Positions 1-60,377 of a stretch of DNA of 60,377 bases are shown piece by piece. The translations under genes and the position numbers were made by a program. Source of the stretch: Rhodothermia bacterium (GTDB lineage Bacteria; Bacteroidota; Rhodothermia; Rhodothermales; JAAAOL01). Position 1 is the first letter of the stretch; each line of letters starts with the position of its first letter. The notes beneath the pieces were generated by a model that was given only the letters and a program-made list of their open reading frames with translations, ran no database searches and had not been told where the DNA came from. The stretch spans positions 1 through 60,377 of the forward strand of contig JAUIDY010000022.1 of the NCBI GenBank assembly GCA_030428385.1, in the 5' to 3' direction.

Positions 1-376
1 CCTCGAAGAAGGCGGGATCAACAAGCGCCATGCCAGGCATGCGTCGCGTCTCGCCATTTGCGGTGCGCAGGTACGGGGCACGGAAGTTTTCCAACCGGAC
101 GGCGTGTTCAATTTCCGGGAGGTTGGCCGTCAGCAACGGCGCATAGCCCGCCGCTGAATTCGCCGCGTGCCGTTCGCTGGTCTCGGTCGTGTACGTCAGC
201 CGGTAGATTCGGTCCGACTTTTCGTGGAAGCGGTCGAAGCTCAGTTCATGCTGAATAAAAAGCACAATCAGGAAGCAGCACGCCAGCCCCAATCCCAGGC
301 CCCCAACATTGATGAGCGTATATCCGGCCCGCTTTTGCAGGTTGCGAAGGGCGATGCGGAGGTAGTTCTGGAGCAT
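1..376 (-). CDS. ABC transporter permease, FtsX/MacB type (3' part outside window)
   Basis: Reading from an ATG at 376 toward the left edge gives 125 residues without a stop, starting MLQNYLRIALRNL and continuing GYTLINVGGLGLGLACC. This is the N-terminal signature of the four complete permeases that follow to the right: a short basic helix, TM1 at about residues 20-42, the QHELSFDRFHEK motif, then the start of a MacB-type periplasmic core domain ending in DPAFFE at the edge. It is therefore the fifth tandem paralogue and the last visible cistron of the export operon. It is separated from the upstream permease by 85 bp holding a heptanucleotide hairpin. The protein should sit in the inner membrane and pair with the LolD/MacB-like ATPase. 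Its C-terminal half lies beyond the window. Confidence 0.9.
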   Translation of the reverse strand, partial: MLQNYLRIALRNLQKRAGYTLINVGGLGLGLACCFLIVLFIQHELSFDRFHEKSDRIYRLTYTTETSERHAANSAAGYAPLLTANLPEIEHAVRLENFRAPYLRTANGETRRMPGMALVDPAFFE

Positions 377-386
377 AGGATTTTGG

Positions 387-461
387 GGCTTTCAGCCATC
401 GGCTTTCGGCTATCAGCTTTTCTAGCTCGAGCCGAAAGCCAATAGCTGAAAGCCGACAGCC
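387..461. repeat. Heptanucleotide inverted-repeat hairpin between permease genes
   Basis: The sequence is built of 7-nt units (GAAAGCC, AATAGCT, GACAGCC and similar), first in one orientation and then in the other. GGCTTTCAGC (387-396) pairs with GCTGAAAGCC (445-454), and GGCTTTCGGC (401-410) pairs with GCCGAAAGCC (431-440). This forms one long interrupted stem between two cistrons of the same operon. It could stabilise, attenuate or terminate the mRNA; which one is not decidable from the sequence. Confidence 0.75.
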
Positions 462-2879
462 TTATTCATACCGAAGGCTTTTCACCGGGTCGGCGAGGGC
501 AGTGCGGAGGGCGTGATAACTCACGGTGCCGAGGGCAATACTAAGCGCCAGCAGTGCCGTGAGGACAAAAAGCACGGGTGAGATGTCGGCCCGATACGCG
601 AAGTCGGCCAGCCATTGTTGCATTAGCAGGTAGGAAATCGGAATGCCCACCGCGAGGGCGGCCAAAACCAGCACGGCAAACTCCCGCGAAAGCAAGCCCA
701 CGAGGTGGTGGACGGACGCGCCCAGCACCTTGCGGATGCCGATTTCTTTAGTCCGGCGCTCGGCGCTGAGCGCAGCGAGGCCAAACAGCCCGAAGCAGGC
801 AACTAGCACGGCCAGCACCGCAAACGTGGTAAAGATGTGTCGCAGCCGTTCTTCGGCGCGGTACATGGCCTCGAAATTCTCATCGAGGAAGGCATAGGCG
901 AATGGCTCGTCGGGGGCGTGGGTCGCCATCACCTGCTGCAAATGGTCCATCGCGTCGCGTACCTGATCTGGAGCCAGCCGGGCGACAACAGATGACGGCA
1001 TGGAATACGACGAAAACTCGCCGGGCATGAGCACCACGGGGATAATGGCGTCGTGGAGCGAGCGGACGTGGAAATCCCTCAGCACGCCGAGGATGGGCAG
1101 CGCGGCTTCGTCGGTGCCAAGCAGGTTGAGTTCTTTGCCGACGGCCTCTTCGGGCGTCCAGCCAAGGGTTTGTGCCGCCGTTTCGTTGAGCAAATAGCCG
1201 CGTTCGATGGGCGTGCCCGCCTCGTCATATTGAAAATCATGTCCGGCGACGAACTGCATGTCGAGCGTGGCGATGTACGCGGCATCGATGGTGCCGGGGT
1301 TAAAAACGAAGTTCTCGTCGTCGGCCTCAGCCTCGGTGGTCACTTGATTCATCGAATAGCCGATCTGCCCATAGAAGCGACCCGGAATGGCGTTGGTCAG
1401 CGACAGGTGCTGAATGCCGGTGTGGGCCTGGGCTTCCTGCTTGATCACCTCGGCGCGCTGCTGCACCGCCTGCGTCGGCAGGTCGACGATTACCACCTGG
1501 CTGCCGTCGAAGCCAAGGTTTTTTGCCTGCATAAATTCCAGTTGCTGGTAGATAATCAGCGTGGCGACGATGAGCGCGACAGAGGCAGCAAACTGCGTCA
1601 CCACCAGCACGCGCCGGAGCCAGCCGCCGCCCGCAGCGGGGGTTGCGCCCGCCCCGCGCAAGACTTGTGTTGGTTGATACCGCGCCAGCACCAGCGCTGG
1701 ATACAGCCCCGCTGCCAACCCCAATACCAGCATCAGCCCCGAAAGCATCAGCAGCACGAGGCCATGCGCGCCCCACGACACGCGCAGCGCGGTGCCAAAG
1801 AGGGTGTTAAACGCGGGCACCAACAGCAGCATCAGCCCCAGTGCCAGTGCCAGCGCCGCGCCACTCAGCAACATCGACTCGCCGAGAAACTGGCCGACCA
1901 GTTGGCGATGGCTTGCGCCTACACTTTTGCGCACACCCACTTCCTTCGCCCGCTCCAGCGACCGCGCCATCGCTAGGTTGATGTAGTTGATGCATGCGAT
2001 GAGCAGAATGAACAGCGCCGCCGCGCCGAAGACGTACACATAGCGCCACTGCCCGCGAAAACCATCCGTGCTGAACTGGGCCGACAGGTAATAATCGGGT
2101 AGCGGAATGGCCGCATACGACGCGCGGTGTTCTTCCACCAACGGCAGCAGCGCCTGCGTGACGTCCGCGCCCAACTCGCTAGCAACCACAGGCTGTGCCA
2201 ACTCCACATAGGTCAGGTACTGCCGCGCGCCCCATGAACCGGCCCGTCGCTGCGAAGGGGCACGGAGGTTAAACGGTACCATCATGTCGAACTGGATGGT
2301 GCTGGTGGCAGGGACATCTTCCACAACACCCTGCACGGTAAGCTGATAGGTCGTGTCCCGCCCTTCATAGCGTCCCTCGAACGCCAGCATCTGGCCAATC
2401 GCGTTTTCGTCACCAAAAAAATCGGCCGCCATCGACTGTGTAAGCACGGCTCCTTCCGTCGTGGCGAGGGCCGTCGTTACGTCTCCGGCGATCAAGGGGA
2501 AGGAGAACATCTCGAAGAAGCCGTCTTCGGCATACAAAACCCGCCGTTCGCTTTCGAGGGGTTGGCCCGGACGCTGCACGTCGGCGTTCGATGGATAGCC
2601 GGTACGGACGGCCCGAACGACGCCTGCCACATTTTCCTCCACCGCGTCGGCTAGCGGATACGGCGTTGCCATCGAAAGCCGTCCGTCGTCGTCTTTCGCC
2701 AGCATGGCAATATGATCGGCCTTCTCGTGGAACCGGTCATAGCGCAGTTCTTCCTGCACATACAGCCCCATCAGCAGGCACACCGTGATGCCCAGCGCCA
2801 GGCCGCCGACGTTGATGAGCGTGTAGCCCGCTCGTTTGCGAAGATTGCGGACAGCCAGGCGAAGGTGGTTTTTGAGCAT
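462..2879 (-). CDS. ABC transporter permease, FtsX/MacB type (paralogue 4 of 5)
   Basis: The 805-residue inner-membrane permease has two MacB periplasmic core domains, each followed by an FtsX domain. TM1 is at about residues 20-43. The first FtsX block (about 278-400) contains RAKEVGVRKSVGAS. The middle TM (about 428-448) starts the second half, and the last FtsX block (about 690-800) contains RTKEIGIRKVLGAS. The two RxKEVG/IRK helices are the expected contact sites for the ATPase. The C-terminus, ADPVKSLRYE, is shared by the neighbouring paralogues. Family knowledge points to mechanotransmission or export of a lipid, peptide or drug across the envelope; the substrate cannot be read from the sequence. 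The gene lies in the run adaptor, ATPase, permeases. Confidence 0.93.
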   Translation of the reverse strand: MLKNHLRLAVRNLRKRAGYTLINVGGLALGITVCLLMGLYVQEELRYDRFHEKADHIAMLAKDDDGRLSMATPYPLADAVEENVAGVVRAVRTGYPSNADVQRPGQPLESERRVLYAEDGFFEMFSFPLIAGDVTTALATTEGAVLTQSMAADFFGDENAIGQMLAFEGRYEGRDTTYQLTVQGVVEDVPATSTIQFDMMVPFNLRAPSQRRAGSWGARQYLTYVELAQPVVASELGADVTQALLPLVEEHRASYAAIPLPDYYLSAQFSTDGFRGQWRYVYVFGAAALFILLIACINYINLAMARSLERAKEVGVRKSVGASHRQLVGQFLGESMLLSGAALALALGLMLLLVPAFNTLFGTALRVSWGAHGLVLLMLSGLMLVLGLAAGLYPALVLARYQPTQVLRGAGATPAAGGGWLRRVLVVTQFAASVALIVATLIIYQQLEFMQAKNLGFDGSQVVIVDLPTQAVQQRAEVIKQEAQAHTGIQHLSLTNAIPGRFYGQIGYSMNQVTTEAEADDENFVFNPGTIDAAYIATLDMQFVAGHDFQYDEAGTPIERGYLLNETAAQTLGWTPEEAVGKELNLLGTDEAALPILGVLRDFHVRSLHDAIIPVVLMPGEFSSYSMPSSVVARLAPDQVRDAMDHLQQVMATHAPDEPFAYAFLDENFEAMYRAEERLRHIFTTFAVLAVLVACFGLFGLAALSAERRTKEIGIRKVLGASVHHLVGLLSREFAVLVLAALAVGIPISYLLMQQWLADFAYRADISPVLFVLTALLALSIALGTVSYHALRTALADPVKSLRYE

Positions 2880-2970
2880 AACGATGAACGAATCCAGGGA
2901 GACACGAAGAAGCCGTGCCCGTTGGACACCAGCGGTTCATCGAGGGTTTACATTCGCTCGGGGCGATGCG

Positions 2971-3004
2971 ATTTTCTAGCTCAAGAAGCCGATAGCTGAT
3001 AGCC
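2971..3004. repeat. Heptanucleotide repeat remnant between permease genes
   Basis: A TTTTCTAGCTC block followed by AAGCC, GATAGCT and GATAGCC units lies directly before the stop of the next upstream permease. It matches the right arm of the 387-461 element, including the flanking TATTCATACCG at the gene end. The rest of 2880-2970 shows nothing I can name. Confidence 0.6.
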
Positions 3005-5374
3005 TTATTCATACCGGAGGCTTTTGACCGGATCGGCGAGGGCGGCCCGAATGGTTTGCAAAACGATGGTGAGCATGGCGACGCTGAGCAGTACCACGCC
3101 CGTCCACACGAAGACGCTGGGCCCCAGCGCGATCCGGTAAACGAAACCTTGCAACCACGTCTGCACCGCCACAAAGGCCACAGGCGACGCCAACACGATG
3201 GCGATGAGCACCAGCACCGCAAAGCGCCGGGCCAAGAGCAGGGCCACCTGCGCCGCCGACGCGCCCAGCACCTTGCGCACGCCGATCTCTTTCGTCCGCT
3301 GTGCCACCGAGAGCGAGGTAATTCCAACCAGCCCCGTTAGCGCGATCAGCAGGGCAAAGGCGGCGGCCAGTGTGAGGATGCGCGTCAGCGATTGCTCCAG
3401 TTGATGGGCGCGGGCGTAATAGTCGCTGGCGAACACGTAGGTCAGCCCCTGCTTCGCGTTCAGCGTCGGCCACAGCGCGTTGAGTTGGTTAATCACCGGG
3501 ATGGCGGACGTACCAGCGGCACGCACGGTGAGGTATTGGTATTCCGTGGGGGCTGCTTCGAGCGGCAGGTAGGCTTCGGGGCGAATCTGCTGTTTGAGCG
3601 AGGCAAAATGGATGTCCTGCGCCACCCCAACGATGGTCAGTGGCTGCCCGCCCTGATACACGGTTTGCCCAATCCCCGCCCGTTCGCCCAGGGCAGCGAG
3701 GGCGGTCTCGTTCAGCACCACCTCGCCGCGCTGGCGCGGTATGCGCCCATCGAGGAGCCGGATGCCATAGGTTTCTAGGAAGGCTTCGTCGGCCAAGTTG
3801 AAGTGCATCGACACCGGCTGGTCGGTTTCGGGCGTCAGGCCGAAATCGAGCGATTGCCAGTATTCCCCGCCGGGGGCGGCGGAACTGAGCGTGGCGCTCG
3901 CTACCTCGGCATTGCGCTGCAGTTCCTGTACCAACGTCCGCAGCCGCTCGTAACCTTGGGCCGCGTCATCGAAGGCATATTCGCTGATGGGCACCACGAG
4001 GCGGGGCTGGTCGCCGAGGTCAAGCGTTTGTCCTGCGACATACTGCATCTGTTGGTTCATCACCACGGTGCCCGCGAGCAGGCCCGCCGTCAGCACAAAC
4101 TGCACCACCACCAGCCCGTTGCGCAGCCGCTTGCCTTGCGGACGGCTCGAAAGCCGCCCTTTGAGCGTTTCGGTGGGACGAAAGCGCGCCAGAAAAAAGG
4201 CGGGATAGGCCCCGGCCCCGATGCCTACCAGCAGGCCGAGTGCCAGCAATCCGATCCAGACCACCGGATGTTGAAAATTCACGTCCATCACCAGCATCCC
4301 GTTCAGGATCTGGTTGAAGCTTGGTAGCAGCGCCTGCGTCAGCCCCAGGCCCAGCAGCAGCGCCACCAGCGTCACCAGCACCGACTCGCTGAGGAACTGT
4401 CCCGCCACGCTCCACCGATGCGCCCCTAGGACTTTCCGCATCCCAATCTCCCGCGCCCGGTCCATCGAACGCGCTGTGGCGAGGTTGGTGAAGTTGATGC
4501 CTGCCAGCAGCAGGATGCCGAGCGCCAGCAAAATGGCCGTCCACGCATACACCGGCTCGCGGTTGACCTCAGCCATCGGCACCAGCTTCATGCGGAAGTC
4601 GGACGTGTTGGTCTCGGCGCGGTATTTCGCCAGAAATGTGGGCAGGTACGCCTGCAGGTCGGCCACGTCGGTGTCGGGGCGCAGGCGCAGGTAGGTGAAC
4701 ACATAGTTGAGGTTCCAGTCGTCGCTGATGGCGCTGATCTTGCCCGAATACATCGTGGCGTGCTGGAACGAGGCCACGGCGCTGTAGCGGATGGACGAGT
4801 TGGGCGGCGGCGCCTTGAGGATGCCGGTGACGACCAGCGGGTCCTGTCCGTTCAGCAGTACGGTGCGCCCTATCGGGTCCGTGTTGCCGAAATACTTGCG
4901 GGCCGTTGCCTCGGTGAGCAGCACCGCGTCGGGCCGCGCCAGCGCCGCGGTTTCATCGCCCCGCAGCAGTTCAAACGAGAAGACCTCGAAGAAGCTCGGG
5001 TCAGTGTACAGCACGTTTTCCTGAAAAAACTGCCCATTTTCCGTGTCGCCGAGGTTGCTCGCGGGCGGCACATACACCTGATGGCCTTCATTGTACAACC
5101 GCGCACTTGCCACCACCGAGGGAAACTCGTCTTCCAGCGCTTCCTTGAGCGGTGCCCAGGTGGCGCTCGTGGACCAAAAATCCATGTCGATGACGGCCGT
5201 GTAAAGGTCGTCGGCCCGCTCGTGAAACCGGTCGAGCGTCAGCACGGCCCACGCGACGGTCAGCAGCAACACACTTACCCCAAAGCCCAGTGCCAGCCCG
5301 GCAATGTTGATGGCGGCGTAGCCGGGATGCCGCCGTAGGTTACGAAGTGCGGTCGTTACATAGTTTTTGAGCAT
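3005..5374 (-). CDS. ABC transporter permease, FtsX/MacB type (paralogue 3 of 5)
   Basis: This 789-residue permease has the same two-half layout as its neighbours: TM1 in the first 45 residues (GYAAINIAGLALGFGVSVL), a periplasmic MacB core, an FtsX domain with RAREIGMRKVLGAH, a second periplasmic domain, and a C-terminal FtsX domain with RTKEIGVRKVLGAS. It ends ADPVKSLRYE. It is more divergent in its periplasmic domains than in the ATPase-facing helices, as expected if paralogues share the ATPase but differ in partner or substrate (inference). ATG at 5374 is chosen because MLKNYV matches the paralogue N-termini. It is 45 bp downstream of the next permease in the operon. Confidence 0.93.
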   Translation of the reverse strand: MLKNYVTTALRNLRRHPGYAAINIAGLALGFGVSVLLLTVAWAVLTLDRFHERADDLYTAVIDMDFWSTSATWAPLKEALEDEFPSVVASARLYNEGHQVYVPPASNLGDTENGQFFQENVLYTDPSFFEVFSFELLRGDETAALARPDAVLLTEATARKYFGNTDPIGRTVLLNGQDPLVVTGILKAPPPNSSIRYSAVASFQHATMYSGKISAISDDWNLNYVFTYLRLRPDTDVADLQAYLPTFLAKYRAETNTSDFRMKLVPMAEVNREPVYAWTAILLALGILLLAGINFTNLATARSMDRAREIGMRKVLGAHRWSVAGQFLSESVLVTLVALLLGLGLTQALLPSFNQILNGMLVMDVNFQHPVVWIGLLALGLLVGIGAGAYPAFFLARFRPTETLKGRLSSRPQGKRLRNGLVVVQFVLTAGLLAGTVVMNQQMQYVAGQTLDLGDQPRLVVPISEYAFDDAAQGYERLRTLVQELQRNAEVASATLSSAAPGGEYWQSLDFGLTPETDQPVSMHFNLADEAFLETYGIRLLDGRIPRQRGEVVLNETALAALGERAGIGQTVYQGGQPLTIVGVAQDIHFASLKQQIRPEAYLPLEAAPTEYQYLTVRAAGTSAIPVINQLNALWPTLNAKQGLTYVFASDYYARAHQLEQSLTRILTLAAAFALLIALTGLVGITSLSVAQRTKEIGVRKVLGASAAQVALLLARRFAVLVLIAIVLASPVAFVAVQTWLQGFVYRIALGPSVFVWTGVVLLSVAMLTIVLQTIRAALADPVKSLRYE

Positions 5375-5419
5375 TTAGCCATACAAGTGGCGAGGGGTAG
5401 TGAGACAGAAGTGGCGGGA

Positions 5420-7837
5420 TTATTCGTAGCGAAGGCTTTTCACCGGGTCGGCGGTGGCGGCACGGATCGACTGGTAGCTGACCGTCAGCAAGGCAATGGC
5501 CAGCGCAACGGCGGCAGCCAGAACAAACAGGCCGACGCCGAGGTCGATGTGGTACGCGAAGTTGGCCAGCCACGCCTTCATGGCAAAGTAGGCCGCGGGC
5601 CACGCCACCAGGTTGGCGATGAGCACGAGGCGGGCGAAGTCTTTGGAGAGCAGACCCACGATGCCGGGCACGCTCGCGCCCAGCACCTTGCGCACGCCCA
5701 CCTCTTTCGTCCGCTGCTGAATCAGGAACGAAGCCAGCCCAAACAGACCGAGGCACGCGATGAGAATCGCCAGCACGGCAAACGTGGTGAAGAGCCGCCC
5801 CGTCTGCCGGTCGGCGGCATAGAGCGCGTCGAAGTTCTGGTCGAGGAAGGTATACTGGAAGGGCTCCGAAGGAACGAGGCCGCGCCACACCTGCTCGATG
5901 GAGGCCAGCGTACTTGGGATAGCACCGGGCGCGATGCGAATGGCGGCATACCCGTAAAAGTCGGCCAAATGAATCGCCACGGGATCGATGTTCTGGTGCA
6001 GCGACTCGAAGTGGAAATCCTCGACCACGCCAATCACGGTGTAGCGGTCCATCTCGCTGCTGTCAAACGAAGGCTGGGTGAGCACCTTGCCGAGGGGGTC
6101 GGCAGTCCAGCCGAGCCGGTTCACCGCGGCCTGATTTAGCAGAACGGCGTTGGAGTCGGAGGCCATGTCGCGTGAGAAGGTGCGCCCGGCGATGAGCCGC
6201 ATCCCCAGCGTTTCGGCGAGGTCATGGTCGGCAAACATCACCCGGAGCGACTCGATTTCATTGCTCGGGGCGTCTTCTTTCTGGTATCCATTGTCACCCA
6301 TCAGGTCGCCGGGCACGTCGTTGGTGAACGACATCAATTCGACGTTGGGCAGCGCCAGCACCTCTTGCCGGAAGGCGTCGCGCTGGTCGCCGAGGGCCCT
6401 GGCGCGCTCCAGCACCAACACCTGCTCCTTGTCGAACCCGAGGTTTTTGTCCTGCACATACCGGATCTGGTTGAACACCACGCCCGTGCATACCATCAGG
6501 GCGATGGAGATGGCAAACTGGAACACGACGAGTCCGTTGCGCAGCAACGCGCCGCCGCCTTTCTGCTGCATCTTGCCCTTGAGCACCACCGCTGGGCGGA
6601 ACGACGACAGGAAAAAGGCGGGGTAACTCCCCGAAACCACGCCGACGATAATGGCAAGCGCCACCAACCCGGCGAGCAGCCCGGCGTTGTTCAAAAACGC
6701 ATTGTCGAGGGTGGTGCCTGTCAGGGTGTTAAACAACGGCAGCGTGACTTGCACAATCGCCATCGCTAGGGCCAGGGCAAGCGTGCTCATCAGCACGGCC
6801 TCGAACAGGAACTGCCGGATCAACTGGCCCCGCTCCGAGCCCAGCGTCTTGCGGATGCCGACTTCGCGGGCACGCCCCGCCGACCGCGCCGTGGCAAGGT
6901 TCATAAAGTTGATGCACGCGATCAGCAGGATCAGCAGCGCAATCGCGCCGAGGGCATAGACGTAGGCGCTGTTGCCGCCCGGCTCGATCTCGTAGTCGAG
7001 GTCATGATACAAGTGGATGTCAGGGAGGGCCTGGAGGAAGTAGTGAAAGCCGCTGGCTTCCATGAAGTCCTCAAACGACAAACCCAACAGCTCCTGCGCC
7101 ATCGGCCCGACGTATTCTTCGACCAACTGGCCGAGCTTGGCCTCAAACGCTCTGGCGTCATGCCCCTCGGGCAGCACCAGATAGGTGTAAAAATTATTGC
7201 TGCCCCATGCCGTATTCGCGAGGTTACGGGCATTGCTTAGCATGGAGCCAAAGATATCAGCGTGGAAGTGGGAGGCTTCGGGGATGTCTTCCATCACCCC
7301 GGTCACGCGGTAGTCATCCTCGTTGATAGCAATGGTCTCGCCCACGGGGTTGCGGTCGCCGAAGTATTTTCGCGCCGTCGTTTCGGAAAGCACCAGTGTA
7401 TAGGGCTCGGCGAGGGCGTCTTGTGGGCTGCCATAGATCAGGGGCAGCGTGAACACGTCGAACACGGTGGAGTCGGCAAAGAAGAAGCGTTCTTCCACAA
7501 AGGAGCGATCATCATAGCGCCCCCGCACCGTGCCGGTAAAGGCGAACAGGCGGGTGGTTTGCTCCACTTCGGGGAAATCTTCGAGCAAGGTCTCGGCCAT
7601 GAGGGCAGGCGAGACGGCAGCATGAAACGAAGCATCGCCGAGGCGGGCGTCGAAGCCGACGCGGTAGATACGCTCCGCCTTTTCGTGGTGGCGGTCGTAT
7701 GAAAGCTCGTGCTGGACGAAGAGGAAGATGATCAGGCAGCACGCCAGCCCCACGGCCAGCCCGCTCACGTTGATCATGGTGTAACCCGCTTGCTTGCGCA
7801 ACGTGCGCAGCGCGATGAGGAGATAGTTTCTAAACAT
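5420..7837 (-). CDS. ABC transporter permease, FtsX/MacB type (paralogue 2 of 5)
   Basis: This 805-residue MacB/FtsX permease starts MFRNYLLIALRTLRKQAGY. TM1 includes GLAVGLACCLIIFLFVQHEL, and the DRHHEKAERIYRV segment leads into the first periplasmic core. FtsX-associated coupling helices are RAREVGIRKTLGSE in the first half and RTKEVGVRKVLGAS in the second. The protein ends ADPVKSLRYE. It is an inner-membrane subunit of the export complex encoded by this operon, probably working with the ATPase at 10691-11407 and the adaptor at 11481-12848. The gap to the upstream permease is 59 bp and contains a small palindrome. Confidence 0.93.
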   Translation of the reverse strand: MFRNYLLIALRTLRKQAGYTMINVSGLAVGLACCLIIFLFVQHELSYDRHHEKAERIYRVGFDARLGDASFHAAVSPALMAETLLEDFPEVEQTTRLFAFTGTVRGRYDDRSFVEERFFFADSTVFDVFTLPLIYGSPQDALAEPYTLVLSETTARKYFGDRNPVGETIAINEDDYRVTGVMEDIPEASHFHADIFGSMLSNARNLANTAWGSNNFYTYLVLPEGHDARAFEAKLGQLVEEYVGPMAQELLGLSFEDFMEASGFHYFLQALPDIHLYHDLDYEIEPGGNSAYVYALGAIALLILLIACINFMNLATARSAGRAREVGIRKTLGSERGQLIRQFLFEAVLMSTLALALAMAIVQVTLPLFNTLTGTTLDNAFLNNAGLLAGLVALAIIVGVVSGSYPAFFLSSFRPAVVLKGKMQQKGGGALLRNGLVVFQFAISIALMVCTGVVFNQIRYVQDKNLGFDKEQVLVLERARALGDQRDAFRQEVLALPNVELMSFTNDVPGDLMGDNGYQKEDAPSNEIESLRVMFADHDLAETLGMRLIAGRTFSRDMASDSNAVLLNQAAVNRLGWTADPLGKVLTQPSFDSSEMDRYTVIGVVEDFHFESLHQNIDPVAIHLADFYGYAAIRIAPGAIPSTLASIEQVWRGLVPSEPFQYTFLDQNFDALYAADRQTGRLFTTFAVLAILIACLGLFGLASFLIQQRTKEVGVRKVLGASVPGIVGLLSKDFARLVLIANLVAWPAAYFAMKAWLANFAYHIDLGVGLFVLAAAVALAIALLTVSYQSIRAATADPVKSLRYE

Positions 7838-7842
7838 GAGGG

Positions 7843-7896
7843 GTTAGCGATTAGTGATTAACGATGAGTAATTGTTAATTGCTCATCACTCATTGC
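7843..7896. repeat. AT-rich short palindromic repeat between permease genes
   Basis: The linker is made of variations on GATTAGTGATTA and GCTCATCACTCATT. ATGAGTAATT (7864-7873) pairs with AATTGCTCAT (7877-7886) with a single G-T mismatch. It is clearly lower in GC than the flanking genes. A shorter related string (GATTAATGATGAGC) occurs near 10340, upstream of the first permease. Confidence 0.5.
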
Positions 7897-10329
7897 TCAT
7901 TCATAGCGGAGGCTCTTCACGGGGTCGGTGAGCGCGGCGCGGATGGACTGATAGCTGACGGTGGCAAACGCGATGAGTACGGCCAGTCCTCCAGCCAGCA
8001 CAAACAGCCCCACGCCAAGGTCCATGGCATAGGCGAAGCTTTCCAGCCATTCCGAGAGGAGGAGGTACGCCACCGGCACGGCGAGCGCAAACCCCACCAG
8101 TACCAGCGTCAGGAAGTCGCGGGACAGCAGCCCGACGATGTTGGGAACGCTCGCGCCTAGCACCTTGCGCACGCCGATTTCTTTGGTGCGCAGCATGGTG
8201 GCATAGGCGGCCAGCCCCAGCAGGCCAAGGCACGCGATCAGGATGGCCAGCAGCGAGAAGGTGCCAAACGTCCGGGCCAGGCGCTGCTCGGCTTCGTATT
8301 GACGGGCGAAGTTGTCGTCGAGGAAGAAATAATCCATCGGGTAGCCGCTGAAGAACTGCGCCCAGGTGGCATCCAGATGCCGCAAAACCTGGGTTGTTTG
8401 TTCCGGGGCCACCCGCATCGCCACGAGCCCTTGCCGGGTCGGGTTGATGCCAAACACCATCGGTCGGATTTCTTCCTGCAAGCCATGGTGGTGATAGTTC
8501 TGGACCACGCCCACCACTTCGGCCTCGCGCTTCTGCGCACCGGGCAAGGTAATATGTTTGCCGACAGCGTCGTCCGGCGACGCCCACCCTCCAGCTTCAA
8601 CCATCGCCTCGTTGATGAGCAGCGCCTCGTTGATATCCGTGGTCCGCTCCACATCAAAGTCGCGCCCCGCCACCAGCGTCAGCCCAAGGGTTTCGAGGTA
8701 ATCATGATCGACAGAGGCATATTCGAGCAGCAGGCTCTCCCCCTCGGCCCAGCCTTCGGGGAACGCGACGATGCTACCCCACGCGCTGCGCCCCGGAACG
8801 GTGAATGTAGCCGATGCCTGGTGGATGCCGGGATGCGCGACGAGCGCTTGTTTCAGCACGTCGGTGCGCGCCGCCCGTTCGCTGCTGGGGGCACGGCGGG
8901 CATCGAGCACCACCACCTGCTCCTGCGTAAACCCAAGCTCCTGCGCCTGCATAAAATCGACCTGCCGCACCACGGCGAGCGTCGCCACGATGAGAATACA
9001 CGAGATGGCAAACTGAAACACCACCAGTCCCTGCCGCAGCCGCCTGCCGCGTCGGCTCGACGAAAAACGCCCCTTGAGCACTTCAACCGGGCGAAACGCC
9101 GATAGCACAAACGCTGGGTACAAGCCAGCCAGCATGCCCAAAACGCCGCTGATTCCTGCCATCGTCAGCACGAGGGGCAGCGTCAGGAAGTCGGCGGGGC
9201 CATAACTTTTGCCGATGAGGCTGTTAAACAGCGGCAGCAGCAGCCCCACAAGCGCAAACGACAGCAGCAGCGCCATGCCGCTCGTCATCAGCGACTCGGC
9301 CAAAAACTGCCCCACGAGTTGCCCCCGCCCGGAGCCGACGACTTTGCGCACGCCCACTTCTTTGGCGCGCATGGTGCTTCGGGCGGTGGCGAGGTTGATA
9401 AAATTGGTCGCGGCGATGAGCAGGATAAACCCAGCAATGGCGGCGAGTAGCCAGATCGTGCGGATGTCGCCCTGTGGCCCCAACCGGCTCCAGTACCCAT
9501 TGGCCCGCAGATAAATGTCTTGGAGCGGCTGGAGATTGATCCAGTAGGTGGTGCCCATGCCGTTGAGCCCTTCGGCGTAGTGCTCCATCGGCAACTGCCG
9601 CACTTTTTGGGTAAACGCGGCAGCATCTACACCTTCCCGCAACAGCAAATAATTAATGACGTTGACGTTCAGCCAGCCATAATCGAACGCTTCGTTGTAT
9701 CCCGCTTCTCCCCACAGCGACCGTATCGTAGACGCGGACGCCATTACGTCGAATTGCAGGTGCGAGTGTTCCGGGACGTGCGCTACGCCTGTTACGGTGA
9801 AGTGGAGTGTGTCAGCAAAGGTGACTTGTTTTCCGAGCGCGGCGTCTTCGCCAAACATCCGTCCGGCCAAATCCTCTGACAGCACCACGGAATACGGCTC
9901 GGTGAGCGCAGTCTCCGGGGAGCCTTCGATCAGGGGAAAAGAAAACATGCCGAAGAAGCCTTCGTCGGCATACAGCATGTTTTCGTAGAGCCGCTCGCCG
10001 TTGTGGACGAGGGGAAACGTCGGGAAGGCGTGGAGATACACCACATCCTCCACCTCGGGATAGTCGGCCTCCAGGATGCGCCCATACGGCCAGCCGATGG
10101 TGCCCATCTTGCCAAACTCATCGTCGGCGCTCTGTTTGATGTCGCTGACGACGCGGTAGATGCGGTCGCCTTGCTCGTGGAAGCGGTCATACGCCACTTC
10201 GTCTTGCACAAACAGCACCAGCAACAACCCACATGCCAGCGCCAGCGCCAGCCCGAACACGTTGATTACGGCATAGCCAGGATGCCGACGCAACGCCCGC
10301 GCGGCCACGGTGAGGTAGTTCTTCAGCAT
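7897..10329 (-). CDS. ABC transporter permease, FtsX/MacB type (paralogue 1 of 5)
   Basis: This 810-residue permease is the first of the five in transcription order. It starts MLKNYLTVAARALRRHPGY. TM1 is at about residues 20-42 and is followed by QDEVAYDRFHEQGDRIYRVV. The first FtsX block carries RAKEVGVRKVVGSG, and the C-terminal block carries RTKEIGVRKVLGAS and ends TDPVKSLRYE. It lies 361 bp downstream of the ATPase gene. That gap contains a 167-nt structured repeat, so the permeases may be transcribed partly apart from the adaptor and ATPase (inference). Its substrate is unknown. Confidence 0.93.
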   Translation of the reverse strand: MLKNYLTVAARALRRHPGYAVINVFGLALALACGLLLVLFVQDEVAYDRFHEQGDRIYRVVSDIKQSADDEFGKMGTIGWPYGRILEADYPEVEDVVYLHAFPTFPLVHNGERLYENMLYADEGFFGMFSFPLIEGSPETALTEPYSVVLSEDLAGRMFGEDAALGKQVTFADTLHFTVTGVAHVPEHSHLQFDVMASASTIRSLWGEAGYNEAFDYGWLNVNVINYLLLREGVDAAAFTQKVRQLPMEHYAEGLNGMGTTYWINLQPLQDIYLRANGYWSRLGPQGDIRTIWLLAAIAGFILLIAATNFINLATARSTMRAKEVGVRKVVGSGRGQLVGQFLAESLMTSGMALLLSFALVGLLLPLFNSLIGKSYGPADFLTLPLVLTMAGISGVLGMLAGLYPAFVLSAFRPVEVLKGRFSSSRRGRRLRQGLVVFQFAISCILIVATLAVVRQVDFMQAQELGFTQEQVVVLDARRAPSSERAARTDVLKQALVAHPGIHQASATFTVPGRSAWGSIVAFPEGWAEGESLLLEYASVDHDYLETLGLTLVAGRDFDVERTTDINEALLINEAMVEAGGWASPDDAVGKHITLPGAQKREAEVVGVVQNYHHHGLQEEIRPMVFGINPTRQGLVAMRVAPEQTTQVLRHLDATWAQFFSGYPMDYFFLDDNFARQYEAEQRLARTFGTFSLLAILIACLGLLGLAAYATMLRTKEIGVRKVLGASVPNIVGLLSRDFLTLVLVGFALAVPVAYLLLSEWLESFAYAMDLGVGLFVLAGGLAVLIAFATVSYQSIRAALTDPVKSLRYE

Positions 10330-10426
10330 GACGAATGGCGATTAATGATGAGCCAGCAGTAAAAACTCTGGATCGTTTTGAAGGGCATCCCTGCTCCTCG
10401 CTCGCCCATGTATTCACAAACCTTCC

Positions 10427-10593
10427 GTTCTTTTGTCTTGATACAAAAGAATCAAAAGATCAAGGCTGCACCAAAATCGGCTAACGCTACGCTTCGGCGG
10501 CGAGGAAACTTCAAACTCGCTTCGCTCAGACAGGAAGTTTCCTTTTTCGCCACCTGCGCTCCGCGTTCGAGACGCCGATTTTGCTAAGGCCAA
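10427..10593. repeat. 167-nt structured dispersed repeat, copy 1
   Basis: This element recurs at 56442-56608 in the same orientation and at the same length. It has three visible pairings. TTCTTTTGT/ACAAAAGAA (10428-10436 with 10443-10451) closes the loop CTTGAT. CAAAATCGGC/GCCGATTTTG (10472-10481 with 10574-10583) encloses the rest. GGAAACTTC/GAAGTTTCC (10504-10512 with 10534-10542) forms the inner hairpin. Both copies lie just past the 3' end of a minus-strand gene. Short ORFs inside it (for example a stretch reading FLSERSEFEV) are probably fortuitous. Nothing else was recognised in 10330-10690. Confidence 0.85.
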
Positions 10594-10690
10594 TCCTGTT
10601 GTTGAGCCCTGTGTGCAAGAATGCGGAATCAGGATGGGCTGGTGCCTTGAGCATTTGCCCCGGCAAGCCCTCATTCCTAATCATTCATTC

Positions 10691-11407
10691 CTAATTCTCT
10701 TCCTCGTCCACGTGCGGGATGGCGTACTTGCGGGCCATGAAGTTTTCGGTGACGATGTGGCCGTCGAACAGGTGGATGATGCGGTGGCTGTACTCAGCGT
10801 CGGCGGGTGAGTGCGTCACCATGGCGATGGTGGCACCGGCTTCGTTGAGTTCGGTGAGCAGCTTCATGATCTCCTCGCCGTGTGTCGAGTCGAGGTTCCC
10901 GGTTGGTTCGTCAGCCAGGATGAGTTTGGGGCTCGCCACCACGGCACGGGCCACGGCCACGCGCTGCTGCTGCCCACCGGAAAGCTGCTGCGGAAAGTGG
11001 CTCTTGCGGTGCATGATGTTCACGCGCTCCAGCGCCGCGCTTACGCGCTCTTCGCGCTCCTGCGACGACACGCCGAGGTACAGCAGCGGCAGCTCCACGT
11101 TTTCCCACACGGTCAGTTCGTCGATCAGGTTGAAGCTCTGAAAGACGAAGCCGATGTTGCCCTTGCGCAGTTGCGCGCGCTGGCGCTCGTTCATCTTCGA
11201 GACGTCGTTGCCGATGAAGTGGTAGTTCCCGTCGGTGGGATTGTCGAGCAGGCCGATGATGTTGAGTAGCGTCGATTTGCCACACCCGCTCGGTCCCATG
11301 ATGGAGACAAATTCGCCCGCCTGAATTTCGAGGTTGACGTTGTTGAGGGCCGTCGTTTCGACTTCGTCGGCACGGTAGGATTTGCGAAGGTTGGTGGTCT
11401 TAATCAT
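10691..11407 (-). CDS. ABC transporter ATP-binding protein (MacB/LolD-type)
   Basis: This 238-residue ATPase has Walker A GPSGCGKST (residues 38-46), Q-loop FVFQS (about 87-91), signature LSGGQQQR (142-149), Walker B LILADEP (162-168) and a switch His in VTHS. Length and motifs fit the LolD/MacB/FtsE group, which drives FtsX-type permeases from the cytoplasmic face. It is the only ATPase in the locus and so presumably serves all five permeases. It follows the adaptor gene by 73 bp on the same strand. A short acidic tail (HVDEEEN) extends past the conserved domain. Confidence 0.95.
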   Translation of the reverse strand: MIKTTNLRKSYRADEVETTALNNVNLEIQAGEFVSIMGPSGCGKSTLLNIIGLLDNPTDGNYHFIGNDVSKMNERQRAQLRKGNIGFVFQSFNLIDELTVWENVELPLLYLGVSSQEREERVSAALERVNIMHRKSHFPQQLSGGQQQRVAVARAVVASPKLILADEPTGNLDSTHGEEIMKLLTELNEAGATIAMVTHSPADAEYSHRIIHLFDGHIVTENFMARKYAIPHVDEEEN

Positions 11408-11480
11408 GGTCGTTGGCAGGTTATGTAGGTCAGCAGGTCTGTCTGGTCAAGGTGGGAGGCGTAGGAGCCTCTGTTTTTAT

Positions 11481-12848
11481 CTATTTCAACACGAGCCGGT
11501 CGGCGTCGCCGAAGGTGTCATAGCTGGAAGTCACGACCTGATCGCCGGGTTCGAGTCCTTCGAGCACCTCGAAGTACTGCGGGTTCTGGCGGCCCAGGCG
11601 GATGTTGCGCTTGATGGCTTCATCGCTGCCGTCGGGCACGACGAAGACCCAGTTGCCCCCCGTGGTCTGGTAGAAGCCGCCGCGCGGGATCAGGATGGCT
11701 TCGCCGGGATCGCCGAGTTCGAGGCGGAAGCGGATGGTCTGGCCACGGCGGATGCCCTCGGGCACCTCGCCTCGGAATTCAAGGTCCACCTCAAATCGCC
11801 CGTCGCGCACTTCGGGGTAGACGCGGATGACTTCCATCCGGTACTCGACGCCTGCGATGGGCTGCGTGGTGGCGGTCTGGCCCCGTGCCACGCGGGCGAT
11901 GTAAAACTCATCCACGGCAGCGCGCACCTTGTAGCCGTCCAGCACGTCGATCTGACCGAAACGGCTCCCCGACGGGCGTAGTTCGCCGATCTCGGCATCG
12001 AGCGCCGTCAGGTGCCCCGAGACAGGAGCCCGGACGATCAAGCCCTCCAGGATGTGCTCAATGACTTCATAGTTGCGTTCCATCGATGTCACGCTGGCTT
12101 CCATCTGCCGCACCTGCGTCGCCATCCGCAGCGAATCCTGCTGATAGCCTTGCAGCGTCAGTTCTTTGTTGCGGCGGTAATATTCCAGTTCATCCTGCAC
12201 TTGCTGGAATTCCTGGTCAGAGATCAATTGCTTCGCGTGCATTTCCTGGTTCCGCTCGTGGAGCCGCTCCAGCCGCTGAATGTTGTAGTTCATCGTGGCG
12301 AGTTGCTGCCGCAGGTTCAGCGCATTCTGTTCCATGCGAAAGCGGTTGTCCTGCAAGCGGTTGATCTGCTCGATGCGCTGGGCATCGGCATTGAGGAGCC
12401 GCAGTTGCAAGTCGTTGTTCGAGAGGCGCAGGAGTGGCTGGCCTTCCTGTACCTGCACGCCTTCGCGGACGAACACTTCCTCCACACGCCCGCCCTCGAT
12501 GGCGTCGAGATATACGGTGGTGCGCGGCAAAACGTTACCCGTCTGCGAGATATATTCCTGGAATGGCCCTTCGTCGATGGTAGCGATGGTGATTTTGTCG
12601 CGCTCCACGTTCAGGCGCTGTCCGCCCGTCGTCATGAAGCCCCACGCCACCAGGCCCACGAACAGCACGCCCCCCACAATCATGGCGATGCGTTGGGGCG
12701 TCCACCAGTTCTTCTTGATTTTGCGGTCCATGCCTTCGCCACCGCCGGAGCTTTGGCTGCGGCGTCCGCCACTACCGCCACTCCCAACAGGCGTGGTCAG
12801 CAGGGGCTTGGTGAGCGTGGAGGTTGATTTGCTGGGCGAGTCACTCAT
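11481..12848 (-). CDS. HlyD/MacA-family periplasmic adaptor subunit
   Basis: This 455-residue membrane-fusion protein has a Ser/Gly-rich cytoplasmic N-terminus (residues 1-45), a single TM at about 50-72, a barrel-sandwich half (about 80-150), a long alpha-hairpin rich in Gln and Glu (about 150-270), and a second lipoyl half beginning LIVRAPVSGHL, followed by beta-barrel and membrane-proximal domains. It would bridge the permeases to the outer membrane or to an outer-membrane channel; no TolC-like gene lies in this window. Starts at the ATG at 12848 or at Met40 (before DRKIKKNWW) are both possible. It is the first gene of the operon, with a sigma-54 promoter about 75 bp upstream. Confidence 0.92.
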   Translation of the reverse strand: MSDSPSKSTSTLTKPLLTTPVGSGGSGGRRSQSSGGGEGMDRKIKKNWWTPQRIAMIVGGVLFVGLVAWGFMTTGGQRLNVERDKITIATIDEGPFQEYISQTGNVLPRTTVYLDAIEGGRVEEVFVREGVQVQEGQPLLRLSNNDLQLRLLNADAQRIEQINRLQDNRFRMEQNALNLRQQLATMNYNIQRLERLHERNQEMHAKQLISDQEFQQVQDELEYYRRNKELTLQGYQQDSLRMATQVRQMEASVTSMERNYEVIEHILEGLIVRAPVSGHLTALDAEIGELRPSGSRFGQIDVLDGYKVRAAVDEFYIARVARGQTATTQPIAGVEYRMEVIRVYPEVRDGRFEVDLEFRGEVPEGIRRGQTIRFRLELGDPGEAILIPRGGFYQTTGGNWVFVVPDGSDEAIKRNIRLGRQNPQYFEVLEGLEPGDQVVTSSYDTFGDADRLVLK

Positions 12849-12924
12849 GAGGTATCAAAAAGGTCGAAGTCAAGGGGTTGGGTGGGGCGCGTCATAGAAA
12901 GGGTAACCCACTTAAAATCATATC

Positions 12925-12939
12925 ACAAGCCGTGTGCCA
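12925..12939 (-). promoter_or_regulatory. Candidate sigma-54 (RpoN) promoter of the export operon
   Basis: On the minus strand the sequence reads TGGCAC-A-CGGC-TTGT with the exact sigma-54 spacing (consensus TGGCACG-N4-TTGC). The -24 box is perfect over TGGCAC, while the -12 box has T in place of C. Transcription would begin near 12914, about 65 nt before the adaptor ATG. The divergent gene encodes a sigma-54 activator. An inverted repeat TGCAA-N5-TTGCA at 13074-13088, about 140 bp upstream, is a possible activator site. Confidence 0.6.
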
Positions 12940-13127
12940 GCTTCGTTTGGGGTCCTCGCGCGCGCTACGGGCGTTTTGTGTAGAAGATGCACCCCCGCTT
13001 TTGTTCGCTGGCGGTACACGCACTGTTCGATATCGGACACCTTTTGCCAGCGCAGGCGTTCGGCAATGGTAAATGCAACGGTTTTGCACTCGGGTACGGG
13101 GTTTGTTGAGGGAAGGGAGGATTCTAT

Positions 13128-13180
13128 GGGGAATGGGGTGTAGGGAATAGGGCGTAGGGGTCGCCCCCCGTGGCGACCCA
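13128..13180. repeat. G-rich dispersed intergenic repeat, copy 1
   Basis: The block built from GGGAATGGGGTGTAGGGAAT, AGGGCGTAGGGG and CCCCCGTGGCGACC recurs at 37136-37187 in the same orientation with few differences. A reverse-complement relative lies at 33710-33742. Shorter C-rich relatives occur near 14785-14815. No coding potential or clear fold was found. Confidence 0.7.
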
Positions 13181-13264
13181 GCAGAAAGAAGACGTGTGAA
13201 GAGGGCACCCGTACCAGCGTGCTGCGGTGCCTCGGGCCCGGAAGCCCCACTGCGAAAGATCACG

Positions 13265-13306
13265 ACCTGATAGCCAATAGCTGACAGCCGATAGCCAACA
13301 CATGAC
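13265..13306. repeat. Heptad leader repeat abutting the NtrC-type regulator start
   Basis: The units GATAGCC, AATAGCT, GACAGCC and GATAGCC are followed by AACAC and the ATG at 13302. The same 42 nt, without a single difference, lies on the minus strand at 33597-33638, again ending at a start codon (33601). Confidence 0.85.
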
Positions 13307-14690
13307 CAAAACCTTTAACAACCTGCTGGTGGTGGACGACGACGAGGACGTGCTGCACGCGCTGCGGCTGCTCCTGAAGAAGCACGCCCGGCAGGTACAT
13401 ACCGAAAAAGACCCTGGTCAAATCCCCACGCTGCTCCGGAACGAAGAGTATGACATGGTCCTGCTGGACATGAACTTCACGCAGGACGTGACGAGTGGGC
13501 GCGAGGGGTTTTTCTGGCTCGACAAAATTCTGGAGCTGGACCCATCGGCGGTGGTGGTGCTCATCACCGCGTATGGCGATGTGGAGACGGCCGTGCAGGC
13601 CATCAAGGAGGGCGCGACGGACTTTGTGCTGAAACCGTGGCAGAACGAAAAGCTCATCGCCACGCTGTCGGCGGCGAAGCGGCTGCGCGAGTCGCGGCGC
13701 GAGGCGGCGAAGCTACGGTCGCGGCAGCGGCAACTGAGCGAAGACCTCGATCAGCCCTTCGTCGAGATCGTCGGCGGGGCGTCGGCGTCGATGCGGCGCG
13801 TGTTCGAGACGATCAACAAGGTGGCCGCCACCGATGCCAGCGTGCTGATTTTGGGCGAAAACGGCACGGGCAAAGAACTCATCGCCCGCGCCCTGCACCG
13901 CGCCTCGAAGCGCAAGGATGAAGTGTTTGTGTCGGTCGATATGGCGGCGCTGACCGAGTCGCTGTTTGAGAGCGAACTGTTCGGCCACACCAAAGGTGCG
14001 TTCACCGACGCCAAAGAAGACCGCGCCGGGCGCTTCGAGGTGGCTTCGGGCGGGACGCTGTTCCTCGACGAAATCGGCAACCTGTCGATGCCGCTCCAGG
14101 CCAAGCTCCTCACCGCCCTCCAGCGCCGCGAGGTGATTCGGGTAGGCTCAAACAAACACATCCCCATCGACGTGCGGCTCGTGTGTGCCACCAACATGCC
14201 GGTCTACGAGATGGTGAAGGACAACACCTTCCGGCAGGACCTGCTCTACCGCATCAACACGGTCGAAATCCACCTGCCACCGCTCCGCGAACGCGGGGAC
14301 GACATCCCGCTGCTCGTCGATCATTTCCTCGACCAGTACGCCCGCAAGTACCAGCGTGGCGTGAACGGCGTGAGCCCGGCGGCGCTCAAGAAGCTGCAAA
14401 AGTACCACTGGCCCGGCAACGTCCGCGAACTCCAGCACATGATCGAGCGGGCGATGATCATGACCGAATCGACCATCCTGCAACCCGAGGACTTCTTCTT
14501 CGCCGGACACTACACCACCGACGATGAACAAAACGGCCTCGTCTTCGACACCTTCAACCTCGAATCCGTCGAAAAAACCGTCATCCGCAAAGCCCTCGAC
14601 AAACACGACGGCAACATCAGCCAGACCGCCGACGAGTTGGGCCTGACGCGGGCCTCGCTCTACCGGCGGCTGGAGAAATACGGGTTGTGA
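13302..14690 (+). CDS. Sigma-54-dependent response regulator, NtrC family
   Basis: The 462-residue protein has three domains. The receiver domain (residues 6-120) has acidic pocket DDD (12-14), phospho-acceptor Asp56 in LLDM and Lys111 in LKPW. The AAA+ domain (about 155-390) has Walker A GENGTGKE (185-192), sigma-54-contact loop GAFTDA (232-237, usual form GAFTGA) and Walker B FLDEIGN (254-260). The C-terminal Fis-type HTH includes ISQTADELGLTRASLYRR. It should activate RpoN promoters, most simply the one in front of the divergent export operon (inference from position). The sensor kinase gene follows 144 bp downstream. The ATG is fixed by the receiver-domain start. Confidence 0.95.
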   Translation: MTKTFNNLLVVDDDEDVLHALRLLLKKHARQVHTEKDPGQIPTLLRNEEYDMVLLDMNFTQDVTSGREGFFWLDKILELDPSAVVVLITAYGDVETAVQAIKEGATDFVLKPWQNEKLIATLSAAKRLRESRREAAKLRSRQRQLSEDLDQPFVEIVGGASASMRRVFETINKVAATDASVLILGENGTGKELIARALHRASKRKDEVFVSVDMAALTESLFESELFGHTKGAFTDAKEDRAGRFEVASGGTLFLDEIGNLSMPLQAKLLTALQRREVIRVGSNKHIPIDVRLVCATNMPVYEMVKDNTFRQDLLYRINTVEIHLPPLRERGDDIPLLVDHFLDQYARKYQRGVNGVSPAALKKLQKYHWPGNVRELQHMIERAMIMTESTILQPEDFFFAGHYTTDDEQNGLVFDTFNLESVEKTVIRKALDKHDGNISQTADELGLTRASLYRRLEKYGL

Positions 14691-14834
14691 GGGATGAGGA
14701 AAGGGGGGAGCGGGGTGAGTTTTGCTACATTAACCACGGTGTTTTTGTGATGATTTGATTGGTGTCCAACGTCTGTCCTTGTCATCCCCTACTCCCTGCA
14801 CCCCATTCCCTGCTAACCACCCCCTTCCCACCGC

Positions 14835-16196
14835 ATGTACCGCCACTTCCGCATCCAGGTGACCCTGCGCGTGTTGTTCCTCGGAGCGACGATGTTGGCG
14901 GTGGTGTTGCTGTTTACGCTGACGACGTCGTACGTGGCAGGCGGCATCGTGGCGCTGACGCTGGTGATGCAACTGACGTCGCTGCTGCGCTATGTGGAAC
15001 GGACCAACCACGACCTGAGCCGCCTCCTGCGCTCCATCCGGTACTCCGACTTCTCGCAGAGTTTTGCGGCACAAGGGCGCGGCAAGGCGTTTCGGGAACT
15101 CGGCGATGCGTTCCGCGAGGTCATGGACACGTTTCGCAAGGCGCGGGCGGAAAAAGAGGAAAGTTACCGCTACCTCGAAACGGTCATGCAGCACGTGGGC
15201 GTGGGGCTGATTTCGTTTAAGACCGATGGCACGGTGGGGCTGATCAACACGGCGGCGAAGCGGCTGCTGCGGATGCCGCACCTGAAGCACATCGGTGCGC
15301 TGGAGATGCTGAGCCCGGAGCTGGTGCGTACGCTGGTGCGGCTGCGCTCGGGCGAGAATGCGCTGGTGAAGGTGGTCGACGAAGACGAACTGCTGCACCT
15401 CGCCATTTATGCCACCGAGTTTCGGATGCGTGAGGAGTCGTACAAGCTGGTGTCGATCCAGAACATTCAGAGTGAACTCGAAGAGGCCGAGGTAGAAGCG
15501 TGGCAGAAGCTGACGCGCGTCCTGACCCATGAAATTATGAACTCGGTTGCGCCCATTGCCTCGCTGGCATCGACGGCCAACACGTTGCTCGAAGAGACGA
15601 AGGCGATGGAAAACGGCGCGCCCGCCGATCCGACGGAGTGGACCGAGACCATCGGCGACGTGCGGGGCGCGGTGCGCACCATTGAGCGGCGCAGCCAGGG
15701 GCTCTTGAACTTCGTGCAGTCGTACCGCCGCCTCACCCGTGTCCCGAAGCCCAACTTCGAGATCCTGTCGGTGCGACAACTCTTTGGCGACATCGAAGAA
15801 CTGATGCGGCCCGAGATGGAGGCGCGGGACGTCCGCTTCGTCGTCCGCGTGGACCCCGAAACGCTTGACCTCACCGCCGACCCGCACCTCATCGATCAGG
15901 TGCTCCTGAACCTCGTCAAAAACGCACTGCAGTCGGTGGAGGGCACGCCCAAGGCCGAAGTGCGCCTCGAAGCCGCCATTGGGCCGCGCGGGCGCATTGT
16001 GATGCAGGTCATCGACAACGGCCCCGGCATTGTGGAGGAGGCGATGGACAAGATCTTTATCCCGTTTTTCTCGACCAAAAAAGACGGTTCCGGCATCGGC
16101 CTCAGCCTTTCTCGCGAGATCATGCGCCAGCACGGTGGCACCCTCACCGCCGCCTCGCGCCCCGGCTTGCGGACGGTGTTTACGCTGCGGTTTTAA
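14835..16196 (+). CDS. Sensor histidine kinase, partner of the NtrC-type regulator
   Basis: The 453-residue protein has two adjacent N-terminal TM helices (about 10-32 and 34-52) with almost no periplasmic loop, suggesting it senses within the membrane or cytoplasm. A HAMP-like linker, a PAS-like domain (about 115-215, VGVGLISFKTDGTVGLIN) and a dimerisation helix with His232 in LTHEIMNS follow. The ATPase has N-box NLVKNALQ, G1 DNGPGI and G2 GSGIGLSLS. It should autophosphorylate and pass phosphate to Asp56 of the upstream regulator. Genes with this order next to MacAB-like operons often respond to envelope stress or antimicrobial agents; here that is inference. Confidence 0.94.
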   Translation: MYRHFRIQVTLRVLFLGATMLAVVLLFTLTTSYVAGGIVALTLVMQLTSLLRYVERTNHDLSRLLRSIRYSDFSQSFAAQGRGKAFRELGDAFREVMDTFRKARAEKEESYRYLETVMQHVGVGLISFKTDGTVGLINTAAKRLLRMPHLKHIGALEMLSPELVRTLVRLRSGENALVKVVDEDELLHLAIYATEFRMREESYKLVSIQNIQSELEEAEVEAWQKLTRVLTHEIMNSVAPIASLASTANTLLEETKAMENGAPADPTEWTETIGDVRGAVRTIERRSQGLLNFVQSYRRLTRVPKPNFEILSVRQLFGDIEELMRPEMEARDVRFVVRVDPETLDLTADPHLIDQVLLNLVKNALQSVEGTPKAEVRLEAAIGPRGRIVMQVIDNGPGIVEEAMDKIFIPFFSTKKDGSGIGLSLSREIMRQHGGTLTAASRPGLRTVFTLRF

Positions 16197-16265
16197 CCCG
16201 TCCCAGTAACCCGCGCTTTGCTGGTTCGTAGGGTACGCTTTCCCTGTCTTGATTGGAAAGCACTT

Positions 16266-17036
16266 ATGGCTGCCTCCAAGATCCGCAAATACCTCCGTCG
16301 CTTCCTGCTGGTCTTCTGGCTGGGCGCGTTTGGCTGGATGTTCTATTCGATGCAGGCACGCGGTGTGGACGCCGCCGCCTTTGCCAGTGACGGTGAGGTG
16401 CAGGTCGCGTTGTCATCCGAAGCGATGCGCTTCACGCCAGCCGTGGATACCAACGGCGTGGGGCTGATTTTTTATCCGGGCGCGCTGGTCGATCCCGATG
16501 CGTATGGGCCCATGGCGCGGGCTGTGGCGGAAGCCGGTTTTGAAGTTGTCATCATCAAAACCCCCTTCCGGGCAGGCATGATGGCGCGCAACCGCGACGT
16601 GGCTTTTGCCCGAACGACGACACTCATGGCCGACGCTCCGCAAAAAGCGTGGATCATTGGTGGTCACTCACGCGGAGGCAAGATGGCAGCGCAGTTGGCG
16701 CAGGCCCAGCCCGACCTGATGCAGGGGCTGCTGCTCGTTGGCACGTCCCACCCACGCGAAGACGACCTGTCGCACATAACCATGGATGTGACCAAGGTTT
16801 TTACCTCTAATGATGGCCTCGCCAGCGAGGAGGAAGTGCACCAGTTTGCGCCCAACCTGCCGTCGCACACGCACTGGGTGCGCATCGACGGCGGGAATCA
16901 TGCGCAGTTTGGCTGGTACGGCTGGCAACTGGGCGACCGGGGCGCCACCATCAGCCGGGAAGCGCAGCAACAACAGGCGGTGGAAGCCATCGTGGAGCAA
17001 CTCCGGCGGGTGCAACAGGCCAACGCGTCGGCCTAG
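16266..17036 (+). CDS. Alpha/beta hydrolase, membrane-anchored
   Basis: From the ATG at 16266, which has GGAAAG five bases upstream, the product is 256 residues. It has an N-terminal TM or signal anchor (LLVFWLGAFGWMFYSM) followed by an alpha/beta-hydrolase fold. The nucleophile elbow is GHSRGG, a likely acid is Asp in FTSNDG, and the catalytic His is in GGNHAQFGWYG. This arrangement matches the Abhydrolase_5 group of small extracytoplasmic hydrolases of unknown substrate. An upstream in-frame ATG at 16218 lacks a ribosome site and would add 16 non-conserved residues. Its stop is one base from that of the convergent gene at 17038. Confidence 0.85.
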   Translation: MAASKIRKYLRRFLLVFWLGAFGWMFYSMQARGVDAAAFASDGEVQVALSSEAMRFTPAVDTNGVGLIFYPGALVDPDAYGPMARAVAEAGFEVVIIKTPFRAGMMARNRDVAFARTTTLMADAPQKAWIIGGHSRGGKMAAQLAQAQPDLMQGLLLVGTSHPREDDLSHITMDVTKVFTSNDGLASEEEVHQFAPNLPSHTHWVRIDGGNHAQFGWYGWQLGDRGATISREAQQQQAVEAIVEQLRRVQQANASA

Positions 17037-17037
17037 C

Positions 17038-17463
17038 TCAGCCTTCAGTCTGCGGGTTCAAGGCTGTCTGCTGTACGCGCCGGATGCGCCGATACCCAAT
17101 GGCCTGCGCCACGGCAAAACACGCCACCACATCGGCGATGCCCAGCACCAGCCACCGTCCACCGTCCGTAAGGCCTACGTCTATGCCCCACAGCAGCACG
17201 GCGCTTCCCACCACCCAGGCCATATCCATGATGATCACCACAAGGGCACGGGGCAGATGCAGTTCTGTGCGGGCGGCGTTGGTCAGCAGATCGACGGCAA
17301 AGAGCAGCACGCCGATGCCGATGACGACGAGATACACGGGCGAAGGGACACCCATCCACGCGGCGAGCGGCGAGGCGGCCACGAGGAAAACAAGGCCCGA
17401 AACGATGGAGAACGAGGCGTTGGCACGCAACGCATAGCGAAGCAGGCGGTCAGGAGCAGTCAT
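17038..17463 (-). CDS. Small integral membrane protein, function unknown
   Basis: Starting at the ATG at 17463 the product has 141 residues and four predicted TM helices: SFSIVSGLVFLVAAS, VYLVVIGIGVLLFAVDLL, RALVVIIMDMAWVVGSAVLL, and WLVLGIADVVACFAVAQAI. The longer open frame up to 17829 runs through a repeat-like intergenic element and is not protein-like, so I reject that extension. No catalytic motif is visible. It resembles small four-helix hypothetical proteins of many phyla. Neighbours do not suggest a role. Confidence 0.75.
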   Translation of the reverse strand: MTAPDRLLRYALRANASFSIVSGLVFLVAASPLAAWMGVPSPVYLVVIGIGVLLFAVDLLTNAARTELHLPRALVVIIMDMAWVVGSAVLLWGIDVGLTDGGRWLVLGIADVVACFAVAQAIGYRRIRRVQQTALNPQTEG

Positions 17464-17525
17464 ATCCGTTAAAGAAGCTAAGCGGCAGAAGGAACACGAT
17501 GGCATCAGATACCGTGAAGCGATGG

Positions 17526-17708
17526 GAAACTGTCTGGTAGCATGACTGGCAGGCGAGCAGTGGTGATTTTTGAGACCAGCGGTGTTCGATTTTGAGGTTC
17601 GTAGCAGCGCTACGGGCCGATAAACCGGAGCCGAAGGCGAAGGGTATCGAGCGGCGATGGGCCAAAAAGCGGCCTGCGCAGCCCCAGGTTGGGTTACCAG
17701 ACAGTTTC
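17526..17708. mobile_element. MITE-like element with 14-bp terminal inverted repeats
   Basis: GAAACTGTCTGGTA (17526-17539) is repeated exactly in reverse complement at 17695-17708, bounding 183 bp between two genes. No transposase ORF and no clear target duplication are present. It could be a miniature inverted-repeat element or an insertion-sequence remnant. It fills most of the 310-bp gap 17464-17773. Confidence 0.45.
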
Positions 17709-17773
17709 TGACTCCATGATCGCGGATCGTCCGCGTCGCCGCCATTCCCTCCGAGGTAAAGCCGAATCCTTTC

Positions 17774-18586
17774 ATGCAACCTCCATCGCTTTCACCCTTT
17801 GGACGCTTGCTGCGTGCCTGGCGCGCCACCCGTCACCTGAGCCAACTGGATCTGGCGCTGGATGCCGACACCTCGGCCCGGCACATCAGCTTCATCGAGA
17901 CGGGGCGGGCCCAGCCGAGCCGCGAGATGGTGGTGCGTCTTGCCGAAACGATGGCTGTGCCGCTGCGGGCGCGCAACGCACTGCTCACGGCGGCAGGTTA
18001 TGCGCCGCTGTACCGAACCACGCCGCTCGAAGCCTCCGAAATGGAACAGGTCAACCGCGCCCTCGACTTTTTGCTCACGGCGCATGAGCCGTATCCGGCG
18101 TTTGTGCTGGATCACCGCTGGGATCTGGTGCGCACAAACAACGCCTCGGCGCACTTCATGGCCACGTTTGGGCTGCCGCCCAGCGAGACACCGCCCAACG
18201 TGTTGCGCCTGCTGTTGCACCCCGATGGCCTGCGCCCTTTCATCGCCAACTGGGAAACCATGGCCCGTCTGTTGCTGCAACGCGCCCATCGCGAAGCCCT
18301 GCGGTGGGGCCATGACGATGCGCTGCAAGCCCTGCTCGAAGAAATCGCGGGCTATCCCGACCTGCCAAGCCCATGGCTTTCTATCCCGGATGCCTTCGCC
18401 CCGCCCGTCCTCGCCCTCACCTTCGAAAAAGACGGACTGCAAACATCGTGGTTTTCCACCATCTCGTCCTTCGGTACGCCGCACGACATCACCGTGCAGG
18501 AGTTGTACATCGAAACGATGTTTCCGGCGGACGCGGCAACGCAGGTGTTTGTGGAGACGGTCTTGGCCGAAGCGGCGGCGTGTTGA
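17774..18586 (+). CDS. XRE-family regulator with MmyB-like ligand-binding domain
   Basis: The 270-residue protein has an N-terminal HTH_3/XRE domain (about residues 8-66; LSQLDLALDADTSARHISF followed by ETGRAQPS). A MmyB-like PAS-type domain (about 100-265) includes PAFVLDHRWDLVRTN. This family is known as transcription regulators whose C-terminal domain binds fatty-acid-like ligands and which often control a neighbouring oxidoreductase. Here the convergent gene at 18593 encodes a putative sugar dehydrogenase, but shared control is only a suggestion. The stop codons of the two genes are six bases apart. The ATG at 17774 starts exactly at the domain. Confidence 0.88.
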   Translation: MQPPSLSPFGRLLRAWRATRHLSQLDLALDADTSARHISFIETGRAQPSREMVVRLAETMAVPLRARNALLTAAGYAPLYRTTPLEASEMEQVNRALDFLLTAHEPYPAFVLDHRWDLVRTNNASAHFMATFGLPPSETPPNVLRLLLHPDGLRPFIANWETMARLLLQRAHREALRWGHDDALQALLEEIAGYPDLPSPWLSIPDAFAPPVLALTFEKDGLQTSWFSTISSFGTPHDITVQELYIETMFPADAATQVFVETVLAEAAAC

Positions 18587-18592
18587 GCGGGT

Positions 18593-19747
18593 TTACCCGT
18601 CGTACGTGATACGGTAGATGCGCCCGGCCTGATCGTCGGAAACCAGGAGCGAGCCGTCGTGCATCACCTCTACATCGACGGGGCGGCCCCAGGCGTCCTG
18701 GCCTTGCAGCCAGCCTTCGGCGAAGGGCTCGTAGCTTGCTACCTTGCCTTCCGCGTCGAGCGTGATCAGCACGATCCGGTAGCCAATCTTCTCGCTGCGG
18801 TTCCACGAGCCATGCTCGGCGATAAAGATTTGGTGGCGGTACTCCGCAGGAAACATATCGCCTTCGTAAAACTCCATGCCGAGCGGCGCGACGTGTGGCC
18901 CCAGCGGCTGCGCAGGCGGGGTGTAGTCGGCGGCGCTGTGGCCTTCCCCAAACTCGGGATCGGAAATGTCGACGCCGTGGATATAGGGGTAGCCGAAGTG
19001 CAAGCCTGCTTCGGGCGCGTGGTTGAGTTCGCAGGGCGGCAGGTCGTCGCCCAACATGTCGCGGCCATTGTCCGTGAACCACAGTTCGCCCGTTTCCGGG
19101 TGCCAGTCGAAGCCGACGCTGTTGCGCACGCCGCGGGCAAAGACTTCGCGGTCGCTGCCGTCCGGGTTCATGCGCAGGATGGTGGCATACGGGTCGCCTT
19201 CGTCGCACACGTTGCACGGCGCGCCCACCGGCACGTACAGCTTGCCATCCGGCCCAAAGTCGATAAACTTCCAGCCATGGTGCTCTTCGGTCGGCAGGTC
19301 ATCCACCACCACCACGGGCTCCGGTGAGTTTTCCATGTTGGCTTCGATGTCATCGTAGCGCAGGATTTGGCTGACAGCGCCCACGTACAAGTCGCCGTCG
19401 CGCAGGGCGACCCCGGTAGGAAGGCGGAGGTCGTCATCAATGACCACAACGCGGTCGGCCTTATAATCGTTGTCCTCATCAAGCACCGCATACAGGTCGC
19501 TTCTCCGCCGCGAGCCAACAAACAGCACGCCGCTGTCGGAGAGGCGCATGCCCCGTGCGTTCGGCACATCGTCGGCGTAGATGCTGATGGAGAAGCCCTC
19601 CGGGAGGGTGATCATCGCAAGTTGCTCGTTCAACTCGCGGGCGGCTTCTTCGGGCGTCAGGTCGGGCTCTTGGGAGGCGCTGTCGGAGCAGCCCACAAGG
19701 GGAAGGAGCAGGGCGAGAAGTAAGATGAGGTGGAAACGGTGGGGCAT
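18593..19747 (-). CDS. PQQ-dependent sugar/L-sorbosone dehydrogenase-like lipoprotein
   Basis: The 384-residue product (ATG at 19747) has a lipoprotein signal LLLPLVGC with the lipobox Cys at about residue 20. A six-bladed beta-propeller of the glucose/sorbosone dehydrogenase type follows. Family features visible are LPEGFSISIYADDVPNAR, HHGWKFIDFGPDGKLYVPVG, RGVRNSVGFDWHP, WFTDNGRD and a C-terminal DVEVMHDGSLLVSDDQAGRI. It is likely anchored in the outer membrane or facing the periplasm and would oxidise a sugar or aldehyde with PQQ; cofactor use is inferred from the family. A longer start at 19774 would spoil the signal peptide. Confidence 0.88.
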   Translation of the reverse strand: MPHRFHLILLLALLLPLVGCSDSASQEPDLTPEEAARELNEQLAMITLPEGFSISIYADDVPNARGMRLSDSGVLFVGSRRRSDLYAVLDEDNDYKADRVVVIDDDLRLPTGVALRDGDLYVGAVSQILRYDDIEANMENSPEPVVVVDDLPTEEHHGWKFIDFGPDGKLYVPVGAPCNVCDEGDPYATILRMNPDGSDREVFARGVRNSVGFDWHPETGELWFTDNGRDMLGDDLPPCELNHAPEAGLHFGYPYIHGVDISDPEFGEGHSAADYTPPAQPLGPHVAPLGMEFYEGDMFPAEYRHQIFIAEHGSWNRSEKIGYRIVLITLDAEGKVASYEPFAEGWLQGQDAWGRPVDVEVMHDGSLLVSDDQAGRIYRITYDG

Positions 19748-19809
19748 GATGGCTTCAGGGGGTAGGAGGGACAAAAACCGCCTGTGACACGCCCGCCTTG
19801 CCCAGATGT

Positions 19810-20172
19810 TCAGCCCGCTGCGAGGACCTGTTGGGCGTTGTCGGTGAGCGGGAGATTTTTGTCAGCGAAAAACTGCAACACCTCCAGCAGCGGGGCGTGT
19901 TTCCGAAACCCCGCCGTCAGCGTCAGCCATTTCCCATGCCACACGATTTCGATTTGCTTGAGCCGGTGCGAGGCGTCGATGGCTTCAATGGCGGCATAGG
20001 GACGTTCTTTCCGGAACATCACACGGTAGGCCAGATGGTCTGGGAAAAGCACGAACCGCGCCGACAGGTTGTTGTGCGCCAACGCCAGCAGCGGCACATT
20101 TTTGATTCCCGTGAACGTCGCCCGCAGGGGCACAGCGTAGCCGTCGTCAGGGAGTGGGTTGGGGATGGGCAT
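19810..20172 (-). CDS. Conserved hypothetical protein (PH-like)
   Basis: This 120-residue soluble protein has no signal peptide or TM. Alternating beta strands (YAVPLRATFTGIKN, ARFVLFPDHLAYRVMF, IEIVWHGKWLTLTAGF) followed by a C-terminal helix (LLEVLQFFADKN) suggest a small PH-like fold; this is a visual guess. The product begins MPIPNPLPDDG at the ATG at 20172. It stands alone, on the same strand as the neighbouring lipoprotein and hemolysin III genes, with gaps of 62 and 75 bp. No function can be assigned. Confidence 0.7.
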   Translation of the reverse strand: MPIPNPLPDDGYAVPLRATFTGIKNVPLLALAHNNLSARFVLFPDHLAYRVMFRKERPYAAIEAIDASHRLKQIEIVWHGKWLTLTAGFRKHAPLLEVLQFFADKNLPLTDNAQQVLAAG

Positions 20173-20247
20173 GGAGCGGGCCTTTCAGTTCACAGGTCTT
20201 TTACCTTGCTACTGTTAAGATCAACAATGATTTAGACGTCATACGCC

Positions 20248-20898
20248 TCACCCCGCAAAATACAGCACCGCCACGAAATGACACGCGGTGCCCACAACAA
20301 CAAACAGGTGCCAGACGAAATGGAAATACGGCACCCGGTCGGTGGCGTAAAAAATGACGCCGACGGTGTACGCCAGCCCGCCGCACGCGAGCCAGAACAA
20401 CCCCCAGCCCGGCATGTTTTGCCACAATGGCACGATGGCAATAACCACCAGCCATCCCATCGCCAGATACAGAAACGTGGAGAGGCGCTTGTACTTCACA
20501 CCCACGGCGGTCTTGAGCAGCACGCCGACGACCGCCAGGCCCCACACGAGCCCGAACAATGTCCACCCCCACGCGCCGCGCAGCACCCCCAGCGTAAACG
20601 GCGTGTAGGTGCCCGCAATCAGCAGGAAAATCGCCATGTGGTCGAGGAGGCGAAAGACGCGCTTCGCCCGGCTGGCGGGCAGGGCGTGGTACATCGTGGA
20701 GGCGAAGTAGAGCAGCACCGCCGTTGCGCCGAAGATGCTGGCTCCGACGATCTGTGCGGCTCCGCCTTGCTTGGCGGCTTCCATCACGAGGAACGGCAGG
20801 CCCGCCACGGCTGCCAAAAAGCCTGCGCCATGGCTGATGCTGTTGGCGATCTCTTCGCCGAAGGTCTGGGTGTCGTCGCGTTTGGCAGGAGAGGACAT
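20248..20898 (-). CDS. Hemolysin III family membrane protein (PAQR/YqfA)
   Basis: This 216-residue protein has seven predicted TM helices. It has the HlyIII/PAQR motif set: EEIANSISHG near the N-terminus, STMYH in TM2, LDHMAIFLLIAGTYTPF around TM3 and a C-terminal HFVWHLFVVVGTACHF. The His and Asp residues form the family's metal site. In other bacteria, members are linked to membrane-energetics homeostasis rather than lysis; the role here is not testable from sequence. Length is typical of the family. Confidence 0.95.
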   Translation of the reverse strand: MSSPAKRDDTQTFGEEIANSISHGAGFLAAVAGLPFLVMEAAKQGGAAQIVGASIFGATAVLLYFASTMYHALPASRAKRVFRLLDHMAIFLLIAGTYTPFTLGVLRGAWGWTLFGLVWGLAVVGVLLKTAVGVKYKRLSTFLYLAMGWLVVIAIVPLWQNMPGWGLFWLACGGLAYTVGVIFYATDRVPYFHFVWHLFVVVGTACHFVAVLYFAG

Positions 20899-20996
20899 CG
20901 GATTACGTCGTTGATGACCGGATGGAGGTGGGACGGGATTAAACGCAGAAAGTTGTGGATTTGAAGAAGTAAGAATGACAACATGGGTGGGACGCA

Positions 20997-21102
20997 GTCA
21001 TCACGAATCCCGCAGGGCGGGATGTGGTGATCTCACCCTGGTCAAATGAAGCACCTCGAATGGGGTGAGAGTGCCACGGCGCCGTTGGCTCCTCGCCATG
21101 AC
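20997..21102. repeat. Palindromic dispersed repeat, copy A
   Basis: It begins GTCATCACGAA and ends GCCATGAC, with GGTGATCTCACCC facing GGGGTGAGAGTGCC in the middle. A second copy with the same ends and the same core lies at 46483-46585. It lies between the hemolysin III gene and the glycosyltransferase operon. Confidence 0.7.
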
Positions 21103-21112
21103 AGGGTTGTGG

Positions 21113-22246
21113 TTAAGCAGTTGGCTTCACGCTCGCCAGCACGTCCACATAGCGTGCCGCCACGGCGGGCCAGCCAAACGTCTCCACGGTGTGTTGATAC
21201 GCCCGCGCCGACGCCTCAGCCAGTGCCGCCCGGTCGGTGTGGTAGCGCAGGATCGTTTTGGCAAACCCTTCCGCATCGCCCGTTTCGAGGAGGTGCCCGT
21301 TGACACCGTCGGTGACCACATCGAGGATGCCTTCGAGCTTCGCGGCGATGGCAGGCAGGCCGCCGAGGCCCGCTTCCAGCATCACCACGCCGAAGCCTTC
21401 CATGTCGCCTGGCACGGGGCGGTTGGGCATAATAAACAGGTCGGCCCCCCGGTAGAGCTTGGCGAGGGCATCGTCGCTCACGCGCCCCAACATCTGCACC
21501 CGATCCGCCAGCCCATGCCGGTCGATGGCGGCGCGGATGTTTTCCTCTTCGGGGCCGTCGCCGACGAGCCAGTAGTGTACGTTTTCCGGGAGGTGCGGCA
21601 TGACCTTGTCCACAAACCACGCAAAGCCTTTGCGCTCCACCTGCCGCCCCACGCTGCACAGCAGCAAGGCGTCATCGGGCAGCGGCGAGAGAATGTCGAC
21701 CAGTTCAGGCCGCATGGTGGCCTTGTCGTCGAGGGAAGCAAAACGATTCAGGTTGACGCCATTTGGCACCACGTGTAGTTTCGCCGGGGCGAGGCCGCGC
21801 TTCAGGCATTCCTCGCCCGTCGCCCGGCTCACGGGCAAGACCGCATCCAGCGCGGCGAAGACTTTGGGCACGAACCACTGGTAAAACGGCGCGGGCAGCG
21901 TTACGTCGCGTCCGTGCACAATGGCGGCCATGCGGACGCCGCGCGGGGCCAGAAGCGGACGCAGCAACACCGCTAGCGCGGCGGTCACCATCGACGAAAA
22001 CAGCACCACCTCGACCCGGTTTTGCAGGGCCAGCGACCGGATGCCGAAATACGCGCGGATCCAGAAAGGCACCATGCGGACGTGCGTCCACCGCCACGAC
22101 GTGCGCAGCAGCATCCCGGCAAGTTGGACCTTGGGGTGCTCTTGCAGCGCGGTATACAGTTCGGTTGCCACGCGCTGCATCCCACCGACGTTGGCCAGCG
22201 GGCGGTTTTTGGGCGGAAACGAATGGGAAACGAATAGCAACCGCAC
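21113..22246 (-). CDS. Glycosyltransferase family 4 (GT-B fold)
   Basis: This 377-residue protein starts at GTG (22246) with MRLLFVSHSFPP. The N-terminal acceptor domain has the glycine-rich NVGGMQRVATEL. The C-terminal donor domain has VGRQVERKGF, a GDGPEE turn and the E-x7-E motif in EGFGVVMLEAGLGGLP, as in retaining GT4 enzymes. It follows the second glycosyltransferase by 15 bp, so the two are probably co-transcribed and act in one glycolipid or polysaccharide pathway. Donor and acceptor cannot be told from sequence. Confidence 0.92.
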   Translation of the reverse strand: MRLLFVSHSFPPKNRPLANVGGMQRVATELYTALQEHPKVQLAGMLLRTSWRWTHVRMVPFWIRAYFGIRSLALQNRVEVVLFSSMVTAALAVLLRPLLAPRGVRMAAIVHGRDVTLPAPFYQWFVPKVFAALDAVLPVSRATGEECLKRGLAPAKLHVVPNGVNLNRFASLDDKATMRPELVDILSPLPDDALLLCSVGRQVERKGFAWFVDKVMPHLPENVHYWLVGDGPEEENIRAAIDRHGLADRVQMLGRVSDDALAKLYRGADLFIMPNRPVPGDMEGFGVVMLEAGLGGLPAIAAKLEGILDVVTDGVNGHLLETGDAEGFAKTILRYHTDRAALAEASARAYQHTVETFGWPAVAARYVDVLASVKPTA

Positions 22247-22261
22247 AGCGGAAAGGCCCGG

Positions 22262-23551
22262 TCAGTCCATCAGCGAAGAAACCTGAAGCACCGGCTCCTG
22301 GGCATGACCATCGCCACACCGGTGGGCCGGAAGACCGTCACCTGCGGTCCTCGTCTCGACCCCCATCACTTCGTAGTAGTTGCACAGGAGGCGTTCGAGG
22401 ATGGCGTTCCAGTCGAAGGTTTGTGCCCGCCGGAGCGCGTTTTCACCCATCGTGCGCCGGAGCGTGGTGTCGGTGATGAGTTGCTCAATGGCAGCGGCGA
22501 AGTCGTTGATGTTGCCGGGTTCAGCGAGGAAGCCCGTTTCGTTGGGCTTGACAAGCGAGGCGCTGCCCGTGGCGTTGGCGCACACCGTCGGTAGGCCCGA
22601 GGCCATCGCTTCGAGCGTGACGTTGCCGAATGTCTCGGTCTCGCTAGGGAAGAAAAACACGTCGGACGAGGCATAGGCGCGGGCCAGCGCCTCGCCTTCG
22701 AGGTGGCCGGTGAAGATGGCTGTGGGCAGCATCGCTTCGAGGTCGGCGCGTTCGGGGCCATCGCCTACCATCATTGCGCGAAAGTGCACGCCGCGCTTCT
22801 TCAGCGTGTTGACCACGTTGGCGAACACATCGGGGCTTTTCTCCACCACAAGCCGACCCACGTACGTGACGAGCACTTCGTCGTCGGCCAGTCCAATCGT
22901 GTGCCGCCATGCCGTCGAACGTTGGTCGGGGTTAAAGCGATGCGTTTCCACGCCACGGGGCCACAGCTTGAGCCCGTTGGAAATCTTGTGCGCTTCCAGC
23001 ACGTCGCCCATCGAAGGCGAAGGGACGTAGGTGTGTTCGCAGCGCCCGTAGAACCACGCCAGGTATTTCCACAGCACTTTCTCGAACGGAGCCAGCGTCG
23101 CGTAATATTTGAAGTACGAACTGAAATGGGTGTGGTACGACGCCACCACGGGCACCTTCAGCTTTTTGGCGAGCCGCAGCGCCTGAATCCCGACGACATC
23201 GGGCGTGGCGATGTGGAACAGCGTCGGCTGAAAGGCTTCGATTTCGCGCTGCACGCGGCGTGGCAGGTGCGTCGAGATGCGGTATTCGGAGCGCCCACCC
23301 GGCATGGGCACCGACGGCACCGGCAGCAACGTGCCCACGTGGTCCACCTTGGGCTGGTCGATGGTGGGCGCAACGATGCGGACGGCGATGCCGCGCTTCT
23401 CTAAAAAGGCCACGAGGCGGTTCAGCGTCAGCGAGACGCCGTCGGCGATGTGGTTGTAGTTGCCCGTAAACAGCGCCACGCGCAGCGGCGATTCGGTGGC
23501 GGCGGGGCGATCTATTTCCTTGCGCGTCGTGGTATGCATCATACGTGACAT
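22262..23551 (-). CDS. Glycosyltransferase family 4, MgtA/SqdX-like
   Basis: From the ATG at 23551 the product has 429 residues. N-terminal FTGNYNHIADGVSLTLNRLV, the HIATPDVVG and SYHTHFSSYFKYY segments, donor-domain VGRLVVEKSPDVF and SETETFGNVTLEAMASGLPT follow the GT4 group that makes mannosyl or sulfoquinovosyl glycolipids. That group match supports a membrane glycolipid product, but substrate is inference. An upstream start at 23632 would add 27 residues lacking conservation. It is the first gene of the two-gene operon with 21113-22246. Confidence 0.9.
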   Translation of the reverse strand: MSRMMHTTTRKEIDRPAATESPLRVALFTGNYNHIADGVSLTLNRLVAFLEKRGIAVRIVAPTIDQPKVDHVGTLLPVPSVPMPGGRSEYRISTHLPRRVQREIEAFQPTLFHIATPDVVGIQALRLAKKLKVPVVASYHTHFSSYFKYYATLAPFEKVLWKYLAWFYGRCEHTYVPSPSMGDVLEAHKISNGLKLWPRGVETHRFNPDQRSTAWRHTIGLADDEVLVTYVGRLVVEKSPDVFANVVNTLKKRGVHFRAMMVGDGPERADLEAMLPTAIFTGHLEGEALARAYASSDVFFFPSETETFGNVTLEAMASGLPTVCANATGSASLVKPNETGFLAEPGNINDFAAAIEQLITDTTLRRTMGENALRRAQTFDWNAILERLLCNYYEVMGVETRTAGDGLPAHRCGDGHAQEPVLQVSSLMD

Positions 23552-23811
23552 CAAGGCAAGCGGCTTCCGAAAGGAAAGGCGTGGGTGGGCGAAGGTAGGA
23601 GCAGCGGCAAGCGCCTGGCACAGCTTGCTCAACGGAAGGGCACGCTCCAGGATTCACTCGGAGCGACGCGTCCCATGCTCAAACCGCGCGTTTGTGGTTC
23701 ATTTCACGCGATTATCACGGGTGGGTGCCCGTCGGCATGATCCTGTTACAAGCGCGTGACGCTTGTCAGCCGCGTCCTTGGGCAGAGAAGTAACATTTCC
23801 TCTCTATTTTA

Positions 23812-26613
23812 TCATCGCGACTCTTCTGCTGCGGTGGTTGCCTGTTTCTCGGCCCACAGGGCCTCATAGCGGGCGGCTTGGTCGGGTTGGTTTTGCGCCC
23901 GGTAATAGGCCGCCAGGTGCGTGTGGACGAAGCGCTGGAGGTTGCGGTCGGTGGCGTCGTGCCCGATCTCGAAACTGTGCAGCAGCAAGGGTTCAGCCTC
24001 GGCATAGCGCCCTTGCGCCGTGAGCGCCGCGCCGAGCAGCGTCTTTACCTCGGCGACTTCCGTATGGTCAGGGGCGAATGCTTCTAACCGGAGCGCGAGG
24101 GCCTTGCGCAGGTGCATTTCTGCAGCTTCGGGCTCCTTTTTTTCCAGGGCCGCCCAGCCTAACCCCACGAGTGGATACGACACATACAGGTGGTCCGCAC
24201 CCAGTCGCTGTTCAAAGATGTGCAGCGCTTCGTTCAGGTTGGTTTCGGCCTCTTCGGGGGCACCCAGCGCCACCCTCGTACGGCCCAGGTTCACGAGGCT
24301 GATCCCCACATAAGGATGGGTGTCTCCGAGCCCTTCCTGGAACAGGGCCGCGCTTTCGCGGAAGAGGGGCTCGGCACGGCTCCAGGCGCCGCCTTCGGTC
24401 AGGGTTACGCCGAGCAGGTTGTAGGCATTACCCACGTCGGGATGCTGTGGCCCCAGCATTTCCTGGCGGGCTTCCAACACGCCCCGCAGTTCTGCTTCCG
24501 CCTCATCAAAAGCCCCAAACCGCGCCATCGCCAGTCCGAGGGCTTCTTTGCTCGTAAGCGTGTGGGGATGGTGGACCCCCAACCGCACGGTGCTGATGGT
24601 AGCGGCTTCGCGCCCAAACGTGACGGCTTCTTCCCGTGCTCCTTGTTCCATGCGAACGACGGACAGGTTGCCCAAAATAAGCGCCCTTAATACTTCATGC
24701 TCCTCTTCCTGGGCATGGGCCAGGGCCTCGCGCAACACCGGTTCGGCCTCGTCATACCGGCCCTGCCGCTGCAAAATAAGTCCGAGGTTTTGCTGGCTTT
24801 TAAGGGTGTTGTGGTCGGTTGGTCCTGGTGTTTCGCGTAACACCTCATATCCCGCCCGCACCATGCGTTCGGCGGTCTCGTAATCGCCGAGGTCGAGGTG
24901 TACCACCCCGCGCAGGTTTTGGAGGAGGGCCACCTCGGGATGGTGAGAGCCGTGCTGCGCCATGCGGATGGTTTTGGCACGCGCAAATAAAGAATCTGCC
25001 ACGTGGGGTTGGCGCAGACGCCACTTTACCTGCCCCAGGTTGTGCAACGTCTCGGCCACACCGGGATGATCGGCTCCAAGGTGCTCCAGCCGCAGCGCCA
25101 GCGCCTCGCGCAACAGCGAATCGGCAGCAGGATACAGCCCGAGGTTCAGGTGGACGCGTCCGAGCACATTCAACATGCGGGCTTGAAGCACGGGCGTGTT
25201 GGACAAGGTGTGGCGTACGTCGGTGGCGCTGCGGGCGAGCAGGGTGCGTACCGGCATCGTGTCCCGGCGCTCGGGTTGCGGAAGCATGGGATCCGAGGTG
25301 CCGAAGACGCCTTCGAGATACGTCGCCATCGCCTCGGCGCTGTCGCGCTCGCGGGCGATGGTGTTGCGCTGTACCGCCATCGTCGCCGCGAAACCTACGG
25401 TCAGCAAAAAGATGACCGCCGCCGCCAACACTGCGGCGCGGTGCCGACCGATGAACTTGCTGGCGCGGTAACCGAAGGTGTCGGGGCGGGCGGTGACAGG
25501 CAGCCCCGCGAGGTGGCGCTTGATGTCGTCGAGGAAGGCGTCGGCAGAGGCATAGCGCCGTTCTGGCTCTGGGCGCAACGCTTTCAGCACAATGGTGTCG
25601 AGGTCGCCCCGCAGGCGGCGGTGCAACCGCTCGGTGGTGGTGGCCCGTGCCGCGCTGATGATTTCAGGCGGCTTCGTTTCGGTGGTGCCGTTGGTGGTGG
25701 TTGTGGCCGCATGGGTGACGGCGGTGGACGGGCGCTCCGGGGCGTCGGTATCGTCGGCGGGGCGTCGGCCCGTGAGCAGTTCGTAGAGCACCACGCCTAG
25801 GGCATACACATCGGTGGCGGTAGTGATGACGCTGCCGCTGACCTGTTCGGGGGCGGCGTAGCCGGGCGTCATTACGCGCACGCCCGTATGGGTGAGCGGC
25901 CCCGACAGCGCCATCCGGTCATCCAGGAGCTTGGCGATGCCAAAGTCGAGGAGTTTAACGGTGCCGTCGTTGGTGACGAGTATGTTCGACGGCTTCAGGT
26001 CGCGGTGGACAATGAGGTTCTGGTGAGCATACTGCACCGCCTCGCACACGGTTTGAAACAACTGAAGGCGGGCGTCTACGGAGAGGCGTTGGTTGTCGCA
26101 GTATCGGTCGATGGATTGGCCATCCACGTATTCCATCGCTAAGAATGGGCGGCCATCGTCGGTAACGCCGCCGTCGTGGAGTGGGGCGATATGCGGATGG
26201 TGGAGCGCGGCAAGAATCTGCCGTTCGTGGCGGAAGCGGCGCAGGATGTCGTCGGTGTCCATGCCGCGCTTGACTACCTTAAGTGCCACTTCCTGCTCGA
26301 ATTGCCCATCGGCACGCCGGGCCAGGTAGACGGCTCCCATCCCACCGCGTCCCAGTTCGCGCTCAATCTCGTAGTTACCGATGACCGGCGCCTCGCCTGT
26401 TTCAGCCGCCGGAAGCAACGTGAGCAGGTCGTCGTGGGCCGCCTGAAAAAGCGGAAGGTCTTCCGCATCGGCCGCAAGAAGCGATTCGACCTCATCCCGC
26501 AGCGACGAATCGGCACCACAGGCATCGTCGAGGAAGGCCGGTCGCTGGTCGGGCGACAAGGCGAGGGCTTCGTGAAAGAGCGCGTCGATTTTTTCCCAGC
26601 GTGTGGGGGTCAT
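23812..26613 (-). CDS. Serine/threonine protein kinase with C-terminal TPR array
   Basis: The 933-residue protein has a short N-terminal helical region and a Hanks-type kinase domain (about 80-360): glycine loop LGRGGMGAVYLA, VALKVVKR, catalytic HRDLKPSNIL, DFGIAKLL and APEQ. One TM helix (about 393-415, VLAAAVIFLLTVGFAATMA) is followed by roughly 500 residues of TPR_12-like 42-residue repeats (for example HPGVAETLHNLGQVKWRLRQ). The kinase is cytoplasmic and the TPR part extracytoplasmic by topology. It follows an ECF sigma-factor gene by 39 bp. This pairing is common in Rhodothermota and Planctomycetota and suggests the kinase acts on that sigma factor's pathway (inference). Confidence 0.95.
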   Translation of the reverse strand: MTPTRWEKIDALFHEALALSPDQRPAFLDDACGADSSLRDEVESLLAADAEDLPLFQAAHDDLLTLLPAAETGEAPVIGNYEIERELGRGGMGAVYLARRADGQFEQEVALKVVKRGMDTDDILRRFRHERQILAALHHPHIAPLHDGGVTDDGRPFLAMEYVDGQSIDRYCDNQRLSVDARLQLFQTVCEAVQYAHQNLIVHRDLKPSNILVTNDGTVKLLDFGIAKLLDDRMALSGPLTHTGVRVMTPGYAAPEQVSGSVITTATDVYALGVVLYELLTGRRPADDTDAPERPSTAVTHAATTTTNGTTETKPPEIISAARATTTERLHRRLRGDLDTIVLKALRPEPERRYASADAFLDDIKRHLAGLPVTARPDTFGYRASKFIGRHRAAVLAAAVIFLLTVGFAATMAVQRNTIARERDSAEAMATYLEGVFGTSDPMLPQPERRDTMPVRTLLARSATDVRHTLSNTPVLQARMLNVLGRVHLNLGLYPAADSLLREALALRLEHLGADHPGVAETLHNLGQVKWRLRQPHVADSLFARAKTIRMAQHGSHHPEVALLQNLRGVVHLDLGDYETAERMVRAGYEVLRETPGPTDHNTLKSQQNLGLILQRQGRYDEAEPVLREALAHAQEEEHEVLRALILGNLSVVRMEQGAREEAVTFGREAATISTVRLGVHHPHTLTSKEALGLAMARFGAFDEAEAELRGVLEARQEMLGPQHPDVGNAYNLLGVTLTEGGAWSRAEPLFRESAALFQEGLGDTHPYVGISLVNLGRTRVALGAPEEAETNLNEALHIFEQRLGADHLYVSYPLVGLGWAALEKKEPEAAEMHLRKALALRLEAFAPDHTEVAEVKTLLGAALTAQGRYAEAEPLLLHSFEIGHDATDRNLQRFVHTHLAAYYRAQNQPDQAARYEALWAEKQATTAAEESR

Positions 26614-26652
26614 GGTCCACCTCCAGCCAAAGAAGAAGCAACAGGTAAAACG

Positions 26653-27216
26653 TTAGCGGGCGAGTTGATGCGTCAGCCAGGCCCGGGCGGTGCGCCAGTC
26701 CCGCTTCACAGTGGCCGTCCCAATACCTAGCGCCTGTGCTGTTTCTTCCACCGTCAGCCCTGCAAAAAACCGGCATTCGATGACGTGGGCCTGCCGGGGT
26801 GCAAAGGACGCGAGGTCCTGAAGCGCATCGTCGAGGGCTAGCACATCTTCGGGGGCGACGGGTGCGGCGTGGAGGCCTTCATCAAGCTGCACCGTAAATG
26901 CCGCCGGGGTGCGTTTGTCGGCCTGGCGCTCGCGGGCGGCGCTGACGAGCACCTGCCGCATGGCGCGGGCCGCCACCCCAAAAAAATGGGCGCGGCTCTC
27001 CCACGCGAGGTCCTGCGACGGCAACAGCTTCAGGTAGGCTTCATGCACGAGCGCGGTGGTGTTGAGCGTGGCCCCGGCGCGTCCCTGCCGCACCACATGC
27101 GCCAGCCGCCGCAGTTCCTGATAGACCTGTTCGTACACCTGATCGAAGGCCCGCGCATCGCCGCCCTGTGCCGCGTGCAGCAAGGCCGTGACGGATAGAG
27201 GGTCGGCGTCGTTCAT
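26653..27216 (-). CDS. ECF-family RNA polymerase sigma factor (Sigma70_ECF)
   Basis: This 187-residue sigma factor has region 2 at about residues 20-95 (FDQVYEQVYQELRRLAH, NTTALVHEAYLKLL) and region 4 at about 130-185 (FAPRQAHVIECRFFAGLTVE, ETAQALGIGTATVKRDWRTA). The layout is that of the Sigma70_ECF subgroup usually encoded beside Hanks-type kinases and lacking a classical anti-sigma factor. It would redirect RNA polymerase to an unknown regulon. It is the promoter-proximal gene of the pair with the kinase. Confidence 0.93.
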   Translation of the reverse strand: MNDADPLSVTALLHAAQGGDARAFDQVYEQVYQELRRLAHVVRQGRAGATLNTTALVHEAYLKLLPSQDLAWESRAHFFGVAARAMRQVLVSAARERQADKRTPAAFTVQLDEGLHAAPVAPEDVLALDDALQDLASFAPRQAHVIECRFFAGLTVEETAQALGIGTATVKRDWRTARAWLTHQLAR

Positions 27217-27240
27217 ACGGTTGGTTGGCCTGCTTTTGGA

Positions 27241-27267
27241 AAACGGATCACGGGCATGATCCCGTTT
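27241..27267. promoter_or_regulatory. Inverted repeat between ECF operon and divergent T9SS gene
   Basis: AAACGGATCA and TGATCCCGTTT face each other across CGGGCA, with one extra base in the right arm. It lies in the 158-bp divergent spacer, 25 bp upstream of the sigma-factor start. It may be an operator or leader hairpin. Confidence 0.4.
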
Positions 27268-27374
27268 GCCGAAGCCTTGCGTAGGGTGGATGTGAAGGGC
27301 AGCAGCAGGCGCATCTTCTCCTGCCTGCTTTTCCTATCTCGCTATTTCTGGGCATAAAAACAAGAAGAGAAGGT

Positions 27375-28604
27375 ATGTCTGCTCCGCTCCGCCTCTTCCT
27401 CCTGCTGCTATGGCTTGTGCCGTCGGCCTGGGCGCAGAACAACGCCCCCATCGGGGTGCAAGACCTCTATCACGTTGAGACAAACCAGGTGCTCAGCGTA
27501 CCGGCGGCCAGTGGCGTGCTTTCGAACGACTACGACCCAGATGGCGACACGTTTTTTCTGTCAAGTGGCATCCTTCCGGACCACGGAGACTTGGCCTTTG
27601 CAGGGGGCGGGGCGTTCACCTATACGCCCGACACCGACTTTGTGGGAACCGATACATTCGGCTATCGCATCAGCGATGGGAGTCTGACGACCAGCTTGGT
27701 CACTGTCACGGTGGAGGTGTTGCCCAGCCCCAACCGTGCGCCGGTAGCCGTGCCGGATGCCTACACCACCCCCTTCGAGACGGCGCTTTCGGTAACGGGC
27801 GCTGAGGGCCTCTTGACCAATGACTACGACCCGGACGGCGATACGATCTTTGTCGGGTCCTTTACCTCGCCTGCGAACGGCTCGGTTTCCGTTAACATCA
27901 ACAGCGGTGCCTTCACCTACACGCCCAACACAGGCTTCAGTGGCACCGACAGCTTTCAATACCGGATCCGCGATCCCGCCTTCTCGATCTCGTCCCTCGT
28001 TGATGTCTTTATCGGAGTTGGTGTGGATACGGTGCTGCCCGTTGAACTGGTGCGCTTCGAGGCGGTGCGTGATGGAAACGCCGTGCGGCTTTCGTGGGAC
28101 ACCGCCAGCGAGACCAACAATGCGGGTTTTGAGGTGGAGCGTGCGGTAAACGGTCACGCCTTCGCAACGCTCGGTTTTGTAGAAGGGCACGGCACGAGCA
28201 CGGCACCAAAGACCTACACCTTTACCGACATTACGCTTCCCTTCGAGGGAAAGGGGCTGACCTATCGCCTCAAGCAGGTCGACTTCGACGGCACGGTGGA
28301 TTATTCGCCGCTGGTGGAACTGGATCTGCAAGCCCCCGACGCCGTCGCCCTCCACGAGAATTTCCCCAACCCGTTCCGGGAGGTCACGACCATCCGCTAC
28401 GAACTGCCCCGCGACACAGCGGTGCGGCTGGCGGTGTACGACGTGCAGGGCCGCGAAGTCGCCTCGTTGGTGGATGGTGCGCAGGCGGCAGGACGCCACG
28501 CCATTCCCTTCCACGCCGAAGGTTTGCCGAGTGGCCTGTATTTCTACCGCCTGGTTACCGACGACGGACGGCAACAATCGGGGCAGATGTTGCTGGCGCA
28601 CTAA
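27375..28604 (+). CDS. Secreted tandem Ig-like/cadherin-like protein with T9SS sorting domain
   Basis: The 409-residue product has a signal peptide (LRLFLLLLWLVPSAWAQ) and two tandem Big_9-type domains (about 25-115 and 120-215). Each has a DxY start, the calcium-type NDYDPDGDT and FTYTPxxxFxGTDxFxYRI. A linker domain (about 220-320, PVELVRFEAVRDGNAVRLSW) follows, then a type A C-terminal sorting domain (ENFPNPFREVTTIRYELP ... GLPSGLYFYRL). It should cross the outer membrane by the type IX system and stay at the surface or be released. It is divergent from the ECF-kinase operon. No catalytic domain is seen, so an adhesive or structural role is likely. Confidence 0.92.
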   Translation: MSAPLRLFLLLLWLVPSAWAQNNAPIGVQDLYHVETNQVLSVPAASGVLSNDYDPDGDTFFLSSGILPDHGDLAFAGGGAFTYTPDTDFVGTDTFGYRISDGSLTTSLVTVTVEVLPSPNRAPVAVPDAYTTPFETALSVTGAEGLLTNDYDPDGDTIFVGSFTSPANGSVSVNINSGAFTYTPNTGFSGTDSFQYRIRDPAFSISSLVDVFIGVGVDTVLPVELVRFEAVRDGNAVRLSWDTASETNNAGFEVERAVNGHAFATLGFVEGHGTSTAPKTYTFTDITLPFEGKGLTYRLKQVDFDGTVDYSPLVELDLQAPDAVALHENFPNPFREVTTIRYELPRDTAVRLAVYDVQGREVASLVDGAQAAGRHAIPFHAEGLPSGLYFYRLVTDDGRQQSGQMLLAH

Positions 28605-28694
28605 CGGGTCGAAGTGAACCTCAAACCACTCACACCTAAGATGGCGCAATTCGGGGGTTTCCCAAGCATTGCCCGGTCTTCAAAGGAGGTAGCG

Positions 28695-28826
28695 ATGCGC
28701 TTCCTAGAGTGTCCCCAACACCAACAAAAAGACTTCACCAAACTCACGTATTGGCATGGCAAAGACTTCCCTTTCACAGGCCCAATTCCAAGGACTAAGC
28801 TGGTTCAAAAAGACCGGTATGCCTGA
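28695..28826 (+). CDS. Small ORF (43 aa) with a near-perfect ribosome binding site
   Basis: AAAGGAGGT at 28682-28690 sits five bases (from GGAGG) before an ATG at 28695, the best Shine-Dalgarno match noticed in this window. The frame runs 43 codons (begins MRFLECPQHQQKDF, ends VQKDRYA) and overlaps the OmpA-like frame in another register. Its TGA at 28824-28826 overlaps an in-frame ATG (28819) of the OmpA-like gene as ATGCCTGA, a layout typical of translational coupling. No homology is recognised. It may be a leader peptide, or a sign that the larger gene once started here and was frameshifted. Confidence 0.4.
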   Translation: MRFLECPQHQQKDFTKLTYWHGKDFPFTGPIPRTKLVQKDRYA

Positions 28827-29721
28827 CGACCCGACCCTGGTAGGCCAGGTTTATTTTCCAACAAATTCTGCTACCCTAGATACCCGCGACCGCAAGGCGC
28901 TCCGGCGCATGGCTGCCTATTACGCCGAAGTCCTGCGTGGATCCTATACCAACGTGGTACGCCCGCTCCAACTCCTATTCACGGGCTTTGCCGACCATCG
29001 GGGCACAGAAAGCCACAACCAAAAGCTGGGGGAGCAACGGGCGCAGGCTGTCCAGCGAGAGGTAGATCGCCTGCTTGCTACGTATGCCAACTACTCTTCT
29101 ACGGTGCAGTCACAGGGCGAAACCCATGACCAGGCGCAGCGAACCAAAGCGGGTGCCCACAAAGCGCTCCGGCATTTCCAGCCCATCCTGGTTGCGCCTT
29201 CGCTGGCGGTGGGGCGGCGTGTCGATATTCGTACTTCCTATCAGGTGCCCCCACCCAAGCTTGAGATTGGCGACATTCACATCTTTGGCGAACCGCCCGT
29301 CGATACGTCTAACCGGTTCATCTTCCGCATCACGGGCGGTTTCGGGATAGGAGAGTATGTAGGAGGGCAGAGTTTACAACTCGACATTACCAATGAGCGC
29401 TCTGGTCAAACGGCCACCTATATGTATGTGGGCGCAGGTGGGACCGTAGGATTCCCGATTTCTATAACGACGGCCGGCGAGGAGGAACATGTCACGCTGC
29501 CCCACTGGGTCTTGTTAGAAGATTTTCAGGGTGCAGGTAATGTGATTGGCGGAGGGTTGGGTTATACAGGCACGATGCTGTACTTCGATGGCCCTATGGA
29601 CCGTGGCGAGATGTACCGTTCGCTTGAAGTGGTGTTGACGGGAACAGATATCGGTGGCGGCTTCCAGGCAGACCGCTTTGGCTATTGGAACCTGATGCAT
29701 ATCAAAAAGAAGCGGAAATAA
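28756..29721 (+). CDS. OmpA-like domain protein without signal peptide
   Basis: The frame gives 321 residues. The OmpA/Pal-type peptidoglycan-binding domain spans about 28-160: QVYFPTNSATLD, then TGFADHRGTESHNQKLGEQRA with Asp80 and Arg95 in the positions that bind diaminopimelate, and RRVDI. A glycine- and beta-rich domain follows (about 180-315, FIFRITGGFGIG ... GGGFQADRFGYWNL). There is no signal peptide, lipobox or TM, which is odd for an OmpA domain and suggests another export route or packaging by a secretion apparatus (inference). The alternative start at 28819 (MPDDPTLVG) overlaps the stop of the small ORF before it. GC content is visibly lower than in neighbours. Confidence 0.8.
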   Translation: MAKTSLSQAQFQGLSWFKKTGMPDDPTLVGQVYFPTNSATLDTRDRKALRRMAAYYAEVLRGSYTNVVRPLQLLFTGFADHRGTESHNQKLGEQRAQAVQREVDRLLATYANYSSTVQSQGETHDQAQRTKAGAHKALRHFQPILVAPSLAVGRRVDIRTSYQVPPPKLEIGDIHIFGEPPVDTSNRFIFRITGGFGIGEYVGGQSLQLDITNERSGQTATYMYVGAGGTVGFPISITTAGEEEHVTLPHWVLLEDFQGAGNVIGGGLGYTGTMLYFDGPMDRGEMYRSLEVVLTGTDIGGGFQADRFGYWNLMHIKKKRK

Positions 29722-29831
29722 TGGCGCGCTTCCTCGGTCTCCAGCGCATTCAGCCTCTCGCCTTCACCTGTGAACCACGCCTGACCGCGGATTCCTTTGG
29801 CAAAACGCCCTTTCTAGAAGCCAAGCAATAA
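29721..29831 (+). CDS. Small ORF (36 aa) overlapping the OmpA-like stop codon
   Basis: The ATG shares one base with the TAA of the preceding gene (TAATG), the classical arrangement for translational coupling. It encodes 36 residues (MARFLGLQRIQPLAF ... FLEAKQ). No family is recognised. The only support is its position, so it may be a fragment or chance frame. Confidence 0.3.
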   Translation: MARFLGLQRIQPLAFTCEPRLTADSFGKTPFLEAKQ

Positions 29832-29901
29832 GGCCTGCCTGATTCCATCGCGTAGCGCCACAATAACAGGTCACATCCAACCTTCAAACGGCAACGGTCC
29901 C

Positions 29902-30807
29902 ATGTCAGTCAAGATCTTTAAACCCGTCGGGGCTGGTGCCCCCAACCGGCCGCGCTGCGTAAGTACCATCTACGACTTGCTCAATCGCGTACCGGTTCAT
30001 TCTGGTGGCCCGCCTCAACCCCTACCGGCAGGCGATATGCCGCGTTTGCAGGAAGCCATTTTTCGTTTTCAGGCCCACCACAAGGTCACACAGGCGAATG
30101 GCGTCATCGATCCAAACAGCCGCTCTCTTGTGCTGCTGACCCAACACGCCAACCCGATACCGCGGACGGTGGTGCTGGCCGTGAACGGGGGCTATTTTCA
30201 GACCGACCCTCGGTGGGATAAAATCAATATGAATACGTCCTCTGGCATTGAGTATACCATTGGATATAAAGGCTGTGCCATCAGTTCGGTTGCTTCGGCT
30301 TTCGCTTCCAAAAACGTACGCATCATCAATAGCGCAGCGGTGCAACAAAAGATTCAGGACAAACAACGGTTAGCGAACAAGCGGCATAAGCATCGGCTCC
30401 GTCTAGGCATTGACTATGGCGCTATTACTCCGCTCACGCTGGATGCATGGATGACCCTAAAGGGGGGGCAGGGTTATAAAACATCGCATTCGGTGAGCAT
30501 TGACTGGGAAGGCGTGGCTAACATATCACCGGATATCACCTTTGTTTATGAGACCAAACAATGGGATAAAAGATATCCATCGCCTGCCCAGCTTCGGGCA
30601 TTGCTGGACCAAGGCTTCCTTATCATCGCTTTTCATCCAACCCGTCACTTTGTTCTGCTCACTGGCTATGAAGGAGAAATCACGTTCAAGGTGTGGGATG
30701 TGGGGTATTCCTCGCGCCACAGCTATACATACGATCAGTTGGCCAGCTTCACCCTCTACAAACACCAACTCTCTCACCGGACCAAGCTGCGGCCTGCAGC
30801 CTATTAG
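29902..30807 (+). CDS. C39-like cysteine peptidase with N-terminal peptidoglycan-binding-like domain
   Basis: This 301-residue protein has no signal peptide. Residues about 45-80 (MPRLQEAIFRFQAHHKVTQA, then NGVIDPNS) look like a PG_binding_1 repeat. Residues 96-290 fit Peptidase_C39_2: oxyanion Gln100 in GYFQTDPRW, nucleophile Cys125 in YKGCAISSV, His249 in RHFVLLTGY and Asp266 in VWDVG. All four positions are intact, so it should be an active cysteine hydrolase or peptidase. With the preceding OmpA-like gene it forms a pair of signal-less, wall-targeting proteins at lower GC than the flanks, suggestive of horizontally acquired effectors. The substrate and delivery route are unknown. Confidence 0.75.
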   Translation: MSVKIFKPVGAGAPNRPRCVSTIYDLLNRVPVHSGGPPQPLPAGDMPRLQEAIFRFQAHHKVTQANGVIDPNSRSLVLLTQHANPIPRTVVLAVNGGYFQTDPRWDKINMNTSSGIEYTIGYKGCAISSVASAFASKNVRIINSAAVQQKIQDKQRLANKRHKHRLRLGIDYGAITPLTLDAWMTLKGGQGYKTSHSVSIDWEGVANISPDITFVYETKQWDKRYPSPAQLRALLDQGFLIIAFHPTRHFVLLTGYEGEITFKVWDVGYSSRHSYTYDQLASFTLYKHQLSHRTKLRPAAY

Positions 30808-30894
30808 AGATGATCGGCATGATACGAATGCCGTCGGTTTTTCGATAATCAAGGTGTACCCAGACCATGACTCCTTTACATAGATCGAAGAACC

Positions 30895-31821
30895 ATGCGC
30901 ACCTTTCTTTTCGTCCTCGCTTTTCTCCTTTTCCCCGCCCTTGTTCATGCCCAGTCGGGCCCGGTGGGTGATGCCAACCTCGGCTACCAGTTCGCGCCAC
31001 CCGATGGCTGGATTGCCCAGCAGGTGGAGGGCGGCTTTCTGCTCGGCTCGCATTCGCAGTATGGCTTTGTGCTGGTCCTTCCGCACGAATACACCACCCT
31101 CGACCAGATCCGCGCTGAGGCCCAGCAGGGGCTCCACGAAGCCGGCGGCACCTCGCTCCAATTGAGCAGCGACCTCGTTGACATCGGCTCGAACGGCATC
31201 GGCGGCGAGTTTGGCGGCACCATCGAATGGCAGCAGGCCAAGGCGTATGCCGTCAGCATCCTCTCGCCGCATGGCAATGGGGGCCTGACGATCCTGGCCG
31301 CTACCGACCCCACGCATTTCTCCGACACACACCGCGATGTCGCCAAGGCCATCGCTCGCAGCGCCGAGTTTGCCGAGCCGCCGCCTGCGCCGGTGGCATC
31401 CAGCGTTCCGTCGGGCAGTCCGTGGCACCAGAGGCTCGTGGGCGCGCGCCTGCAATACCTGTACAGCTACTACAGCGGCGGCGTGGACGGCTCGTACGTG
31501 GGCGCATCCGAGAAAACCATCATCGACGTGTGCGAAGCGGGCTACTTCAACTACTACAGCAACAACACGCTGGCGGCAGATGGCGGCGGTGGCGCGGGCT
31601 ACAACGTGAGCGGCTACACCGACGGGCGTCAGCAAGGGCAGGGGCGTTGGGAAATCGCGCAGCGCGGCGGGCAGACACTGCTGCTGCTCCACTTCCACAA
31701 CGGCAACGTGTCGGAATACGCGCTGACGACCAACGACGATAACCACACGCTGCTCAACGGCGAGCGCTTCTTCGTCACCCGTGGCGCGTACGACCCCGAA
31801 GACGCCCCGGATTGTTATTGA
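30895..31821 (+). CDS. Secreted protein of unknown function
   Basis: The 308-residue product has a clear signal peptide (MRTFLFVLAFLLFPALVHAQ). An N-terminal domain (about 25-165) contains YQFAPPDGWIAQQVEGGFLL, like proteins that score a precursor peak or PsbP-like fold. A Pro/Ala linker precedes a C-terminal beta-rich domain (about 180-300) with LYSYYSGGVDGS, CEAGYFNYYSNNT and LNGERFFVTRG. This last domain is seen at the C-terminus of assorted secreted bacterial proteins. GC returns to the window norm here, so it is probably not part of the preceding cassette. Exported to periplasm or beyond; no catalytic residues are evident. Confidence 0.75.
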   Translation: MRTFLFVLAFLLFPALVHAQSGPVGDANLGYQFAPPDGWIAQQVEGGFLLGSHSQYGFVLVLPHEYTTLDQIRAEAQQGLHEAGGTSLQLSSDLVDIGSNGIGGEFGGTIEWQQAKAYAVSILSPHGNGGLTILAATDPTHFSDTHRDVAKAIARSAEFAEPPPAPVASSVPSGSPWHQRLVGARLQYLYSYYSGGVDGSYVGASEKTIIDVCEAGYFNYYSNNTLAADGGGGAGYNVSGYTDGRQQGQGRWEIAQRGGQTLLLLHFHNGNVSEYALTTNDDNHTLLNGERFFVTRGAYDPEDAPDCY

Positions 31822-31914
31822 GCAGCCACGCCGCTGGGGAGTTAAGGCCCGATGCGACGGGTGAAATAGATCGTTTTTCTATAGCGTTTGACCCATTGTG
31901 TCGTCCATTTCTCG

Positions 31915-32075
31915 TGTCATCTCAAATCGACCAAAGGGAGATTATTTCATCAGTCGCCTTTGGCTCGTGTCACGGAGCGAAGCGGAGCTAAACGCATGTG
32001 AGAGATCTCCCACTGCAAGGATTAGCTGAACGATAACGTGGGAGATCTCTGCTCCCGATGGTCGTCGAGATGACA
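31915..32075. repeat. 161-nt multi-hairpin palindromic element
   Basis: TGTCATCTC (31915-31923) and GAGATGACA (32067-32075) bound the element. Inside are CCAAAGG/CCTTTGG (31931-31937 with 31957-31963) and a perfect 13-bp pair AGAGATCTCCCAC/GTGGGAGATCTCT (32001-32013 with 32038-32050). No ORF is present. It occupies the middle of the 384-bp gap 31822-32205. Confidence 0.75.
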
Positions 32076-32117
32076 AGAAAAAAACGTTTTCTCGTGTACT
32101 GAGGGATGAAAAAACGC

Positions 32118-32158
32118 GGCGCATCGAGACGGAGGTTGCACTTTATCCTCGATGCGCC
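32118..32158. terminator. Hairpin with flanking A and T tracts
   Basis: GGCGCATCGAG (32118-32128) pairs perfectly with CTCGATGCGCC (32148-32158) across a 19-nt loop. AAAAAACGC precedes it and GTTTCCTTTTCC follows, so it could work as a weak terminator in either direction, just upstream of the acetyltransferase gene. Confidence 0.45.
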
Positions 32159-32205
32159 GTTTCCTTTTCCCGCGTGCCGCTTCCCCCATTCCTCACCGCT
32201 CCGTC

Positions 32206-32685
32206 ATGACGCTTCGCTTTGCCACCCCCGCCGACGTCCCGCTCATCCTCGCCTTTATCAACGGGCTGGCCGAATACGAAAAGCTGGCGCACGAAGTGGT
32301 GGCGACGGAAGAAACCCTGCACGCGACGCTGTTCGGCGAGCGGCCCTACGCCGAGGTGGTGATCGGCGAACACGAGGGCGAGGCGGTGGGGTTTGCGCTG
32401 TTCTTCCACAACTACTCCACGTTCCTCGGGCGGCCCGGCATTTATCTGGAAGACCTGTTCGTGAAACCCGCCTGGCGCGGGCGCGGCTTCGGCAAGGCGC
32501 TGCTGACGTTCCTCGGCAAGCTGGCGGTGGAACGCGGCTGCGGCCGCCTCGAATGGGCGGTGCTGGACTGGAACGAACCCGCCATCCGCTTCTACGAGTC
32601 GCTCGGCGCACAGCCGATGGACGAATGGACCGTCTACCGCGTCACGGGCGAGGCGCTCGAACGGCTGGCGGCGATGCACGGATGA
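32206..32685 (+). CDS. GNAT family N-acetyltransferase, SSAT-like
   Basis: From the ATG at 32206 the product has 159 residues and starts MTLRFATPADVPLILAFI. The acetyl-CoA site is the canonical VKPAWRGRGFGKALL (motif A), preceded by GIYLEDLFV and followed by WNEPAIRFYESLGA (motif B). The overall pattern matches the diamine/thialysine acetyltransferase (SSAT) group, so a polyamine or similar amine is a likely substrate. An earlier start at 32152 lies in the hairpin-rich leader and adds no conserved residues. The gene stands alone. Confidence 0.9.
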   Translation: MTLRFATPADVPLILAFINGLAEYEKLAHEVVATEETLHATLFGERPYAEVVIGEHEGEAVGFALFFHNYSTFLGRPGIYLEDLFVKPAWRGRGFGKALLTFLGKLAVERGCGRLEWAVLDWNEPAIRFYESLGAQPMDEWTVYRVTGEALERLAAMHG

Positions 32686-32805
32686 GGCTTCATTCTGACC
32701 TTGCATCCATGTAAATCAGTGCATACCGTCTTATAGGTTATTAAAATCGCCGATATTATAAGTTAAGTGGGGGCAGCTTTTACGCAATCTGTTTGAGGTA
32801 GCCGA

Positions 32806-32865
32806 ATGAAATTTCTATTTGCCTTCTGCTTTGCAGGATTTGTTGTAGGGTTGCTTCTCCTCTGA
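32806..32865 (+). CDS. Candidate 19-aa hydrophobic microprotein
   Basis: GAGG about eight bases upstream of an ATG at 32806 precedes a 19-codon frame, MKFLFAFCFAGFVVGLLLL, ending in TGA at 32863-32865. It is a single hydrophobic stretch that could span the membrane. The surrounding 32686-32805 is AT-rich, unlike most spacers here. Support is limited to ribosome site and composition. Confidence 0.3.
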   Translation: MKFLFAFCFAGFVVGLLLL

Positions 32866-32887
32866 TTGACACTGTGGCCATCAACAT

Positions 32888-33601
32888 TCACCCCGGATGC
32901 ACCAGGTGGCCCATCTCGAAGTCGATGTAACGGTGTAGGGTGGCGGTTTCACCGTCGGTGAAGGTCACGCGGCAGGTGCAGAGGAATGGCGCATACGCCG
33001 CGGTCTTGACGCCGATAGACTGGTTGGTTTTGGTCCCGGCAAAGCCGTTTTTCATGCCCGGCGGCCCGAAGAAGAACTCCGCGTGTTGCACGCCGCCGAG
33101 GTTGGCTCCAGTGTCGGCGAGGAGGTAGATGTAGGCGTCGTACCACGGCCCCTGCTTCTGTGTCGGCGCGAGGAGGTGCGTCAGGAAGATGCCCCGCTGG
33201 CGCTGGTAGATGGCGGTGCGGGTGTCGTCCGTACTTTCGCCGACGGCATGGATGGCGGTGACGCGGGTGGCGGCGGCGTATTCCGGCCCGGCGAACGGGA
33301 GTTGCAGAAGATCCGGCTTGTGGCGCAGCAGTGTCGATAAAAAGGTCTCGTCCTCGCGGTAGTCGCGGGGACCGTACAGCTTGCCGTGATGCCGCGTCAC
33401 GAGCCAGCCAAACAGCACCAGCACAACCACCGGAAAACCCGTCAGGAACCACACCAGCGGGTGCGCGCCGAGGTCTTTCAGATGCGCCGCGCCAAAGCCC
33501 GTCACCAGCGCCACCATCCCGTACACCAGCACGATGAACAGGGCGATGATGCCGAGGGGGTTTTTCGACAGGCTAGACGCGGTTTCTCGCATAGAAGTCA
33601 T
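32888..33601 (-). CDS. Two-TM protein with C-terminal pYEATS-like domain
   Basis: This 237-residue protein has TM helices at about 17-39 and 48-68. A soluble linker (70-135, ETFLSTLLRHKPDLLQLPF) and a beta-rich domain at about 136-229 follow. The domain has the spacing of prokaryotic YEATS domains: WYDAYIYLLADTG, then a VQHAEFFFGPP strand, and CTCRVTFTDGETATLHRYI at the end. Prokaryotic YEATS proteins often couple TM helices to signalling or defence effectors; no effector domain lies in this protein or next to it. The assignment is by eye. Its start codon is preceded by the 42-nt repeat also found in front of the NtrC-type regulator. Confidence 0.6.
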   Translation of the reverse strand: MTSMRETASSLSKNPLGIIALFIVLVYGMVALVTGFGAAHLKDLGAHPLVWFLTGFPVVVLVLFGWLVTRHHGKLYGPRDYREDETFLSTLLRHKPDLLQLPFAGPEYAAATRVTAIHAVGESTDDTRTAIYQRQRGIFLTHLLAPTQKQGPWYDAYIYLLADTGANLGGVQHAEFFFGPPGMKNGFAGTKTNQSIGVKTAAYAPFLCTCRVTFTDGETATLHRYIDFEMGHLVHPG

Positions 33602-33638
33602 GTGTTGGCTATCGGCTGTCAGCTATTGGCTATCAGGT
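33597..33638 (-). repeat. Heptad leader repeat abutting the pYEATS-like gene start
   Basis: On the minus strand the 42 nt are identical to 13265-13306. The repeat consists of GATAGCC/AATAGCT/GACAGCC heptads running straight into AACAC and the ATG at 33601. Confidence 0.85.
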
Positions 33639-33709
33639 TGTAGTGTAGCGGTGTTTCCGGGCACGACGCGCCATAGCGCGTCGGTACGGGTGTCTTTTCA
33701 ACAACCGAT

Positions 33710-33742
33710 TCCCCTATTCGCTATTCCCCGCACCCCATTCCC
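33710..33742. repeat. C-rich dispersed repeat (reverse-complement relative of 13128-13180)
   Basis: CCCCTATTCGCTATTCCCCG followed by CACCCCATTCCC reads as the reverse complement of the G-rich repeats at 13128-13180 and 37136-37187. More degenerate C-rich sequence continues to the end of umuC at 33788. Confidence 0.6.
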
Positions 33743-33787
33743 GACAATATCCCCTCTTCCCACACCCCCCATCCCCCTTCCCTCACC

Positions 33788-35038
33788 TCACGCATAGGCG
33801 GTCGGTAGCTCCTCCCACCGGGTGGTGTAGCGCGGCGAGCGGAGGGTGCAGCGTGTGGCCCACGCCGGGGGCTTTTTTTGTGGGCGGGCGGCGGCGAAGA
33901 CCACGGCGTCGTGTCCGGCTTTGCGGTTGATCGTGTCGAGCGTGTGCATGAGGGCGGCGTGCCGGGGATCGGTTGGGAAAAACAGGTGGCCCTGGGTGGG
34001 CGATTCGGGCACGAGGCCGTAGCACAACACCCCGGCTTTGGTGTAGCTGCTGTTTGGTCGCCATGCTTTGTGCAATCCGGCGTTGGCAGCCTGAAGGAGC
34101 CACGGCGTGTAGTTGGTTGCTTGCGAAAGGTGGATCGTGGCGGCGTCCTGGCGGGCGTCGGGTTTGTGGCGGTGGCCGGTGAGCAGGAACACATGCAGCA
34201 TATGGGCCGCCAGCTTGTCGCGGCGCAGTTTCATGGCGGCGCGGCTGACGAACGTCGTCAGCACTTCGCGCATCGTAGCCGGATCGCTCACCGCCTCGCC
34301 GAAGCTGCGGCTGTGCACCACGCTCTTGCGTGTTGGCGGCTGGGCTTCCAGCGGAAAACAGGGGGTGCCGCGTAGCTCGTACACCGTGCGGAGGCCGATC
34401 ACATTCATGTAGCGCCGCGCCTGCTGGTCGGAGAGCCCACACAGGTGCAGCGCCGTGGTGATGTGATTGCGCCGCAGCCGCGCCCCCCACCGCCGCCCGA
34501 TGCCCCACACATCTTCCACCTTCACCTGCGCCAGCGCCGTGCGGTTGCGCTCATCGAGCACAAACGTGCGTTTTTTGGTCTTTTTGGCAAGTTCGCTGGC
34601 GGCCTTGGCGAGCGTTTTGGTAGCTCCGATGCCCACGCGCACCGGGATGCCCGTCCAGCGCGCCACACGCTGGTGAATCGCCTCGCCCAGTTGCGTCAGG
34701 TCGCTTTGCGCCGGGACGTGCAAAAACGCTTCGTCAATCGAATACACCTCCATCTGGTTGCAGAACGTTTCCAGCGTGTGCATCACCCGCCGCGAGAGGT
34801 CGCCGTAGAGTTCGAAGTTGGCGCTGAAGATGTGCGCGCCCACAGCGTCGAGCGTCTCGCGGTGTTTGAAGTAGGGCGCGCCCATTGGGATGTTGAGCGC
34901 CTTCACCTCGTCGCTGCGGGCGATGATGCAGCCGTCGTTGTTAGACAGCACGGCGACGGGCTTGTCGCGCAAGCGGGGCACAAAAACCCGCTCGCACGAG
35001 GCGTAGAAGTTGTTACAGTCGACGAGGACAACGGGCAT
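33788..35038 (-). CDS. umuC: DNA polymerase V catalytic subunit UmuC (Y-family)
   Basis: This 416-residue Y-family polymerase has the first metal Asp and steric gate in LVDCNNFYASCE, the finger motif VLSNNDGCIIARS, catalytic acidic pair in YSIDEAFLHV, a helix-hairpin-helix thumb (VEDVWGIGRRWGARLRR) and the UmuC-specific C-terminal little-finger region. It performs error-prone translesion synthesis after SOS induction. It follows umuD by two bases, as in other umuDC operons. Length is normal for UmuC. Confidence 0.96.
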   Translation of the reverse strand: MPVVLVDCNNFYASCERVFVPRLRDKPVAVLSNNDGCIIARSDEVKALNIPMGAPYFKHRETLDAVGAHIFSANFELYGDLSRRVMHTLETFCNQMEVYSIDEAFLHVPAQSDLTQLGEAIHQRVARWTGIPVRVGIGATKTLAKAASELAKKTKKRTFVLDERNRTALAQVKVEDVWGIGRRWGARLRRNHITTALHLCGLSDQQARRYMNVIGLRTVYELRGTPCFPLEAQPPTRKSVVHSRSFGEAVSDPATMREVLTTFVSRAAMKLRRDKLAAHMLHVFLLTGHRHKPDARQDAATIHLSQATNYTPWLLQAANAGLHKAWRPNSSYTKAGVLCYGLVPESPTQGHLFFPTDPRHAALMHTLDTINRKAGHDAVVFAAARPQKKPPAWATRCTLRSPRYTTRWEELPTAYA

Positions 35039-35040
35039 GG

Positions 35041-35427
35041 CTACCGGAAGCTGTGGATGCTGTACGTGACGACGCCCCAGATGCCGCTGTCCTCGGGGTC
35101 GAACAACTCGATGGGGCTATAGCTCGGATGTGCCGATTCGAGCCATACGCGGGTGCCCTGGGTGCGGAAGCGCCGCACGGACAGGTCGCCATACACCGTG
35201 GCGATGATGATGTCGCCATCGCGGGGCTCCAGCGAACGGTCCACGATCAGCAAGTCGCTGTCGAAGATGCCCGCGCCGTTCATCGACTCGCCCTGCACGC
35301 GGGTGATAAACGTGGTGGCGGGGTGTGGGATCAGGTGGGCATACAGGTTCAACTGACGATCAACAAGGTCATCGGCAGGCGAGGGGAACCCCGCGCTCGT
35401 GGTGCTCAGGTACAACAGCAGTTTCAT
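35041..35427 (-). CDS. umuD: UmuD-like S24 protein with the catalytic Lys replaced by Arg
   Basis: From the ATG at 35427 the protein has 128 residues. The cleavage site is Ala12-Gly13 in TSAGFPSPADD, leaving a short 12-residue arm. The nucleophile Ser48 lies in QGESMNG. In E. coli UmuD the general-base Lys is 37 residues after the Ser (Ser60, Lys97); here that position is Arg85 in DLSVRRF (codons CGG CGC on the minus strand). Self-cleavage should therefore be weak or absent unless another residue substitutes. The remaining fold (SYSPIELF, GIWGVVTYSI) is conserved. A longer frame from 35502 crosses the AT-rich promoter and is unlikely. Confidence 0.93.
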   Translation of the reverse strand: MKLLLYLSTTSAGFPSPADDLVDRQLNLYAHLIPHPATTFITRVQGESMNGAGIFDSDLLIVDRSLEPRDGDIIIATVYGDLSVRRFRTQGTRVWLESAHPSYSPIELFDPEDSGIWGVVTYSIHSFR

Positions 35428-35437
35428 CGAGATAGAG

Positions 35438-35471
35438 TATGTGTCACATAATTTATACATATAAACATGTT
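35438..35471 (-). promoter_or_regulatory. AT-rich palindromic operator/promoter region of umuDC
   Basis: Three palindromes lie within 35 bp just upstream of umuD: TATGTG-T-CACATA (35438-35450), TTTATA-CA-TATAAA (35452-35465) and AACATGTT (35464-35471). The composition is far more AT-rich than the rest of the window. By function of the operon, a LexA-type repressor is the likely ligand, but which palindrome is bound is not known. Confidence 0.5.
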
Positions 35472-35600
35472 CAAAATAATGTGTAAAAATATGTGTTGTC
35501 AAGATGTGGGAAGATCAGCACGGGGATCAGTGGCCCACACGGCGTCTGTGAAACCTGTATCTTCGACGCCTTCCCGGTCGCCACTTCGCCTTGGTTTGTG

Positions 35601-37136
35601 ATGCCTCCACCACCGCCCGATTCCACGGTACCTCAACCTCTGCCGCCTGATGAAGGCTGGGGGAGCACGACGCCGTTTGGCTGGACGAACGGCGTGGGAC
35701 TGGGCGGCGGCATAGTCGTTTTTGTGCTCCTGTTGCTGCTGCCCACGCCCGATGGGTTGAGCGAGGCCGGATGGCACACCGCCGCGTTGGGCTTGCTGAT
35801 GGCAATCTGGTGGATGACCGAAGCCATCCCGATGGCCGCCACGGCGCTGCTCCCCATCGTGCTTTTGCCGCTGCTGGGTGCCCAGCCCATCCGTGAGGCA
35901 ACGGCCCCCTACGCCAACCCGCTGATTTTCCTTTTCCTCGGCGGTTTTGTCATCGCCCTAGGCATGGAGCGGTGGAATTTGCACCGCCGCATCGCGCTGA
36001 ACGTGATCCGCGCCATCGGGACGAAGCCACGGGCCATCGTATTGGGTTTTATGGTAAGTGCGGCGGGCCTGAGCATGTGGGTGAGCAACACCGCCACGGC
36101 GGTCATGATGCTGCCCATCGGGCTGTCGGTGCTGCAACTGGCGCGTTCATCGTCCGACGGCGGAGCCCACAACTTCGGCCCGGCGCTGATGCTGAGCATT
36201 GCCTATGGATGCAGCCTCGGCGGGATCGCCACGCTGATTGGCACGCCCACCAACGCCGTGCTGGCGGGCTTTTTCTTCGAGACCTATAACGTAGAGATTG
36301 GCTTTGCGCAGTGGATGCTGCTCGGTGTGCCGCTGCTGGTGATTGGGTTGCCGCTGACGTTCTGGGTGCTCACGCGGTGGGTGTTTCCCATCCGCATCGA
36401 GACGCTGCCGGGGGGCAAGGCGCTTATTCTGGATGCACTGAAGCAGTTGGGCAAAACCACCAAGCCAGAGTGGCTAGTGATGGGCGTCTTTGGCATGGTG
36501 GCGGTGCTGTGGATTGTTCGCCCGCTGCTGACGGACATGGTGCCGGGCCTCAGCGATGCAGGCATCGCCATCGGCGGGGCGCTGCTGATGTTTCTGGTGC
36601 CGGTCGATCTACGGCAGGGGCAGTTTTTGCTCACCTGGCGCGAGGCCGAGCGGCTCCCGTGGGGTGTGCTGCTGCTCTTCGGCGGCGGCCTCTCGCTTGC
36701 CAGCGCCATCAGCGAGACGGGGCTGGCGGACTGGATCGGGAACGCACTCGCCGGACTCAGCGCACTGCCCATCGTGCTGATTGTACTCATCGTCGTGGCG
36801 ATCGTGGTGCTGCTCACCGAGATGACGAGCAATGTGGCCACCGCCGCGGCTTTTCTGCCGATTATGGCATCCGTTGCCATCGGCATCGGGCAACATCCAT
36901 TTGTGCTCACGGTGCCCGTCGTGATCGCCGCGAGTTGCGCGTTTATGCTGCCCGTCGCTACGCCGCCCAACGCCATCGTGTATGGCAGCGGGGCCGTCAC
37001 CATTCAGCAGATGGTGCGCGCCGGGTGGGTGCTCAACATCCTCTTTATCCTCCTCACCACGGCGCTGGCCCTCACGCTGGGGCTGTGGGTGTTCGAGGTG
37101 GAATTCGGGGTGTTGCCTGCATGGGTGCAGCCGTAG
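35601..37136 (+). CDS. SLC13/DASS-family sodium:anion symporter
   Basis: From the ATG at 35601 the product has 511 residues and a proline-rich cytoplasmic N-terminus (MPPPPPDSTVPQPLPP). About a dozen TM segments follow. Family signatures are the first SNT-like motif in MWVSNTATAVMMLPI, the GTPTNAV repeat, and a second SNV motif in EMTSNVATAAAFLPI with PVATPPNAIVYGSG. The protein imports a di- or tricarboxylate or sulfate with Na+; the exact anion is not readable. The gene is divergent from umuDC with an AT-rich spacer. A start at 35493 would enter that spacer. Confidence 0.93.
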   Translation: MPPPPPDSTVPQPLPPDEGWGSTTPFGWTNGVGLGGGIVVFVLLLLLPTPDGLSEAGWHTAALGLLMAIWWMTEAIPMAATALLPIVLLPLLGAQPIREATAPYANPLIFLFLGGFVIALGMERWNLHRRIALNVIRAIGTKPRAIVLGFMVSAAGLSMWVSNTATAVMMLPIGLSVLQLARSSSDGGAHNFGPALMLSIAYGCSLGGIATLIGTPTNAVLAGFFFETYNVEIGFAQWMLLGVPLLVIGLPLTFWVLTRWVFPIRIETLPGGKALILDALKQLGKTTKPEWLVMGVFGMVAVLWIVRPLLTDMVPGLSDAGIAIGGALLMFLVPVDLRQGQFLLTWREAERLPWGVLLLFGGGLSLASAISETGLADWIGNALAGLSALPIVLIVLIVVAIVVLLTEMTSNVATAAAFLPIMASVAIGIGQHPFVLTVPVVIAASCAFMLPVATPPNAIVYGSGAVTIQQMVRAGWVLNILFILLTTALALTLGLWVFEVEFGVLPAWVQP

Positions 37137-37187
37137 GGAATGGGGTGTGGGGAATAGGGCGTAGGGGATGACCCCCGTGGCGACCCC
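37136..37187. repeat. G-rich dispersed intergenic repeat, copy 2
   Basis: This near-copy of 13128-13180 in the same orientation (GGGAATGGGGTGTGGGGAAT, AGGGCGTAGGGG, CCCCGTGGCGACCCC) begins at the stop codon of the symporter gene. Confidence 0.7.
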
Positions 37188-37230
37188 GCGGAGAGGGGCT
37201 GTGCTTGCCGTTCAAAAAAGGGCGGGCTTC

Positions 37231-38154
37231 TTAGGCCAGCCGGCGGCGCTTGTTGAGGTAGGCGAGCAACGCTTGGTCGTAGGGCTGGGCGGTGTCGAGT
37301 TCCACGAAGTCGACGTTGTGCTCCAGGCAGCGGCGGCGGAAGCGGTCGGAGAAGACGCGGACGGCGTCGGCGTAGTGGTCGCGGAGCTGCGAGGGTTGCA
37401 GCGAGATTTCTTCACCCGTCTCCATGTCGCGAAACACCATCGGCACGTCGGGGAAGCGAAAGAGGCGTTCGGTTTCGCTTTCGAGGATGTGGAAGACGAG
37501 CACTTCGTGGCCCCGGTGGCGCAGGTGGCGCATCGCTTTTAGCAAGTCGTCGTGCGCGGCGATGTTTTCGAAGAGGTCGGTGATGATGACCACCAGCGAG
37601 CGGCGTGCGATGCGCTCGGCGACTTCGTTAAGGACGGCAGCGGCGCTGGTGCGGCGTCCATCAGCGCTTTCTTTCGAGAGGCGCTCCAGCATGACGAGCA
37701 ACTGCCGCACGTGTTGCTGGGTGCTCTTGGGCCGCAGCAGCGTGTGGATCGACTCGTCGAAGGCGATCAGGCCGGTGGCGTCGCGCTGCTTGGCCATCAG
37801 GAAGTGCAGCGCCGCACTCAGGTAGGCCCCGTATTCCAGCTTCGTCAGCCCCGACGCGTGGCGGTAGTACATCGACGGCGAGGTGTCGAGCACGACGTAG
37901 TGCCGCAAGTTGGTTTCCTCTTCGTACTGCTTCACGTAGTGGCGGTCGGTTTTGGCAAAGACTTTCCAGTCTACATGCCGCAGTTCATCACCGGGGTTAT
38001 ACGGGCGGTGCTCCGCAAACTCGACCGAGAAGCCGTGGTACGGGCTTTTGTGCAGCCCCGTGATGAAGCCTTCCACAATAAGCCGCGCCCGCATCTCCAT
38101 GTTTTTCAGACGCGACACCGCCACCGGATCGAGATAACGCAGGGAGGTTTCCAA
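37231..38154 (-). CDS. DUF58 domain protein (vWA-like)
   Basis: Homology places the start at the TTG at 38154, giving LETSLRYLDPVAVSRLKNME as N-terminus and 307 residues in all; another TTG at 38175 would add seven. The DUF58 core is HGFSVEFAEHRPYNPGDELR, then HVDWKVFAKTDRHYVKQYEE. It is followed by a vWA-like metal site (LDTSPSMYY) and ITDLF. Such proteins usually sit beside a MoxR ATPase and other vWA proteins; here the gene is alone between a symporter and a surface-protein gene. The molecular role is unknown, though chaperone-like assembly has been proposed for MoxR partners. Confidence 0.88.
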   Translation of the reverse strand: METSLRYLDPVAVSRLKNMEMRARLIVEGFITGLHKSPYHGFSVEFAEHRPYNPGDELRHVDWKVFAKTDRHYVKQYEEETNLRHYVVLDTSPSMYYRHASGLTKLEYGAYLSAALHFLMAKQRDATGLIAFDESIHTLLRPKSTQQHVRQLLVMLERLSKESADGRRTSAAAVLNEVAERIARRSLVVIITDLFENIAAHDDLLKAMRHLRHRGHEVLVFHILESETERLFRFPDVPMVFRDMETGEEISLQPSQLRDHYADAVRVFSDRFRRRCLEHNVDFVELDTAQPYDQALLAYLNKRRRLA

Positions 38155-38241
38155 AAGGCAATGAGGAATGAACAAGAAGTAATAGGAATCCCTCCCAACG
38201 CGAGGGCGGCGGGATAGATTCGCACCGCCGGGTTTCAGGGG

Positions 38242-40743
38242 CTACTTGAGGAGCAGCATGTGCTGAACCGCATGCGTGGTCGCGCCTGCCTGGAGCCGGG
38301 CGAGATACAGCCCACTTGGTAACCCCGTCGCCTCGAAGACGGCCTCGTGCCAGCCTGCAGGCAACGCCTCGTCGAGCAGCACCGCCACCTCGCGCCCCTG
38401 CACATTGTAAACCGTCAGGCGAACGGGCTGTGCGGTCGGCAGGCCGAAACGCAGCGTGGTGGCGGGGTTGAACGGGTTGGGATAGTTGGCGTCCAGCGTG
38501 ACGTGCTGCGGCAAATCCATTTGGTCTTCCACCGCGATGTCGATGTCGCAGGTTGTGGCCAGCACTTCTTCCGCCGAGTTGCAGCCTGTGCGGTTATTGT
38601 CGAAGTTGCTGACGTTCAGCACGCCATCGGACGCAAGCAGCGCCGCGATGCCACAACTACAGGAATGAAGCTGATCATTGTCGTTGATAATCAGGTTTCT
38701 GCCAATCAAGGTAACGCGGTACAGCCCGTCGATTTGCACCAGCGCATCATTGTTGATGATAAGCAAGTCGTTGCCAACCGTGGCGAGGTTCGTGAGCCCG
38801 TCGAGGTTTGGGAGAGCCTCATTATCCTGAATGGCTAAATCCGTCCCGACGGACGACAGGTTGTGTAGCCCTGCTATGTTTTCCAGGACATGGTTGTCAG
38901 CAATATTCAGGTGCCTCCAGACTGAGATGAGGCCACGCAGTCCGTCTAGGTTCGGTAGCGCCTCGTTGTGCTGGATGAGTATATATTCCACCGAAGAAAG
39001 CTGGCGGAGGGCATCGATGTTTTCAAGCACCGCATTGCCTGAGACATCCAGATATCGTCCAAGCGAAGTGAGGTTATGGAGCCCCTCCAGGTTCTTCAGC
39101 GCGTCGTTGCTAGAAACGCGCAAGTGCCCACTGAGCGTAGTAAGGCCGCTAAGTCCAGCAAGGTTTTCTAGGGTATCATTTTCAATGATTTCTAGGGCTT
39201 CACCAACTACGGAGAGGTTATGTAGACCCTCTAGATTTTTTAGCGTACTGTTGTTAGAAATTAATAAATACCCTCCGACAGACGCGAGGCTGCCGAGCCC
39301 GTCAAGCTGTTCCAGCAGCGGATTCCGCCCTATGTAAAGGTCTTCCTCGACGGCGGCGATGCTACGCAGGCCATCGAGGTTTTGCAGCACCTCATTGCGC
39401 TCAACGCGCACGGATCCGTCCAGCGTAGTGATGTTGCTCAGGGCATCAATGTTTTCCAGGCTGCTGTTCTCGGCAATAGCCAGATGTCTCCCGACGGAAG
39501 CGAGACGACCCAGCCCGTCCAGGTGCAGCAGGGCCTCGTTTTGGGCAATTATCACATCTCTGGAGACAGCGGTGATATGGTCGAGACCGCCTAGGTTTGC
39601 TAGCACCTCGTTGCGCTGAATCAGCAGGTCGCCGTCAACAGCGGGGATGCCGCTCAGCCCGTCGATATGCATCAACGACTTGTTGTCTTCAAGGCGCAAG
39701 CCGCCGCCGATGGACGTCAGGCTTCGGAGTCCGTCGAGGGTTTGCAGCGCGTCATTGCCAACGATGGCCACGCCGCCCCCTACCGTGGTGATGCCACTGA
39801 GCGCCTCCAGGTGACCCAGGCCGTCGTTTGCTTCGATCCGCACATCGCCGTCCACGGAGGTCAGGCTGCCGAGTCCATCAATATCCGCCAGCGTGGCATT
39901 GTTGTAGATCGAAAGGGAGCCGCCCAGCGCGGGCACGTTGGCAAGCCCGTCCAGGTTTTCCAGCCGTGCATTGTTGCTGATATCCAGGCTGCCGCCGATG
40001 AGGGAAACCTGAGCCAAGGCATCGATCTGCGTCAGCATCTCGCTGCGTGCGATTCTCACGTCGCCGCCGATGGTGGTGAGGCTGCCGAGGGCAGCGAGGT
40101 CGTGCAGGGCTTTGTTACGCGCCAGATCCAAGCCGCCGCCGATACCGATGATGCCGCCCAGCCCACCGAGGTTCGCGAGCACATCATTGTTCTGGATAGA
40201 CACATCGCCTTCCACCGAGGCCACGTTGCCGAGCGCTTCAAGCGAGACCAGCAGTTCATGGTCGCTGATCGCCAGGTCGCCGCCAATGGCGGTAAGGCCG
40301 TGGAGTCCGTCGAGGGTTTGCAGTGCCTCGTTGTTCCTGATGCTCACGGCTCCTCCAACGGATGTAATGCTGCCGAGCGCCTGCAGGCTTTCCAACCGTT
40401 CATTGTCCACGATGCGCAAAAACCCGCCCACAGCGGTGAGGTTGTCGAGCCCGCTGAGGTTTGCCAGCGAGGCGGTGTTATAGAGGTACACGTTTCCTCC
40501 CACCGTTGCCAAGGTGCCCAGCGCCGCAAGGTTGACCAGGTTCTCGCCGGAAAGGGTAAGCGAGCCCGTGATTTCGGTGATTTCAGCAGCGGAAAGGGCA
40601 TTAACGTCGGCCTGCGTCGTCAACGTCAAATCGCCTTCGTAAACCTGCGCGTGTACGGGAAGGGCGAGGAGCAGGCTGACCCAAAGAAATCCACCAACGT
40701 GCCACCGGAAGGGCCGCCGTGTCTTTTGCGAGGCATTTTTCAT
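38242..40743 (-). CDS. Surface protein with 27 leucine-rich-like repeats and T9SS sorting domain
   Basis: From the ATG at 40743 the product has 833 residues. A signal peptide (GGFLWVSLLLALPVHAQ) is followed by about 27 copies of a 24-residue unit, consensus VGGDLxIxNNxxLxNLDGLxxLTS, spanning residues 58-704. A Cys-containing cap (LHSCSCGIAALLA) and a type A sorting domain (DANYPNPFNPATTLRFGLP ... GLPSGLYLARL) close it. The unit resembles receptor L-domain or leucine-rich solenoids used for binding. The protein should be exported through the T9SS and displayed on the cell. Repeats alternate in similarity with a period of eight, indicating block duplication. An ATG at 40761 adds six residues ahead of the signal. 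Confidence 0.92.
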   Translation of the reverse strand: MKNASQKTRRPFRWHVGGFLWVSLLLALPVHAQVYEGDLTLTTQADVNALSAAEITEITGSLTLSGENLVNLAALGTLATVGGNVYLYNTASLANLSGLDNLTAVGGFLRIVDNERLESLQALGSITSVGGAVSIRNNEALQTLDGLHGLTAIGGDLAISDHELLVSLEALGNVASVEGDVSIQNNDVLANLGGLGGIIGIGGGLDLARNKALHDLAALGSLTTIGGDVRIARSEMLTQIDALAQVSLIGGSLDISNNARLENLDGLANVPALGGSLSIYNNATLADIDGLGSLTSVDGDVRIEANDGLGHLEALSGITTVGGGVAIVGNDALQTLDGLRSLTSIGGGLRLEDNKSLMHIDGLSGIPAVDGDLLIQRNEVLANLGGLDHITAVSRDVIIAQNEALLHLDGLGRLASVGRHLAIAENSSLENIDALSNITTLDGSVRVERNEVLQNLDGLRSIAAVEEDLYIGRNPLLEQLDGLGSLASVGGYLLISNNSTLKNLEGLHNLSVVGEALEIIENDTLENLAGLSGLTTLSGHLRVSSNDALKNLEGLHNLTSLGRYLDVSGNAVLENIDALRQLSSVEYILIQHNEALPNLDGLRGLISVWRHLNIADNHVLENIAGLHNLSSVGTDLAIQDNEALPNLDGLTNLATVGNDLLIINNDALVQIDGLYRVTLIGRNLIINDNDQLHSCSCGIAALLASDGVLNVSNFDNNRTGCNSAEEVLATTCDIDIAVEDQMDLPQHVTLDANYPNPFNPATTLRFGLPTAQPVRLTVYNVQGREVAVLLDEALPAGWHEAVFEATGLPSGLYLARLQAGATTHAVQHMLLLK
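38632..40572 (-). repeat. Tandem 72-bp coding repeat array (27 units)
   Basis: The array of 24-codon units lies inside the surface-protein gene; unit 23 is one codon short. Units eight apart are most alike: 4 and 12 share ALQTLDGL, 6 and 14 share VLANLGGL, 8 and 16 share IDAL, and 10 and 18 share DGLGSL. Such an array is prone to unit gain and loss by recombination. Confidence 0.85.
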
Positions 40744-41014
40744 GGCATCGGGGCTTCGCACAACCAGGACACGAAGAGGCTGTTTTGGATTTGTGAGCTT
40801 GGGCTGCGCAAGCGCCTTCGCGGCTTCTTGCTCGCTCCAGGCTGAAAATTATAACGGCCTCTAACAAATAGTACACATAAAACCCGGTCCATGATGTAAA
40901 AATGTGGCGAGGTGACTTCGCACAACCTGCGATCTGTCGCTTCCCCCATTCCCCTTCCCACCCTTTCACCCATTCTCCCTTTCCCTCCACCCGTTCCCAC
41001 CGTATCTTGCGGGC

Positions 41015-41626
41015 ATGGAGCCGAACGACATCATCAAAGCGCAACTGATGGACGCGCAGGATCTGGACCGCACGCTGGACCGGATGGCGCGGCAGATCGC
41101 GGAATTGATCGACCCCGATCAGGACGCGGCTCGGTCGTTTGCGCTCATCGGGATGCAGACGCGCGGTGTGTATCTGGCGAAACGGCTCCAGGCCAAGATC
41201 CGCGACGTGGATGGGTTTGACGTGCCCGTCGGTGTGCTGGATGCAACGATGTACCGCGACGACTTCCGCCTGCGTCTCAAGCAGCCCGTGGTCCGCGCCA
41301 CCCGCATTCCGTTCGACATCACCGAGCGCCAACTGGTCCTGATCGACGATGTGCTGTACACGGGGCGCACCGCCCGCTCCGCCCTCGACGCCATCATGGA
41401 CCTCGGACGGCCCAGCGCCATCCATTTTCTCGTGATTGTGGACCGCGGCCTGCGCGAAATCCCGATCCGTGCCGACATCGTGGGGCGCGTCGTCCCAACG
41501 ATGCACGGCGAAGAAGTCCGCGTCCGCCTCCGCGAAATCGACGACCGCGAGGGCGTGTGGCTGGTGACACGCGGTACCCAAGACGACGCCTCCTCGACGA
41601 ACGAAACCGAATCCTTGCATGGTTGA
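41015..41626 (+). CDS. pyrR: Bifunctional pyr-operon regulator/uracil phosphoribosyltransferase PyrR
   Basis: This 203-residue type I phosphoribosyltransferase has the PRPP loop [16 protein letters not shown] at about residues 108-123, the [12 protein letters not shown] loop and the PyrR-typical [13 protein letters not shown]. It binds pyr mRNA in the presence of UMP and can also make UMP from uracil and PRPP. The stop overlaps the region just before pyrB, so the two genes form an operon for de novo pyrimidine synthesis. No obvious PyrR-binding loop or terminator was found in the 271-bp leader 40744-41014. The C-terminus is slightly longer than usual ([15 protein letters not shown]). Confidence 0.94.
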
Positions 41627-41651
41627 ACAGGGAGATCCCGGAGACACGCCA

Positions 41652-42623
41652 ATGCCCCACGATGTGCGCGCCGCCGAACCCGCACCCCTCACCCGTCTTC
41701 ACCATCGCCACTTGCTCGGCTTGCAGACCTACAGCGCCGAGGAGATCCACCTCATTCTCGATACCGCCCGTGAATTCCGGCGCGTGCTCGACCGACCCAT
41801 TCGCCGCGTCCCGACGTTGCGCGGCATCACGGTCGTTAACCTCTTCTTCGAGCCGTCGACCCGCACCCGCATCTCGTTTGAACTCGCCGAAAAGCGACTT
41901 TCGGCAGACACGGTCAACTTCTCGGCGTCCGGCTCGTCGGTGTCGAAGGGCGAGACGCTGAAGGACACCGCGCAGAACATCGAGGCGATGAAGATCGACA
42001 TGGTGGTGGTGCGCCACAAGTCGCCCGGCGCACCGCATTTCCTCACGCGCTGCGTCGATGCCGTCATCGTCAACGCAGGCGACGGCGCGCACGAGCACCC
42101 GACGCAGGCGCTGCTCGACATGCTCACCATCAACGACCACTTTGCTTCATTCGAGGGACTCAACATTGCGATCATCGGCGACATCACCCACAGCCGCGTG
42201 GCGCGCTCCAACATCCACGGGCTGACGAAGCTCGGCGCGAACGTGACACTCTGCGGCCCGCCAACGCTGCTGCCCGTCGGTATCGAGAAGCTGGGCGTGC
42301 GCGTGACGCACCGGCTGGACGAAGCGCTGGAAGGCTGCGATGTGGCGATGGCGCTGCGCATCCAACTCGAACGCCAGGGCGACAGCCTCTTCCCGAGCCT
42401 CCGCGAATATCACGACCGCTTCGGCATTACCCTCGACCATCTCGCCCAATACCCGGATCTGCTGGTGATGCACCCCGGCCCCGTCAATCGCGGCGTCGAA
42501 CTCGCCAGCGACGTCGTCGATCACGAACGCGCCATCATCCTGAACCAGGTCACCAACGGCGTCGCCACGCGCATGGCAGTGCTGTATCTGCTGGCAGGCA
42601 TTGCTGACGGAGACGCAGGCTAA
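41652..42623 (+). CDS. pyrB: Aspartate carbamoyltransferase catalytic subunit PyrB
   Basis: The 323-residue enzyme condenses carbamoyl phosphate with aspartate, the committed step of pyrimidine synthesis. Visible active-site motifs are the carbamoyl-phosphate loop [13 protein letters not shown], the 80s-loop region [31 protein letters not shown], the aspartate-binding ALRIQLERQ and [13 protein letters not shown] 41652 is preferred because GGAGA (41640-41644) lies seven bases before it. An ATG at 41619 overlapping the pyrR stop adds 11 residues and lacks a ribosome site. No pyrI regulatory gene is present, as in many non-enteric bacteria. Confidence 0.95.
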
Positions 42624-42664
42624 GCGCCATCTCAACGTCAAGAACTGCAACACTTTCGCTCCCG

Positions 42665-42965
42665 TGTCATCCTGAGCGTAGGCCCAAAGGGCCGCAGCCG
42701 AAGGACCTCCCACCGGGGTGCCTTCGCAAATGGGTTTTCTCTCCCCTGGCGGGAGAGAGACAGAGTGAGGGGGAAATATGCCAATGCCAGCGCTCGGCTC
42801 GGTTTATGAAATCACCCTCACCCTGGCCCTCTCCCATCGAGGGAGAGGGAACGCACAAAGAAGCCGCTGTGCTATCCCGACATCTACAAATGGAATCGGT
42901 ATCTCGTCGTAAGGAGCTTTTTGTGTCGTCGAGATCCCTCACTGCCGTTCGGGATGACGGGAAAG
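42665..42965. repeat. Cluster of intergenic hairpin repeats
   Basis: The 372-bp gap after pyrB holds no gene. It contains a GTCATCCTGAGCG-type sequence (from 42665), a perfect hairpin TCTCTCCC/GGGAGAGA (42738-42745 with 42751-42758), another CCCTCTCCC/GGGAGAGGG (42827-42835 with 42841-42849), and a GAGATCCCTCACTGC...GGGATGACGGG block (42930-42965). Repeats of this look are common spacers in many bacterial genomes. They may serve as terminators for the convergent genes. Confidence 0.65.
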
Positions 42966-42995
42966 AGCACCTGCGCTACCCCGACAAAACGTGCG

Positions 42996-44153
42996 CTAGT
43001 CGGTTGATGTGTTTGCGGGCGGGAGTTGGAAGGCTTGCTGCTGCGCCCGGAGCGATAGCTCGGTGGCGAGGAAACAGTGGGCCTGCGTCATCGCGGTTTC
43101 GGTGCGGTTGACGATGTCGTCCACCAGTTGCGGGCCGTACGGCATGGGCACGTCTTTGCAGTCGATGTACTGCACGCCTTCTTGGTCCACCAGAAACAGG
43201 TGGTCGGTGCCTTCGCGCCCGGCGATATCGACGTACTTGCGCATCTCGATGTAACCCTCAGAGCCCAGGATGGTGAGCCGCCCATCGCCCCAGGTGGGGA
43301 GGCCATCGGGCGTGAACCAGTCGATGCGGACGTAGCCCGTGCCGCCGTTGCCGCGCAGCATCACGTCGCCGAAGTCCTCGAAGTCGGGATAGTCGGTATG
43401 GTGCAGGTTGCCGACTTGCGCCGTCACCACTTCGGCCTCGGTGGAGCCGGTGAAAAAAAGAAACTGGTCGATCTGGTGCGAGCCGATGTCGCACAGGATG
43501 CCGCCGTAGCGCGCCTTGTCCCAGAACCAGTCGGGCCGCCGGGGGGCGTTGATGCGGTGCGGTCCCGTCCCGATGGTCTGCACCACGTCGCCGATGGCCC
43601 CGGCCTGCACAAGTTCGCCCGCCTTCACCGTGGCGCGGTTGCGCAGGCGCTCGCTGTACATGATCGAGTAGATGCGCTGCGTCTCGGCCTGCACGCGCCT
43701 TACTTCGGCCAGTTGCTCCAGCGAGATAATGCCCGGTTTATCGGCCATGTAGTCCTTGCCATGCTGCATCGCCCGGACGCCCAGCGGGGCGCGTTCGTCG
43801 GGAATGGAGGCGGAGACGATGAGTTGCAGCGATTCGTCTTCGAGGATTTCCTGCTCGCTGCGGGCGAGTGTGGCCTGCGGATACCGCTCGGCGTACTGTG
43901 CGATGAGGTCGGGCTCTTTGGCGTAGAACGACACCAGTTCGCCGCCGCCTTCCAGCACAGCATCGGTCTGCCCATAGATGTGCCCGTGGTTCAGGCCGAT
44001 GGCGGCAAAGCGGATCCGGGTATTTCTTCGTGGGCGGGGTGGCGGTGGGACCTGTGCCTGGCTTTGCGGGACAAGGTGCGAGGCGACAAGGCCAGCGGTG
44101 GCGCTGGCAGAGGCTTTTAACAGCGCACGGCGACTGATTTTGGACACGGGCAT
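42996..44153 (-). CDS. Tat-exported Gfo/Idh/MocA family oxidoreductase
   Basis: This 385-residue protein starts with a twin-arginine signal (SRRALLKASASATAGLVAS), then a Rossmann NAD(P) domain (about 48-165) opening RFAAIGLNHGHIYGQ. The catalytic-region DKPGI is in place of the usual EKP. The C-terminal alpha/beta substrate domain includes YGGILCDIGSHQIDQFLFF. Tat export implies it folds with its cofactor in the cytoplasm. Such periplasmic oxidoreductases usually act on sugars or glycosides; the substrate here is unknown. It is convergent with pyrB and divergent from the VOC gene. Confidence 0.9.
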   Translation of the reverse strand: MPVSKISRRALLKASASATAGLVASHLVPQSQAQVPPPPRPRRNTRIRFAAIGLNHGHIYGQTDAVLEGGGELVSFYAKEPDLIAQYAERYPQATLARSEQEILEDESLQLIVSASIPDERAPLGVRAMQHGKDYMADKPGIISLEQLAEVRRVQAETQRIYSIMYSERLRNRATVKAGELVQAGAIGDVVQTIGTGPHRINAPRRPDWFWDKARYGGILCDIGSHQIDQFLFFTGSTEAEVVTAQVGNLHHTDYPDFEDFGDVMLRGNGGTGYVRIDWFTPDGLPTWGDGRLTILGSEGYIEMRKYVDIAGREGTDHLFLVDQEGVQYIDCKDVPMPYGPQLVDDIVNRTETAMTQAHCFLATELSLRAQQQAFQLPPANTSTD

Positions 44154-44413
44154 ATGGGATTGGGGGAAGGGGATGGCTGCAATGCGAAGCTAGGGCGAGG
44201 GGCAAAGAGTCGCAAGGACGGAGAAAGGGAAGAGGTACGTGCCAGAGCAGCACGCTTGATTTTCGGAGAAACATCGGGCCATTCATTCGATCCTACGACA
44301 GTCTGGCCTGCTTCGGCATCTCTGGGGCTGGCTCGCTATACTGCGAGATCCCGACACGAACGAAGTGACTGATGAAATAATCGCGTCCGGAATGAGATAA
44401 AAACACAGTGCTT

Positions 44414-44869
44414 ATGCCCATCTCTGCCCGTTTTGCCCACGTCAACCTCATCGCCCGCGACTGGAAAGCACTGGTGGCGTTCTACGAAGCCGTGTTCGGT
44501 TGCATGGTGGTGCCGCCGGAGCGGGATTATGGTGGTCCCGACCTTGCAGCGGGGACCAATCTGCCTGGTGCCCGCTTGCGCGGCGTGCACCTTTCATTAC
44601 CGGGCTACGCCGCCGACGGCCCAACGCTGGAGATTTACCAGTACGATGCGTTGGCCAACAGCGTGTGGCCCGAAGTGCACCGCCCCGGATTCGGGCACAT
44701 CGCGTTTGCCGTGGACGAGGTGGAGGCTGCCCGCGAAGTGCTGTTGGCAGCAGGCGGAAGCAGTGTCGGCGAGGTGGTGACGTCGGTGACCACGACAGGT
44801 ACCCGTGTGACGTGGTGCTACTGCCGCGATCCCGAAGGCAACATCGTGGAGTTGCAGCGCTGGGCCTGA
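44414..44869 (+). CDS. VOC family protein (glyoxalase/dioxygenase fold)
   Basis: The 151-residue protein (ATG at 44414; a GTG two codons earlier is also possible) has two betaalphabetabetabeta modules. FAHVNLIARDWKALVAFYEA opens the first with a metal-ligand His, and GFGHIAFAVDEVEAAREVL opens the second. A final RDPEGNIVELQRW supplies the Glu ligand. This is the lactoylglutathione-lyase-like pattern. Reaction unknown; small-molecule lyase or resistance functions are typical. It stands alone. Confidence 0.88.
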   Translation: MPISARFAHVNLIARDWKALVAFYEAVFGCMVVPPERDYGGPDLAAGTNLPGARLRGVHLSLPGYAADGPTLEIYQYDALANSVWPEVHRPGFGHIAFAVDEVEAAREVLLAAGGSSVGEVVTSVTTTGTRVTWCYCRDPEGNIVELQRWA

Positions 44870-44989
44870 GTCCACGACCGGTCGCTGCTACGCCACGCCT
44901 CGTCGCAGAAGGCCCTCGGCTCGCCACAGCGCGACAACTGATGCGGGTGCGATTCGTACAGCAGTCATTTCCCAATCCTTGCTGCTGCC

Positions 44990-46411
44990 ATGCGTCTTTT
45001 GCTCCTCCTTGTTCTGCTCTTGCCCACCATTGCGCACGCGAGCAACCTGCGCGTCGAAAACGTCCGTCTCATCAGCCGGGGCGAGACCACGGGCGAACTC
45101 TATGTGCTCGTTGATGTGGCGTGGGACCATGCCTGGCACACCGACCGCAACCACGACGCCGCGTGGGTCTTTTTTAAGTACCAGTTTCCCAACTTCAACG
45201 GGACGGTGCACGCCAAGCTGATGCCCGACGAGCATGCCATAATCGACATACCCGGTGACGACACGCCGCCCGCCACCATTGCTGTCTCCGCCGATAGCAC
45301 GGGGCTGTTTGTCTATCCGCAGGAAAACTACCGGGGCGACGTGCGCTGGCGCATCAGGGTGTCGTTGGAGCCGGGGCAGTACGAGCGCGTGCGTCGCCAG
45401 GGCCCCGTGCTCGAAGCCTTTGGCGTAGAGATGGTATATATCCCAGCAGGGCCGTTTGCACTGGGCGATCCCGATCCGGCGGCGCTTGGTTTTGGCGCGT
45501 TTTACCAGTCGGACGCCAGCGGCGAGTCCGACGGCCTGTATCACATCGCTTCCGAGGAGGCCATCGAAGTAGGGCCGCAGGCCGGGGCGCTTTATTACCG
45601 CCGCGCCAACCAATACCAGGGCGACCAGCAAGGCCCGATTCCAGCGGCCTTTCCGAAAGGCCACACCGCGTTTTACGTGATGAAGTACGAACTCACACAG
45701 GGCGACTATGCGGCGTTTCTAAACACTTTGCGCGACGAAGACACCTACGAGCGTTTCTCTTTTGGCGGACGCGGCTATCAGGACCAGCGCGGCAGCCTTC
45801 GGCTTGAGGGGCACACCTACGTGGCCGACCAGCCCGCGCGTCCGCTCAACTTTGGGTCATGGGACGACCAGTTGGCATGGACGGACTGGGCCGCCTGCCG
45901 CCCGATGACAGAGTTTGAGTTCACCAAGGCCGCCCGTGGTCCCGAGACGCCCGTGGCAAGCGGCTTCCCGTGGGGCACCAACTCCCGCGATGCCCTCGCC
46001 CGTGTAGTGGGGCCGGATGACGATGTGATTATGACCAACGGTTGGGACGAAAGCCGCCTCTCCGACGCCACACGCCCCGTCTTTGGCGCGTCGTATTTCT
46101 GGGTGATGGACCTGGCAGGCAGCGTGTGGGAGCGCGTCATCACGCCCACCCAGCCCGATGGACGCGCCTTCACCGGCACCCACGGCGATGGCCATGTGCG
46201 CGACCGGGCCCGCGCCGACAACCCCGACTGGCCGCACGATTGGGCGCAGCAAGAAGGCCACGGCTATCGCGGCGGCGGCTTCTATGATCAGGGCCGCACC
46301 GTTCATGAGTTTAACCCGCACAGCCCAGTGGCGTATCGCCGCTTCGGGGGCTGGGCCGGGGCGTATCCCACCCGCGCCTATGGCTACCGCTGCGCCCGGA
46401 CGGCGGATTAG
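44990..46411 (+). CDS. Secreted formylglycine-generating-enzyme (SUMF1) domain protein
   Basis: The 473-residue product has a signal peptide (MRLLLLLVLLLPTIAHA). An N-terminal beta domain (about 20-130) with repeated WDHAWHTDRNHDAAWVFFKY is followed by an FGE-sulfatase/SUMF1 fold from about 145: MVYIPAGPFALGDPDP, FYVMKYELTQGDYAAFLNTL, RPMTEFEFTKAARGPE, WVMDLAGSVWERV and a terminal YGYRCAR. Only one Cys is evident in the terminal region, so copper-type formylglycine synthesis cannot be assumed. Many such proteins are structural or ligand-binding. A short hairpin with T6 follows the gene. Confidence 0.88.
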   Translation: MRLLLLLVLLLPTIAHASNLRVENVRLISRGETTGELYVLVDVAWDHAWHTDRNHDAAWVFFKYQFPNFNGTVHAKLMPDEHAIIDIPGDDTPPATIAVSADSTGLFVYPQENYRGDVRWRIRVSLEPGQYERVRRQGPVLEAFGVEMVYIPAGPFALGDPDPAALGFGAFYQSDASGESDGLYHIASEEAIEVGPQAGALYYRRANQYQGDQQGPIPAAFPKGHTAFYVMKYELTQGDYAAFLNTLRDEDTYERFSFGGRGYQDQRGSLRLEGHTYVADQPARPLNFGSWDDQLAWTDWAACRPMTEFEFTKAARGPETPVASGFPWGTNSRDALARVVGPDDDVIMTNGWDESRLSDATRPVFGASYFWVMDLAGSVWERVITPTQPDGRAFTGTHGDGHVRDRARADNPDWPHDWAQQEGHGYRGGGFYDQGRTVHEFNPHSPVAYRRFGGWAGAYPTRAYGYRCARTAD

Positions 46412-46452
46412 TATGGTGTCATTTGCACCTTGCCAGTACGTCATTTATTGTA

Positions 46453-46480
46453 GCAGGACGTACACACCCTGCCCTTTTTT
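46453..46480 (+). terminator. Candidate intrinsic terminator after the SUMF1-domain gene
   Basis: GCAGG (46453-46457) pairs with CCTGC (46468-46472), followed by CC and six T (46475-46480). The stem is only five pairs. An alternative pairing GTACGTC/GACGTAC (46436-46442 with 46457-46463) overlaps it. Confidence 0.4.
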
Positions 46481-46482
46481 AT

Positions 46483-46585
46483 GTCATCACGAAGGATCGC
46501 AGATCCTGTGGTGATCTCACCCCGATAGGAAAAAGCACTACAAACGGGGTGAGATCGCCACGTCGCTAATGCTCCTCGCGATGAC
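46483..46585. repeat. Palindromic dispersed repeat, copy B
   Basis: The ends GTCATCACGAA and CGCGATGAC match copy A at 20997-21102. The core GGTGATCTCACCCCG (46510-46524) pairs with CGGGGTGAGATCGCC (46545-46559) with one mismatch. No ORF is present. It lies between the SUMF1-domain gene and the LytS-type kinase gene. Confidence 0.75.
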
Positions 46586-46663
46586 GAGTTAGAGCGTAGT
46601 AATATCTCGTCTCAGAACGACCAGCCGACCTGCTAGACTAGCCGACCTGAAAGTCCAAACCCC

Positions 46664-47779
46664 ATGTTCCTGCCTACCAACCACAACCGCCTGTTCTGGA
46701 CGCTCAACCTGTGCGGGTGGCTGGCGTTTGGCGTAGCGATGACGTTTTCCCGTCCGGGGCGCTATGCGCTCGGCTACATGCTGGTCAACAAAAGCATCCT
46801 GATGGGGCTCGGCATTGGGGTGAGCGTGGCGCTGCGGGCGATCTACCGGCCCCTGAAACAACGTACCACCAGTCTCTGGGCCTTGCTTACGCTGAGCGTT
46901 GTCTGCTCCTATTTCGCGTCGCTAGGGTGGACGGCAGGACATCAAGTGGGCGTGGCGTTTTATGAGGCGGGATGGAGCATCGCATCCCTGCAAATCCCGC
47001 CTGGCGTGCTGCTCATCAACGGGGCGCTGTACCATGCGTTTGTGCTGGTGTCGTGGAGTGTGCTTTACTTTGGCATCAACTACTACCTGGATCTGCAACG
47101 CACCCGCGAAACGATGCTCCAGGCCGAGGCGGCAGCGCATCAGGCCCGGCTGCGGGCGCTGCGCTACCAACTAAATCCACACTTTCTGTTCAACAGCCTC
47201 AACGCCGTCTCGACGCTCATCACGGAGCACGACAACGATGCCGCCAAGCGGATGCTGGTTCGCCTGAGCGACTTCCTGCGGCTCACGCTCGACGCGCCGG
47301 ACACCGCCACGGTGCCACTCGCCCAGGAACTCGACTACGCCGAGCGCTACCTCGCCGTCGAGCGGGTCCGCTTTGGCGAGCGGCTGCACGTGCTAATCGA
47401 CGCCGACGCCGACACGTTGACAGCAGCAGTGCCGACGCTGCTGCTGCAACCCCTCGTCGAAAACGCCGTCCGCTATGGCATCAGCCCCCGGCTCGAAGGC
47501 GGGACACTGAGTCTCGAAGCCCGAAAAGTGGCGGAGCGGTTGCTGCTGCGGATACAGGACGATGGTCCGGGCCTTTCGCAAGACATAACGGAAGGCGTGG
47601 GGCTGACCAACACCCGCCTGCGCCTCGCCCAACGCTACGGCGACGACCACCGTTTTGAACTGCGCCGTGCCGATGGTGGTGGCCTGCTGGTCGTGATTGA
47701 GCTGCCGTTCGAGCCTGCCGCATTCGATGCCCTTCCTCATTCGCCAACCGAAGCCCATGCTGCGCATCCTGATCGTTGA
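46664..47779 (+). CDS. LytS/YehU-family sensor histidine kinase
   Basis: The 371-residue protein has four predicted N-terminal TM helices (within residues 10-145), a short coiled segment (RTRETMLQAEAAAHQARLRA) and the His_kinase domain with phospho-acceptor His173 in YQLNPHFLFNSLN. The ATPase has LLLQPLVENAVRYG, DDGPGL and GVGLTNTRLRL. It has no separate periplasmic sensor domain. Its stop overlaps the regulator start by 23 bp, so the two are translated from one message and work as a pair. Confidence 0.95.
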   Translation: MFLPTNHNRLFWTLNLCGWLAFGVAMTFSRPGRYALGYMLVNKSILMGLGIGVSVALRAIYRPLKQRTTSLWALLTLSVVCSYFASLGWTAGHQVGVAFYEAGWSIASLQIPPGVLLINGALYHAFVLVSWSVLYFGINYYLDLQRTRETMLQAEAAAHQARLRALRYQLNPHFLFNSLNAVSTLITEHDNDAAKRMLVRLSDFLRLTLDAPDTATVPLAQELDYAERYLAVERVRFGERLHVLIDADADTLTAAVPTLLLQPLVENAVRYGISPRLEGGTLSLEARKVAERLLLRIQDDGPGLSQDITEGVGLTNTRLRLAQRYGDDHRFELRRADGGGLLVVIELPFEPAAFDALPHSPTEAHAAHPDR

Positions 47780-48521
47780 TGATGAAGAACTGGCCCGGCG
47801 TGGTGTGGCGGCCCGGCTTGCCGGGCACCCCAATGTGACCGTGGTGGGCCTGTGCGCCAACGGGTTCGAAGCCGTCGAGGCCATCCAGCAACACACGCCC
47901 GACCTCGTTTTTCTCGATGTACAGATGCCGGAGATGAATGGCTTCGACGTGCTCGCGGCGCTGGATCCCGAAGCCATGCCCGCCGTCATTTTTATCACCG
48001 CCTACGACCAGCACGCGCTGCGGGCATTTGAAGTGCATGCGCTGGACTATCTACTCAAACCCATCGACGATGACCGTTTCCGTGACGCGCTGAAACGGGC
48101 ACAGAAGTTTCTCACGGGGCAGCAGCGTGGCTCCCTCAACCAGCAACTGCTGGATCTGCTGAAGGCGGTGCAGCCCGAACGGGCCTACCCTCCACGTTTT
48201 GTGATCAAGCAGGGCGGGCGCATTCAGTTTGTGCGTACCGAGGCCATCGACTGGGTGGAGGCGGCGGGTGATTATGTGTGCCTGCACGTGGGCGGCAAGC
48301 GCCACCTGATGCGCGAGACGATGGCGGCGATGGAAGCACGCCTCGACCCGCAGCGGTTTGTGCGCATCCACCGCTCCACCATCGTCAACGCCGATCGCAT
48401 CCGCGAACTGGAACCGGGCTTCAACGGCGACCATGTGGTGTTGCTGGAAGATGGCACGCAACTCAAACAGAGCCGCAGCTACCGGAATCGCCTCGACGCC
48501 CTGCTGGGCGATGTGCTGTAG
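47757..48521 (+). CDS. LytTR-family response regulator
   Basis: From the ATG at 47757 (MLRILIVDDEELARRG) the product has 254 residues. The receiver domain (1-120) has Asp9-Glu10 in the acidic pocket, Asp54 in LVFLDVQMP and a Lys in LLKPID. The LytTR DNA-binding domain (about 150-250) contains WVEAAGDYVCLHVGGKRHLM, RFVRIHRSTIVNADRI and LKQSRSYR. It binds direct repeats in target promoters; the regulon is unknown. Earlier in-frame ATGs at 47697 and 47727 lie within the kinase gene and add no conserved sequence. Confidence 0.95.
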   Translation: MLRILIVDDEELARRGVAARLAGHPNVTVVGLCANGFEAVEAIQQHTPDLVFLDVQMPEMNGFDVLAALDPEAMPAVIFITAYDQHALRAFEVHALDYLLKPIDDDRFRDALKRAQKFLTGQQRGSLNQQLLDLLKAVQPERAYPPRFVIKQGGRIQFVRTEAIDWVEAAGDYVCLHVGGKRHLMRETMAAMEARLDPQRFVRIHRSTIVNADRIRELEPGFNGDHVVLLEDGTQLKQSRSYRNRLDALLGDVL

Positions 48522-48641
48522 CCGGCGGCTTGTCTTTTGGACGGCTTGTAACACGGGGCGCACGCCTCGTCGCTCTGGGTGTATCTCCGCAGCCGATGGC
48601 CCGTAGGTTTTTCCTTTCCCAACCACCAACTATCCAGATCC

Positions 48642-49094
48642 ATGAAAGCTGTTGCTGTTCTGGCCGTTTTGCTGCTGGCCGTTGTCGCTGCCCGCATGCC
48701 TGCTGCTACCCCAAGTGCCGAGGAAGAAGGCGTCCGGCAGGCCGTCCTCGATTACGTCGAAGGCATCTACGAGGTCGCCCCCGAACGCATAGAACGGAGC
48801 GTGCACCCCGACCTGCACAAGTTCGGCTTCTATCGCCAGTCGCCCGACGCCGACTACCAGCGCACCCCGATGAACTACGAGCAACTGCATGGCCTTGCCG
48901 CTCGCTGGAACGAAGGCAACCGCCAGAACATCACGGCTGACTCGCCGAAAGAGATTGTGGTGTTTGACGTGCTCGACAAAACGGCGTCTGCCAAACTCGT
49001 CGCACAGTGGGGCGTCGACTATTTCCACCTCGCCAAATACGACGGCCAGTGGCAGATCGTCAACGTCCTCTGGCAAAGCCACCCGCCGATGTAG
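48642..49094 (+). CDS. Secreted NTF2-like/putative lumazine-binding protein
   Basis: The 150-residue product (ATG 48642) has a signal peptide (MKAVAVLAVLLLAVVAA). The rest fits the Lumazine_bd_2/SnoaL-like fold: EEGVRQAVLDYVEGIYEVAP, ERIERSVHPDLHKFGFYR, then beta strands EIVVFDVLDKTASAKLVAQW and a terminal DGQWQIVNVLWQ. In Bacteroidota such proteins are common in the periplasm; despite the domain name, ligand and role are not established. The start at 48579 would place 21 extra residues before the signal. It is downstream of, and on the same strand as, the LytTR pair, with 120 bp between. Confidence 0.85.
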   Translation: MKAVAVLAVLLLAVVAARMPAATPSAEEEGVRQAVLDYVEGIYEVAPERIERSVHPDLHKFGFYRQSPDADYQRTPMNYEQLHGLAARWNEGNRQNITADSPKEIVVFDVLDKTASAKLVAQWGVDYFHLAKYDGQWQIVNVLWQSHPPM

Positions 49095-49191
49095 AACAGA
49101 AAGGGAGAGCTTGAGAAAGGGAGGCGCGTCGATTCCAACAAAATCTCCCCTTCCCCCTTTCTCTCCCTCACACGTTCCCCGACTCCCAAAC

Positions 49192-50055
49192 TTAGTGTCC
49201 GCCAAAGACGCGGTTCACATTAAAGCCCCACCGGATGTCGCCGTTGAAGAAGTCGTCGGCGTTGCGGGCGATGGTGTGCTGCTCCGTCATCCACTGCGAG
49301 GTCGTGAAAAAGAGTTGGAAGACGTGCCCGCCCGTCTCCACCTCCAGGCCGAGCGAGAGGGTGTCGTTGGTGTCATCAGAGCGGGAGCCGATGACAGGAA
49401 TGTATTCGGCCACCAGGCCCCAGCGCTCGCTCAGCAGGAAACGCCCGCCTACGGCTACCGCGATGTGGTCGTTTTCTTCCTCGATGATTTCGCCATCCGC
49501 GCCGCGCAGGATAAACACGGTGTTGAAGTGCGAAAACATGGGCGTGACCTGCAGGCTCAGCTTGTCCGAGAACTTGCGCGCCACCATCACGGCGGCGAGG
49601 TAGCTCAGCCGGTCGTTGAAGTCGAATCCGTTTTTGATTGTGTTGATGCCTACGTCGCCCTTAATCGCCACGTCGAGCGGCACGGAATTGCTGGTGGTTT
49701 GCCGCAGCAGATTTGCCTTAAACCGGAAATCGTAGAGCTTGTCGAACCGCGAGCGCCCGAAGCCGATAGAGAGCCGGTCCGTGACGCCGTAATCCAGTCC
49801 AAAGCGGATGTTGGCCGCGCCGTCCAGCCCAAACAGGTCCTCGACGCCGTTGGAGACGACGCCAAAGGCGTGCATGATGGTGAAGTTGAGGTTTTTTCGA
49901 GGCAGGTTGGTGACCGTGCTGGTGTGGACCAAGGTGGGGGCCCAGAATATTTCCGCAGGCTCGTTGGTGACAGCCCGCTGCCGGGGAATCTGTGCCAGCA
50001 GCGGCGTACTGACGCTAACCAAAAGAAGGGTGAGCAGAAGGGAGCGAAGCGTCAT
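49192..50055 (-). CDS. DUF5777 family outer-membrane beta-barrel protein
   Basis: The 287-residue product has a signal peptide (LLLTLLLVSVSTPLLAQ). Amphipathic beta strands typical of a barrel follow: NLNFTIMHAFGVV, IRFGLDYGVTDRLSIGFGRS, KFSDKLSLQVTPMFSH, FQLFFTTSQWM, with a final RWGFNVNRVFGG. DLFGLDGAANIRFGLDYG matches the DUF5777 family. It is the last gene of a co-directional set with two YceI proteins and a haem-motif lipoprotein, a combination seen in other Bacteroidota, suggesting a joint envelope function. Role unknown. Confidence 0.85.
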   Translation of the reverse strand: MTLRSLLLTLLLVSVSTPLLAQIPRQRAVTNEPAEIFWAPTLVHTSTVTNLPRKNLNFTIMHAFGVVSNGVEDLFGLDGAANIRFGLDYGVTDRLSIGFGRSRFDKLYDFRFKANLLRQTTSNSVPLDVAIKGDVGINTIKNGFDFNDRLSYLAAVMVARKFSDKLSLQVTPMFSHFNTVFILRGADGEIIEEENDHIAVAVGGRFLLSERWGLVAEYIPVIGSRSDDTNDTLSLGLEVETGGHVFQLFFTTSQWMTEQHTIARNADDFFNGDIRWGFNVNRVFGGH

Positions 50056-50112
50056 GAAAAGAACAGGTTGTGGGAGAGGGCGGGTGGTAAAAGAGGGAGA
50101 TAACGCCGGATG

Positions 50113-50760
50113 TTAGCGGGAGCGCGAAGGCGCGGTGGCAAAAGGTACGGTTTCTGGGGCTTCGGAGGAACCACCGGGCGTTTCAATAGGAGCCATCACG
50201 GCGTCAATGCGGATGTCTTGCACCGGATCAACCTTGACGATGACAAGGCCGGGCGGCTCGATGTTGTAATCTTCCAGATTAAGCTCCCACGCGGCCAGCA
50301 CACGCAAGGAAAACGGGGTGATCTGCACGGAGCCTTCTACCTCGATCTCGCGCGTCACGCCATGGATCTTAAAGTTGCCCCGTACGCGCACGGGCTGCAG
50401 GTCGGTAATGGTTGGGTCTACGGGGGTCACCAGCCGACCGAAGAACTCCGCAAAGGGATGGTCTCGGGTGTCCAACGTCTTGCGCAGGTCCTTGTCGCGC
50501 TTCCAGATACCCGTCTTCAGCGTATTCAGATCGATGTAGAAATCGACGGTGCCATCTTCGAGGTTCACCTGCCCGGTCAGGTTCTGCGTCATGCCGGTGA
50601 AGTTGTGTAGCGGTACTTCAGAGGTAAACTCGGCATAACCCGTCTCGGTGTAGAACGTCTGGGCGTGGGCGCTTTGTAGAGAAGGAAGCAGCAAAGAGAC
50701 GCCGGCCAACAATACCAAAAAATGGGCAAGGCGGAAAGAAGGAGCAGTGGAGGGGTTCAT
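50113..50760 (-). CDS. YceI family protein (paralogue 2)
   Basis: The 215-residue product has a signal peptide ending LLPSLQSAHAQ, then one YceI lipocalin-like barrel: YAEFTSEVPLHNFTGMTQNL, DFYIDLNTLKTGIWKRDKDL, TLDTRDHPFAEFFGRLV and FKIHGVTREIEVEGSVQI. YceI proteins bind isoprenoid-like lipids in the periplasm. The C-terminus adds a Pro/Ser-rich tail (ETPGGSSEAPETVPF). It is clearly a tandem duplicate of the gene at 50972, from which it is separated by 211 bp that contains a GGGGG/CCCCC hairpin at 50876-50895. Confidence 0.9.
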   Translation of the reverse strand: MNPSTAPSFRLAHFLVLLAGVSLLLPSLQSAHAQTFYTETGYAEFTSEVPLHNFTGMTQNLTGQVNLEDGTVDFYIDLNTLKTGIWKRDKDLRKTLDTRDHPFAEFFGRLVTPVDPTITDLQPVRVRGNFKIHGVTREIEVEGSVQITPFSLRVLAAWELNLEDYNIEPPGLVIVKVDPVQDIRIDAVMAPIETPGGSSEAPETVPFATAPSRSR

Positions 50761-50971
50761 GGCTCACAAAAGAAGGATCGTATCATCAGGGTGGTGTAGG
50801 CGTAGAGTACCTGAGCTAGGTGAAGTGACTACCCGTACTTAACTTTTTTCTACAAAACGTTTATCACGTCCGGTTCGGGGGGATTCAAACCCCCTATGCT
50901 TCTCCCAACACCGTTATCTGTTTGAACGAGTATACGGCATTTTGTTACAGTACATAGGGGGTAGATAGTTC

Positions 50972-51559
50972 CTATTGACCCAGCGCCACCGGAACGGGCG
51001 AGAGCAGGGCGTCAATCTGGATGTCCTGTATCGGGTTCACCTTCACGATCAACAGGCTTGGCGGTTCGATGTCGTAGTCATCCAGGTCTAGTTCCCAGGC
51101 GGCCTGCACACGGATGCCGTCCGCGGTTTTTTGTAGCGAGCCGGTGATTTCCACCTGTTTAGTGATGCCGTGGATCTTAAATTCGCCACGCACAATGGCA
51201 GGCTGCACCGCATGGCTGTTGGTATCGAAGGGCGTAACCAATTGGCCAAAGAACTCCGCAAACGGATACTGATCCGTGTCGAGCGTTTTCTTCATGTCCT
51301 TGTCGCGCTTGCCGATACCGGTCTTCAGCGTGTTCAGGTCGATGTAAAAATCGACGGTGTGGTCCATGAGATCGATTTGCCCGACGAGGTTTTCAGAGGT
51401 GCCCGTGAAGCTGTGCAGGGGCACTTCTGACCTGAACTCGGCATGACCACGTTCCGTCTGAAACGTCTGGGCCTGGCTGACCAGCGGAAGCAACACAACC
51501 AGGGTTACAAAAAGCACGACACGCCGAGCAAACCTCTGCGTACGGTTTACGAAAAGCAT
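50972..51559 (-). CDS. YceI family protein (paralogue 1)
   Basis: The 195-residue product has a signal peptide (RRVVLFVTLVVLLPLVSQAQ) and one YceI domain with FRSEVPLHSFTGTSENLVGQ, DFYIDLNTLKTGIGKRDKDM, TLDTDQYPFAEFFGQLV and FKIHGITKQVEITGSL. Most barrel positions agree with the neighbouring paralogue, and both end in LIVKVxPxQDIxIDA, so a recent duplication is likely. It lies 104 bp downstream of the haem-motif lipoprotein gene on the same strand. Confidence 0.9.
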   Translation of the reverse strand: MLFVNRTQRFARRVVLFVTLVVLLPLVSQAQTFQTERGHAEFRSEVPLHSFTGTSENLVGQIDLMDHTVDFYIDLNTLKTGIGKRDKDMKKTLDTDQYPFAEFFGQLVTPFDTNSHAVQPAIVRGEFKIHGITKQVEITGSLQKTADGIRVQAAWELDLDDYDIEPPSLLIVKVNPIQDIQIDALLSPVPVALGQ

Positions 51560-51663
51560 AACAACAAGGGAATAGGGTTGGAGGGAGCAAAACCGGGTAC
51601 TATTCCTGAAGAGCGGGTACGAGTTGGGGCATTACCCAGCAGGGTATCTGGGTACGCCATACG

Positions 51664-52092
51664 CTAGTTGTCTAACGCACCCTCGTCAATCCAGGCACGG
51701 ATCAATTCAATGTCGGCGTTTGACAGGGGCGAGCGACCAAAAGGCATACGTTGTCCTTGTTCGGGGTTGGCGCTGACCTTGTCGAACAGAGGGCTGTCCG
51801 CCGCATTGCCAGGGTTAACAATGGGCTGGTTGTACTGCACACCCACACTGTTCAGCGTCTGGTCATAGCTCGAAAGGTTCACGCCACTGGTTGTTTGTCC
51901 CACATGGCATCCTCCACCCGCGCACGAGGTGGTCAGGATGGGCAAAATGTCAGCGGAAAAACTGGCATCTTCCACCGGGTCAACAATTCCAGAGTTATCA
52001 ATCTGCTCATACTGACAGGCAGAAAACAAACCGAGCATACCCAACAGAAGGGTCATTGACAGGATGCGCGGCAGGGGTAAAAACGTGGGCAT
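51664..52092 (-). CDS. Lipoprotein with CX4CH cytochrome c-like haem motif
   Basis: From the ATG at 52092 the product has 142 residues and a lipoprotein signal (LLLGMLGLFSAC). The haem motif is CAGGGCHVG, in which four residues separate the cysteines rather than two. GVNLSSYDQTLN and RMPFGRSPLSNADIELIRAW follow, as in PSCyt1-like cytochrome domains. A distal Met (RMPFG) could be the sixth ligand. Such CX4CH lipoproteins are frequent in Bacteroidota; whether haem is attached is unproven. It is the first gene of the set with YceI and DUF5777 proteins. A start at 52173 would precede the signal by 27 residues. Confidence 0.82.
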   Translation of the reverse strand: MPTFLPLPRILSMTLLLGMLGLFSACQYEQIDNSGIVDPVEDASFSADILPILTTSCAGGGCHVGQTTSGVNLSSYDQTLNSVGVQYNQPIVNPGNAADSPLFDKVSANPEQGQRMPFGRSPLSNADIELIRAWIDEGALDN

Positions 52093-52309
52093 GAGAGCGA
52101 GGGTTGGTGAGGGTGACGGTCGTATAGTACGCAGCCAGTGAGGGATGACTAGGACCTGGCAGAAAATAGACACATTTGTTAGAAAAGGCGCTGTGCCTGT
52201 TGGTATCGTCTGAAATCAATACCGTTTAGCAAGCATCCCTCTTCGGGTGCGTTCCTTTTTCAGTAACCCTCGGTTGGCTTTGTTACAAGGAAGCCTTTCT
52301 GCAACATCA

Positions 52310-52397
52310 TGCATAACGGGCATTGCTATTGTCACCGTAGATCAGTAATAATAAAAGCAGCTTTGGTTAAAGCTGCATAACGGACATTTAAAAATGT
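52310..52397. other. Structured, AT-rich spacer with direct repeat and hairpins
   Basis: Within the 506-bp gap 52093-52598 are two copies of TGCATAACGGRCATT (52310-52324 and 52374-52388), a perfect 8-bp hairpin GCAGCTTT-GGTT-AAAGCTGC (52357-52376) and a palindrome ACATTT-AA-AAATGT (52384-52397). On the minus strand the hairpin is followed by TTTTATTATT and could terminate transcription. No gene was found in the gap, and no preQ1 riboswitch consensus could be matched. Confidence 0.5.
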
Positions 52398-52598
52398 TTG
52401 GCCCCATGTCCCGTTGCGAATCCCGGTGTTTTCGCAGACGCCCCTTGTATACGATTCCTGTGCCCTGTTTCGCCACGCGAAGCCGGGCACTTTTGCTTTA
52501 ATCCTGTTTTTCGTTGCCCTTCTAACCAATCACGCTGCTTCGTTTCTCCCCACTCGCTTATCGCCGTGTCCTCCGTTCACGCAACCTCCGGTTTAGCC

Positions 52599-53066
52599 AT
52601 GAAGATCACGCAGCAGTTCAACTGGGAAGCTACCCATCAACATGTCTCACATACCCTGCACCGCCACGCCTTCCGCCTGACGGTGGAACTGTCGGGAAGC
52701 CCGGCTTCGCTGGCGCTGTCGGAAAAAGTAGCCGAGGTGCTCCATCCGCTCATTGAAACATGGGACGACGCCGTGCTGGTGGCGGCCTACGACGAGACCC
52801 TACAAGAACAACTCGACCGCCAGGGACGCAAGTATGCGATGCTGCCCAAAGAGACCACCGCCGAGGCCCTCAGCCGCTACGTGGCGGATTATTTCTGCCT
52901 GATGGCGGCTCCGCACCTGCGCAGTCATGGCATCGAAGCCGTGCAGGTCCGGGTGGACGGCACCAGCCCAGACGCTGCCGAGGCGGTGCCTGAAGAACAC
53001 GGCTTTGCCCGTGTCGCCTTCCGGTCGGATCGCTACGGTAGCGCCAAATGGGGACGGGCGGCGTAG
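52599..53066 (+). CDS. 6-pyruvoyl-tetrahydropterin synthase/QueD-like protein lacking the catalytic Cys
   Basis: From the ATG at 52599 the product has 155 residues in the T-fold style of PTPS/QueD. FNWEATHQHVSH opens it, HRHAFRLTVEL stands for the usual HGHNYxLxV zinc motif, and ETTAEALSRYVADYF stands for the PTxENLAxYI helix. The residue four before the first His of the HxH pair is Ser here, where QueD has the catalytic Cys, and the C-terminal Glu motif is not evident. It may bind a pterin without the normal reaction, or be a structural relative. A longer frame from 52398 enters the intergenic repeats. Confidence 0.7.
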   Translation: MKITQQFNWEATHQHVSHTLHRHAFRLTVELSGSPASLALSEKVAEVLHPLIETWDDAVLVAAYDETLQEQLDRQGRKYAMLPKETTAEALSRYVADYFCLMAAPHLRSHGIEAVQVRVDGTSPDAAEAVPEEHGFARVAFRSDRYGSAKWGRAA

Positions 53067-53070
53067 CCGC

Positions 53071-54918
53071 TTAGCGGGTCACCGTGAGTAACCGCGATTG
53101 CGCCGCGTGGGCGGTTTCGAGGCGGCACAGGTAGGTGCCGCTCGGCAGGTGCCGGGCGTCGAAGGTGACTTGGTGCGTCCCGTTCGGCTGTACGGTGTCC
53201 ACCAGCGATGCCACGAGGCGGCCCAGCAAATCGTAGACGTGCACCCGCACGGTCCCCGGCTGGGGCAGGGTGTATTGGATGGTGGTGCTGTCCCGGAAGG
53301 GGTTGGGAAAGGATTCCGCCAACAGCGGCTGGTCGGGTAGAAGCGCCCCGCCCTCGGTGGAAACCAGCGACGGCACCATGCCCTCGGTGGCGATGAGGAA
53401 TTGGTCAGCGGGGACGTGGTACACTTCTTCGACCAATCCCGACGGCCACTCAACACGTAGCGTGTCGATGTGGGTGGCGTCGCCCAGGCCGAAGTGGGCA
53501 CGGGGGCTGTTCTGGCTGCGGTCGCCCGTGGGGCTGCCGGAAAGATGGCGCACCTGCCACATCGGTTGCCCAAAGATGGTGGCCTTCACGCGTACCTTGG
53601 CCCCGATGGCCGAGCGGTTGGAGGTGGTGCCCTCCGCCGCGATGTTGATCCAGTGGTTGCCGTTGGCGACGGTGTTCTGGTACAAATAGTTCGCGGTGCT
53701 GCTGTTGATGACGATGGCATCGAGGAAGCCGTCGTTGTTGTAGTCGGCCCAGGCCGCGCCCCACGAGTTCCCGGGCGTAGAAACGATAGAGCCCGCTTCG
53801 GCCTGCGTCAGCGTGGTAAACGTGCCGTCGCCGTTGTTGCGATACAGCTTGTCCAGCCCGCCGTTGGCCACCAGCAGGTCTTCGTCGCCGTCGTTGTCGA
53901 AGTCACCCCAGCCGCTGCCCAGCGTGCCATCGGTGTCGGTGACCACCGGGCCGGTGGTGAGGGCGGTAAACACGCCGCCGCCGTCGTTTCGGTACAGGTA
54001 GTTGGCAACACCACGTGGACCGCCCGCATGGCCGAGGAAGACGTCCATGTCACCGTCGTTGTCGTAATCCGCCCAGCTTACCTGAAAGTCATTGTCGAAG
54101 TGGGTCACGATGCCGCCCGTGGTGATTTCTTCAAAGCCAAGGCTGCCGTTGTCGGAGAGCCGGTTCAGGAACAGCCGGTTGTCTTCCGCCCCAGGCGGCA
54201 GAAAGCGCCCGCTTTTGGCGAGCAGCACATCCTGGTCGCCGTCGTCGTCGAAGTCGATCCAACTGGCCACGCCGGTGCTGGGCCCCGACCCCGGCTCGAT
54301 GAAGGCAGGCGTGACGGCTGTAAAGTGCCCGCTCCCGTCGTTCTCGTAAAAGAAGTCATCGGCGGCGTGCAGGTTGTCCGGCATGTGCAGGTCGAGGTCG
54401 CCGTCGTTGTCATAATCCACCCAGCTACTGCTCCAGGTGAAGTTGGCCTGGGTGGCGGGTGGCTCGTCGGTGACTTTGGTAAACGTGTAGTTCGGTGGGC
54501 CATCGTTCCGGTAGAGGAAGTTGGCCTGGGCAGGCGCGGTGACGGGCGGCGGAACGTTGCCGCCCCGGTTGCTCACGTACAGGTCGAGGTCGCCGTCGTT
54601 GTCATAGTCGGCCCAGAGGCTGCCCCGCGAGTCGCCAGAGTCGGTAGCAATCGCGCCCGTGGTGACCTTCGTGAAGGTGCCGTCGCCGTTGTTGGTGTAG
54701 AGGGCGTTGCGGGCGTTGCCGTTGGCCACAAACAAGTCGATAAACCCGTCGGCATTGTAATCGCCCCACGCCACGCCCTGGCTTACGGCGGTTTCCGAAG
54801 CCACGGGGCCCGTGGTGACACGGGTGAAGGCCTGGGCATGCAAAGCCGTAGGCAAGAAACTCAGGAATAGCAAAACGGTGCAGGTAAGGGCAAGAGGACG
54901 CAGGAAAACAAAACGCAT
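53071..54918 (-). CDS. VCBS/FG-GAP repeat protein with ASPIC/UnbV and T9SS sorting domains
   Basis: From the ATG at 54918 the product has 615 residues. A signal peptide (LTCTVLLFLSFLPTALHAQ) is followed by about seven VCBS/FG-GAP blades (consensus WADYDNDGDLDLYV, calcium-loop type) spanning roughly 40-440. An ASPIC/UnbV domain follows (about 450-530; NHWINIAAEG, HFGLGDATHIDTLRVEWPSG), then a type A sorting domain (ESFPNPFRDSTTIQYTLP ... HLPSGTYLCRLE). It should be an outer-surface calcium-binding propeller delivered by the T9SS. The start at 55044 would place 42 unlikely residues before the signal. Confidence 0.93.
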   Translation of the reverse strand: MRFVFLRPLALTCTVLLFLSFLPTALHAQAFTRVTTGPVASETAVSQGVAWGDYNADGFIDLFVANGNARNALYTNNGDGTFTKVTTGAIATDSGDSRGSLWADYDNDGDLDLYVSNRGGNVPPPVTAPAQANFLYRNDGPPNYTFTKVTDEPPATQANFTWSSSWVDYDNDGDLDLHMPDNLHAADDFFYENDGSGHFTAVTPAFIEPGSGPSTGVASWIDFDDDGDQDVLLAKSGRFLPPGAEDNRLFLNRLSDNGSLGFEEITTGGIVTHFDNDFQVSWADYDNDGDMDVFLGHAGGPRGVANYLYRNDGGGVFTALTTGPVVTDTDGTLGSGWGDFDNDGDEDLLVANGGLDKLYRNNGDGTFTTLTQAEAGSIVSTPGNSWGAAWADYNNDGFLDAIVINSSTANYLYQNTVANGNHWINIAAEGTTSNRSAIGAKVRVKATIFGQPMWQVRHLSGSPTGDRSQNSPRAHFGLGDATHIDTLRVEWPSGLVEEVYHVPADQFLIATEGMVPSLVSTEGGALLPDQPLLAESFPNPFRDSTTIQYTLPQPGTVRVHVYDLLGRLVASLVDTVQPNGTHQVTFDARHLPSGTYLCRLETAHAAQSRLLTVTR

Positions 54919-55113
54919 CAGATCATCGAAGACAGTGGTGGAAAGCAAGGCATGCCGCAAAGGATGCCCGTTGGGATCATAACCTACTACGCCCTCCCCT
55001 AGATCGTCTCCTGAAAGCCTAAAGATTGCCTCAAGGTTTGCCAAAGGTTACCCAAGCCTTTATTGCAGCGCGGGATGCTGTATCTTGAGGGAGTCATTTG
55101 TCCACGATGTGCC

Positions 55114-56181
55114 ATGCGTCCGGTCCTCTGCAACTACTACGTCACCTACCGCTGCAACGCCACGTGCAGCTTCTGCGACATTTGGGAGCGCCCGTCGCCG
55201 CTGGTGGATCTGGCCGATGTAACGCAAAACCTGGACGACCTGCGGCGGCTGGGCGTGCGCGTCATCGACTTCACCGGCGGCGAGCCGCTGCTGCATCCGC
55301 AGTTGCCCGACCTGCTGGCGCTCGCCAAAGAACGCGGCTTCCTGACGACGGTGACGACCAACGGCCTGCTGTATCCGAAACGGGCCAAGCAACTGGCGGG
55401 GCTTGTGGACCTGCTGCACTTTTCCATCGACTCGTCGGTGCCCGAAGAGCACAACGCCTCGCGGGGCGTCCGCTGCTTCGACAAGCTGATGGCCTCCATC
55501 GAGACGGCGCTGGCGCTGGGCGAACACCCTGACCTGCTTTTCACCGTCACCAACGACAACGTCCACCGGCTGCCCGAGATTTACGAGCACATCAGCTACC
55601 CGAACCGGCTGCTGCTTATCCTCAACCCGCTGTTTGCCTACAACGACCTCGGCGGCACGCTCCGCGCCGAGGTGATGCAGACGATGCAGGCGTTTGCGCG
55701 GAAGCCGTATACGTACCTCAACCCTGCGTTTTTGTCGCTGCGGCAAGCCGGAGGCAACGACCCGGCAGCGCCCGTCTGCAAAGCCGTTTCCACCTCGGTC
55801 GTCATCTCGCCGTTTAACGAACTGGTGCTCCCCTGTTACCACCTCGGGCTGGAGACGCTGCCCATCAACGGCGGGCTTTACGACTTGTGGCACAGCGACG
55901 CCGTGGCGCACCACCGTGCGATGGAAGGCCGCCACGCCGCCTGTGCTGGCTGCACCATCAACTGCTACTTCGAGCCCAGCTTTGCGACGAGTCCGGGCAC
56001 GCCGTATTTCTGGCAAAGCCTGCCGTCGAAGGTGCGCTACGGCTGGACCAAGTTCCTCGTGCAGCGCCTCCGCACGAAGGTGCGCGGTCCCCGCACGGCG
56101 CAGTTGCCCGACTTCGACGGACCAGCTTTTCCTGCGGGTGATGGGGCAAGCGAGATGATCGACCTGCCCGTCTTACGGTGA
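55114..56181 (+). CDS. Radical SAM protein with SPASM-like C-terminal cysteines
   Basis: From the ATG at 55114 the product has 355 residues. The radical SAM cluster motif CNATCSFC (Cys14, Cys18, Cys21) is followed by DFTGGEPLLHPQL, the SAM-binding GGEP. The second half has CKAVSTSVVISPFNELVLPC and CAGCTINC, enough cysteines for an auxiliary cluster as in SPASM/Twitch enzymes. A peptide-modifying or lipid-related role is possible; no precursor peptide is recognised nearby. A start at 55063 adds 17 residues. The stop overlaps the convergent 2Fe-2S gene by nine bases. Confidence 0.9.
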   Translation: MRPVLCNYYVTYRCNATCSFCDIWERPSPLVDLADVTQNLDDLRRLGVRVIDFTGGEPLLHPQLPDLLALAKERGFLTTVTTNGLLYPKRAKQLAGLVDLLHFSIDSSVPEEHNASRGVRCFDKLMASIETALALGEHPDLLFTVTNDNVHRLPEIYEHISYPNRLLLILNPLFAYNDLGGTLRAEVMQTMQAFARKPYTYLNPAFLSLRQAGGNDPAAPVCKAVSTSVVISPFNELVLPCYHLGLETLPINGGLYDLWHSDAVAHHRAMEGRHAACAGCTINCYFEPSFATSPGTPYFWQSLPSKVRYGWTKFLVQRLRTKVRGPRTAQLPDFDGPAFPAGDGASEMIDLPVLR

Positions 56182-56397
56182 CACCGGGGTTGGTTCGTCC
56201 GCCTCGCGCACAATCTCGCCAAACACCGTCTCGCCCGTGCGCAACATGCGGCGGACGTACGGATGGCACAGCTTGCACTTTTGCCCGAACGTCACATGCT
56301 GTTGCACTTCTTCGACGGTCTCTGCGCCCGTAGCTTCGGCCACCTTCTGAAGACAAAAGAACGTTTGTTGGAAGCAATAGCAGCGGTCGATGCGCAT
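56173..56397 (-). CDS. BFD-like (2Fe-2S)-binding protein
   Basis: This 74-residue protein starts at the ATG at 56397 (MRIDRCYCFQQTF). It has the CxC...CxxC ligand set of the BFD-like domain: Cys6 and Cys8 in RCYC, and KCKLC near residues 42-46. A VTFGQKCKLCHPYVRRML segment follows the family closely, and the C-terminus is TVFGEIVREADEP. Members carry a [2Fe-2S] cluster and often act in iron or electron transfer. The gene is convergent with and overlaps the radical SAM gene. The longer frame from 56529 runs into the 167-nt repeat. Confidence 0.88.
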   Translation of the reverse strand: MRIDRCYCFQQTFFCLQKVAEATGAETVEEVQQHVTFGQKCKLCHPYVRRMLRTGETVFGEIVREADEPTPVSP

Positions 56398-56441
56398 GGG
56401 TAAAGTAGATGCCGAGCTTATTTGCTCGTTTGGGTTTGAAC

Positions 56442-56608
56442 GTTCTTTTGGCTTGATCCAAAAGAACCAAAAGATCAAGGCTGCACCAAAATCGGCTGAC
56501 GCTGCGCTGCGGGAGCGGCACAACTTCAAACTCGCTACGCTCAGACAGGAAGTTGCGCTTATCGCTCCCTTCGCTCCGCGTCCGAGACGCCGATTTTGCT
56601 AAGGCCAA
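56442..56608. repeat. 167-nt structured dispersed repeat, copy 2
   Basis: It has the same length and orientation as 10427-10593. Stems are GTTCTTTTGG/CCAAAAGAAC (56442-56451 with 56458-56467, loop CTTGAT), the terminal CAAAATCGGC/GCCGATTTTG pair, and an inner CAACTTC/GAAGTTG (56521-56527 with 56549-56555) extended by GGGAGCG/CGCTCCC (56511-56517 with 56563-56569). Where it differs from copy 1 within stems, both strands change together. It starts about 34 bp past the stop of the beta-propeller lipoprotein gene. Confidence 0.85.
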
Positions 56609-56641
56609 ATAAGGTATTTTTTAGGGCTTCGTGGTCTTGCG

Positions 56642-57751
56642 TTACTGCAACACAATATGCGCGGGCGAGATGCCCACGGTGAAACGCCCGGTTTGCTGCC
56701 CGGCGTCGTCGAGCACCACCACGGCACCCGCCGCCGTGAAGTCCGGCCCGCCGCCATCGCCGACAGGCATCCGCGCCACGTACAGATCGCCGCGTCCGGC
56801 GTCGTAGGCCAGGGCGGCGAGGCCGACGAGGTCGGCGGCAGGTGGCACGGCGATGGTTTCGGCAAGGGTGTTGGTGCGCGTGTCGAACCGGAAGATTTCG
56901 TCGGTGCCGCTGCTGAGGACGAGCAGCGTCTCGTCGGCGTAGTAGCCCATTTGCGTGCCGTTCACCGAGCCGACGCCGTTGGGCAGCGTGACGCGGGTGG
57001 TGATGGTCTCGGCGTCGGGGTTGAGGAAGAGCACCTGCCCGTTTGTTGCCGTACCCGTCCACGACGCCTGTCCGCCGCACACCACGATGACTTCGTCGTT
57101 GTCATCCACGAACAACTCATCCGGTCCTTCGCAGCCCAGGTCAATCGTGTTGGTGACTTCGTCCGTCGCTGTGTCGATGACCGTCATTGTGGTGCTGCGT
57201 CCGCCCGAGCCAACGTTGGCGACGAACACCTTGCCGTCGGCCACTGCCAGCCCTTCGGGTTGGCGTCCGGCGTCCAGCGTTTTGGTGATGGTGTTCGTGT
57301 TGAGGTTCACCACAGCGACGGAGCCCGGCGTCGGGTTGAAGTTTTCGTCGAAGGGGCCATAGAGCGTCACGTACGCCTTGTTGTTGTCGGCAAAGGCAAT
57401 GGCACGAGGTGGTTGGGTGAAGCTGATTTGCCCGGCAGCAGCGAGGTTGTTTTCGTTGAACATGGTGATGCGCCCGCCACCATCGGAGATGGTGTTGTCG
57501 ACCACATACAGCAGGCCCCGGTTCAATGCGAGGCTGTTCACAAAGGCGACTTCAAGATCGACGGGGCTGGCGGTGCCCGTGGCGGGGTCGAACACGGTCA
57601 CCGAGCCGTCCTGGTCGGCAAAGTTACCGCTGTTGCCCACAATCACGCCGGTCGCGGGCGTCGGGCCGTCATCGTTGTCGCCGCCAAAGAGGTCACAGCC
57701 TGCGACACCCAGGGCGAGGAATGCGCAGAGGAAGAAACGGAGGGGTTTCAT
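56642..57751 (-). CDS. Beta-propeller lipoprotein, BtuG-like candidate
   Basis: From the ATG at 57751 the product has 369 residues. It has a lipoprotein signal (LRFFLCAFLALGVAGC) and a Gly/Asp-rich tether (DLFGGDNDDGP). About seven YncE/YVTN-type blades follow, such as GSVTVFDPATGTASPVDL, KVFVANVGSGGRSTTMTVID and EIFRFDTRTNTLAETI. In Bacteroides, BtuG is a surface beta-propeller lipoprotein that binds B12 tightly and sits on BtuB. Here the gene lies 19 bp after a BtuB-like receptor controlled by a cobalamin riboswitch, so the same role is likely. Binding residues cannot be verified by eye, so the symbol is withheld. Confidence 0.87.
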   Translation of the reverse strand: MKPLRFFLCAFLALGVAGCDLFGGDNDDGPTPATGVIVGNSGNFADQDGSVTVFDPATGTASPVDLEVAFVNSLALNRGLLYVVDNTISDGGGRITMFNENNLAAAGQISFTQPPRAIAFADNNKAYVTLYGPFDENFNPTPGSVAVVNLNTNTITKTLDAGRQPEGLAVADGKVFVANVGSGGRSTTMTVIDTATDEVTNTIDLGCEGPDELFVDDNDEVIVVCGGQASWTGTATNGQVLFLNPDAETITTRVTLPNGVGSVNGTQMGYYADETLLVLSSGTDEIFRFDTRTNTLAETIAVPPAADLVGLAALAYDAGRGDLYVARMPVGDGGGPDFTAAGAVVVLDDAGQQTGRFTVGISPAHIVLQ

Positions 57752-57770
57752 GGAAGGTGAGGGATAAGGG

Positions 57771-59699
57771 TTAGGGATGAAAGTCGAGGGTGAGCCGCAG
57801 GTGCCCGTGGCGCGGGGGCATGGGATAGAGTCGGATGATGGTGTAGTCTGCATCGAAGAGGTTTTGCAGGCCGAGGGCGAGCGTGGCGCTGGTCGTGCCG
57901 AGGGAGTACTGGAGTCGAAGCTGGGCGTCGAACACCTGATACGGATCGAGCCACGTCGATTCGTCGGAGGCCAGGAAACGGCGGCTCACGAAGCGCCCGG
58001 ATAGATCGAGCCGCACGGTGCGCCCGCCGATGCTGGCGTAGAGCTTGAGCTGCTCGCGGGGGACGTAGCGCAGTTGTTTTTTGTAAGAGGCTGCGTTGGC
58101 ATTGCCCCGGTTCTTGGCGTCGGTGACGGTATAAAACAGCCCGCCTTCCAGCCGTGCAGGGCGCAGGTTGGTCGTGGCTTGCACCGAAACCTCAATCCCG
58201 CGCGAGACGACGCGGGCGACGTTGTCGGGCCGCCAGATTTGTACGCCGGGGCTGACAGCACTGGGGTGCCACACGATCTGGTCGTTGTTGCGCAGCGCGA
58301 AGGCCGTCACTTCGGCGTCGAGGGACCGGTGCTGGAGGTGGATGCCAAGGTCGCCGCTCCATCCGCGTTCGGGCGTGAGGGCGGGGTTGCCGCCGGGCTG
58401 GCTGAAGCGCTCGGCGAAGGTCGGGGCGCGGAAGGCGCGTCCGCCGCTGGCTTTGAGACGCAGCGCGTCCCACGTGAAAGGCTGCACGACAAGCCCAAGG
58501 CGTGGGCTGAGGGCCGTAAACGTGGCGGCTTCGCTATGCTGCACATCAAGGCGGAGCGCCGGATTGAGTTGCCAGCGCCCGCGCGTCCCCGTAAGTGCGG
58601 TGAATACGCCGAGCCGCTGCTGCTGGAAACCATCTTCCACATCGGTGTGGTCGTAGCCAGCCTCAGCCCCGGCGGTGAGGAGCCACGCGTTGCCGAGGAG
58701 CACATCGGTGTAGGTGTCCAGCGTCAGCGTATGCGTTTGGGTGGTGTTGTCGGCAGAGGCGGTCGGGTTGACGAAGCGGGTGGTGGTGCGGTGGGCGGCT
58801 AGCGTGCTGTGCCACGCGGTATGGTGGATTTGCTGGTGATGGGTAAGCCAGAGGCGTGTCTGGTCGTCCCATTGCCGCGCGCCGCCGGGTGGTGCATTGC
58901 CCGGCCCCGGCAGTCCGCGCTCGGTGTCGCTGTGCCACACGGCGAGGCTGATGGTCTGTGCCTCGCTCTCATGCCCGATCCGCCCATACAGCGACGTGGC
59001 CGACTGATCGGCACCTTCGCGGGCGACTTCGGCTACGGGCACCAGCGCCGTGTTGAGGTACGAAAAGTCACCCTGCCGTTGGCGTGTCTCTGCCGCCGCT
59101 ATCGCCGACCATGATCCGCGCTGCCCAGAAAGCGTCGCGCCCAATTCTTTCGTTCCAAACGCCCCCATGCCTCCCGAAACACGCACCTGTGGCGTCTCCG
59201 ATGCTTGAATCGTGCGAAGCCGCACCGTCCCGCCAAGACTTCCGGTGCCGTAGCGTGCCGCCCCCGCGCCATGTACCACTTCCACCGAGGCGAGCAAACT
59301 CGTGGGAATTAGCGAGAGGTCGAGTTGCCCCGACTGCGGATCAGAAAGACGGACGCCATCGAGGAGGAAAAGCGTCTGGCTGGCGTTGGTGCCCCGCAGC
59401 GAAACGGTGGCAAGGCCGCCCGCGCCGTACTGCTTGATGAACAGGCCGCTCCGTGCTTCGAGCAGAGTCGCTGTGGTGCGGGCGCCGGTGGCTTCCAGTG
59501 CATCAGCGTCGAGGGTGAGGACGCGGCTGCCTTCGAGTGTGGGGTCGGCAGGGCGTGTCTCTTCCACGCGGATTTCGGGCAGGACGACGGTGGTGTCGGG
59601 CGGGGTTTGGGCACGCACGCACACCGGGCTGCTGGCAAGGCAGGCCGCAACAAGCAAGGCGCAACGCGCATGGCGGATGAGGGAGTCCGTAAAAAGCAA
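57771..59699 (-). CDS. btuB: TonB-dependent receptor, BtuB-like (cobalamin)
   Basis: This 642-residue outer-membrane receptor has a signal peptide (MLFTDSLIRHARCALLVAAC...), a probable TonB box near TTVVLPEIRVEE, and a plug domain (about 55-165; LRGTNASQTLFLLDGVRLSD, GAGAARYGTGSLGGTVRLRT). A 22-strand barrel runs to the C-terminus (HGHLRLTLDFHP). A cobalamin riboswitch upstream identifies the ligand as B12 or a related corrinoid. No in-frame ATG precedes the signal, and an in-frame TGA lies six codons upstream, so TTG at 59699 must be the start unless a frameshift is present. That TTG lies inside the T-tract of a predicted terminator. No BtuCDF genes are in the window. Confidence 0.93.
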   Translation of the reverse strand: MLFTDSLIRHARCALLVAACLASSPVCVRAQTPPDTTVVLPEIRVEETRPADPTLEGSRVLTLDADALEATGARTTATLLEARSGLFIKQYGAGGLATVSLRGTNASQTLFLLDGVRLSDPQSGQLDLSLIPTSLLASVEVVHGAGAARYGTGSLGGTVRLRTIQASETPQVRVSGGMGAFGTKELGATLSGQRGSWSAIAAAETRQRQGDFSYLNTALVPVAEVAREGADQSATSLYGRIGHESEAQTISLAVWHSDTERGLPGPGNAPPGGARQWDDQTRLWLTHHQQIHHTAWHSTLAAHRTTTRFVNPTASADNTTQTHTLTLDTYTDVLLGNAWLLTAGAEAGYDHTDVEDGFQQQRLGVFTALTGTRGRWQLNPALRLDVQHSEAATFTALSPRLGLVVQPFTWDALRLKASGGRAFRAPTFAERFSQPGGNPALTPERGWSGDLGIHLQHRSLDAEVTAFALRNNDQIVWHPSAVSPGVQIWRPDNVARVVSRGIEVSVQATTNLRPARLEGGLFYTVTDAKNRGNANAASYKKQLRYVPREQLKLYASIGGRTVRLDLSGRFVSRRFLASDESTWLDPYQVFDAQLRLQYSLGTTSATLALGLQNLFDADYTIIRLYPMPPRHGHLRLTLDFHP

Positions 59700-59738
59700 A
59701 AAGCCCCAACCTCAATGCGAGGTTCGGGCAAGCGGGGC
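59691..59738 (-). terminator. Predicted riboswitch terminator overlapping the receptor start codon
   Basis: On the minus strand GCCCC (59734-59738) pairs with GGGGC (59703-59707), enclosing AACCTC-GCATT-GAGGTT. It is followed by TTTTTGCTTTTT (59691-59702). The receptor's TTG start (59697-59699) is inside this T-tract. Ligand-bound riboswitch RNA would be expected to favour the hairpin. Confidence 0.65.
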
Positions 59739-59831
59739 GGGTTGGGAAGGAGCCACACAAAAAGACGCGGGGCACAACCTGCCGTACGATGCGCCGCGAA
59801 CCTCAGGGTCCCGAAGGTTATTGGCAAAGAC

Positions 59832-60036
59832 GCACGCAGGCAGGTCTCCTGGCTCGCTGCCATGGGGCCTTCCACTCCCGAACCCGCCTTCCCACGCCGG
59901 GGCGCAGTGACGGTTCGTTCCTTGTGGAGGACCAGAAGCAGCTTACAGTTGCGGGTACAGCCCCCGCTTTTCCGCATGTTGGGTACGATGCGGAGCACGG
60001 GGTTCCCTTTTCATCCCACCCGGAAACTTCCGGGCA
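59832..60036 (-). ncRNA. Cobalamin riboswitch (adenosylcobalamin-type)
   Basis: Read on the minus strand, the conserved blocks appear in the right order: GGGATGAAAAGGGAACC (60001-60017), GCTGTACCCGC overlapping CCCGCAACTGTAAGC (59941-59961), the B12 box GTCACTGCGCC (59901-59911), GGGAAGGCGGG (59883-59893) and AGCCAGGAGACCTGCCTG (59837-59854). A CCCGGAA/TTCCGGG hairpin stands at the 5' side. Binding of cobalamin should reduce expression of the receptor and the following lipoprotein. Between the aptamer and the gene lies about 130 nt containing a CGCGG/CCGCG stem followed by TCTTTTT and the terminator at 59691-59738, consistent with transcriptional control. Confidence 0.93.
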
Positions 60037-60377
60037 TGGAACCATGCGGCGTATGCGAAAGAGCGAGCCATCAAGATCGACGGTGGGTGTCGGAAAGACA
60101 AATGAAGATTTTGACCAAGGAGGAGTGCATTGCTCCGCGTTGGAGGTGTTTGGTCTTTTTTGCTGTTGTTGCACTTCCTTCAGGCCTCGCCGAGGCAACG
60201 GCTTTTGCCAAAGGATATGTTTGTTCTTTCAGGGACGAAAGAACCAAAGTCCTGCCGCCTCCGAAACGCACGAACCCCGATCCAACCCTACCTACGCCGT
60301 ACCCAACGGGCACAAAGTGAAAGGCACTTCCCAAACGCCCCAGTGATGCCCATTGGCTAAACGCACCGGGGTTCCAC
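60037..60377. other. Right-end region without a recognised gene
   Basis: No frame here looks protein-coding. A hairpin GTTCTTTC/GAAAGAAC with loop AGGGAC (about 60220-60241) resembles the first stem of the 167-nt repeat. The promoter of the riboswitch transcript should lie in the left part of this region but was not identified. Confidence 0.5.

Follow-up and report, generated by a model that had tools for sequence, protein, structure and literature searches.

We propose that the end of this contig carries a BtuBG-type operon for the scavenging of corrinoids (probability roughly 0.87), in which a surface-anchored propeller lipoprotein would serve as the lid of a TonB-dependent receptor. In the window, by which we mean the whole stretch of DNA analysed (60,377 nucleotides), the elements of the cluster lie on the minus strand at the contig end and follow one another in the order of transcription as riboswitch, TonB-dependent receptor, propeller lipoprotein and small [2Fe-2S] protein:

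59822-60046, minus strand: cobalamin riboswitch aptamer RF00174 (cmscan, full-length model match)
59700-59728, minus strand: terminator-like hairpin and U-tract, candidate expression platform (pattern scan, predicted fold)
57771-59699, minus strand: btuB, predicted TonB-dependent cobalamin receptor of 642 aa (plug and barrel, PF07715 and PF00593; PDB and Foldseek matches)
56642-57751, minus strand: btuG, predicted BtuG-type seven-bladed beta-propeller lipoprotein (PF16819 DUF5074, AlphaFold2 model, Foldseek, VIA)
56441-56608, no strand assigned: dispersed repeat of 168 nt between btuG and the [2Fe-2S] gene (family D6, 88% identical)
56173-56397, minus strand: BFD-like [2Fe-2S] protein of 74 aa, third gene of the cluster (PF04324, synteny)

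The likely start of btuG is the ATG at 57751 (MKPLRFFLCAFLALGVAGC), which leaves a gap of 19 bp between btuB and btuG, exactly as the sequence-only reading of this DNA had it. That reading had also described a clear cobalamin riboswitch ahead of a BtuB-like receptor and a BtuG-like lipoprotein beside btuB, and these parts of it stood; its interval (56642-60036), however, ended one gene short and missed the [2Fe-2S] gene. A second copy of the 168-nt repeat lies at 10426-10593.

With 93.2 bits (E 6.8e-22), the aptamer stood above the RF00174 gathering score of 31.5; it matched model positions 1-189 with the conserved core intact and was the sole RF00174 match in the whole 6.19 Mb genome. Between the aptamer and btuB, the pattern scan placed a hairpin with U-tract, CCCGAACCTC-GCATT-GAGGTTGGGG-CTTTTTGCTTTTT, with its stem at 59724-59708, and the same hairpin was present in the predicted minimum-free-energy fold. 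The scan returned 7 terminator-like sites in the region, where 5.2 would be expected, which leaves the position of the btuB-proximal hairpin as its one telling feature; among patterns that are common in the region, this position suggests transcriptional control of btuB. When corrinoid is scarce, the riboswitch would let transcription pass through the hairpin ahead of btuB. The exact start of btuB is uncertain because the annotated TTG sits inside the U-tract.

The receptor was consistently closest to the solved receptors of Bacteroides. A single-sequence search of the PDB returned 8p98/8p97/8bmx/8blw (BtuB3, BtuB2 and BtuB1) as the best matches, followed by E. coli BtuB, and a profile built from 30 Rhodothermales receptors gave 3e-94 for BtuB2, 1e-89 for BtuB3 and 5e-84 for BtuB1, whereas E. 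coli BtuB reached 3.5e-44. A structure prediction with a pLDDT of 88.5 had BtuB3, BtuB2 and BtuB1 as its top six Foldseek matches, in agreement with the ranking of the profile. The NCBIfam B12 receptor family TIGR01779 was the best TonB family scanned, yet its score of 155.6 bits fell under the curated cut-off of 599.7; the assignment therefore rests on the nearest solved structures. Judged by profile and predicted fold, the receptor is a BtuB of the Bacteroides type, nearest to the BtuB1-3 of BtuBG complexes. It shares the TonB receptor fold and the upstream cobalamin riboswitch with E. coli BtuB, which has no BtuG partner, but is clearly more distant from that protein in sequence and structure. 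All 30 receptors carried an aromatic residue (W or Y) in extracellular loop 8, represented by Trp489 in the window BtuB and by Tyr538 in BtuB3, where it contacts B12 (PMC10404256). The idea that this residue marks receptors with a BtuG partner was examined and dropped, as receptors without BtuG carry the aromatic too and it thus does not discriminate between the two groups.

The proposal that the surface B12 system extends beyond gut Bacteroides was borne out: the riboswitch-btuB-btuG arrangement is conserved across Rhodothermales, and homologues occur throughout Bacteroidota sensu GTDB. A search of related genomes for the pair, which the sequence-only reading had called for, found btuG in 31 of 40 whole-genome relatives, all of them in the one order Rhodothermales (30 by single-sequence search and the divergent G039 by profile). 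The order of the three elements was kept in the fetched loci, with btuG lying from -4 to about 210 bp past btuB, as counted where both genes share one fetched contig; in G001 and G006, contig ends cut inside btuB. Five of the 40 relatives (G004, G018, G028, G024 and G034) had riboswitch and btuB without btuG, and two (G014 and G019) were without riboswitch, BtuB and BtuG, which is a coherent joint loss. A profile scan of named genomes gave matches in Salinibacter altiplanensis, Rhodothermus MAGs and a Rhodothermales MAG.

The window genome belongs to Rhodothermales, an order that NCBI sets apart as a separate phylum, Rhodothermota, and that under GTDB-style sampling falls in the same phylum as the Bacteroides relatives. 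At a threshold of 1e-8, the lipoprotein profile matched 126 of 247 genomes of this phylum, a count whose weak matches may be other propellers. For at least 47 of the 57 distinct phylum matches in genomes with a listed riboswitch, a same-strand riboswitch lies no more than 8 kb upstream, mostly about 2 kb ahead of the btuG homologue, which equals the length of btuB. Neighbours of btuG loci outside the order include CobT and a diphthamide-synthase-like gene; in one class-level relative, CobT lies just downstream. Gut Bacteroides provided the definition of BtuG, which within 313 gut genomes was restricted to Bacteroidetes (PMC6143338), and a 2025 paper reported BtuG to be absent from other BtuB users. 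We found no paper joining BtuG with Rhodothermus. An occurrence that spans Rhodothermales, with the lineages of Salinibacter from brines and of Rhodothermus from hot springs among the carriers, and phylum-wide coinheritance with btuB point to an ancestral mode of uptake and not to a gut invention. The BtuBG pair itself is known; what is new is the breadth of its distribution, its two anchors and the [2Fe-2S] gene.

The BFD-like gene is part of the same gene cluster as btuB and btuG. Its product matched PF04324 (Fer2_BFD) at 27.1 bits against a cut-off of 26 and carries the motif C-x-C ... C-x2-C, whose four cluster cysteines were conserved in an alignment of 38 homologues. In its ligands and size it resembles BFD-like proteins (bacterioferritin-associated ferredoxin), from which it differs in standing barely above the family cut-off and sitting in a B12 operon; a PDB sequence match to importin was rejected as a chance match. 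Among the 40 relatives, 32 carry the gene, nearly always as a single copy; in most Rhodothermales loci it comes after btuG, usually less than 80 bp away. The gap is wider in the window because the 168-nt dispersed repeat intervenes, and in Salinibacter it reaches about 1.6 kb, with other genes between. The protein is probably cytoplasmic and, by the chemistry of B12 salvage, may supply electrons to reduce the imported corrinoid, which is the weakest step of the mechanism that we propose.

It is quite possible, at somewhat below even odds, that this gene stands outside the B12 system, either as a neighbour kept by chance or with an unrelated role in the operon. Indeed, G019 keeps the gene after losing the other parts of the system, no linkage to them is seen in G007, families f14 and f15 have no copy, and in the window the repeat stands between it and btuG. 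Set against this, more than 30 loci in at least nine families have the gene next to btuG or, after loss of btuG, next to btuB (as in three f4 loci, where it follows btuB), mostly at the short spacing noted above, and all four cluster cysteines are conserved. We found no paper linking the BFD-like family to cobalamin uptake, and the placement of such a gene after btuG or btuB appears to be undescribed. For a step of B12 uptake to which no protein has been assigned, the conserved [2Fe-2S] gene is a concrete starting point.

The window lipoprotein carries the lipobox VAGC at residues 16-19, as read from its sequence, followed by the mature N-terminus CDLFGGDNDDG, which is acid-rich like the surface export signals of Bacteroidota, a rule that has not been established for Rhodothermales. 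The mature protein is very acidic (pI 4.05), in keeping with BtuG2, whose B12 face has been described as negative. It scored above the cut-off for PF16819 (DUF5074) in Pfam, a domain that the literature searched mentions in a proteomics paper only; a scan for defence families gave no matches. The AlphaFold2 model reached a pLDDT of 93.4, and when it was compared with the PDB by Foldseek, the top 16 matches were all BtuG1, BtuG2, BtuG3 or their relative 3DSM (E 3e-20 to 7e-18), followed by the archaeal YVTN protein 1l0q (9e-14), BtuK1 (4e-13) and E. coli YncE (2.5e-11). In VIA-align 2, BtuG reached Z scores of 34-36 (about 301 residues, 2.4 Å), against 31.9 for 1l0q, 29.1 for BtuK1 and 27.5 for YncE; superposition on the seven-bladed BtuG2 (301 residues, Z 36) agrees with the seven blades of the sequence-only reading. 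At the sequence level, identity to BtuG was about 20% and the best single-sequence match in the PDB was 1l0q, a repeat protein that tops this ranking because its score is summed over repeats. When the lipoprotein profile was used, all BtuG chains matched at 1e-23 or better and YncE at 8e-8, with 1l0q higher through its repeats.

An alignment of the window protein, BtuG2 and 56 homologues revealed common features: N-x-G-x-F in blade 1, P-R in blade 3 and an F-x-x-G-x-x-P end. The main text of the BtuG2 description names five aromatic residues in contact with B12, only one of which has an aromatic counterpart in the window protein (Y335 as F338), and the remaining four align with non-aromatic residues (W194 with G183, Y239 with A229, W272 with G261 and Y316 with A312); these assignments depend on the alignment and cover the five named aromatics among the contacts, which in BtuG2 also include 13 hydrogen-bonding residues. 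Together, profile comparison and the predicted structure make the fold and BtuG family membership firm, and cobalamin binding is the putative activity that goes with them.

Across the homologues, the predicted lid protein comes in two forms. The first, to which the window protein belongs, has a cysteine lipobox and ends 1-9 residues past the propeller; in the second, a plain signal peptide is combined with a C-terminal extension of 101-104 residues. This second form accounted for 18 of 57 homologues, in which the lid is without a lipid anchor and has a type IX secretion sorting domain of about 100 residues instead. All 8 extensions tested scored 26-43 bits against TIGR04183 (T9SS type A sorting domain; cut-off 23). 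Both forms occur inside and outside Rhodothermales, and there were no intermediates among the homologues compared. SprA, of the type IX translocon, was present in 36 of 36 genomes tested, with both forms represented, which means that missing type IX machinery does not account for the lipoprotein form. When the anchor was placed as a label on the tree, four changes were required, and a single origin of the type IX forms was rejected by 154 log units (p-AU 2.8e-10). Within genus g25, G032 has the lipoprotein form and G039 the type IX form in the same gene order; the G039 btuG groups with that of G031, a genome of family f9, and may have been acquired by exchange. A literature search found no paper joining BtuG with type IX secretion, and the predicted type IX anchoring of BtuG in some relatives appears to be undescribed. 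Such anchoring would, in those lineages, test the need for a lipid hinge in lid function. Taken as one proposal, an interchangeable BtuG anchor (lipid or, in several Rhodothermales and class-level relatives, type IX, with repeated switches) and a dedicated [2Fe-2S] corrinoid-redox protein in the Rhodothermales operon are put forward tentatively, as an idea that we would not yet favour over its negation.

The two anchors bear on whether the lipoprotein is a hinged lid at all, as it could instead be a free surface corrinoid binder that hands over its ligand like BtuH or BtuK. BtuK1 of B. thetaiotaomicron (9s6c; PMC12751083), a seven-bladed surface lipoprotein, shares the fold and binds B12, and the type IX forms are without the N-terminal lipid and linker that serve as the hinge in BtuG2. 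However, the fold and the strict one-to-one pairing with btuB suit BtuG better, and the window protein is clearly nearer to BtuG than to BtuK1 in both structural comparisons; we regard a free binder as unlikely. There is only a very slim chance that the protein is a generic YncE/YVTN-type propeller, a chance neighbour of btuB that does not bind B12, for although 1l0q leads the single-sequence search and the BtuG2 pocket aromatics are mostly not kept, full-length alignment and both structural comparisons put BtuG first by a clear step, the YncE family model NF052280, whose cut-off is 400 bits, gave 19.7, and the conserved linkage to btuB and the riboswitch in order and phylum, with all three lost together, argues that the lipoprotein is no bystander.

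The preferred reading, a BtuBG-type operon, would work by analogy with the lid mechanism described for BtuBG (PMC10404256). The lipid-anchored propeller would cover BtuB like a lid at the cell surface, capture corrinoid in its central pocket and then close on the receptor. Loop 8 of BtuB, with its Trp489, would loosen the bound vitamin, which would drop into BtuB and be imported with energy from TonB. By this analogy, both cobalamin binding and docking of the lid on BtuB are predicted properties of the window proteins. The cluster shares adjacent genes, a cobalamin riboswitch, the same folds, the loop-8 aromatic and an acidic lid protein with BtuB2G2/BtuB3G3/BtuB1G1 of B. thetaiotaomicron (8bmx, 8p97/8p98, 8blw; PMC10404256, PMC6143338). 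Unlike those systems, to whose BtuB and BtuG the two corresponding proteins here are about 20% identical, it is a minimal operon in which btuG comes after btuB, with no BtuH, BtuJ, BtuK or BtuFCD genes alongside; a BFD-like [2Fe-2S] gene follows, and most of the BtuG2 pocket aromatics are absent.

A DUF6580 membrane protein adjoins btuG in Salinibacter and at three other loci and was considered as an inner-membrane transporter; it had no match in the window genome, and control genomes were likewise unmatched, so this result is not evidence of absence. For the inner-membrane step, an FecCD locus on contig C178 was rejected, as its neighbour is HmuY and it is thus a haem locus. On contig C245, a periplasmic binding protein lies beside an FecCD permease, and we consider this pair a candidate BtuFC. 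The window genome also encodes MetH, the B12-dependent methionine synthase (1768 bits).

In several relatives, the BtuG homologues lack a lipobox and have, at the C-terminus, a sorting domain for type IX secretion. This architecture was seen in the fetched loci L045, L047, L050, L057, L065 and L068, in L073, L075 and L080, and likewise in L122-L128, L130 and L158. An FG-GAP/ASPIC protein that bears such a sorting domain shows that type IX cargo is used in the window genome as well:

53071-55044, minus strand, FG-GAP/ASPIC protein with type IX sorting domain

A gene for a DUF6580 membrane protein, a candidate inner-membrane corrinoid transporter, adjoins btuG on its downstream side in Salinibacter and in three distant relatives:

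L078:6247-6843, L131:4319-4927, L136:2121-2639 and L137:2244-2768, DUF6580 membrane protein, immediately 3' of btuG

The third member of the cluster is conserved in Rhodothermales:

56173-56397, minus strand, BFD-like [2Fe-2S] gene

Five riboswitch-btuB loci (L043, L053, L059, L056, L079) have no btuG; in family f4 the next gene after btuB is then the [2Fe-2S] gene, and in family f14 groES/groEL come after btuB.

Genomes G007 and G011 have a second cobalamin riboswitch upstream of genes that, from their sequences, look like nrdB and nrdA of a class I ribonucleotide reductase (L046:4350-8913, L049:5980-10739), an arrangement that would be the usual swap to a B12-independent isozyme. Another locus, L153 (G000:C178), which combines an HmuY-like lipoprotein, a FecCD permease and a TonB receptor, is likely a haem uptake locus.

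In the window we also observed a dispersed repeat, non-coding in appearance, and two sets of tandem genes:

10426-10593 and 56441-56608, 168-nt repeat, copies 88% identical
462-10329, minus strand, four tandem MacB/FtsX-type permeases of ~800 aa each
50113-50760 and 50972-51559, minus strand, tandem pair of YceI-like proteins, 73% identity across 252 nt
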